A stretch of 64,000 nt of DNA from Rhytidiadelphus loreus (Eukaryota > Streptophyta > Bryopsida > Hypnales > Hylocomiaceae). The notes below the pieces were generated by a model. It saw only the letters and a list, made by a program, of their open reading frames with translations. It was not told the DNA's origin and did not search any database. Shown here one piece after another: positions 1 to 64,000 of the stretch (within the stretch, counting starts at the first letter, position 1; each line of letters begins with the position of its first letter). The stretch is from assembly GCA_947034895.1 (NCBI GenBank), contig OX344764.1, positions 6,262,001-6,326,000 on the forward strand, read 5' to 3'. Made by a program: the position numbers and the translations under genes.

Positions 1-3000
1 GCAATAGTGATTCTTTAAAAAAAGAAATTTTTGCAATCTTGATTTTGAGGTAACAAATGAAAACAACAATGGTTTGAAATTCATACATTCAATACTTTTG
101 GAAAAGGAGTCACTTCATTTCTATATATGAATACTTTTAGCAAATCTGAAATTGGAAATCTTCAAACTACCTTTTATTAGTACTTTAAACAATAATTCAA
201 TCGGTTGTCATTAGTAGTGTGGAAGCCCTTGTTAAGTATTATCAAAACAAATTTAAAATAAGATACTAGAGAACATTTCACAAGAGTACTACAAAAATGT
301 GGAGGTTGTATGGTTGCACCTTTTAATTCTTTTCAATATGATTTGATTTAGTGCTTACAATACAACAAAATATTCAAATTGGGATACATCCAAGGATAGG
401 ATCAAAGTTAGAATACCCCAAAGGTTGCCATGAATATGACTTCAATTTGTGTCATCTGGCTAAAAGAATTCATCTTTAAAATGAAAGTAATGAATGACTT
501 CATTAAAATTTTGAAACTGGGGTTAATTTCTTCGCTTACAAGGTTATTTAAAAATAAAAAATTATTGTCATTAAATTTTTTTAATATATATATAGATTTT
601 TAGTTGAAATAGTATTAATCTATAGGACTTTTTTACACAAATTACACAAAAACAAGCATTTGTTGATTCTATCCTTGGATTCTAGAGACTATGACATCAG
701 CTTTGGTTATTTAAATTTGAGTTTTCAAATTCTATCTGCAATCGCATTTATATTGTTGTGCAACGTGGGTAGGATTTGGTTGGAGTGGGGATGTGGAGTC
801 TGACTTATCAATAGATTAATATTGTTGTTTACTTAGGACATAGTTTAGAGTTACATTGTTCTTGTTTTCCAATACGTAGTAACATAAATGGTCAATTTTG
901 TTAAAAAGGCGGTATTCCGCACGCCATTTTAATGGAATATCTTTTACAAAAGAGAATAATTGTGCCACGATAGGGTCATACATGTGCCAATTTTATGCCT
1001 AGTACATTCAAATCACTCCTAGTTCACACATTTCCACTCCCCTCGGACAATCTTTCCATTGTTTTCATTCTTTGAGTGGTTTCATTTTGTGCCATTTTAA
1101 TGAAATTGACTATATAATTTGATACCATTATTGGAATGACTATTTAATTGTGCATTATTAAAGATAGTATATTTCAAGAAATAATAGTTTATAAATTTCA
1201 TTAAGACAACAATTTAGTATTTTAAATCATTTTCTACTTCTTTCTACTTACTATTTTTTTCAAGTACAAACATGAAATATTTTTTGTTGGAATTTTTTAT
1301 ATGTATTCACAACTTATTTCTTCAACATGATCTATGTAGTTTTGGGTAAAAAGCTTGAAAGATGGAATCTAATCATTTTGGAGGTGCTGAAAATACCTTT
1401 TTAAAAAAAATCTAAGAATCATGATCTTGCAATTGGTAAGGTTTCTTATTTTGAAACTAGAAGGATGTACTCCAAGAAGTTAACTATGGGATCCTACAGT
1501 TGAATTTGTTAAAAAAAAAATGTAGATAAAGATTTTAGCCTTGCTTCTAAGACTAGTATTTTGAAGCAGTTTTGTGCCTCTCAACAGGAAAGAACTTTAC
1601 CTAGGGGTTATTAAAGCTTGATCCCAAGCATGATCCATACTTTATGTTAGGTTGTTTGTGTTGTTTCTTACGGTGAGATTTCTTAGACCATGTATCCCCC
1701 AATTGTGTTTTTGGTACCATCAAAAAACCCGTAGTGATGAAGGGTGCATGGACTTTGTCTTGTTGTGTTAGTAGTTAATACATACAATGTGAAAGATATT
1801 GAAATTTGAAGTTTTTACAAATAAAAAAACTTACAAAAATAAACTTTTTATTTCATTTTTGGCGGTGGCAATGGCACACGACATACTAGTAGATACTTAA
1901 AAGTACAAGGATGAGGAATTGAGTAATTAAAGTACAAGGATGAGGAATTGAGTAAAAAATTGTAGACATTTGTAAAACTTACATCAGTATTGAAATAAAA
2001 ACGACATACCAAAAGAATTTAGGTTTTTATATGTTTTTTTTGGCAAAGGTACTTGGTGAGCAGCGGTGAGTTGTTCAAGTATGTGTTGTAAGATATTATC
2101 ATTATTATCATTATTATTATTATTATTATTATCATTGTTGTTGTTATTCTTCTTATTATAAGTATTTCTCATCACAGACTGTCATCACCGTCATCATCAT
2201 CACCATTGTTGTTATGTTACACACGAATGGAATTAAACTTTCCATGCCCATGGTCCCAACCGTGGTAAAAAGTACTGTACTATTATGTCCTGTACCATCA
2301 AGCACACGAGGGTGTTTGAATTTGCCCTGGGCCAACACAAAGCATGTAAGCTGGTCTCCTTCCATATTGGTCAAGATCCAAAGACACAACAAATTATTAC
2401 CTGTTTTTTTTCACACACAAAGTATTTGTTTTTTAAGTCCAAAAAGCCAAGTGTGGGGTCTTTCACATTTGACACACAAAAAAGGAGTGAGCCATGCATG
2501 CAGGATGGTGCAACCAACTTCAAGAAAAAGAACCTCAGGAGCTCTCAGAGAAAAAAGGATATTAAGAGATCCAAAATGTTTCTGGCCGGGCTGTTTAATT
2601 TTTTCACAAACATTTTGTTGGGGGCAAGTAAATGAATGATGCAGCTACGAATGATTCAGTCCTCTGCCCTTGCAACATTCATTCGAAGCAGGTCTTTGTC
2701 TGTCTGTTTTTTTGGGGTTGGTTGGTTGGTTGGTTGGGTCAATCGAATAGCTTGAATGGTGGAGAACCGGGGAGACTGAGAGATCGAGATATTACAGTTG
2801 TGGTTTCGTATCAGTCGATCGATCTCCCCGTGCATGGTGTCTTTGTTGACTTCGCTTTAGCAGTAGGCTGTGTTTGTTATGGGCCTGAAAATCGTGCATG
2901 CGTAACTCGTAGGCTCATCGCGTCCCGTCCCTTTCAAGAGAACTTACATAATAATGACGATTCACACAACCTTTTATAAGCTGAATCTTTGTTGACTGCT

Positions 3001-3400
3001 CCCCAATTTTTTGTATGTAGATACCGTAACCCGAAATCAATTTGATGATAAGCAGTTTTTTTTTAAGTCTTCGTCCGTAACCCTTGCACATAGTGTCTAG
3101 ATAAATGACTGTCAAACATGCACACGCTTGCACGACGACTTAACTTGGCCGGGAATACAGAGAAACCAGCGCAGCGGAGCTAGTACGCAAGCATGCAGCA
3201 CAGACTGTCGGCTGCACTAGAATACAACTGTGGAGCATAATACTCTGACCCCGAAATTAAGCGTCATGATTTCAAGCTCCCAGCTGCATGAGTGAATCCC
3301 AATCGAAAGCTGGAAGAGCCTACTGATGAGGTGCTTGCTAGCTGGGAAGTTAAGCAAACAAAAAACAACAACAACAACTTAGAAACAGTGAACATCTAAC
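1..3400. other. AT-rich intergenic DNA without a supported gene
   Basis: The stretch is AT-rich with many A and T runs. All open frames are short and have no recognisable domain. The only structure I see is an ATT/ATC microsatellite near 2.1 kb and a short GGTT run near 2.72 kb. From about 3.4 kb the composition becomes more GC-rich, which fits the start of the promoter of the next gene. I found no tRNA, rRNA or transposon ends that I could defend. Confidence 0.6.
2093..2160. repeat. ATT/ATC trinucleotide microsatellite
   Basis: An interrupted run of ATT and ATC triplets passes into GTT and CTT triplets. It is directly visible as a simple repeat. The Asn-rich short frame read across it on the minus strand is a by-product of the repeat. 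Confidence 0.9.
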
Positions 3401-3878
3401 CACCTCGGGCGGCAAGCCCAAAGAAAAGCAACAGAAGTGTCAAAGCAAGTCTCCCACCCAGTCCACCCGTCAACTCTACCGCACTTCCATGTCAACACCC
3501 AAAGGGACTCCGTGAATCATGACGCTTATTATACGCCTCTGCTTAATAAGCTGACCAGGATCCTATCAATTAGACTCAGTCGAAATTCGGTATACTTGCT
3601 CTTCCCCGTCCCGGCGTGGGGTCCAGTTCCGCGTCCCCCCCGGCGCGGCCCACCCGACCCCAACACCGGAAGCGTGATTCCCCAACCCGCCTCATATATG
3701 GCCAACCCAGGGCTGATCAAGTTCCATAACCTCTCGCGAGAATATCTAGCTTCTTGTTCTCCTCGTACTCCTCTCCCTGCGGTACTTGCTAGAACTCCGA
3801 AGTCTGCACTTTGCAGTTTGCAGTGATCGAACTGATCAACCTGAGCGAAGAATTGAATCGATCGAACCCAATCCATTG

Positions 3879-3930
3879 ATGGACAGGGCCTAGTCGTGAA
3901 TTCGAAGGAATTTCGATGGAGACTTTTTAG
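3879..3930 (+). promoter_or_regulatory. Two minimal upstream ORFs in the ERF leader
   Basis: Two very short ATG-to-stop frames lie ahead of the ERF start: 3879-3893 (four codons plus TAG) and 3916-3930 (four codons plus TAG). Both end before the main ATG at 4001 and are in the inferred 5' leader. Short upstream ORFs often lower or condition translation of plant transcription factor mRNAs; that role here is inference. They count only if the transcript starts upstream of 3.88 kb. A TATA-like stretch near 3694 (CATATATG) would allow this. Confidence 0.4.
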
Positions 3931-4000
3931 TTTACTCGGTTGGTCTCAGGTGTTGGGGGGTAGAATTGGTGAATTTGAGTTGCGAGATTGGGTTGTAGCG

Positions 4001-5335
4001 ATGGCGGTCGGAGTGGTGGAGACACGGCAACAGAGACGGGGCATGATCGAAGAGTTTCGCCATTACTTACTTGAAGATGACGACAATTGTCTTCCCGAGG
4101 AGCATTTCCTTCCGCAGTGGAACGAGCACCTCAACTACGACATGAGCACTGAGGCTTTCTTCAAGAGCTTAGTCTCCCCCATGATGTCGCCCATGCCATC
4201 TCGCATGCCATCCCCGCTGCCATCGCCGAAGGGCAGCAAGGACACGGAGCCAATTCTGACATGGCGGAACCCAATTCGGGATCCAGTTCGGGACTCAAGT
4301 GAGGCAGCTAGCGAGATTCTAGACGCGGTTGGTTTTGGATTCACCCCCGTGGAAGATCGCCCCCCCGTGATCAGTAACCGCACGGGTCGTCCGTTGCCGA
4401 ATCTCGCCTTGCCTTCGAGTTACTTGCTATCGCGGTCAGAGCCCAGTCCTTCCACAATCACAGCCACCAAGACATCATCTTCATCAAAGGACTCCGAGAC
4501 CGACAGTATGTTTTTGCAGAGTGTATTATGCGAGGACGGGAATGGCTATGGCGGATACCCCTGTGAAGAAGCTTCTTCCTCGAAGTCGATTACAGTTCCA
4601 GTCACCCCCCCGAAGCCTCCACGGTCGTTGAACTACCGCGGCGTGAGAAGACGTCCCTGGGGCAAATTCGCCGCGGAGATTCGCGACTCTGCACAGAACG
4701 GCGCCAGGATTTGGCTGGGGACGTACGACACGGCGTTCGACGCGGCGTGCGCTTACGATCAGGCGGCGTTCGAGATGCGGGGGTGCAAGGCCTTGCTGAA
4801 TTTCCCTTTGAAGGCGAACGTGTACGCGGCTACGATGGCGTCGAAGAATGGGGACCATGTGGATCCAGCGAGCTCCGGATGTTCTTCCCAGTCGCGGCCA
4901 TTGCCCAAGCAGCAGCAGCAGCAGCAACAGCCTGGCCATACTCCAAGCCATAGCCATGGCCATTCGGAGCTGCTGGCGGCGCTGTGGTTGCAGCGGTTGC
5001 AGGAAGCCTCCTCGCCCGTGCTGTCGCCGTATATGCAAATGGCGCAGCTGCTGGGGACTGCAAGGCAACGCATTGCGGCGGTGCCGCCGTATTACGAAGA
5101 ACTTGCGAATCATCTGACTCCTGGATTTGGCTATGGCTACCATGACGCCATAGCCGCGCAGATCCAAAGCGGGAATCCGTTGGCGGACTTGGAAGCGTAC
5201 AGTCGCTTGACTGGGCAGAAGAGAGCGCGCACTTGGGCAGCGGAGAGCTCGTTGTGGGAGCAGAGTTTGAAGAGGCCGTCTACTTCTTGTCGAGGAGATC
5301 AATGGCAACACCAAGTGCCGGTGGGGTTCTATTGA
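4001..5335 (+). CDS. AP2/ERF transcription factor, ERF subfamily
   Basis: Predicted nuclear DNA-binding protein of 444 residues, intron-less. One AP2/ERF domain spans about residues 210-270. It contains [12 protein letters not shown], the AAEIRD block, the WLGTYDTA segment and a final LLNFP, all hallmarks of the GCC-box-binding ERF branch rather than the two-domain AP2 branch. The N-terminal part has Pro/Ser/Met-rich short repeats ([15 protein letters not shown]), and a Gln run with a His-rich patch follows the domain. I chose the ATG at 4001 because the frame upstream has no ATG (it opens only with GTG at 3896) and because the context GCGATGGC is good for a plant start. The C-terminal half has no domain I recognise and may be an activation region. 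The family is secure; the exact ERF group and target genes are not. Confidence 0.9.
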
Positions 5336-6838
5336 TTCCTTCTCTCAACAACGCCAACACCCTCAACAAGTTTGGGTCGGGTTCGTCTTGAAACCTGACC
5401 GAGCTTTCGCAAAAACAAGGGTGCTTTTTTTTCTTTCCTTCTTGTGGATGACGGACGGGAGGATTCTGGTGGACGATGAACGTCATCAACTACATCATGG
5501 AGAGATGTTTTTGTGATGAATTGGAGGATTTGATGGTTGGAGGTTGGACTTTCAAACATTTCTTCTTCTTCTTCGTCATCCAGATTCGTTTGTTTTGTGG
5601 ATGATGAAGTAGACGACTTGATGGCTGAAGGTTAGAGACCATTGAACATCATCGACTCTTCCTTCAGAGCCACAGTTGTTTCGACTTGAGCTGGAGGATT
5701 TGATGGTTGAAGGTCTAACGCCCTTGGCACACGTCGTCTACTTCATCATCCACAGTTTTTTTCGTCTCGTGGATGATGAACCGAAGGATTTGATGGTTGA
5801 AGGGCTCGTCGTTGAACATTATATCAATTCAATTTGTCCGAGGTGACTTGTCCCCTTTTGCCATTGGGGGTACAATTTTGTCCTTTTGGTGGTGCACTGA
5901 TCATTCGAGGCACCTCTCTGGAGAAGAGAAAAAGAAACTTTGGTCGAAGGACTAGCATGAGTGAAGAGATTGTTGAGAGTTACTTCTTCTACGAACTAAG
6001 CCACAAGGAGGGAGGGTAGCTACCATTGGACTCTAAATTAGATAGTCACGTGAGGGTTTTTTCAGATGTTACACGCACCCAATACACTTGGGAGTTTTAG
6101 ATGTTACAATTTCCCAATATACAGGCTCGCTGCCATTGACATGGCACTGGAGGAAAACAATTAGAAAAGCTCTGTGAAAAGCTTCATACACAACCAATAT
6201 GCAGGAAGGTAGTGATAATCTTTTTGGAGTTATTTGCTACTTTCTGCGCATAGAAGTTGGCCTGAGGAAGAGGATATATTTGTCAGCACTGGGTTGGCAT
6301 GTAACACTGTTGTTGTTCACCGCATGTATATGAGTATAGAGAGAAACAGAGAGACAGAGAGTCCAAAGCAACCCAGAGTTGTGGCCTACTGTAAACTATA
6401 TTCCTGTGCTGGCTTGCCCGGTGCCAGATGTAAAGTCCGGAAACATTCCAAGTTGTAAAATAGTGAGACATTCTACCATATTTTCTTGATTGTACCTCGA
6501 GAATTTGTTTTGTGAATGCTTCTGGATTTGCAGAGAGGTTGTTGAGTATGTTCATCGTGAAGGCTAAGCGTTGGTTTGACAATTAAGAAATCTGTATTCC
6601 GTCTCTATGTTATCACTCCCGTTTTGGCAGAAGTGCGGTCGACTTCAGTAACTTCTTTCGTTGGACTTGCGATTTCACTTCTTCTCTTACGGAACTCTGG
6701 ACCAGAAATATAGAACATGAAAGAAAATTAAGCCAAAACATGTGCATTTAATCCAAGCATAGAGGAAACTTTGCCCATAAAGGATGGAACTTGGAAAATA
6801 AAAATTGTACATAGAAATGGTCAAGGGGACGGTGCTAT
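5336..6838. other. Intergenic region between convergent genes, with short repeats
   Basis: This should hold the 3' UTRs of the ERF gene (+) and the BEACH gene (-), which converge here. A phrase of about 17 bp (GGAGGATTTGATGGTTG and close variants) recurs near 5522, 5692 and 5782. A 22-bp perfect inverted repeat is listed separately. I see no further gene; the short frames at 5.8-6.5 kb have no recognisable domain. Confidence 0.6.
5596..5754. repeat. 22-bp perfect inverted repeat with ~115-nt loop
   Basis: Arms at 5596-5617 and 5733-5754 are exact reverse complements (left arm begins TGTGGATGATGAAG). They lie 260-420 bp after the ERF stop codon, so they could be in its 3' UTR and fold as a hairpin in RNA. 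Pairing stops at both arm edges apart from one possible G-U, so this is not a classic long fold-back microRNA precursor. Confidence 0.6.
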
Positions 6839-24845
<18,007 letters not shown>

Positions 24846-27000
24846 GATGTCCACCTACTTGACATAGGTTACTTGCATTAAAACTAGCAGTATATGTAAA
24901 ATCATGGACCGAAACCTCAGGATACCGTCACATCACCCTCCTTGATCTTCAGTCAATCACCTTGTCATATATATCTTGGCATGTCTAGATTCCTGCAATT
25001 TGGTCGACCACTCGTAAGCAGAAACCAGGAACATCTGGACTCGGCAGAGAAACCCAAAACCCCGCCATAATATTGGCCTCAAAAGACCATATTGGAAGCA
25101 CTTTCACAGAACGGTCACCAGAGTGAGTCTCATAGATGCGGTTCAGGAAATCACGCCTTCTTTCCTCAAGGATTCAATTGAGTTTCACATCTAAGAACCC
25201 TGCATTTCAGTCAAAGCAAACATCAATGATTTTGTATAAACACCTTGGACACCACAAACTAATTTTTCGTGCAAGCAGAAATTGAAAAACGTCGAGGCAG
25301 TCAACTGCTGGATTTGGAGTAGAATCCGTATGAATTCGGAGAATCAATAAAGTAGACAACACCGTGTATTGGCTCTGGACAGAAGGAGAGGGGGTCTTGC
25401 ATTGACAAAAGATACATAACTTGTACAGTGAATGCACATGTGACGTTCACCCTACGTTTCCTCAACTTCTTTTACTTTCTCCGTCCAGGGTTCATGTCGC
25501 ACTTCCCTCCTCTAGCATCATCCTCTGTCCAGTTCAATACGAGGAGGGCCGTAAAATAATCCATTCTCTCAACTAAATGCTCAAGAAAGACCATTCATTG
25601 TCCGGCGGCGCATTCTAGCTGGAACGCAATTGAACATTCATGAGGACCTGGAATTTCGCAAGCAAACACACCTCGGTAACATGTTCTGAGCCCCTGCTGC
25701 TAACTAAAACTAATGCGATAACGACTCACAAAATTCACGAAATTCGTTTCGTCTAACGGAATTCAATAGAAATCTCTAGTCAAAGCAGAGTGAGGACAAC
25801 AAATAGCGGATCAAGAACGACGAACTCTCTTTTCTCACAATTATTCAGCAATGCTCCCAATCGCCACACTCAAGATCGCGCTCTAAATCCTCGCATTGCC
25901 ATTTAGGTCCCCAGTCATCCAGTCCTGATTGTCATCAAATCAAGCTAGAATCTGACACCATTCTTCTCCCCGGAATGCGCATTCCAAAATCAAAATGCGC
26001 ACATCTAACACTCTCGTCCCCTACCAACCGCTATTTCCGCTCCACACCGAACCAAAAGTACTCACATTGCTGCGCCCTGCCTAGCCACAGACTCTCACAT
26101 TGATGAATCACCATCCCGAACTCCCAAACCACCATCCCGCACGCGAAATGACGATCCAGTCACATACTCGCCTACTCATCCGAAAAGACTCGCCTCAACA
26201 GACGATCAAACAAGAAACAGAGCCGCGAAAGCAGAAACCAAACCTCAGTCGCAAGGGAGGACAACAATCTAACCAAGAATTGAAGTCGCATTACGATCGC
26301 CGCAAACCACGACCCGCCACCAGCCTTTCCAAATAAAATGCACTCAAGCCACAGGCCACATTACAAGCGACAGGCATTTGCGGAACCCTACCGAAGAGTA
26401 CCTGGAGGCGGCATGGAATGGATCGGCCAGGAGAAGGGAGAGAGAGGTGGTAATAGATCTGAGGAACAGGTATGGAAGGGAGGATGAAGAGAGACGGGGG
26501 CGCATGCACAAGGAAGCCAAGTTGCAATGGCGAAGTAGAAGCAGGGAAAGTATTGTAGAGACAACAACCGGAGAGGACGACAATGGGAAGAAGGAGCGGA
26601 ATGCTTACTCTGAAGCTCGCAGCAAAATCAGGCGCTCACTCTCTTCCCCGGCGCAACTCCCTCCGCCGCGATGGGCTCTCAAGGAAGCTCTTGCTCCCAA
26701 CCCGGCCCGGCCGGACTCGACCCAACCCGGCCCGACATGTGGGCGCCACCCCGCGACGTGAGCCCACCCTCCGCACCGTCACCATCAATTCTTTTACTTG
26801 TAGATTGTTCTTTAATTTTCTGTCGCCGGTGGCTATTATTATTAACCTCTCGGTGCCTACATAACTACGGAGTTCCATGTGTGGGGCAGGTTCAACAAGC
26901 GAATGCCCAAAATAAAAAATTTCAAAACACTGAAAGGTCCACATCACCCTAGAGAATCTTAAAATGTTATTCCACACTTTTTGATAAAAAAGAATTGTTT
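24846..27000 (-). other. Upstream leader and promoter region of the BEACH gene
   Basis: About 2 kb of moderately GC-rich DNA lies upstream of the BEACH start codon. No frame here shows a recognisable domain. The segment 26.60-26.77 kb is strongly GC-rich with repeated CCCGGC motifs and looks like the core promoter or first non-coding exon of the minus-strand gene. The + frame at 26378-26761 is Arg/Pro-rich low complexity and I do not treat it as a gene. Composition drops sharply to AT-rich at 26.8 kb. Confidence 0.4.
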
Positions 27001-27661
27001 AATTTATGCCAAATGTAATTTATATACAGGATAATAGCAAGACTCTTCTAGAAGCTCATAGTAGATTGTGCACATTGCATACTATTATATATATTGAGTT
27101 ACAAGCATGTCCCATATTATAAACAAATGAAGTATATAGCTCATTCTACCTAAAACTAAAAATTTGATCTTAAATACAAAAATTGGCTACCTCCAACTTC
27201 CTTCTAGATAAAAGCTCTTCAATTTGTACCTTTGTGACTATTTGTACCACTTCATGACTGCTAATGTATGAGTGAAGGACAATTAAAAGTTCATATTCTA
27301 TACTAGTAAGACATAGTGGTGCAAATAGGGGGCTTTGAATCATGGCATAAATAGGATATGTAAGGCTATTGAAACTTTGCAAGTATTTATATGCTTCAAG
27401 GGCCTTGAATTCCTATTGTATAGATAATCTAGCCTTTAAACCTTGCTTCTACTTTGCAATGATTCTAATTAAAGGCATTGAAGACAATTTAGTCAAGAAG
27501 GTAATTAATCACATAATGGCATGGGCAAGTGTATGAGCCTAAATAAGAAGAAAATAAGACTTCATTTGCCTCTTTGTGCTTAAATTAGGTTCTCCATGTA
27601 AATTAAAATTATTAGGTAAAGTTTGTCTAAGCTCCCTTGACGATTGTGCAAAAATGTAGCT

Positions 27662-28978
27662 TTAACCCCTAAAGGACCATGGTTGCTATTATGTGAGCCC
27701 ATGAACATAGGAGTCTAGACTCTTATGTTATAGGCACCTTCCATAGTTATAGGATGTTTATATTATAGGTGTTTATGTTGTAGTACCTTCCACGGTTATA
27801 AGATGTTTATATTATATTTGCGTAATTATATTACATATGTCTATGCTATAAGCACCTTCCATGGTTATAGGATATTTATATTATAGGTGTCAATGTTGTA
27901 GGTACCTATGTTTATAAGTACCTTCAATGGTTATAGAATGTTTATATTATAAGTATGTATATTATAGACATCTTCAATAGTTGTAGAGTACCTATGTGCC
28001 TAAGCTCAAGGCTCCTAGGTTCACATTTCTAGGCTCACATATTAGCACCATTGCCTAAAGGACCAATTGAAACTACGTTTTTTTTGGCAACATAGCAATT
28101 TTGGCAACTCACTACAAATGGAATTTTTATTTATTTTTCTTTGAAATTTTCACACATCATGGGGAACAAGGGGGTCCTTTAAGGTCCAACAATTTTCAAA
28201 ACTTTTGACTACATGGTTAAAAAGTTATTGTATGATATGTAGTTTGTTTTTTCTCGGCTAGGCAAGCCAAGCAAATAAAAAGAATCACTTTTTTCATTAA
28301 AGAAGATTTAAATTTTTTTTTAGACTTATACATATGTGGAAAGTTTGGAGTCATTCCATTTTGATTAAATGAAATGAGGAGTTCGAAATTGTGGGTAGTT
28401 ATGGATTTTATACTCTAAAATAAACTTTGAAGTCCTTAATTTAATTCAATTTTGAATGTCTTTGAAAAAAATAAAATAACAGGATGTAGATTGTTTATTA
28501 TGACATTACAACCATTGGGATTAGCATTTTTCAATCCTAAAACTAAATTCTTGACAATTTTGTATTTTGAATCATTATCTATTTCTTTCTATTTACTATT
28601 TTTTTCCTACATGTTGTACAATTCTTAACAAATTGAAGTTTTTTAAGCATATAACCAACTTGCCTCGAAGAATGAATACAAAAACAAACTAAAAACATGG
28701 ACATTTTTTCATACAAATGTGACCTTATGAAGTGTATTGTCTTTGTTTTTCATGGGGCCAAAAAAATGATTTTTTGTCAATTCAAACACCATATGTTGCA
28801 ATCTACACGATGTAAATTTCTGAAATTCTACACTAGCGTTTTACAAGATCCTATGCTACCATGTGTCCAAAAAATATTTTTATTCTAAAATTTGGTACTT
28901 ATACCAGAAATGACATTTTTGGAGCATTTTTGGTAAAAACATACCGGTACAGTAGTGAAGGAACTTTACAGGGGTTAA
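27662..28978. mobile_element. Possible piggyBac-like non-autonomous element
   Basis: The left edge reads TTAACCCCTAAAGG and the right edge reads CAGGGGTTAA, so a TTAA site lies at both ends with CCCC/GGGG termini, as expected for piggyBac-type elements with TTAA duplications. Beyond the first few bases the two ends match poorly and no transposase frame is visible inside, so this is a weak call. It encloses the degenerate tandem repeat at 27.72-27.99 kb. Confidence 0.3.
27720..27990. repeat. Degenerate tandem repeat (TTATATTATAGG / ACCTTCCATGGTTATAGGAT)
   Basis: Units of roughly 50-60 bp containing GGTTATAGGATGTTTATATT and ACCTTCCATGG recur at least four times with substitutions and length changes. 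The structure is directly visible; no coding potential. Confidence 0.65.
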
Positions 28979-29689
28979 ATAGTGTTTGAAGATTTTTGAT
29001 GGAATTGAAGGCATTTGACTTCATTCACCGTCACAAATATTCTAAGGAATCATACTCACAAATTTTCAAATATCCAAGTATATTCAAAGACTTTTAAAAA
29101 TTCTGTTGATCAGTTTGTGACAATTATTTGTTTAAAAAATTATTGAGTAAATTTATCAAACCATAACATCCGGCAACGACGTATTTTAATCCAGAACGAG
29201 AACTTCATATGACTTCAACCAAATTTAAGAATAAAAAATTGACAAGTCCAAATATCCCAAAAATAAAAATAAAAAAGAAGAAGATTTTGGACCCAGAATC
29301 ATTTTTGAGCGCCAAACAACATCCTAATTTTCCCCGTGATATGAGGGAGTCAGGGAGAGGACCGACCTCCGTCATCCTCAACAATTCATCCTTACTTCAT
29401 TCATCCATTCAGCTTATCGTATTCATCCGGAATGGAACAATCGCAGGTTACTAAGCTTTTCACATCGAACTGTTGTTTCATTCGCATCTTCCGCTTCCTC
29501 GAGGCTGCGCCGGCCTCCAGGTTCCTCTTTCTCTTGTTTGGCAAACCCTTGCAGCCTCTGCCTCTCTTGTGTCCTCTTCCCTGCCGTTCTCTGCCGTCAC
29601 TGCTGCTTTTATCAAGGATCCTGCTGCATAGTTGCGGTTTAGGGTTGGTTTTCAGGCAGTTTTGAGAGACACCCTATCGCTGCGCCATC

Positions 29690-31415
29690 ATGGCGGAGCA
29701 TCTTGCATCCATCTTCGGGACAGAGAAGGATCGTGTCAACTGTCCGTTTTATTTCAAGATTGGAGTGTGTCGTCATGGCGACCGCTGTTCTCGTCTCCAC
29801 AACAGACCGACGGCAAGTCAGACTCTGTTACTGGCGAACATGTATCAGTCACCGGATGCTGGCTTTCACGGCGGCGTGGATCAGCACGGGAACATCCAGC
29901 AGTCGGATCCCCGTCAACTTCAGGAGCACTTCGAGGTTAGTTGATTACCTTTCTGTTATAATCATTTTGCGCCTCGCTCATTGGAATAGTCGGTTGCTGG
30001 TTAGGTCTATTGTCTTCTGTCACTCTCTAGGGCTTTGCCGTTACTGTTCAATACGTCTATTTTGGAACTTACGGTGTCTGCGTATGCTTGTATTTTGCTG
30101 CGCTTCTGACTCTTCGTATTTTTGTTTACTTGTTGCCGCAGGATTTCTACGAAGACATATTCGAAGAGCTGAGCAAGTATGGAGAAATTGAGAATCTGAA
30201 CGTGTGCGACAATCTTGCTGACCACATGGTATTTTTTTGTGAACTGTGCATGTGATTGAATGAGATGGTTCTTGAATCAATAAATCATAAGCCTGATGAT
30301 GGATTTTTCAGCGTAATTTCCAGTGTAATGACTGACAATAGTTTCTTGTTTTCGTCTTGTCTTCTTCTCATCGTTTCCCTCCGGTGTTTGACAGATCGGA
30401 AATGTTTACGTGAAGTTTCGGGAGGAAGAGCACGCTGCTGCTGCCCTGAACGCTTTGAGTGGCCGATTTTATGCAGGTTTGTGTCTCATCTGACCTTTTG
30501 ATTAGAAGAAGAACCGTTCTCCTTAACTATTTCTTACTTCGTGCCGCATTCGTCGGTTTGCAGCTAGTATACTTCCGTCTATGCTTTGTCATGTCACTTG
30601 TTATTTCTGAGTGGATTGCTGAGGATGTGCAACCCTTGTGGGAGTACAGGGCGACCTATCATTTTGGACTTCTCTCCAGTTACCGATTTCCGGGAAGCCA
30701 CTTGCCGGCAGTATGAAGAGAACACCTGCAACAGAGGTGGCTATTGCAATTTTATGCATCTGAAGAAAATATCTAGAGAATTGCGACGCAAGTTATTTGG
30801 GAACTACAGAAGGCGCAGCAGGAGTCGCAGTCACTCACCCTATGGTCGCGGTGAAGCCCGTGGTCCACCAAGCCCCCGACGTTATGGCGACAGGTTAGTA
30901 ACTTGAGGCACTTCTGTCATCTTCTTTTGTTGGTTTCTCTGTAGAATAATTATCTTCTCCTAACTGGTACTCTCAAGTAGTGCTTGTTGATGTGTCATCA
31001 TATTTATCTTGTTTTTCCCTTACTAGTTTTTGTCTGTTTTATTTGCAGGGATTTCTATGAACCTCGACGGGGACGAGGACGAGGGGGTGGCCGTGGTTAT
31101 GGACGAAGGTACGAGGAGTGGGATGATCGGCGATATGATGATCGCAGGGGTGGTGGTCGTTCGGATGGAGGTCGGAGACGAGATAGAAGCAGAAGTAGAA
31201 CACCTCCTTCAAGAAGGGGTCGTAGCCCTGGTGGCCGTGAAGGGTCTGCAGAAAGACGGGCTAAGATTGAGCAGTGGAACCGTGAACGCGAGGAACGACA
31301 AGCTGCTGAAAGCGCCCCTGCTGGCTCTCCTCCTCGAAGAGAAGCTGGCTCCCCACCTCGAAGAGAAGCTGGCTCCCCGCCTCGAAGAGAACCTGCAGCT
31401 TATGATAACGAATAG
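29690..31415 (+). CDS. U2AF35: U2 snRNP auxiliary factor small subunit (U2AF35)
   Basis: Small subunit of U2AF, which recognises the AG at the 3' splice site in the nucleus together with the large subunit. Exons 29690-29935, 30142-30228, 30395-30476, 30650-30893 and 31049-31415 join in frame with GT-AG introns to give 341 residues. Order: N-terminal [16 protein letters not shown], first CCCH zinc finger ([20 protein letters not shown], about 18-37), UHM/RRM-like domain (about 45-145, with NVYVKF and [10 protein letters not shown]), second CCCH finger ([19 protein letters not shown]), then a Gly/Arg/Ser tail. The tail ends in three perfect [12 protein letters not shown] octapeptide units plus a partial fourth. 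The start is the conserved family start just after CGCCATC. Length is normal for plant U2AF35. Identification is secure. Confidence 0.96.
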
Positions 31416-32700
31416 AGGCCGAATCACTCTGGTTTGTGTTGCGTCACTCTCTTTTGATCATTCGTGTTAGGTCATGCGCAGGTTCACAGAATGTAAATCC
31501 AAGGGCAAACTGGTCTGTGCAGTCTCTGTCGGTTTACTGACAAGAACCTGAGCTTGTGCGCAGGTCTCAGGTATAGGTGCAATGTGCAACACTGCTGCTG
31601 TGCAGCAGCAGTCTAGCTGCTATTGATATGAACACTCTTTGAATTGTGAGCAGTCAGAGGAGCATCCTACTACTATTCTGGTGAACAGTTTTTTTTTGTC
31701 AGTGTGCAGAGTATCTTAGGAATGCAGGTGCATGTTGTGAAAGTATATGGTAAGTGTGCTCACAGTTGTGTCAAGGTGTACCTGCAGGTTGCAGGGATCC
31801 CAGTTCTACTGGTTAGACGCTGAGGTTAAGAGTTAACATGCCCTTTGGACTGAACAGGTGAAGGTGATCCACAACCAGCAGGTGCAAGCAAACAGGGGCG
31901 ATTTTCGTGCTGTGGATTCCTATCGGACAATCAGGAAGTGATGCAGGGCCTTGGAGGGTGCGGTCTATTGAATAGCTTTGATGGCAGCGGTTGTTGCTGT
32001 GTGTGCAGGTCCAGGCATCAGGACTGTTAGTTTTATGTAGGACCAGAATTATGTCTTGAAACGTCTTGAAACTTCAGAACTTGCAGGGTATGTAGCATGC
32101 AAGATTTTGTATCTGGTCTCTATGAAGCACCTTCGGAATGTTCTAGGAGTTTACTTGGTTTTCTTCTTTTCAATGAAGTTTTGTTTTGGAATATCGTTTG
32201 GTGCTTTGCATGTTGTGCATGCTAAGCTTGCTTTGGAAAGGGGTCGTAGGAAGTGACGTTACTCGGTTATCTCCTGTTGTGCTGCAAAAGAGCGTAAAAT
32301 TTTTTAATGAAGTTCTGCCTGTCACAGTTATCTGCTCGAAATGGATTGGAGTTTCTTGTGCTTGAATCTTGAGGGGCTTGCTAAGGTGTTATGTTGGTCC
32401 AATAATGAACTGCCAATTGTGCCATTCAAAGAATTTGTATGATATAAAATACAACTGGCATTTCTTTTCTTGCATAATTAACATTCAATTCTTATGTAAT
32501 CCTAATTAAGTATATCAAATTTAGTTTCAGAAAAGCAAAACTTTTTTTTTTGTGAATTGTTCCATATAATATTCATGATTTTACATAATCCTTATTACAA
32601 AAAGAATGGTGATGAATTTTATTTTATGTGATTACATAGATATGTAGGAAACAATCGTACAAACACCTTTCCTTCAATAAGTGTCTTCAAAAAAGTTTCA
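31416..32700 (+). other. 3' UTR of U2AF35 and AT-rich spacer
   Basis: The first several hundred bases after the stop codon have mixed composition and probably include the 3' UTR. From about 32.3 kb the sequence is AT-rich. I see no gene here. Confidence 0.5.
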
Positions 32701-32704
32701 AAAT

Positions 32705-32766
32705 TCCCTCTATGAGAATTATAATGTTAATAATGTCCCTCTATGAGAATTATAATGTTAATAATA
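32705..32766. repeat. 31-bp direct tandem repeat, two units
   Basis: Two adjacent copies of a 31-bp unit (begins TCCCTCTATGAGAATTATAA) start at 32705 and 32736. The second is nearly exact. Confidence 0.85.
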
Positions 32767-32952
32767 TCCATATGTGATAAAATAGATGTCTATAATTTGC
32801 TTGTGCTCTTATTGGACAATTGATCTACTGAATAGAAAATTAGTAGTTTGTACTCCTTAACCTCTAAATGCCCACGCTTTTCCAAGTGTGTTTTGACTAT
32901 GAAAAAAGAGCATGGGCTTATAGTTATCATCATTGAAGCAAATTGTTTTCTT

Positions 32953-35900
32953 TTTCCAAATCTAACTGTATGGATGTTTATAGAGTTTGCTTATTAGTAT
33001 GCACACCAATTTTGAGTGCAAAATTGCATAAGAGTTGTGAGATTATAACAAGAGAAATGTATATTTTTTTATTTTTAATATGTTTTCCTTCCCCACAATG
33101 TTTCAGAAATTTGCATATAAAAGTTTTTTTGGATTGGAAGTGACATGAACAACTACAAATTATGGTAGCACACTAAAATGCCCTTTCAAAAAACTTAATA
33201 TCACTTGAAAAGCTATTAAAGTCATCACACAATCCACCTTGCAATTGTTGAGATGCAATTCTCTTTTATAAGTATAAATAAAAATAACTCCAAATCAACA
33301 CTTTCTTTTTAAATTTTCAAGGGGGAAAATCATTAAAAAAACACTTTACTCCTTTCATTGGGACCATTTTCAATGCAAATGGATAAGTACAAGTTTTTAG
33401 ATCTCAAATCAAGTGAAATTGCTCAAAATTGAAAAATGAAGTAAGATTTTGTAAGCTTTACAAATTTGTGAAAATTGCATTCAAAATTGAATCCTATAAG
33501 ATATTTTTTCTAGAAGATGCTCAAATTGCCCAAAAAACAAGATTGTTCATAACTTTCACATTACGAATCCAAATGGAATCAATCAAAGCTTCACATGTAG
33601 ACAAAAATATGATCTTTAAGAAGAAAAAAATTAAAAAATTAACTTCAAATTTTTGTAGATTTCTTTTTCTGCCCGATGATGTGAAAATTATGTTTAAGAT
33701 GCCATAACTTTTGCTCCCGAACACCAATTGAATTAAAATTTACATTCCCACAAAGCTAATAAGATTTACTATCTTATGAGAAAGTTTCAAAAAGTTTTAC
33801 TAAAAATAGGAATCATAGGAACCTGCCTAAAATTCATTTGTCCCCTGAGGGGACAATGGTCCTTTAGGGATTAAGGGTTAAAGGAGAAATGATTTGCAAT
33901 TGATTTGCTTGGAATTCCCTTGTTGGAGTTGCTCCAAATTTTAGCCTTGTATAGAATTAAAAAAGCTCTAGAACAAATTATGTCAAGTAGAGGTAAGTGG
34001 AGCAAACTTAGAAGCAAGGCTTCTTTTTATCATTTTCTAAAAAGTGCCAAAATAGAAATGTTAGATGTTATAGTGGTGCACCAAATTTCAACATTCATTC
34101 ACATATTGGATAGAAAATATCACATTAGCACATATCACATGTCTATAATTTGGTTTTTATCCCTAATTGGGTGATTTCATCCAAGTTTATTTGCCATTTT
34201 TTAGCCACATTATTTTTTTTAGTGCAATCTGGCACCAAAAAGCCAAAAAAAAAGCCTTGCTTGGAACTCCCTTATTGGAGTTGCTCCAATTTTTAGCCAT
34301 GTATAGAGTTAAGAAATCTCAAGAACAAATTATGTCAATGGGAAGTACTTGGCACTCCCGAGGGAACTCCCTTATTGGAGTTGCTCCAAATTTTAGCCTT
34401 ATATAGAGTTAAGAAAGCTATAGAACAAATTATGTCATTTGGAAGTAAGTGGAAGTAAGTAGAGCAACTCCTATATTTATCATTGATGAGAAATTTTGAA
34501 AATTTCAAATTCATATTTGGACTTTCAAACCCTAAATTAGCATGGAGAGGTCATGAAAACCAAATTCAACAAACCATAATAAAAGGAAAGTTTTTACATT
34601 TATCTAATGTGGAGGAAAAAAAATCCATACTTCTATGTTAGACTATAATAATGTAATTTGTATACCTTATGAGTTTGCCTTGGTTAGTGTTCAAGTCACT
34701 TGTGATATGACCCAATTTCTTTATTATTCTAACTAATTCCTAATTTCATGTAAAGTAGTAGGTGCTAAATGCGACCAACTTCTAAAATGTCCTCTAGGAC
34801 AATACAAGAGGTGTATATTAGAGTTTTGAATGTACCAATGGTGAACATAGAGCTTCTACAACCCTATTCCATATCACATTCAAAAATTCTGAAATAGTTC
34901 TATAGAGGCCCCTACAACATCAAATGACTTGGGTTAGATGATAGTTCTATTAATCTTCCAACCATATCTTATAGAAAAATGTTCTATAGATTTCAACTTC
35001 TCTCAAAGCACACCAATTGATAAATGGTTGTTTTGTGAATCCTATACCTTAGGTCCATTGTTGAAACTTTGGCTTACCTTATCAATGTTACTCTTATGTT
35101 TTGGCAATTCTTTGAGGCACACTTTGTCCCTCCAAGCCTCAAGGTCTCTTTTCATCAAAAAATACTAGGAATTGCCATTTCTATTGCAAAGAGCAATTTT
35201 TTCATATATTGAATGATAGGATCTTTTAGTATATTTGTATAAGAGTGTATGGAAGAAATTCCAAAAACTTTGACTTTGAAGGATTTAGTATTCAAAGTGA
35301 AGAAAAATGTTTTTTTCCCATGAGTGATACAATTATAGGACCCTGAATCTTTTTAATTTAGAGTTATTGCACCACAAATTTTTAATTTCAATATTTTTAT
35401 GTTGAAGAATTGGTTTGAGAATCTAGGATAAAAAATACAAAAGGAAAGAAATTGACTTTCATTCTCTAAAAAATTGTTAAGTAGAAGCAAGTACAAGATA
35501 GAAAGAAAAAATAAATTGTCAAAATATCTACGATGAAATTGAAGCACATTAGCTCTTACAATTATTCTAGCAAGCTAATAAAATCTAGTGGTATTTTTTT
35601 ATAAATTGTGAAAATTTTGTTAAAAATGAAATCCAATATGTTATTTTTTCAGGAAAATGCAAATGACTTCCCACAAAACAAAAAGCTCCATACCTTTCAC
35701 GTCACTAATCCAAATGAAATGAATCAAAGCTTTACATGGAGACAAAATTATAATCTAAAAAAAGAAAATTTCAAAAAGTTTATTTCAAATTTTTGTGGGA
35801 TTATTTTCTAACTCAATAAATTTCATATCTAACTTAAGATGGCATAACTTTTGTTCCAAGGCACTATTGTAATTGAAATAAACATTATATCCCATCAAGC

Positions 35901-35976
35901 TAATGTATTTTCAAAAAGTCATGTCAAAATTTGAAGTCACGTGAGCAAAGAGAACTTTGGGACTTACTTTAGGATT
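32953..35976. repeat. Dispersed AT-rich repeat, copy A (uninterrupted)
   Basis: This segment is closely similar to 42487-45632 (copy B), with long stretches that differ by only occasional bases. Differences: copy A has its own 33.46-33.87 kb segment; copy B has a different insert at 43.0-43.4 kb, one unit fewer of an internal repeat, and a 237-bp MITE. No transposase or other domain is evident, so the repeat is probably a non-autonomous or decayed element. Its right part (near 35970-35976) keeps the intact site at which the giant element entered copy B. Confidence 0.8.
33911..34445. repeat. ~85-bp internal repeat, three dispersed units in copy A
   Basis: The unit begins GGAA(T/C)TCCCTT and continues with TGGAGTTGCTCCAA and CAAATTATGTCA. 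It occurs near 33911, 34262 and 34364. Copy B has two units (about 43437 and 43788). This suggests unequal exchange or deletion between units after the duplication. Confidence 0.8.
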
Positions 35977-38712
35977 TAGCCCAATTCTTACTTTTACACA
36001 AACCAAATGATAGAAATATGATATATTCATATCAAATCTCTCAAGGCTACTTACATTTTTCAAAAGGATGTTTTTTGGTCTTCATTGAAGTTGCATCATT
36101 TTGTACTCAATTTCCAATTGAATGTAGTAACAGTGCTCCAATTGTCCAACTTTGTTGCTCAATTTCCTAGACACTATAATTTTATCTTCAAAGCCTAACA
36201 TAGTTAGATGTAAAGTAAAATGCACGTGTGCATTAGAAATTTAATAAATTTTTGTTGATTCAATTTTTGATAAATGTAGTCATATGTCCCTCTAGACTTC
36301 AAATTAGATAGAAAGGGTTATCCAAAGTAATGTTACAAGACTTCTATATGAAAAATGGGGTGGGAGGAGATTTTTTTCATACTCTAAGATAGTTGTAAAA
36401 TTCACTCCTATTGGGAACTCTTATTTTTACTTTTGTAACTTTACGTGTCTAATTTAGGGTCTCCAATTCAAAAAAATTAAATTTCATCATCCATAATAAA
36501 AGTTTTCTTTCCTCCATTTCCCAAGTTCCAAAATTTTGTGCTCTCAAAGAAGGCTCCTAGTTATAGTATAAATTCTAGGCAATGGCCTAGAATTCTAAAA
36601 ATTTGGAGTTATGACTATGTGTTCAAACATTAAGGTCTTCTACTTGTGATGCTTCCATTTTCCATCGAAAATAAAAGGATTTTTATGTTTTTATTTTCAG
36701 AGGTTAATTTACATGTCCTCCATTTTCCATATTAAATTTATAGTCTTTGCTGAAAATCTGAAATTATTAATGAATTTCAAAAGGAAAAGAAATTCATATC
36801 AAATATAGAATAAGCTGAAAAAATCTAAAATTTTGACCATAGGGGAATGTTATGGTAAAAAACATCATGGTGTAAACTAAATTTCCATGATATTCTATAA
36901 TTAGAAACTTAGTAGAATGTGTTAATAGCTCTAAAGTTAAAATGGCTATAAAATACATCATTTTTAGGAATTTTACAAAATTTTAAACTAGAGTATAATC
37001 TAAATTTTATAAGCTTTAGTTCTATAGTTGATCTTAGAATATAAAAATGATAGTACTAAAGTCTAAAATGGCTAAATACATGCTAAAAGGGCATCAATCT
37101 TCTATAATTTTGTAGATTTCACATCTTCTTTTCTATAAAATTTTATAGTTTTTCTATAAACGATTTTCCACTACGAATTGATGTCTACACCTTGAAAGAA
37201 CTCTCCAAAATATTTTTGCTGAAAATGATTCATTTTTAATAGAAACAAGGCTTGTGAGACCATGTGACAAGTACTTTGTGTTTGCATCAAGGTTTCAAGG
37301 TTTGGTTAAGGATATGTTTTGGGAGAGGATACACTGGTTATGACTGAAAGAAATTAAACCAAGAAAAAAAATAAACAGATTAATTAATGCACATTGTAAC
37401 AAACTCACATTTTTTTGGACGTTAACAACAAACATGCATGTTTTTCAAAACATGAGTACAAAGATGCGAGCAAAGATGGGATTGTGGTTGTCAGAGATAC
37501 AATTGTGTTGGATGTTCAAAAAATGTTTGGATCTCACAGGTAGAACAAGTTAATGTCTTGTGCGACGATGATGTTCTCGGAGACATTGAAAAAAATATAG
37601 TTGCGTTTGGTACAATGTCCAAAAAAACATAGAAATGACACGTTTGCAAGGGGGTTTGGTTTATCTCCGAGTAAATTAGAAAAAGTTACTATGAATTGAG
37701 GTAAAACCCAGACCAAATGTAAAATGTAGGGGAGGAGCAACCATGTAGCATGTTTGAAAAAAAATTTAAAATTTGTTTAAATTTTTTTTGAAAGTGCCAA
37801 TTAATGTGACTTTTGATTGACATGGCATCCAAAAGGGATGAGCTCACATGCCACGTCAACACATGTTGATGCCATTTGAAAATTTGAATTGTGTTTTTTT
37901 AGACATCAATTGAGACATCAACTAAGATGTCCAGATCTTTTTGGCAATATCAACTTCAACAACTTTGCATAATTATGAAAATTTACATATTCCATATACT
38001 TTGTTGTGCCTCCTACCACCACACTGTATATAGAGTATGTCTTCTTATGTCAATTAACAAACAAGAAATAGCTTTTCAAGCCATACGATATAAATACCAA
38101 ATATGGCATTCTATGCATGGCATATTATGTATGATGTACAATGTATGTTGTATTCTATAGTTTATTATGTATGCCTTGTTTTGTATGGTGTATGTCAAAG
38201 TTGATGTTGTAAATTGTTTAGACATTCAAGTGGACATCTCAGAAAATGTCTCGAAAGACGTCTAAATTAATCTTCTCAGATAATGTCATGTCAACTGCCA
38301 CATCATCTCCTTGTTGGGAGAAAAAAAATTCCATGTGGCATTGTCCACCCATGTAGCGCTTATAGAGAGGTGACATGGCTGCCACATGGCGCATTTTGGC
38401 ACCTTCTTTAACCATGTTTATACAAACATGGTTGCAAAAACAAGGCATGTTTTTTTTCAAATTTTTCATGTTTTTGCCACATCATTTCAAACAAATTTTG
38501 TTGGACATCAACAGTGAAAAACACGTCACCACGTTTTTTAGCACATCCAAAAAAACAAGGGTTTCTTATAGTGGCATATAACCTTTTATTCTTAATGACT
38601 CATAATATTGTCTATAATATTGATATCACTCATCTAATGAGTCATAATTACATTTGGGATTTGATATGAACACGCTTTTAATTTATCCTAGTTCCAAACA
38701 TGGACTTATTAA
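35977..38712. other. AT-rich spacer, nothing coding
   Basis: No frame with a recognisable domain. A perfect hairpin with 10-bp arms (AACCATGTTT, 4-nt loop) lies at 38410-38433. The rest is AT-rich with short Met/Ile-type frames only. Confidence 0.55.
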
Positions 38713-39279
38713 CCCATTAACGTCCGTGGTCGATTTGAGGGGCAAGTGTAGTTTTCATATACAATTCAAAAAAAGTGTCATTTTGTGCCCTCTTGATAAA
38801 TGTAATTGTAGATCGGATTGAATAGATAAATTCCATGGGATAGGTTCTTGAACCACACACAAAATGAAAGTGATCCAATGGTTCACATCTTTGTAATAAC
38901 TCTTCAAAGATTGATGTGCCTTTGGCACTAGTGCAAAACTAGGGTTTGCTACAATTGGGCATAAATTTGCGTAAATCGTCCAGAAATTGACTCAAAACCT
39001 TCCAACTAATTCCTTCACACACATAAATAGTTGTCCTTTGAAATAAATATGCATTTTTCATTGAAAATCCCAGTATGAAAGGTTAGGCTACTTCAATTTT
39101 CAACAAGCACAACTCATGCATTTTTGCACACATTCTCTTAAAATTGGTTTTGTTAGGAATGTATGAAGACACTTTAAATGCGTTCCTCTTTAAGTTTTTG
39201 GAAATCAAATGTTCTATAAATTGTAGGAGACAAAAAATACAAAAGTCAACCAAAAAGTGGTCGACCGGTCCTTAATGGG
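38713..39279. mobile_element. piggyBac-like MITE with TTAA target duplication
   Basis: The 567-bp element is flanked by TTAA on both sides (38709-38712 and 39280-39283). Left end CCCATTAACGTCCGTGGTCG; right end, read on the minus strand, CCCATTAAGGACCGGTCGAC. The ends match for the first 8 bases and then with gaps. The CCC start plus TTAA duplication is the known signature of piggyBac-type elements. No transposase is encoded, so it would be non-autonomous. Confidence 0.6.
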
Positions 39280-39720
39280 TTAAAGGTGAAAACATTCAAA
39301 ACTGTGTGCGTACTCATTCCTAATAGGTAGACTTCTATTGAGAGTATTTCTAAAAGTACAATGAAATCATTTGCATACTGAATTGCCATTCGTTGACTAT
39401 TGATATCTAGATTTTGTTTTCTTGACCAGGCTATATGATGGTTTTACTAGTTTAGAGAGTTTCTACTTTCAAATTTTTCAGTAATAACATATCTTATCCA
39501 AAAATTCTAATTTCTTTTTATTAAATACATGATTTTCAATTGCTAATACTATAAAAATGATTTTTTTTTCCTTGGAAAAGGTGCCTCCAACTATGATGAA
39601 TTGTTTGTTGTGACGTTCTTGGGTGTTTTCACCTTAGAGTTCTTTCTCTCCCTCTCTTTAGGGGATGAATGTGTACACGTGTCTACTTCATGTCATCCAA
39701 TTACCACGTCATCAATCTGT

Positions 39721-39749
39721 GTTGGAGAGCTCGTAATAGTTCCTTCACT
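39721..39749 (+). repeat. 29-bp sequence repeated exactly at 63860-63888
   Basis: The 29 bases starting GTTGGAGAGCTCGTAATAGT occur here, ahead of the MIC10 region, and again at 63860-63888, just beyond the right end of the giant element. At the second site the copy is bracketed by a GTTGGA direct repeat. This looks like templated filler or a relic of a shared insertion rather than chance. Confidence 0.75.
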
Positions 39750-39951
39750 TGCTCGGTGTCGCAGTGCGCAGACTCTTTCTGCTTCGTGCTTCGCTTTCCG
39801 TTGAAGGCGCGAGTATCGTTGAAGGCGCGACCATCATCTGCAGAAGGAGAATTCGCAGGTACTGCGGAATTCTCTCATTCTTTTTGTGGTTACTGGTGTT
39901 CTTTGGCGCAATTAGTTTTCTCCAAACTCGGACCTGTGTAGGTTTGTTTTC

Positions 39952-40165
39952 AACTAGGGTTTTTACATATCGCAGATTGCGACCACCGCAACTTGACTAT
40001 GCACATAAGTGAACTAGGGTTTTACGTATCGCAGATTGCGACCACCGCAACTTGACTATGCACATAAGTGAACTAGGGTTTTACGTATCGCAGATTGCGA
40101 CCATCGCAACTTGACTATGCACATAAGTGGATGCGGCCATGGACATTACGTTGAGACGGTTTGTC
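39952..40165 (+). pseudogene. Tandem triplication carrying partial MIC10 first-exon copies
   Basis: Three units of 59-60 bp begin at 39952, 40012 and 40071 (AACTAGGGTTTTACGTATCG in the middle unit). Each contains the MIC10 5' coding stretch (ACCACCGCAACTTGACTATG). The last copy runs on through the next MIC10 bases to GTTTGTCT at 40166 and then breaks off. The copies lack the ATGGA of the real start, and one base is missing in the GGG run, so they cannot make the protein. They probably arose by local duplication from the gene at 40411. Confidence 0.75.
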
Positions 40166-40967
40166 TGGTACCTTATGGAAGCTTTTTTTGTACCTTATGG
40201 AAGACATATTATTAGCAGACCGATTCTCTCCCTCTACTCTAATTACATGATTGAATCATGGACCCCATCATATGGTCCTTGATTTGGAACCCAGTACGTG
40301 AGCTCAGGCTGGACCTCCAGATTGGAACCGTCGATTGGAACTTGTCACTTGTCTCTTCTCTTGGTGTGCCCTATATTGATTTATAGTGGGGAATTGTGTC
40401 TATTCAGGAGATGGAGCGACCACCGCAACTTGACTATGCACATAAGTGGGATGCGGCCATGGACATTACGTTGAGACGGTTTGTCTATGGATCCCTCGCA
40501 GGAACTGCAAGCGCTCTGCTTCTCTTCAGGAGCCCCACTACCCGCTGGGCTGCTGTGGCATTCGGTGCAGGTGCAGGCGTTGGTTCCGCCGTCACAGACT
40601 CCTCGGAGCTTTACCGTGGCTCGTTTCTCGCCAATTTGTCATCTCTTTCATCACCGACGTCTGCTGATGTTCCCAAGCCCAAGCCTGTTGCCCAAGAAGC
40701 TCCCCAAGCTTGAATTGCATCGAGGTTCAAGCAGTGCGGGAGTTTGCCATCTGCTCATGTCTCATGACGATCCGATTCTCCAGGATTCTCGGATGCTTGA
40801 GGCTCTGCAAGCAAGTCAATGATTTCATGAGGGTAGAATGTTCTTGAAAGCAGAATGGTAGAATTTACGAATGGTAGCATATCGTGAAGCTTCTGAGGTC
40901 ATTGTTCGAATGTATACACATCTGGTGAAACAAAAAAACAAAAAAAGCTTCCATAAGGTACCAGACA
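40162..40967. repeat. 30-bp inverted repeat flanking the MIC10 exon
   Basis: Arms at 40162-40191 and 40938-40967 are exact reverse complements (left arm begins TGTCTGGTACCTTATGGAAG). The outer five bases of the left arm belong to the truncated MIC10 copy. The right arm may therefore be an inverted copy of the left junction rather than a transposon end. No convincing target duplication flanks them. Confidence 0.7.
40411..40713 (+). CDS. MIC10: MICOS complex subunit MIC10
   Basis: Small mitochondrial inner-membrane protein of 100 residues that shapes crista junctions as the core MICOS oligomer. Two hydrophobic segments are visible, about residues 23-40 (FVYGSLAGTASALLLF) and 44-62. The second carries the glycine motif GAGAGVGSA at 52-60 that is typical of MIC10, and the short linker contains the positively charged RSPTTR. 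The tail is Pro/Ser-rich. The start ATG at 40411 follows CTATTCAGGAG, which may be a splice acceptor, so an upstream non-coding exon is likely. The surrounding DNA is heavily rearranged, with partial copies of this exon upstream and an inverted repeat around it. The frame itself is intact, but this could be a duplicate of a MIC10 gene elsewhere. Confidence 0.85.
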   Translation: MERPPQLDYAHKWDAAMDITLRRFVYGSLAGTASALLLFRSPTTRWAAVAFGAGAGVGSAVTDSSELYRGSFLANLSSLSSPTSADVPKPKPVAQEAPQA

Positions 40968-41088
40968 TTTCTCATTGTGCAAGGGGTGATGGGGGTGGAT
41001 TTAAAAATTCAATTGAAAATAGCTTGAATCGTGTAAAGAGTAACTTAACCCAGTCAATCTGATGTGGACGAAATGTTTCCTGAGAATG

Positions 41089-42291
41089 GCTAATTGGAGC
41101 GTTGAGAGAAGATACTCAAGGACATTGAGAGGGCCCGCAGGCTCTGCAAAAGCACCCATGTACACGCGGTCGACCAATAGCCCACTCAGCGTGTCAAGAT
41201 TGGGAGCCCACCTGTTTGAAAAATTGAATGACCTTAGTTTCTTTTCAGATAGATAGCCCTAATTATGGATCTTATAAGCACAGCTTAGGCATCTTTGTCA
41301 GAAACCCCAAAATACTTCCTTCGAATCGGGTCTCATCCTAAAAGTGCATTCTGAAAATACATAACTAATGAGTGATTGAAAGGAAACAGGAAAAGGAACC
41401 AGAATATACCTATTCTTATCTAGTTTCTTGTGATTCTCCTCTGCATCTCGCATCAATCTCCTCTCGAGATCATTGATGATCCGTCTCAAAACAAGCCCTT
41501 GAAAGATAAGAGCTGCATCCGAATTGACATACATGGGTGCAGCTTCAAGAATACCCTCTACAATTGTTGTTGATTTAGCCTGCTCGAGTAAAGTTTCTGC
41601 CAAAATCTCTGCAATTAAATCTAATATGGCAGATGCAGAAGCTGCACACGGCCCACCTCCAGTACCCATAGCTTCAAGCTGTAACAATAAACGAGGAGTG
41701 ATAGCTGCGCACGGAATTTCACTATGACTCACACTCGAAGAGGACGTAGGGCCAAAATCGCTAAAATTAAAATCAACATCGCTCTGATTGCCAGAGAATG
41801 TAGAGATGGCTGAGAAAGAAAGGTGCCTTGTTCTGTTCTTTGACGATCTCGGTGGTGTGGGAGGCGCTGAAAGCGTGGTTCTCGATTGCCTGGTTTCAGA
41901 TAAATCCAAAGGTAAGGGCTGAGTGAGCCATGAATTCACGGGAAAGTTGATTGAGGCAGGCTTCGGAGTGAGAACACTGGACAGGTCAGAAGTTGTTGGC
42001 GACGAGCCCAACTCATTCGTCAAAGCTTCATTTTCTGCAGTTATTCCACATCTCAGAGCACGAATTTCATAACTGCAGTGCACCGTAGTACGTTACGAAC
42101 AGTCATTTTAACTCTGACACTGAATACTGAACGCGGACTGACAAGTTTAGAGTAAGCAGAAGACTCCAGAGACTAAATCAGGAAAGAAGTACAGATTGCT
42201 TCACCACAATAAATCGTGATGCAATCTAGAAAATAAAATGGTCACACCCTTCGTGGATTAGAGAATCAAGGTAAAAGGAATATCATGACGA
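41089..42291 (-). pseudogene. Near-identical 1,203-bp copy of a SPIRRIG gene segment
   Basis: Matches 13877-15079 at a constant offset of 27,212 with no gap. I noticed only one base difference (position 41859, G instead of A). It contains part of exon 20, the whole intron, exon 19 and further intron sequence, so it was copied from DNA or unspliced RNA, not from mature mRNA. The 261-residue minus-strand frame is identical to the parent exon but lacks the rest of the gene. It should not be called as a gene. Confidence 0.95.
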
Positions 42292-42323
42292 ATGTCCTAC
42301 ATAACCAAACTTCAACAAAAAGA

Positions 42324-42486
42324 AGAAGAACCATCAGGATGACAAGAGCCAGTCTAAATGGAACCGAACAAAAAATAATAAATGAAGGCTACAAAGAATT
42401 AGGACTGTTTTACACTGAGATTCCTGTGAACTGCAACAAGTAGTAAATCCAATAGCCCCACCTCCTTCAACACTTTCTTGTAGTTT
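42324..42486 (-). pseudogene. Two further short SPIRRIG fragments joined end to end
   Basis: 42324-42438 matches about 20536-20645, with several substitutions and small indels near its left side. 42437-42486 matches 21110-21159 with one visible substitution. The two join at a shared CAA(G) and keep the parent order and orientation, while about 5.4 kb and 0.46 kb of the parent are skipped. The next bases enter repeat copy B directly. The pattern resembles template-switching or filler-DNA repair. Confidence 0.85.
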
Positions 42487-45400
42487 TCCAAATTTAACCG
42501 TCCGTACGGATGTTTATAGAGCTTGCTTATTAGTATGCACACCAATTTTGAGTGCAAAATTGCATAAGAGTTGTGAGATTATAACAAGAGAAATGTATGT
42601 GTTTTATTTTTAATAAGTTTTTCTTCCCCACAATGTTTCAGAAATTTGCATATAAAAGTTTTTTTGAATTGGAAGTGACATGAACAACTAAAAAATAATT
42701 ATGTTAGCACACTAAAATGCCCTTTCAAAAAACTTAATATCACTTGAAAAGTTATTAAAGTCATCACACAATCCACCTTGCAATTGTTGAGATGCAATTT
42801 TCTTTTATAAGTATAAATAAAAATAACTCCAAATCAACACTTTCTTTTTATTTTCAAGGGGGAAAATCATTAAAAACACTTTACTCCTTTCATTGGGACC
42901 ATTTTCAAAGCAAATGGATAAGTACAAGTTTTTAGATCTCAAATCAAGTGAAATTGCTCAAAGTTGGAAAATGAAGTAAAATTTTGTAAGCTTTACTCTT
43001 CCATTATGAACATATATGGCTTTGGAGACCTCTCAACAATCCAATATATACCTTTTTCAGTGAAAAATGAAAGTTTTCAATAGTTAAACCTAAAAATTGC
43101 CCCAATTTTTTTTAACTAGTCAAACGAATTTAATTGCCTACTGCAAAATAAGCCTAAAATTTCAAATCAACCATATGGTCGCCTAGGCATTTAGGGATTA
43201 ACGCCTTGATCCTTTTTCAAAATCTAGCACATTTTTGCTTATATCTTTCTACAGAAATATTATTTACCACACTTTCATGAAATTGGTCATTAAGGAGGGT
43301 TGTCTTTTCAAGATTCAAGTATTACATTGGATGAATGAGAGGTTAGTTGGATTACACAGCACCTCCAAACCCTCTGTTCATCGTCCAGAATATGGATGTC
43401 GGAATGCTTAAGGGTTAAAGGGGAATTGATTTGCTTGGAATTCCCTTATTAAAGCTGCTCCAAATTTTAGCCTTGTATAGAATTAAGAAAGCTCTAGAAC
43501 AAATTATGTCAAGTGGAAGTAAGTGGAGCAAGTTTAGAAGCAAGGCTTTTTTTCATTTTCTAAGAAGTGCCAAAGTAGCAATGGTAAATGTTATAGTGGT
43601 GCACCAAATTTCAACATTCATTCACATATTGGATAGAAAATATCACATTAGCACATATCACATGTCTATACTTTGGTTTTTATCCCCAATTGGGTGATTT
43701 CATCCAAGTTTATTTGCCATTTTTTAGCCACATTATTTTTTTTAGTGCAATCTGGCACCAAAAAGCCAAAAAAAAGCCTTGCTTGGAACTCCCTTATTGG
43801 AGTTGCTCCAAATTTTAGCCTTATATAGAGTTAAGAAAGCTATAGAACAAATTATGTCATTTGGAAGTAAGTGGAAGTAAGTAGAGCAACTCCTATATTT
43901 ATCATTGATGAGAAATTTTGAAAATTTCAAATTCATATTTGGACTTTCAAACCCTAAATTAGCATGGAGAGGTCATGAAAACCAAATTCAACAAACCATA
44001 ATAAAAGGAAAGTTTTTACATTTATCTAATGTGGAGGAAAAAAAATCCATACTTCTATGTTAGACTATAATAATGTAATTTGTATACCTTATGAGTTTGC
44101 CTTGGTTAGTGTTCAAGTCACTTGTGATATGACCCAATTTTTTTATTATTCTAACTAATTCCTAATTTCATGTAAAGTAGTAGGTGCTAAATGCAACCAA
44201 CTTCTAAAATGTCCTCTAGGACAATACAAGAGGTGTATATTAGAGTTTTGAATGTACCAATGGTGAACATAGAGCTTCTACAACCCTATTCCATATCACA
44301 TTCAAAAATTCTGAAATAGTTCTATAGAGGCCCTTCAAACATCAAATGACTTGCCATATTTAACTACTTTTGGACTTTTAAGGAAATTTTGGACTTTGTC
44401 CAGCGGGAGATCTCCCGCTATCATAGATATCTAAAATCTAAACCTGTTGTACATTTTTCAAACCACCTAGTCCAAAATCTATATCAATTCTAGATTTATA
44501 AAATCTATAGAAGTCAAAGTCTACAATGGTCTTAGATGTCCCTTTACCAATTTTGGACTTTGCAAAATCCAAAAATAGTTAAATATGGCATTTGGGTTAG
44601 ATGACAGTTTTATTAATCTTCCAACGATATCTTATAGAAAAATGTTCTATAGATTTCAACTTCTCTCAAAGCATACCAATTGATAAATGGTTGTTTTGTG
44701 AATCCTATACCTTATTTCCATTGTTGAAACTTTGGCTTACCTTATCAATGTTACTCTTATGTTTTGGCAATTCTTTGAGGTGCACTTTGTCCTTCCAAGC
44801 CTCAAGGTCTCTTTTCATCAAAAAACACTAGGAATTGCCATTTCTATTGCAAAGAGCAATTTTTTCATATATTGAATGATAGGATCTTTTAGTATATTTG
44901 TATAAGAGTGTATGGAAGAAATTCCAAAAACTTTGACTTTGAAGGATTTAGTATTCAAAGTGAAGAATTTTTTTTTTCCCATAAGTGATACAATTATAGG
45001 ACCCTGAATCTTTTTAATGTAGAATTATTGCACCGCAAATTTTTAATTTCAATATTTTTATGTTGAAGAATTGGTTTGAGAATCTAGGATAAAAAATACA
45101 AAAGGAAAGAAATTGACTTTCATTCTCTAAAAAATTGTTAAGTAGAAGCAAGTACAAGATAGAAAGAAAAAATAAATTGTTGAAATATCTATGATGAAAT
45201 TGAAACACATTAACTCATACAATTATTCTAGCAAGCTAATAAAATCTAGTGGTATTTTTTTATAAATTGTGAAAATTTTGTTAAAAATGAAATCCAATAT
45301 GTTATTTTTTCAGGAAAATGCAAATGACTTCCCACAAAACAAAAAGCTCCATACCTTTCACGTCACTAATCCAAATGAAATGAATCAAAGCTTTACATGG

Positions 45401-45632
45401 AGACAAAATTATAATCTAAAAAAAGAAAATTTCAAAAAGTTTATTTCAAATTTTTGTGGGGTTATTTTTTAACTCAATAAACTTCATATCTAACTTAAGA
45501 TGGCATAACTTTTGTTCCAAGGCACTATTGTAATTGAAATAAACATTATATCCCATCAAGCTAATGTATTTTCAAAAAGTCATGTCAAAATTTGAAGTCA
45601 CGTGAGCAAAGAGAACTTTGGGATTTACTTTA
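42487..45632. repeat. Dispersed AT-rich repeat, copy B (target of the giant element)
   Basis: Second copy of the repeat at 32953-35976. It starts abruptly after the SPIRRIG fragments and ends at the left end of the giant transposon. Relative to copy A it has a different segment at about 43.0-43.4 kb, one missing 85-bp unit, and an inserted MITE at 44353-44589. No coding sequence recognised. Confidence 0.8.
44353..44589. mobile_element. 237-bp MITE inserted in repeat copy B
   Basis: Absent from the matching place in copy A. Terminal inverted repeats read GCCATATTTAACTACTTTTG on the left and, on the minus strand at the right, GCCATATTTAACTATTTTTG. Flanks are ACTT on the left and ATTT on the right, while copy A has a single ACTT, which fits a 4-bp target duplication with one later C-to-T change. 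It contains an 18-bp perfect palindrome at 44402-44419. No coding capacity. Its ends share GCCATATT with the giant element next door. Confidence 0.85.
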
Positions 45633-45664
45633 AAGGCCATATTCATTAAATTGAGACAATATGG
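45633..45664 (+). repeat. Left terminal inverted repeat of the giant element
   Basis: 32 bp beginning AAGGCCATATTCATTAAATT. It pairs with 63806-63837, differing at one position (A here, G in the other copy on the same strand sense). Preceded directly by the TTTA duplication. Confidence 0.9.
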
Positions 45665-46112
45665 TCATTTTGAGAACTTAAGGCTCTTCCATTCAAAGAT
45701 AAATTGTTGAAGGCGAAGATAAAAATAGGCAAATCGATAGAAGGCATAGAGCAATCCCACACCAAAACAATTAAGAAACGTGAATGTGCAAAATGCAACT
45801 TCACATGAGTTGTGTAATAAGATGTAATATTTATAAAAGCGGGTCCCTTTACATTGAAGAACATGAATTTACTTCTCTCACTTCTCTATATACTTCACTT
45901 CCTAGAAAATGAAATCCCGGTATGTCTAATTTTGCTAGTCTAATGATTGAATGTCTTGTGTCAAAATGTAGAGGCTATGTGCACAGAGAGCACTCACCCT
46001 TACTAAAAATTGGTTTTTGTATATGAATGACTATTCTATTAATAGTAATGATCCTTCCACAAAAAGAAGACCACTATGAACAAGGATCATTGGGCAAACC
46101 ATCGTTCTTGGA

Positions 46113-47041
46113 TTAAGAACTACTATTTGTTGCCTCTTTGGCTGCCTCCAAGGCTTTTAACTTGGCCAATCCTCTAAAGATATCCTCGCGTCGAGAAGGC
46201 TTGGGTGATCCACTGTCTTTGCTGAAAGTGTTGAACATGCCCATCATCATTAAATCCTTGGCCTCTCTCTTCCGCTTTCGTTCACGTCGCGGAATCTCGT
46301 TATTGGAAAGAGACCTAGAACCTCGAGGAGGCGGCCGTGGTATCGATCTATTCACAGTGCTTATGTACGGATCGGCAGTTGTTGTCGATCAAGTGTAATT
46401 TGACCGCCGTATGTCTCGAAGAGTCGTTCGGCGGGAAATAGGTATAGCCGAAGGCAAAGATACTCCGCCCACGGATTTGGAGGGGAACGAGATAGGAATC
46501 TCTACGAGGCGTGGAACCTGTTGTGCACTGCATGCACCCAACGGTACCTCATTGATCCGATCCCCAACCTTGGGATCCACATTCAACTCCATGCTCTGGA
46601 CAGCCTGATGTGGGATTGTCACTGGCAACAACACTTCATCCTCGAGACGAGGATCCATACCCCGCTCTTCGTCATCCGCATACAATTTCCTGTGCGGTGT
46701 GTTTGGGGTTCGCAAAGTCGGCGACTGTGAACGCAATCGACTTGGGGTGGAGCTGGCCCTCTTCATCGGCGACGGTGAGCAAATCGGTGTCCTCACGGGA
46801 CCTCGACTAGGTGGGCTATCTACCACGCCTTCTTCCACATTCCCCTTCGAGAAGTCGATGGCCGCCGAAGCCGCATCGGTGGCCGAGCCCAGGAAGTAAG
46901 GCTTAGAATAGGAGGACGGCACGAAGCTCCCTCCAATCGAGCCGGACCTCATTGAAAGTGACACGTCCGATCCAGACAACAAGCTCCTCGTCAGTGGTTC
47001 CCTTTGTTGGAGACATAGTAGAACGGATCCTCCGACCTATA
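46113..47041 (-). pseudogene. Basic Ser/Pro-rich protein frame inside the giant element, one in-frame stop
   Basis: Not recognised. The reading frame runs from a possible splice acceptor near 47041 (GCTATAG on the minus strand) to a stop at 46113-46115. It is interrupted once by TGA at 46389-46391, which could be a decayed CGA. Encoded features: Ser/Thr-Pro-rich stretch (PMKRASSTPSRLRSQSPTLR), an acidic patch, then a basic run (IPRRERKRKREAK) that could be a nuclear signal, and an Ala/Lys-rich end. An ATG near 46997 lies in another frame, so a frameshift near the N-terminus is also possible. The 3' end of this gene lies about 480 bp inside the left end of the element. Function unknown. Confidence 0.4.
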
Positions 47042-47071
47042 GCAATGGCAGTGAACAAACATCTTTTACAA

Positions 47072-47352
47072 TTATCCTCGACCCAAAGATAAAACACATC
47101 TTTCACAACTATCCTCGACCCAAAGATAAAACACATCTTTCACAACTATCCTCGACCCAAAGACAACACACATCCACCACAATTATCCTCGACCCAAAGA
47201 TAAAGCACATCCTCCACAATTATCCTCGACCCAAAGATAAAGCACATCCTCCACAATTATCCTCGACCCAAAGATAAAACACATCCTCCACAATTATCCT
47301 TGACCCAAAGATAAAACACATCCTCCACAATTATCCTCGACCCAAAGATAAC
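47072..47352. repeat. Tandem array of eight 37-bp units containing a half-degenerate palindrome
   Basis: Units start at 47072, 47109, 47146, 47183, 47220, 47257, 47294 and 47331: exactly 37 bp apart. Each begins with a form of TTATCCTCGACCCAAAGATA, followed by AACACATC(C/T)TCCACAA with minor changes. The left half equals the left arm of the 21-bp palindrome of this element, while the right arm reads CAAAGATAA instead of CGAGGATAA. The shared change shows that one altered palindrome was amplified in tandem. It lies between the FCP1-like gene and the Ser/Pro-rich frame. Confidence 0.92.
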
Positions 47353-47546
47353 TCAACATGGAAGACAAACACATGTTGAACAAAACAGTACAACCAAAAG
47401 AGGCCAGAAAACTTGATTAAAAATTCAAAATTTTACTACTTCACAAGAATGAAATGTACATAAAAATCCTTATTCACAAAAATAATGTACATCGAGTTCT
47501 ATGATTGACTGAGACACTGAGAAGTCTATTTCTTCCTTCGTCTCTC

Positions 47547-48581
47547 TTATTCAATCACTAGATTCATCCCCCGCAACACGAATCGCAACTCGAATGCCTT
47601 GGCGGACATCCTCATCCCATCCAATATATAATTCGCTTGATCGTCTGATGCGACCAAGGGCGCCACACCTATGCGGTTCCGATCTACGAACTCACGAAGG
47701 CGTCCGAGTGGACACTCCTCGTGTAGTTTCTTCAGCCACGGAATGAGAGTGTCCACGAGCACATTGTCTCCACGCATGTACGGGTTCCAACTCTCAAGGT
47801 ATATGCAATTCCTGTTCTCATTGAGGATGCCCTTTTGTGGTGAATCATCGATGAGAATGGTATTGTCCGTGTTGAAGGAGTTGGGATCCTGAGGGTCCAA
47901 GAACAATTCCTCATCAAGCACTTTGAAGAGCAGAGTCTTCCACGGACTCCCAGCCTGATGAAGAAATTTTCCTTCCGAGGTTTCTACCCTCCTGCAGTTG
48001 TCCTGACCTAGGATGTGGTAGGGAGCCTTGCAGTTCTGGAAGAGGAAACTTGCAACTGGCTCCACCGTCTTCTTGAACATGGAGCTCCAAACTACGACGC
48101 GGTTCGAAATCTTTGAAACCTCGTCTAAGAACTCGCGCACATTGGGACGAACGAAGACGGCCTTCGTCCCAATGAGGGTTGGGGTTCGATGGGAGAATAC
48201 ATTATCTCGGACTGTGTAATGTTTTTTCTTCTTATGGGGCCCTTGACCCTGGCTCTCACACAGCACTCCGTTCAAATCGAACACGATATTCAACCACTTC
48301 TGTCGCGGTTGGACCACTAACGAGGACACACTCCGCGGCACTCTGTTTTTTCGACCTGCCGTTACTACCTGATCAAACACAACACGAAAGAGATGTAGTT
48401 ACCTGTTGAAAGGCAAAATCAGGCGATCCATAAAACGGTGAAAAGCATTGAACCCCACTAAGCGACTGCAGAACCCCTCCGTTAAGTGATTGTTTGAGTG
48501 CCAACGGGCGGTGCACACTTCTAAGTTGTCCGCGTTGGGCACAAACATGGGCAATATCAATTCATTAGACACTACACGCAT
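47547..48581 (-). CDS. FCP1/NIF-type (HAD) phosphatase-like protein carried by the giant element
   Basis: Inferred exons 48581-48403 and 48342-47547 join to 324 residues: ATG at 48581, a short intron of about 60 bp, stop TAA at 47547-47549. The domain resembles the C-terminal-domain phosphatase family, which removes phosphate from proteins such as RNA polymerase II. Motif I is FDLNGVL (Asp about 82), the VVVWSS block follows, and the IDDSP acid pair is at about 225-226. In active members motif I reads DxDGT or DxDET; here the second Asp is Asn, so catalysis is doubtful. The first exon's 59 residues have no known domain. This is the only gene in the element I see without a stop or frameshift. 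It could be captured host cargo. Domain call firm, activity uncertain. Confidence 0.7.
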
Positions 48582-49127
48582 TGAAGAGAAGTTTGAGATA
48601 TATTTATTTCAAAATAATTTATGATACACCTGGTCTAATGGTTTTGTTGATCTCTAGCCGATTGTATACAAGTACCAACTACAGTCCGTTGCGGTATCTA
48701 CACTATGCTACAACGTAGTCACAGAGTGGCAGTTCGTCCACGCTTCACAATTAGAGACTGTCCACTCCCTCCTGTCAGACAGAAGGAATTGGCATGAGAG
48801 TCTTTCACTGGGAATATGAACATGATGGAAGCCAAAACAAACATCCATCACATCACATTCGATAGACTCAATCATGAAATATCGTAGGGATCTGACGATG
48901 GAGGAGAGTGTACTTGACCGAACTTCAGGGTTCCGGCGTCCTCATCCAAATATTCCCTGTAGTCTACAGTCTCGTCGTCGTCGTCCGGAGGATTTTCAAA
49001 CTCTATCTCCGCCTCCGGTACTCACGGCTCAGGCGGAGGGGGGATGGGATCTGGAACAACCTCTTTCTCCTCTTGAGTCTCCGGGACCGACTCCGCTTGT
49101 GCCTCCAATGCAAGGGGCTCACTCAAA

Positions 49128-49148
49128 TTATCCTCGCGGCGAGGATAA
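49128..49148. repeat. 21-bp palindrome inside coding sequence (centre CGG)
   Basis: TTATCCTCG, CGG, CGAGGATAA. It lies within exon 3 of the ParB-like gene and is read in frame on the minus strand as DYPRREDN. Both arms are perfect. Confidence 0.9.
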
Positions 49149-49295
49149 TCAGCACCCTCTGTCCCAGTTGCGGGGGGAGCTCTCTCTTCCTAGATCTGTT
49201 GATCTGGTCTATCCACTGGAAGATTAATCCCCTGCTCTTGTTCCATTGGAGGAGGAGAAGGAGGAGCAATATCGTCTTCGGCAGGTGGGAGAAGA

Positions 49296-49316
49296 TTATC
49301 TTCGCCTCGAGGATAA
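49296..49316. repeat. 21-bp palindrome inside coding sequence (centre CCT)
   Basis: TTATCTTCG, CCT, CGAGGATAA, with one T-G mismatch between arms. It is read in frame on the minus strand of the ParB-like gene as DYPRGEDN, the same peptide context as the copy at 49128. Confidence 0.9.
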
Positions 49317-50172
49317 TCCTTACTGATGGGATCGGCGGTCTGCTGACCTGTGGCTTCTGAAGCACCACCAACGTCATGCGCATCAGGTTGAGAGGCAGAG
49401 GGGTCTTGCGATCGCGTTCTCAGAGAAACATTCTCTTCACGCAATTTCTCTAGTTCCCTCTTCAATGCCTCCTTCTCCGCCAGCTCCTCTTCCCTTCTTC
49501 TTGACTACTCTGCCCTCTTGAAGGCCTTCCTCTCCTCTCTCTGCCTCCAAAAATCCTTGAGCTCTTGCTTCACAGGTCGGAGAGGAACATGAGTTTCCCG
49601 TGACGGACCCGCGCCACCATCATCCGGACAATCATAGTTGAAATCTTCCATATCGGAATAGGAGTCCTCGACGTCGTTGATTATGATGTCCGATATAATC
49701 TTTTCCAAGGGCTTCTTTCTGATCTTCTTTTCCTTCCGCGTACCAGCTCCCGCGTCTTCGATTCCCTTGGATGCGGATTCGGGGCCCTCGTCCTCTACGC
49801 GGCCTTGGCCCTGCTCCACATTCCCTCCTCGAACAATATTGGTATTTGTTCCATATTCATTGATGCCGAGGTTGGAAGCACCCTTGTCACCAGGGAAATC
49901 CCGATCTGCCCTTGAGGCTCCCGCATTGCCGTCAATTGAGGGGGTTGACTCCGAGTCAACATCTGGAGTTTGAAGGTTACGAGGACGCTCATAACCTGGG
50001 AGATATGGCGAGTTTTCATGGCAGAAATCATTGATGTCTAATTTACTGCCATACTTCGCCATTTCTCTAAGTTTCTGGGATGCATGCCTGTCAGTAAGGC
50101 CATAATAATAGAGACCATACATCTGTAGAAGAAACAAGCAGTCGTTAGTACTCGTTATCCACCCCTGAGAAT

Positions 50173-50309
50173 TTATCCTTGATTCGAGGATAACACACGA
50201 ACATACAATATACATTGACTAAGCTAGCACATAATACAACACTAACAGACATATCTTCGAGGCGAAGATAACCAACAATAAGACACTTTTATCTTCGAGC
50301 CGAAGATAA
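50173..50309. repeat. Three 21-bp palindromes in intron 2 of the ParB-like gene
   Basis: Copies at 50173-50193 (centre ATT), 50251-50271 (AGG) and 50289-50309 (AGC). The last is a perfect palindrome of the CTTCG/CGAAG type. All fall between the inferred donor at 50334 and acceptor at 50123. Confidence 0.88.
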
Positions 50310-51730
50310 AGACAAGCGAAACATGGAGTCTCACCTTGGCAGCAATCATGAACTTTGAGCCTGTGTAAATGCCGATGACGTTTTCTCCAGTCACGGCAAA
50401 ACTCTAGAGAATGTCAATATAGAATTCCATCCTGAGCTCACTGGCATGGACTCTATATTTCGCCTCGGTATTTTTCTGAAAGTCCGTGTAGTAAAGAATG
50501 TCATCGGTGGCGTAGACCTTCTTAACTACATCCTTATATCTTGGCTCCCCGTCATCCTATTTCTTCAATACAAATAGGAGCTTCACCGGGGGCGCCAACG
50601 CACGGTTGGTCAAGTTGTCCATCCTCTCCACCTTACTTGGTAGGTAGTTGGACACCTTGACTTCGTACCCCGTCATCTTCGACGTCGCAAATTTCTTAGC
50701 CGCGTCCATGTCGTATGAATTTCCCATAATCCATAACCACACATCCAGAGTAGTCATGACCGGCTTCAGGTGATCTGTCAAGAAATTCAGCAATGGCAAG
50801 CACGGTGGATTGTCACCGGATCCTGGATTTGGTCTGGGGAGGACTCGAAAATCTATGACAGCAATACGAAGGTCTCTCATGACATAGGGCCACACGTGGG
50901 TGGTCACAAGAGCTTGGGGATAGCATTGGTGACCCCGAATGAACACATCCCCTCCCACTGGCTCCACCCGCTTCTTCATCTTCAAGAAGGTCTTGAACAT
51001 GTTATAGACCATCGACAATTTCGGTTTGTCCTTGTAGTCTATTGCTGTCTTCTTCTTCGCCTCGTTGGTGAGGCGCTTAACGAAGAACTGGTTGAGGGGG
51101 GGGCGGTTAGAAGGAAATCCCACGTTGCCGAGGAAAATATGTTGTCGCGCTTCCATTGCTTCCAGGCAACGTCAATGACTTCCTCATGTCTGTTCTTGAA
51201 TTTCAAGGACTTATCGAGAGCCATGAATTCCTCCATAATGACTTTCTTTCGCTTCCTCCTCTCTACCCAGTGCTCGGCTTTATAATTGTCCTCGCACAAG
51301 ATCTTTGAAGCGCCCACTGAGACCTTTGGGTAGTCTCGTGTGCGACCTTCTGTTCTCCCAAGCAGATGGAGGACGTAATCCTTCAGATCAATGTCCGTGA
51401 AGTGACCCATGTGCTTGAAAAATTCCCTCTTCAATGAGAAATTCTTCTCGTTGAATGTCTTCGCGCTTTTGAATGGTTTGCGCGTCACAGGATCAATTAG
51501 TGATCCTTCCATGTGTTTTTGGAGGAACTCCTCCCACATCTCGTAAGTCTCATCGGCCAAGGTAATAATTCGGATTTCATTCTTGACATCCGATGCGAGC
51601 TTCACCTGTGCTCCTTCCTTGTCCGGGTTGATGCTGCCATACCGGATCGTGACAGCGTCTACAAAATCCTGTGGAGACGAACATTCAAAGAAGTAAGCTC
51701 ACTGCTCTATGTGTACAATATTGCTGACCA

Positions 51731-51866
51731 TTATCCTCGACCCGAGGATAATTGTGACATACATCACAAAACATACAAATCCATATTACAAAACCTGGAG
51801 AAGCTAAACATTAAGACATCTAGCTAGATCATGAACATCTAGCTTTTATCTTCGCCTCGAAGATAA
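51731..51866. repeat. Two 21-bp palindromes in intron 1 of the ParB-like gene
   Basis: Copies at 51731-51751 (CCTCG arms, centre ACC) and 51846-51866 (CTTCG arms, centre CCT). Both have perfectly complementary arms although the two arm types differ. They lie between donor 51876 and acceptor 51669. Confidence 0.88.
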
Positions 51867-53350
51867 TAGGACCTACCTTGTATGCTGCAAGGTTGTAGAC
51901 GGCTTTGTTCCGCCTCACCAATCCCTCATTCTCGATGTTGGTAGGCCGCTTGAGCTCCTTCCAAACCTGCCTACACGCGGAAATTTGGTTCCCCCACGTT
52001 GGTTGACTGTGAACGAGGTGATTGGAGGCATTGCACCATTTTGAAATAGCTGTGAGCTGTTTCGGGTCTCTAGTCCAGACGATTATAGCCTCCCACGTCT
52101 GCAACTTGATCTTCCGAGTCTCACAACATCCTCCTTGTTGTAGCATTTTGGCTGCTGTGACACTGTGCTGGCCATTGATGATGTAGAAGCCTCCGTTCTT
52201 GATAGAATCCCAATCCTTCGGACGCTCCTTCAGAAGTTTCTTATTGGCATCTATAGGTGTCAAGCAAAGTTTTTGCCTTTGCTGCTCTGAGCCGAGATAA
52301 ACGAGGGTGTCTTTCATCTCAAACACCATTCTCATTTCTAGCTTCCGGATAATATATCTCTCTTTCGCCAGGAAGCATTGTTTGATGTCTACGGTGAAGA
52401 TCTGGGGATGAAAAATGAAGCACTTGCCATTTTCCTTCCAAAAATCTGATTGATATGCTCCAGCCACTTCATGTTTTTCGATTGCTTTCTTATCTGATGG
52501 CTTTCGTGGATTCACATTTGTGAGAATAGAGCCTGAACTGCCAGAGGTTGCTGGACGAGTCTCCGTCACAGATTTCCTGCATTTGTCACTCGGCTCGCCG
52601 GTACTGGTGTCCGGGTTCTTCCTCTTCTGGGCCTGAGCGCGGGCCGTTCCTCTCCCACTTCCTCTACTCCCTGTGCGGCCACGCACTCCAGACGCTGATT
52701 TGGTCTCAGCGGCAGTTTCCTGCCTTTGTTGACCATGACTCGCTCGAGCAGGTCCTTTGTGGACATGTTCCTTTGCGTGCTCTGTGAGCTTATGGAACAT
52801 GTACGCTATTTTCCTCGACGTGGTCCTGGCGTTCCTTCTTTGCCAAGGGTGGTACCTTGAAATAAAGTCTTCGGCCACGGTATCGAGGTTTGCCAAGTGC
52901 AAGTCGGCGATGAGGTTGTCGAAGTCGAAAACTCCCACATTGTCATCTTCATGGCAGACAATGGAATGGGTATGTTTGGTTTCCCTTCCCGCGTTGTCGT
53001 GCCCTTGTAGGGTGATGACAATGTATTTATCTTGGTGTTTCTCTACGAGTGCGACCTTCTCACTCAGGTTCCAATTGATGTACATCCCGCTGTCTTTTAC
53101 TCGATGACGGAGGTAGATGTAGTCCTTGGACTGGTTGACACCGAATGTCCAAGAGTCGACAACGGCTTTGAATTGCCAGAGCTTGCCGTAGAGCTCTGGC
53201 ATCTCCGTTATGAAGGGCTCTTCATCCACCCACTTGCTAAACGGCTCTAGAAACGGGAGGGTGGCTGAGTAGTCGTAGTCTGAGTCTGCAGCCATGTTGG
53301 TCCGATTCTGTACAAAGGAAACCATGAACATCAGAGTCGTAATTTGAATT

Positions 53351-54170
53351 TTATCTTTGCCTCGAAGATAACAGAGGAAAGATGTTCAGACTAATGTATT
53401 TCCACTCATTGATGGTCATGCCAGGCTAATCATCATAACAAAGTAGTGTTGAATTTACTGTTTGTTTTTGTATGTCAGAACTACGGTTAAATATCGTCGA
53501 GAAGAGGATAACTGTTCGTTATTCTCATTTCATTATATTATTTTCTTGGTTCTTTGGGTGTTTTTATCTTCGACCCGAAGATAGCTTTGAGTGCTTTTAT
53601 TTCATTATATAATTTTGTGTTTTCTTTGGTTTATTTTATCTTCGAGCCGAGGATAATTGTTTTGTATTTTATTTTTAATAGCTCAGCCGACATTATTACC
53701 TATAATATATATGAAATTGATAACTACGATTGAGTATCTTTGGGACGAAGATAATTCTCTACGATTTCGTGGGCGTTTTTTAGTTCTCTTCCGTTTTTAA
53801 TCATTTGATTGTATATTTCACACTGTCTTAATTATGATAGTGTCATTTCTGTTATTGCATTATCCTCGGTCTGAGGATAATTGTTTCTTATTTAAATATA
53901 ATTGTAATATTTTGGTGTTTTGTTTGATTGTTGTTATCCTCGGACCGAGGATAACTGTATCATATTTTTATTCTTTTATATTATATTTGTGTTTTGTTCG
54001 TTTGTGTATCCTCGGTCCGAGGATAATGTTTTTGTTATTTACCTCTATTGGTTTTATCCTCGAGCCGAGGATAATTATTAGTGAAGTTCCATTACTTTTC
54101 AGTGTTCTTCACCTTTGTAGACTGGAGTTTTACGTTGTCCCGATAATTATTATCTTTGACCCGAGGATAG
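53351..54170. repeat. Loose cluster of ten 21-bp palindromes upstream of the ParB-like gene
   Basis: Copies start at 53351, 53493, 53564, 53636, 53734, 53860, 53934, 54006, 54054 and 54150, about 50-140 bp apart, separated by unrelated AT-rich sequence. Centres vary (CCT, AGA, ACC, AGC, GGA, GTC, GAC, GTC, AGC, ACC). The cluster falls between the acceptor just before the ParB-like start codon (near 53307) and a likely donor near 54394, so it probably lies in a 5' UTR intron. Confidence 0.85.
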
Positions 54171-54394
54171 TTTTTGCTGCTCACTCATTAATAACTCATG
54201 AGAATATTGACGAAAACCCTAATTGTAATATTAATCATCTGGGCACACTCTGAATACAGACAATGGCAAATACTATACCACACCAAGTAATCTCACATTC
54301 AACTAACACAATCAGAGAAACAGAATTGAAATCAAACATAGAAACCAACAGATACAACAATGTAGAAACAACAAAATACTAAAGACTTGCTCAC

Positions 54395-54487
54395 CTTCAA
54401 ATGATTCTAGTTTCACACTTCCTGCACCAGATTTGAGAGTGTCACAAAACTTCACAACACTTACACTTCCAAATCCAGTAGGTCCTG
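54395..54487 (-). other. Possible 5' exon of the ParB-like gene
   Basis: On the minus strand the segment is bounded by GTGTGCAG (acceptor side) and GAAGGTGAGC (donor side). Another donor-like GGTAAGAAGC lies near 54730. Together they suggest a leader of two or more exons starting within 54.7-55.7 kb and splicing to the acceptor near 53307. Splice-site appearance only. Confidence 0.3.
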
Positions 54488-54954
54488 CACACATTACAAA
54501 CCCTAATCAAAGAAGAAATGGAAAAAAAACTGCACACTCTAACTCTAAAATCTAGGCCACTCATAGTTCCATACTATACAACTAGGTGAAGAATTCAAGA
54601 ACAAGAACAACAGTAACAGCAAACTGAAGATGCAAAGAACAAAAACAAAAAATGCACACCCTAAATTCTAGAACCTTGCACTAGAAAACAAATAAACACT
54701 ATACACAAAACAAGCATGGAATGCTTCTTACCAGAAATTCAGAATTTGTGTCAACTAAACCCTAAAACGCGTGCCTGCAGTCGAAGAAATGCAGAAATGG
54801 ATTCAAAAATCTAACGCCTGCAATCTAAGTTCCCTGCACTTGAAAAAAATCACCAAAAAACCCGCCAAAAAATCGACTGCAGTCCAGGTCGACTACACTC
54901 GCCAGAAATCCGCGCCTGCACTCAAGGTCTTGACTGCACTCGAGCTCGAAGGAA

Positions 54955-55220
54955 CCCTAAACCGCGCTGCGCCACTTGAAAAAACCCGCGTCTGCACTGA
55001 AGGTGTTCAATGCACTCGAGGTCGAAGGAATCCGTGCCGCGCCGCGCCACTTGAAAAAACCCGCGTCTGCACTGAAGGTGTTCAATGCACTCGAGGTCGA
55101 AGGAATCCGCGCCGCGCCGCGCCACTTGAAATAACTCGCGTCTGCAGTCCAAGAAATAAGTGCCTGCACTCAAGCTCGAAGGAATCCGCGCCGCGCCACA
55201 TGAAAAAACCGCGCCTGCAC
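54955..55220. repeat. GC-rich minisatellite, about 70-bp units
   Basis: Three to four units of about 67-75 bp contain CGCCACTTGAAAAAACCCGC, CACTCGAGGTCGAAGGAATC and CCGCGCCGCG. The middle units are nearly identical and the outer ones diverge. Reading frames over it on both strands are repeat artefacts. It sits in the likely promoter or leader of the minus-strand ParB-like gene. Confidence 0.8.
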
Positions 55221-55278
55221 TGAAGCTTCAAGCTCGAAGAAGCAGCCGTGCGACAAGTTCCAAAACAAACCCGCACAT

Positions 55279-55345
55279 CAAGCTCCACCCTAACCAACAC
55301 ACGCAGCAAGCTCCACCCTAACCAACACGCGCAGCAAGCTCCACC
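55279..55345. repeat. Short tandem repeat AAGCTCCACCCTAACCAACA, 2-3 units
   Basis: A 27-29-bp unit containing AAGCTCCACCCTAACCAACA and GCGCAGC appears twice nearly exactly and a third time in part. Directly visible. Confidence 0.75.
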
Positions 55346-55779
55346 GGAAACCAATACAGAAAACTCCAAAATAACCCGCGCCCCAATCTCCAAACAAACA
55401 CGCACAAACTCCTCCAGAACAACCGCGAGGTACAGTTCTAGAAAGAAACACCCGCGTGCAAACTGGTGGGGAGGGAGGACTAGCCGAACCGAACACCAAG
55501 CCTCCTCCAAACCGAACACCAAGCCTCCCCCGAACCTACTTTCCCTTCCCCAGCTTTGGGCCATAACGAACCTACTTCACCAACCTACAGCCCCTTCAAA
55601 CCTATTTTCCCTAGCTTCCGGCTTCCCCAAACGTACTTTCCCAAGCCTGCAAACTCTCAAGAATATACTTTGTTGAATGTACGTCACCGGACCTGTCTCC
55701 ACAAAACCTAATTCTTAAAAGCTTCAGATCGTATACACGTATGTGTTTTGCAACCTCAAACAATGGGCGGGTCACTGAG

Positions 55780-56345
55780 GAAATCATCTATTTTGTCACC
55801 GTGTAAATTGTTGGGTTAAAAAAATGAAAATGTACTCAATGGAAGACAAACTACTGTAGATGATCTTTTCTTTCCACACAAATTCTAGAGGATGAATAGT
55901 TGCATTTTTGTTCTACACGGAGTGATTCCTTGTCATTCATTGACTAGAAAATGGCCTTTGGCATTGTTCATGGGCTAAAGAATGTAAGGGAATGTCATCC
56001 AATTAAGTTTGTACAGTTCCCTATTTCTCAAAGAAATGGCATTTGATTTTGAAGAATCGAAAATTCTACCACAAATTATACCTTGTGACATTTGGGCATT
56101 CTAAATGTTGTTAAAAAAAAATAACTTTTGAATGCCAGGCTATTTGTTGTGAAAATTATTTGTTTTATCACCATGTGAATTGTTGGCTTATAAAAATGGG
56201 AAAATACTAATTGAAAAACAAAATATTGTAGATGACCTTTCTTTTTCACCCTAGAGGATGAATAGTTACATTTGTGTTCTATATGGCAAAATTGTTTGTT
56301 ATTCATTGACCAGGAAAAAACCTTGGTGTTGTTTAGGGTTAAGGT
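55780..56345. repeat. Diverged ~200-bp direct duplication
   Basis: About 55785-55985 and 56150-56340 share blocks such as TGTAGATGA, AGAGGATGAATAGTT, TTCATTGAC and AATTGTTGG in the same order with many substitutions. An old tandem duplication is the simplest reading. Confidence 0.6.
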
Positions 56346-56349
56346 TTTA

Positions 56350-58400
56350 AGGAAGGCTAAAAATCCACGTGATGAAAATAATAGATGTTGAACATATGTA
56401 TCAAGCCATTGTCCAAAGTGAATGTGATATCTTCTAATCCCATAATTCATCTCCTTTAGACTTTTATAAATTTTAGACTTCATATAAATTTTATATGAAA
56501 TACAAAGTTTAGTAAATTTAAATAAACTTCTAAAGTATTGTCATGAATAAAAGAATAATCAAGTAATAAATTTTTTTTCCATTGTTTTATTAAAAAATTA
56601 TAAAGAACTTTTACATTACAAATGATTCTAACCCCTCAAGGTCTAAACACCATTTTTTAAAGATTCAACATTATAATAGGTATGAAATAACCATTAAATG
56701 AGACAAAAAATAAAATGTAGAATTATAAAATATTTTAAACTTGAATTTATGATTATTCTCTTAATTAATTTAATGCCATTTGTCTGGTACTTCACAACAA
56801 AACATTAAAATTAAGTATTCATGTTTTCTAATTTAAAGAACTATTATTTCTGAATTCATGGAATAAAGTTTAGCGTAGAATGAGAAAAAAAATGAAACTT
56901 CTACATTTTTTCTCACTTCACTGTCTTCTTTAGAATTCCATTATTGTAGTGCATTGAGTTTAGTTTTTAAAGTACAAAGTACGTTTGGCTTGTTTTTTTT
57001 CTTAATTCTATGTTAAATAGTTTAAGAATTAGTTTGATACAATATTTTATTTATTGAAAACTTATAATCACAAAATTATAAAAGTATAGCACTCAAAATT
57101 GTTCATAGTAGTTAGAAGATAGGCCTTTCATTCATACACAACTAGCACTTTTTGAGTAATTATGTGGTTTAAGAACACAAGAGAATTTCTAAAACTTGTA
57201 GAGTAAAGTATTTTTATACACTTTAGGAAGTCATTGTATAAGATACATTCTAATACATTCATTTGTAGGAAGTGAACCTCTAATGATGATTATTTATGAG
57301 ACATTGAAGTGGTTCAAGTCTCTAAACCATGATGGAATTATTACTAATGATTGGTAGCAAATGAATGCAAAGTCCATCATTCATTTCAATGTACAAACAA
57401 AGTAGTCTCAGTTGAAGCCAATTATGCTTAAAATCATGGCTTGGGAAGCCATGAAGGTGGAAATCATGACTTCTTAGAACAAAGGTCTTTGAATTTTTTT
57501 ACTCTATTATTAATTACCACACTTGTAAAAATAGAGGTCCTACTTTGTATGGTTAATTTATCCTACTTTCTTTTTGAAATATTTTAAACATTTTTTTTTA
57601 TTTCCTTCATCTTCATAAAAGGTTTTGGCTTCTTTTTTATTGTACTTCTTTACAGTGTTGTGCAAATTTTAGGTTTTTTTCCCAAATCATTCTAATTTAA
57701 AAAACAATTGAACAAAATAATAAACTATGTTGAAGAATCATTATTCTTTCAAATTTTATCATGATTTAACTAGTACATTATTTTGTTGTTCTTCTGTAGT
57801 TATCCTCATTAAAATTTTAAGCTTCTGTGATTTTAATTCTATATAGTACAGCATCAATGGCTTCATTTCTTCTTTGGTTTCCAAGGTGCTTTACAAGAAG
57901 AATAGCAAATATTTAATGTGCTCCTCTATCAATGCAAATCCCTTAGAATGTGTTACAATATTATGGAAAATAAAATATAACAAATACTAGATTTTATAGA
58001 ATTGAATGTTATAAAATTCACAATAATACATTATTCATTGTTTTGGAAAAAGAAGCTCAAAGTTGTGTATATTTTTTATGACATTATATTAGAGATTGTG
58101 CAATATTTTGGGTAATTTTGAACATGTACGGTCATTTACAAGCCAACAAAATTGGAGATCATTTATTAGTTGAGATGAATAATATTTGAAACAAAAAATA
58201 TTATGTTTAATCATCCGCTTGCATGTAAAAAATATCCTAACCCCAGTAAATTTTAAATAAGAAACATCCTTGAAATTTTTATTATTGGAATTTCAAAAAC
58301 AAATATGCATTTAGGGTTTAAGTTGCAAAATCACAATATGAATTGTCAATATAATTTGAATTCGTGAACATGTAATTTACATTTCGTGAAGATTTTCTTG
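56350..58400. other. AT-rich spacer inside the giant element
   Basis: Very AT-rich, with no coding frame I can support and no palindrome copies. It separates the minus-strand genes from the transposase-like gene and probably includes the promoter of the latter at its right side. Confidence 0.5.
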
Positions 58401-58428
58401 TTGCTCCTAAACCAATAAACTCTGAAGT

Positions 58429-58456
58429 CCTAAACCCTAAACCCTAAACCCTAAAA
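58429..58456. promoter_or_regulatory. Interstitial telomere-type repeat / telo-box
   Basis: Four consecutive copies of CCTAAA(C) with unit CCCTAAA, the plant-type telomere sequence. Plant promoters often carry telo-boxes (AAACCCTAA). With the TATA-like TATTTAAAT near 58689 it could mark the promoter of the transposase-like gene. Regulatory role is inferred. Confidence 0.45.
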
Positions 58457-58689
58457 GCCCTAACTTCATTCCCTATTGGAAGCTTACAGTAGGTACATTT
58501 CTGTTTATAGCCCTATACATTCATCTAAATCACACATTAGAATAAACTATTTTAAAAAAAAGGTTGTTTGGCGGCTGGTGTAAGAATTGCCAAATTTGAC
58601 AAATCCAAAATTCCGTTGTGCTTTCAAAGAATATCTCCACATTTTCCGAGAAAGGGTGACTGCCAAAGATTCCACAAACTATGAATCCC

Positions 58690-59031
58690 CCTATTTAAAT
58701 CTAGAAAAGATCGGTTACGTCAGATCCCATTTCTATTATTGCAAAGCTCCTTCGTTGTTATTCATCGATGTCATTATTTGGGCGATGAGAATGTCAACGG
58801 CCCCCTAATCCGAGGCGGTACTTCTCCCCTACGTCCTGAAAATCATGAAAAATTCAAATGCCGTTGTATTTCCCGCTCATATTCTCCCGCTAGTATGTGC
58901 ATTGTCTCTCATCCTCGAGCACCTCATTTTCTCTCTCCTGTTTCCCAGTTCTCCCTCCTCCGCGGCCTCTTGCTGACATTGCTACCGCACGGCCTTTGAA
59001 CTTATGTTTTTGCATTCATTTACATGTTTAT
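58690..59031 (+). other. Possible 5' non-coding exon of the transposase-like gene
   Basis: The segment follows a TATA-like box and ends at a donor-like TATGTGAGTAGG at 59030-59040. The matching acceptor would be GCACGCGCAG just before the ATG at 60214. If so, the 40/44-bp palindrome array lies inside this first intron. Splice-site appearance only. Confidence 0.3.
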
Positions 59032-59292
59032 GTGAGTAGGTGGCTTAGTTTCGCACGGGTTGTCGTAAGTTCCTCTATTTCCCTTCTTCCCTTCTCATTG
59101 AATTCTAGATTCCTGCGGTTGCTCTTTAGTTTCAAGCAGAGGTGCATAGACCTACGATTCTTGGAGTATTGAGAATTCCGGTGTCACGTCTCAAATGTTG
59201 ACTTCTGTATGTTAGTTTCGGTAAAGAACAACCGACTTTTACGCCGTAAATTTCGGAACTCTACATTTATCTCTCACATCCATGCATGGCGG

Positions 59293-59729
59293 TTATCCTC
59301 GACTCGAGGATAATCGAAGACATACATGGATGGAAGTTATCCTCGGCTCGAGGATAATCGAAGACATGCATGGATGGAGGTTATCTTCGGCTCGAGGATA
59401 ATCGGAGACATGCATAGATGGAGGTTATTTTCGGGTAGAGGGTAATCTCAGACATACATGCATGGATGTTATCCTCGGCTCGAGGAGAATCACAAACATG
59501 CATGGGGGTTATTTTTGACTCCAGGAGAATCACAGAATTTCATGGAGGTTATCCTCGAGCCGAGGATAATCACTGATATGCATCGAGACTATCCTTGGCT
59601 CCACGATAATTTAAGATATGCATGGAGATTATCCTCGAGTCGAGGATAATCACAGACATGCATGGAGGTTATCCTAGACACGACGATAATCATAGACTTT
59701 GATCGAGGTTATCCTCGGCTCGAGGATAA
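59293..59729. repeat. Tandem array of eleven palindrome units, 44-bp then 40-bp period
   Basis: Units start at 59293, 59337, 59381, 59424, 59469, 59509, 59549, 59589, 59629, 59669 and 59709. Spacing is 43-45 bp for the first four steps and exactly 40 bp for the rest. Each holds the 21-bp palindrome (several copies decayed) and a spacer with GACATGCATGGATGGAGG or a shortened form. The shared spacer shows tandem amplification, and the change of period suggests a 4-bp deletion in the founder of the second block. Confidence 0.92.
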
Positions 59730-59883
59730 TCAAAAGCATGCATAGTATATGAATGATAACCATAGACAAGCATTGGCATTCATTGACATTTATGATGATA
59801 TTCAGAGTTGATATGCATCATCACTCTGACACTGTAATGTCGTGTGCGGGAATGCATAATATCTCTAAATCGTTTCCATGTGA

Positions 59884-60172
59884 TATCTTCGAAGCAAAGA
59901 TACCTTTCATTTTCTTACTCCTTGGGATGAGTGTTCGGTATATGATGTAAGCCTATTCTTATTTATTCTAAGGAATGCAAAGATATTAGATTGAATTTTC
60001 TTCTATGGTACTGTTGTGCTAATTCTTCGCATTTCCACTTCTTTAATCTAGGTGGATGGATTATTATACTTGATTACAAAATGATTTACAAGTTTTCACT
60101 CCTGTGGAGGTCACTTTGATCCTCATTTTGTGAATGTGCCGTACCTAATTATTATCCTCGCCTCGAGGATAC
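59884..60172. repeat. Two isolated 21-bp palindromes ahead of the transposase-like gene
   Basis: 59884-59904 (ATATCTTCG, AAG, CAAAGATAC) is decayed. 60152-60172 (TTATCCTCG, CCT, CGAGGATAC) is nearly perfect and ends 41 bp before the ATG of the transposase-like gene. Confidence 0.8.
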
Positions 60173-60213
60173 TCACAATAGTATGAATTAATTGGTGTTC
60201 TTGCACGCGCAGA

Positions 60214-63057
60214 ATGGATACTTCAGATGCCAACAAGTTTACAGTTGCAGTGCCAACTTTGCCGCCGGGTGTTGTAGCCTGCGAGGGATTTCCTCGAGCT
60301 TCTTGGTATACCAAATGCGTCACACTCAGAAATGAGGAGGGGGTAGAGGTGGCAAAAGGAATTTGTCATAATGTTGATGCAGATCTCGTCATTGACATGG
60401 ACGGGCAGCCACTCGGTGATGACCGGGTTGCAATTCAAATTGCAGAGTCTTTGTGTGAGGCAGATGTTCCATCGGAGTGGATGTGGTCCATGCACTCCTG
60501 GCACATTACCAGGGTATACCTTAATGGTGCCAGCTTATATGACCACGAACAAACGCATCTCTTCAATACTGCAGTCTCTTCAAACGGTTCAAGGCGGCGT
60601 GTTCGGACTGGAGTTCGTTCCTATGAAAGCTCATGTAAGAGGACTGAGCCTACCAATCTCCCAAAGAAAGAAGCCCTCCTCACAGAGCAAGCAATTGCTG
60701 ATGTTTCTAGTATGAAATGTTGCCAGAAGAATTGCTTGCAACCATTTCCACGTGGTCAGATTCAAGCCGTTCGGTCTTTACTTCATATTGATGGTGGAGT
60801 GTTTTGGCGCAAGTCACGTCTGCTTGACGTGCACAAGCAAACCCACACTGATTCCAATGGAAGGGACATGATTACCTTGGTAAACCATGAAATTTATTCG
60901 GTTGCTTGGTGCGCCATCCATGGAGTATCGAAGGCTACCTTTTATAGATATAAGAAGATGGCAAAAGATGACCAAAAACCGAAGCATCATGGCAACCTTG
61001 GAATGAAAAAACCTCGGACACACACTTTGCAAGCCACAACAACTCTTCGATTATTAGTGGAGAATGAAGCCGACACGATGCCCCACAAATCTAAAACCCT
61101 TGAGTCTGGGGAGAAAGTTCTTTCTATGGTCCTACCCTCTGCATTTCGTTGGAAGGATAAGTTGCCACAGATCAACAATGTCAATTCTTCACTTCAATTG
61201 CAACATATTTCGGCTAGTGGATTGAGTAACATTCGACGTCAATCTTTTCCAGAGTATGCTCCTAAGGCTAGAGGTGATAGTTTTGCTCGTTGTGGAATGT
61301 GCGATAGATATAGACAACTCAAGAGTGCTTGCACTCCACGTTCGCGAGCGCAAGATGTGTGGTCTAACAAATTGAGAGTGCACCTATCGGGACAAAAGGC
61401 GCATAGGGACTTGTACTATGGAAACCGTTCAATGTCTGAGATGTATCCTGACAAGGTTCTGACTATAATCCATGACAAGATGGATCACTCCAAGACTGCT
61501 TCTCCTCATTACTCTCACAAAAGTAAGGGTAATGATTCTTTCATGAAAATGCCTGTCGCTGTTACAGGCATGATTGCTCATGGTCATGGAGATGTGCGAT
61601 ATGCACACTATGGCTTGGACATCTTCCCAACAGACTCCAACCATACTATTGGATCCATTGCAAAATTATTGTGAGATCTAGAGTCACAACCGAAGCATTC
61701 ATCTCATCAATTGTTTGTAGGAGGAGAGCGTTCTGAATTGACAGAGGCTTTGTTAATAGGCTCCGAGATTTGTACGGACTCCCTCGGGTCCCCCCCTGAA
61801 GTGTTGGTGGAAGCTCAACCTCTTCCTCCAACATTGACTCTTCAGCTTGACAATGCTTCTGGCGACAACAAGAATCGGTGGGTTTTTGCATTCTGTTCTC
61901 TCCTTGTCTATAGAGCTATTTTTCAAGAGATATACATCAATTTCCTCATTGTTGGACACATTCATGAGGACATTGATGCTCTATTTGGTCGTTGGAGCAC
62001 TAAATTGAAGACGAATGATTACCCCATGCTTCCGAGGTTGATGAAGTCTTTTATGGATTGTGAAACGCAACCCGTGATTCCTCATCTCATTGAGGAGGTT
62101 CCTGATTTTAAGCGATTTGTGGACGGGTATTTGTATACAGGCGATGATTCTCTACAAGGTCATTCTCAAGCGCAGCAGTTCAAGTTTTATAAAGATTCGA
62201 ATGGGTGGCCATTGATGCAGTACAAGATCCTTTGTACCAATGTGGATTGGTTGCCAAAATAAGGTGGGGGGATTCGCTTGTGGAAGGAGACAGTAGATGG
62301 GCACCCTAAAGTACCGAGGGGTAGTCCTCTACCTTTGCCACCACAACAAATGCATTGCTTTGATGAGATTTGTAAGGGCTTAGATGGGTACATTGCATTG
62401 TGGGGGGCAATGGGAAATCAAGACTTATCTGGCGAGTTTAGGAGGAAGAATGAGCCGGTGCGGAAATATTGGGAGGGTGTAAGAAGTGCTCTCAATGCTC
62501 CACTTGTGGTGCATGAGACATTACGGTATGGATTTTGGCCAAATTCTCGAATTACCGATGAGGTGGAAGACCAATACCTAGATGATGGCACGATTCGTGA
62601 GCAGTTTGCGGAAGATGCATCTTTTGTTGGTCGTAGGCGTGATCGTCCACCTCCTTCATTTCGTGTTGGCCGTGATGTATATGCAGGTTACTTAGTTGTT
62701 GTGCGACCAGCTGACGGTGCCCTCCGTCCATTTTGGCTTGCTCGAGCTCTAACAAATCCTAATCCAGATCCAGGTCATGTCAATTCTATTCAATATTGGA
62801 CACCTACGTCTTTTCACCACACCAGTGAAGAAACATATGCTGGATGGGACACAAAACAAGGGAATTCTTGGTGCGAGGATAAGGCTATCTCTCCGAGTTG
62901 GACGCATACAGACTGCATTATGACTGCTTGGAAGCCACGTTTCAAAGAAGGCACTTCTGATCCAAGAGTTAGAATTCCCAAAACACAAATTGCTATCATC
63001 CAGACATCGGTGGATGCATATGTATCTAGTGAAAGCAATAATGTATCTTCGGAGTGA
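60214..63057 (+). pseudogene. Transposase-like protein (DUF7869-type, RNase H-fold candidate), two in-frame stops
   Basis: One frame of 948 codons, broken by TGA at 61672-61674 (codon 487) and TAA at 62260-62262 (codon 683). Protein similarity continues through both, and both could be C-to-T changes of CGA and CAA. Key blocks: Cys/His-rich RCGMCDRYRQLKSAC, then IIHDKMDHSK (Asp 421), TGMIAHGHGDVRYAHYG, LQLDNASGDNKNRW (Asp 546) and GHIHEDIDALFGRWS (acidic 585-588). The D/D/(E or D) spacing fits an RNase H-fold transposase. The blocks resemble the DUF7869 family, which I associate with transposon-derived genes in algae, early plants and invertebrates; this is from memory. The C-terminal part (to TEVEDQYLDD-like and tryptophan-rich blocks) has no domain I know. 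Start ATG 60214 has good context AGAATGG after a splice acceptor. It lies at the right end of the element, pointing to that end. Confidence 0.7.
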
Positions 63058-63743
63058 AGATGAATAGTTTGTAGGCATAGGAAATCATTACGAGTTTTGC
63101 GAGTTTATATGTTATTTTCTTAACTTAAGGAAGCATGACAAAAAATTATAAAGAATTGTAGAAGTTGATAGTTTCTTTGATTAGGGCACAAAAAAATATA
63201 ATAAAAAGTTGTTAGAAAAAAATAGGTAGAGAAGATGAAATAGATTTAGTTTTTTTATTCTTTTAGTTAATTGTTTTGATCTTTTTTATATTATTTTAGA
63301 ATTTGATGTTATAGATGTTGTATAATATAATATATTTTTATTTTTATTTCTTGTATTGTATTGTGTATTTTGTAAGTTCTTCATTGTAATTCTATTGTCT
63401 ATGACATTTGTTTTGGAACACTATGAGTACTAATGTTTTCTATACAAAGTAATTATGAACTTCTCTATCTAAGCATATGTCAAATTCTTCACTTTGACAT
63501 TGTAGTTTTTGATAAGGCTAGGTGGACAAATGTATTCTATCATGGATGATTTCAAAATTCTCTACATCACTATATGTCAAACTATTTACTTAGACATTTT
63601 AGTTAAGTACTTATTATAAATGGTTCTAGTTTCCCATCCAAAATCCCTCCTTTCACAACCTTCACTACTAATTTTTTCCTCTAATTTCTTATACTTGTAC
63701 AAATTCTTTATTCTTCAAGCAGTTTATGGTCTCAATTTTTTGA
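63058..63743. other. AT-rich 3' region of the transposase-like gene
   Basis: Very AT-rich, no further frame of interest. Probably the 3' UTR and subterminal region of the giant element. Confidence 0.5.
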
Positions 63744-63826
63744 ATTGTCTCAATTTAATGGACTCTTCTACATACTAAATTTAGGAAGATGATTAAAATG
63801 AGAATCCACATTGTCTCAATTTAATG
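63744..63826. repeat. Subterminal direct repeat of the TIR core
   Basis: The 17-bp ATTGTCTCAATTTAATG occurs at 63744-63760 and again, inside the TIR, at 63810-63826, 66 bp apart in the same orientation. Repeated TIR motifs near the ends of DNA transposons are often transposase-binding sites. Confidence 0.8.
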
Positions 63827-63837
63827 AATATGGCCTT
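63806..63837 (-). repeat. Right terminal inverted repeat of the giant element
   Basis: 32 bp, reverse complement of the left end with one mismatch. It is followed directly by TTTA (63838-63841), the same 4 bases that precede the left end. Confidence 0.9.
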
Positions 63838-63931
63838 TTTAGGGTTTTGCCCAATAGTTGTTGGAGAGCTCGTAATAGTTCCTTCACTGTTGGATAGTTG
63901 TATTGTGGTGTATTGTGGCTGTTACAGCCAC

Positions 63932-63972
63932 TTTTGAGTGCATAGTGACAAAGTGTCACTATGCACTCAAAA
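63932..63972. repeat. Perfect 19-bp-arm hairpin with 3-nt loop
   Basis: Left arm TTTTGAGTGCATAGTGACA at 63932-63950, loop AAG, right arm exactly complementary at 63954-63972. A second small palindrome (GTGGCTGT, T, ACAGCCAC) sits directly before it at 63915-63931. Both lie outside the giant element in the right flank. They may be the end of another fold-back element that is cut by the window edge. Confidence 0.85.
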
Positions 63973-64000
63973 TTTTAATTAATTAATTAATTCTAAACTC

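Follow-up and report, generated by a model that had tools for sequence, protein, structure and literature searches.

A 64,000-nucleotide stretch of the genome of the moss Rhytidiadelphus loreus (the window) contains at positions 45633–63837 a DNA transposon of ~18.2 kb with intact ends, which carries four genes and, dispersed among them, a dyad motif in many copies. We consider it probable that this four-gene transposon marks itself: a protein of the element would bind the dyads and control the element's genes, most likely against silencing.

The limits of the element were defined from its ends and from an empty insertion site. The 32-bp left terminal inverted repeat (TIR; 45633–45664, forward strand) pairs with the right TIR (63806–63837, reverse strand) with one mismatch in 32 bp, whereas shuffled sequence gave no such pair in 100 trials; the right TIR is also present in the nine other copies checked (9/9). 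The TIRs are bordered by TTTA target-site duplications, to which no strand applies, at 45629–45632 and 63838–63841. A paralogous flank on the forward strand (32952–35985) preserves the unfilled site, with one TTTA only (35968–35971) as the counterpart of the left duplication. Segments 32952–35971 and 42484–45632 align in four main pieces at 93.8–99.1% identity, and this alignment ends at 45632, directly before the left end of the element. The paralogue then continues as TTTAGGATTTAGCCCAAT (35968–35985), and the right flank of the element reads TTTAGGGTTTTGCCCAAT (63838–63855). The ends, the TIRs and the 4-bp TTTA duplication given in the initial annotation are therefore exact to the base, and the features that define a class II TIR transposon, i.e., terminal inverted repeats and a constant 4-bp duplication with an empty site, are present.

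The family to which this copy belongs is a high-copy, apparently recently active, four-gene DNA transposon of ~18 kb. The left end (first 168 bp) is found in at least 40 copies at 97–100% in the 407-Mb genome, window included. The nine other copies in which both ends were checked are 17,756–18,406 bp long and all bear 4-bp duplications, each of different sequence. An FCP1-like gene lies inside the element and in the right orientation for 35 of 40 scored left ends, at a distance of 1.49–1.75 kb in 34 copies and of 4.96 kb in one. Similarly, 80 of 86 scored transposase copies (window copy included) have an FCP1-like gene in opposite orientation within 60 kb, the distance being 10.5–15.5 kb in 64 of these 80 pairs. 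The Ser/Pro-rich gene described earlier is present and adjoins the FCP1-like gene at 10/10 loci (window among them), the ParB-labelled gene was found in 3/3 other copies examined for it, and stop-free gene matches occur in many other copies. The initial annotation had called for a search for further TIR copies and for a copy without stops, and had feared that the four genes were a chance nest of unrelated insertions. The 16 pairs with other spacing could be read in favour of such a nest, as could the unpaired transposase copies (6/86) and left ends (5/40), and the extra spacing indicates that nested inserts probably occur in some copies. However, the other TIR copies bracket the same genes, and independent copies have the same order of genes and agree in their length, ends and target-site duplications; a chance nest is thereby refuted for the family, and we give it almost no weight. 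Recurrent ends, uniform length, gene order and co-occurrence instead support the proposal, made with the first description, of a multi-gene selfish element.

Gene A (60214–63057, forward strand), previously described as DUF7869-type transposase-like, has a Pfam match to DUF7869 (E 7e-38) and 106 homologues; its first 495 aa were scored in 86 copies in the genome. The window copy is interrupted by in-frame stops at 61672 and 62260. Residues D419, D545, D585 and D587 of P0001 are at least 90% invariant. The order of strands and helices would fit an RNase-H-type DDE/D core, but comparison of a model of A with PDB folds gave no confident match. When 36 members were scanned for transposase domains (KDZ, EnSpm, Sola, hAT, Harbinger and other), only DUF7869 was significant; one recombinase-type HTH was matched at E 0.23, and a remote relation to a known transposase family may exist. 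We infer that gene A encodes the transposase of the element, and the chemistry likewise.

Gene B (48872–53295, reverse strand; exons 51877–53295, 50335–51668 and 48872–50122 predicted from splice signals) is decayed in the window copy, with a frame slip and several stops. Its homologues are P0107–P0110, and exon 1 is free of stops in L052, L053 and L054. The label 'ParB-like' that had been attached to it was confirmed by no profile search: Pfam and PDB profile searches for a ParB domain returned nothing above cut-off, and the one PHROG ParB-like match (E 0.019) lies away from the GQHS motif and contains no passing stretch. hhalign aligned NGQHSVTA of gene B to RGRHQITA, a segment of YbdM from E. 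coli, with a probability of 0.9%, and the fold prediction (pLDDT 35) was unusable.

The assignment of gene C as FCP1-like stands, and 137 genomic copies of the gene were scored. It comprises an uninterrupted FCP1/NIF-like phosphatase-family exon (47547–48398, reverse strand), without stops in the window copy, and likely a short 5′ exon at ~48403–48548. The Pfam match to NIF (PF03031) has an E value of 9e-17 and scores 61.7 bits, the cut-off being 21.8; among PDB profiles, CTD small phosphatases are matched at E 0.013 only. FCP1/SCP phosphatases have the catalytic motif DxDx(T/V); this motif is absent from gene C, the second Asp being Asn in 13/13 aligned members. Gene D (46113–47036, reverse strand) is a Ser/Pro/Arg-rich frame of ~290 aa, with a start that is not fixed and no Pfam hit above cut-off; it has one early stop in the window copy and the terminal stop only at the nine other loci. 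In small and partly biased samples, pN/pS was 0.16–0.22 for gene B exon 1, 0.14 for gene A and 0.09 for gene C, the values of A and C being lowered by the use of top-scoring copies.

The dyad, which the initial annotation had missed, is a 19-bp motif with inverted halves, TATCYTCG-N3-CGARGATA. At ≤2 mismatches, 38 dyads lie inside the element and none elsewhere in the window; at ≤3 mismatches, the numbers are 41 and 1. With a stricter pattern, 37 sites were observed versus a mean of 0.06 in shuffles. The sites are found mostly in introns and upstream of genes: eight in a tandem array that repeats every 37 bp and lies between genes C and D, upstream of the latter (47073–47350); three in intron 2 (50174–50308) and two in intron 1 (51732–51865) of gene B; a leader site and an array upstream of gene B (53352–54169); an array of 40/44-bp period upstream of gene A (59294–59902); and a leader dyad just before gene A (60153–60171). 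The 500 bp upstream of gene C contain none. Two perfect dyads are located in the coding tail of gene B (49129–49315). Coding DNA, 48% of the element by our annotation, holds 4 of the 38 dyads (binomial p 9e-7 if the sites are treated as independent), two of these four being perfect. Tandem duplicates make up many of the sites; counted as nine clusters, six non-coding and three coding, they alone show no strong bias. The half-sites co-vary (Fisher p 0.0014), as calculated for 20 of the 21 non-array sites, the one left out carrying another base.

Comparison between copies revealed both conservation and turnover. The leader dyad of gene A is at the same place with no mismatch in 10/10 copies, window among them, and the region upstream of gene A contains 5–18 dyads in these 10 copies, leader included. 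The C–D array has 3–6 units in the nine other copies versus eight in the window, and upstream of gene B, in three other copies, the leader is kept and the number and spacing of array sites are changed. Both intron-1 dyads of gene B are conserved islands within a diverged intron in three other copies (pS 0.2–0.5), and read-through of this intron in 4/4 distant homologues is compatible with a dyad there. Array units, which were chosen for their match to the motif, also share the spacer, with a major-base frequency of 0.83 compared to 0.93 in the motif. On another contig, a transposase with 46% identity is accompanied by a dyad of its own, with the TCG-N3-CGA core and spacer alike and the arms different; it has six sites at ≤3 mismatches, none coding, versus 0.0 in 60 shuffles. 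Finally, the dyads nearest the ends (≤2 mismatches) lie 1.0 kb from the left end and 0.8 kb from the right, and the last 330–410 bp of the nine other copies contain none. This distance from both ends speaks for regulation over end synapsis.

In the mechanism that we propose, the gene A protein would act on the 32-bp TIRs, making 4-bp duplications without evident target sequence, and the A, B or D protein, as candidate binder, would bind the 19–21-bp dyad as a dimer upstream of genes and in introns. This binding would control the element's own genes, and its most likely effect, by analogy with VANC for VANDAL, would be to keep regulatory regions out of host silencing. B, C and D would then be working parts rather than passengers. 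Several observations count against this mechanism: the grouping of the sites into few clusters, the spacer shared by array units, the two perfect coding dyads, the lack of a dyad near the start of gene C, the missing confident PDB match for A and the unpaired transposase copies and left ends. A more specific version, which we regard as speculative, is that gene B encodes a ParB-like clamp that would load at parS-like TCG-N3-CGA dyads, coat regulatory DNA and exclude host silencing. It would define a distinct superfamily of giant bryophyte transposons with a self-recognition code, the arms of the dyad co-evolving with the binder so that each lineage would recognise only itself.

The dyads might instead be operators through which a protein of the element shuts down its own genes and limits copy number. 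Their operator-like position directly before the A and B frames and upstream of D, and a dyad form that suits a dimeric repressor, are consistent with this idea; however, the large variable arrays and the intron sites exceed what operators need, and the high copy number of the family argues that repression has not stopped the element, which makes self-repression unlikely. Host transcription-factor sites, captured to drive expression, would also be expected upstream of genes, and many dyads bear GGATA at each outer edge, which we take to resemble an I-box. Yet the second element shares the inner TCG-N3-CGA only, its arms lacking GGATA, and no site occurs elsewhere in the window at ≤2 mismatches and only one at 3, so that we consider this origin very improbable. 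We attach slightly less weight still to sites of subterminal type that would assemble a transposition complex as do the TnpA sites of En/Spm. En/Spm offers a precedent, an element in which many sites can be bound by the transposition protein that it encodes, but the dyads described here avoid both ends and gather near genes.

VANDAL elements have a MULE transposase with long target-site duplications and are smaller than the moss element, which has 4-bp duplications and a transposase of another family, DUF7869 alone being significant among the 36 members scanned. Their VANC anti-silencing system in Arabidopsis is nevertheless the closest working analogue of what we propose. VANC is described as targeting short motifs that lie outside coding DNA in tandem arrays and diverge rapidly (PMC5735166, PMC10398659). 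With VANDAL as depicted in these reports, the moss element has in common the form of a multi-gene plant DNA transposon, fast-changing non-coding motif arrays and different motifs in related elements; the motif is given as 9 bp there, in contrast to the 19–21-bp dyad (PMC5735166, PMC10398659). An element-specific motif in non-coding tandem arrays is thus present in the moss element; the likeness is one of sequence, binding and demethylation being properties of VANC. En/Spm (CACTA) elements, with TnpA and TnpD, likewise combine a transposase, a helper protein and a repeated binding motif, but have 3-bp duplications and subterminal sites, as opposed to 4-bp duplications and gene-associated sites. 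Mosses have a long haploid phase. This feature of the host, a size >10 kb and accessory genes beside the transposase are shared with the giant KDZ, EnSpm and Sola-1 transposons reported in Ectocarpus and other algae, one Sola-1 family of which encodes a protein that combines ParB-like and DNA-methyltransferase parts and has been suggested to bind the element that encodes it and to modify it (PMC12477816). Compared to the giants as presented there, the moss element has a transposase that matches DUF7869 only, a set of four genes, FCP1-like and Ser/Pro-rich ones among them, and dispersed dyads; Pfam detected no DNA-methyltransferase domain in its proteins. Fungal DNA transposons encoding TET/JBP dioxygenases offer a further parallel, since according to the account in PMC12730594 the transposon-borne gene is thought to counter cytosine methylation; no TET/JBP dioxygenase domain was detected by Pfam in the moss element.

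These data show that a land plant harbours a complete transposon of 18 kb in high copy, whose genes have many stop-free matches, and they give DUF7869 proteins of 'unknown function' a probable role as transposases. The dyad arrays differ in size, and a relative has a second dyad specificity; together these constitute a built-in natural experiment. If the clamp version were true, the FCP1-like pseudo-phosphatase could link coating to RNA polymerase II. Two questions become open to experiment: by what means very large transposons keep their mobility, and whether VANC-like, sequence-specific self-recognition originated independently outside flowering plants.

The 18.2-kb DNA transposon that the initial annotation had described, with terminal inverted repeats (TIRs), a TTTA duplication and four unusual genes, was confirmed. 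Its two 32-bp TIRs (45633-45664 and 63806-63837) differ by one base, no further TIR match occurs in the rest of the window at ≤3 mismatches, and both ends are bordered by TTTA. Comparison of the window with itself identified an empty site: 32952-35971 is a paralogue of 42484-45632 (main pieces 93.8–99.1% identical), and their alignment stops at 45632, directly before the left TIR. Comparing the onward sequence of the paralogue (35968-35985, TTTAGGATTTAGCCCAAT) with the right flank of the element (63838-63855, TTTAGGGTTTTGCCCAAT) demonstrates that the empty site carries a single TTTA. This right-side homology stops 3 bases short of a 30-bp sequence, TGTTGGAGAGCTCGTAATAGTTCCTTCACT, which is identical at 39720-39749 and 63859-63888 and appears to mark the beginning of a further repeat, possibly of a family with one copy starting just right of the transposon. 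Elsewhere in the window, a 1203-bp gene piece is duplicated with 99.9% identity (13877-15079 and 41089-42291); its source gene at about 9.4-25 kb is putatively BEACH-family-like, as judged by eye. Short pieces of 20536-20649 and 21107-21159 adjoin the duplicate, beside the repeat at 39.7 kb, and the arrangement suggests that gene fragments were captured recently.

The window's own assembly (407 Mb, 489 contigs) was searched for further copies; the match counts below are minimum numbers in which the window is counted. The left end yielded at least 40 scored matches among 436 candidates (97–100% identity), gene C (FCP1/NIF-like; 47547..48398, − strand) at least 137 among 1045, and the first 495 residues of gene A (DUF7869 transposase-like; 60214..63057, + strand) at least 86 among 1691. 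Copies without stops, which the initial annotation had proposed to look for, account for 88/137 gene C and 60/86 gene A matches (tallied by hand from the match tables). Gene C lies correctly oriented inside 35 of the 40 left ends (34 at 1.49–1.75 kb, one at 4.96 kb), and an opposite-orientation C is present within 60 kb of 80 of the 86 A copies, 64 of them at 10.5–15.5 kb (11.8 kb in the window), leaving 5 left ends and 6 A copies unpaired. Gene D (Ser/Pro/Arg-rich; 46113..47036, − strand) adjoins C at 10/10 loci and is free of stops until its end in nine, the window copy being the exception; gene B (48872..53295, − strand) was found at the expected position in 3/3 other copies, with a stop-free exon 1 and 81–93% DNA identity. 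These data bear out the earlier proposal that the genes travel together. In nine other copies, chosen among left ends having an A partner, both TIRs are intact (0–1 mismatch over 28 bases compared), the element measures 17,756–18,406 bp and the 4-bp duplications are all different (AAAT, CTTG, ACAT, CCTT, ATAA, GTCT, TGCT, CTAG, TAAA). As ends and duplications are intact and the left ends are 97–99% identical, the sequences point to recent movement. Two gene C copies with equal scores, 36 kb apart on one contig (G000, C5; 46682570 and 46718817) and each with its own A copy, are possibly a local segmental duplication.

Among 36 aligned gene A members, 35 match Pfam DUF7869 and none matches another Pfam transposase model significantly; the named homologues (7/106) are exclusively from Ceratodon purpureus or Physcomitrium patens, which makes a moss the likely host. 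In the homologue P0001, D419, D545, D585 and D587 are acidic positions invariant in ≥90% of members, and they sit in the strand/helix order expected for an RNase-H transposase. No convincing counterpart in the PDB was obtained with the structure model. A helix-turn-helix may lie at residues 228-277, where there is a weak, below-cut-off resemblance to IS66 TnpA (E 0.026). From the DUF7869 match, the acidic residues and their order, the possible helix-turn-helix and the linkage to the ends, we infer that A is the transposase. Gene B, as read from splice signals, comprises three exons and two short introns and has four homologues (42–52% identical). Its earlier "ParB-like" name was based on a GQHS motif and was not upheld by profile tests for ParB, which were negative or far below significance. 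Gene C belongs to the FCP1/NIF family; since DxN replaces DxD in 13/13 members, canonical phosphatase activity appears doubtful.

A 19-bp dyad, TATC-Y-TCG-N3-CGA-R-GATA, is dispersed through the element. At ≤2 mismatches it occurs 38 times within the element (18 perfect) versus none in the remaining 45.8 kb of the window; at ≤3 mismatches, 41 sites lie inside and one outside, and a stricter pattern gave 37 matches versus 0.06 in shuffles. By our own gene annotation 34/38 sites are non-coding, and the dyads are grouped into nine clusters, six of them non-coding. Upstream of D, A and B lie arrays with periods of 37 bp, 40/44 bp and 72–74 bp; A and B are each directly preceded by one leader dyad, and each gene B intron holds two or three dyads. 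Two perfect dyads (49129-49147 and 49297-49315) fall within coding sequence at the tail of gene B and encode YPR-x-ED peptides, indicating tolerance of the motif, or selection for it, even within coding DNA. A GC-rich 75-bp tandem repeat (54906-55225), located in the element's central region where no genes lie, is devoid of dyads.

The A leader dyad is perfect in 10/10 copies, window included, and the number of dyads upstream of A, leader counted, ranges from 5 to 18 in these copies; the C–D array varies from 3 to 8 units. The B leader and both intron-1 dyads are retained in three other copies, in which the upstream arrays differ in site number and partly in spacing (about 62, 73 and 52/67 bp) and can be aligned only piecewise. 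Among copies with pS values of 0.2–0.5, the two intron-1 dyads stand out as islands of conservation, with a single substitution across their specified positions. As judged from protein rather than DNA, intron read-through fits the dyad in 4/4 distant B homologues (YPRLED, YPRVED, LSSSRR), and a dyad variant directly upstream of the start is compatible with the A homologue P0002.

A different dyad was found on contig L002 (CADCWO010000071.1, 1-4327; 4.3 kb), which is deposited as part of a cyanobacterial (Synechococcales) MAG and encodes an uninterrupted, 46%-identical A. This dyad, TTTAGCTCG-N3-CGAGCTAAA, has six sites at ≤3 mismatches, all outside coding sequence, compared with 0.0 in 60 shuffles, and is not found in the window at ≤3 mismatches; the window dyad has a single near-match in L002, coding and with 4 mismatches. 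In this one contig, the spacer and inner core are identical to those of the window dyad, whereas the arms differ. Despite the MAG assignment, named relatives of the L002 transposase are exclusively from mosses, and the contig is probably plant contamination.

Confined to one element, symmetric, retained at constant positions relative to genes and multiplying in unstable arrays, the dyad finds its best explanation in a dimeric DNA-binding protein that the element encodes. VANC proteins are described as binding such motifs in VANDAL elements and lifting silencing (PMC5735166, PMC10398659), and the dyad binder may function in a comparable way. Membership of VANDAL is not supported, given the 4-bp duplications and the lack of a match to a MULE domain. 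In Ectocarpus, a transposon is described as carrying a ParB-like plus methyltransferase protein, and the authors propose that proteins of this kind bind the transposon encoding them and modify it (PMC12477816).

The genes are less uniform than the left ends: the top-scoring copies have a mean pS of 0.05 in C and 0.11 in A, and four copies picked by position give 0.2–0.5 for B exon 1. This unequal divergence could reflect multiple sublineages, exchange among them or a more rapidly evolving B. In one copy (L053, 1575-2999; G000:C2), gene B differs from window 51877-53295 with a pS of 0.49, yet gene C is 97% identical in amino acids, perhaps because sublineages have recombined or because B evolves fast. 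The pN/pS ratio is 0.092 for C (10 copies) and 0.143 for A (10 copies, two with stops, stop codons skipped), both biased downward because the best-scoring copies were sampled, and 0.155–0.217 for B exon 1 (four copies, six pairs). Nonetheless, A, B and C appear to have been under selective maintenance during the spread of the element, in keeping with genes that are working components and not cargo.
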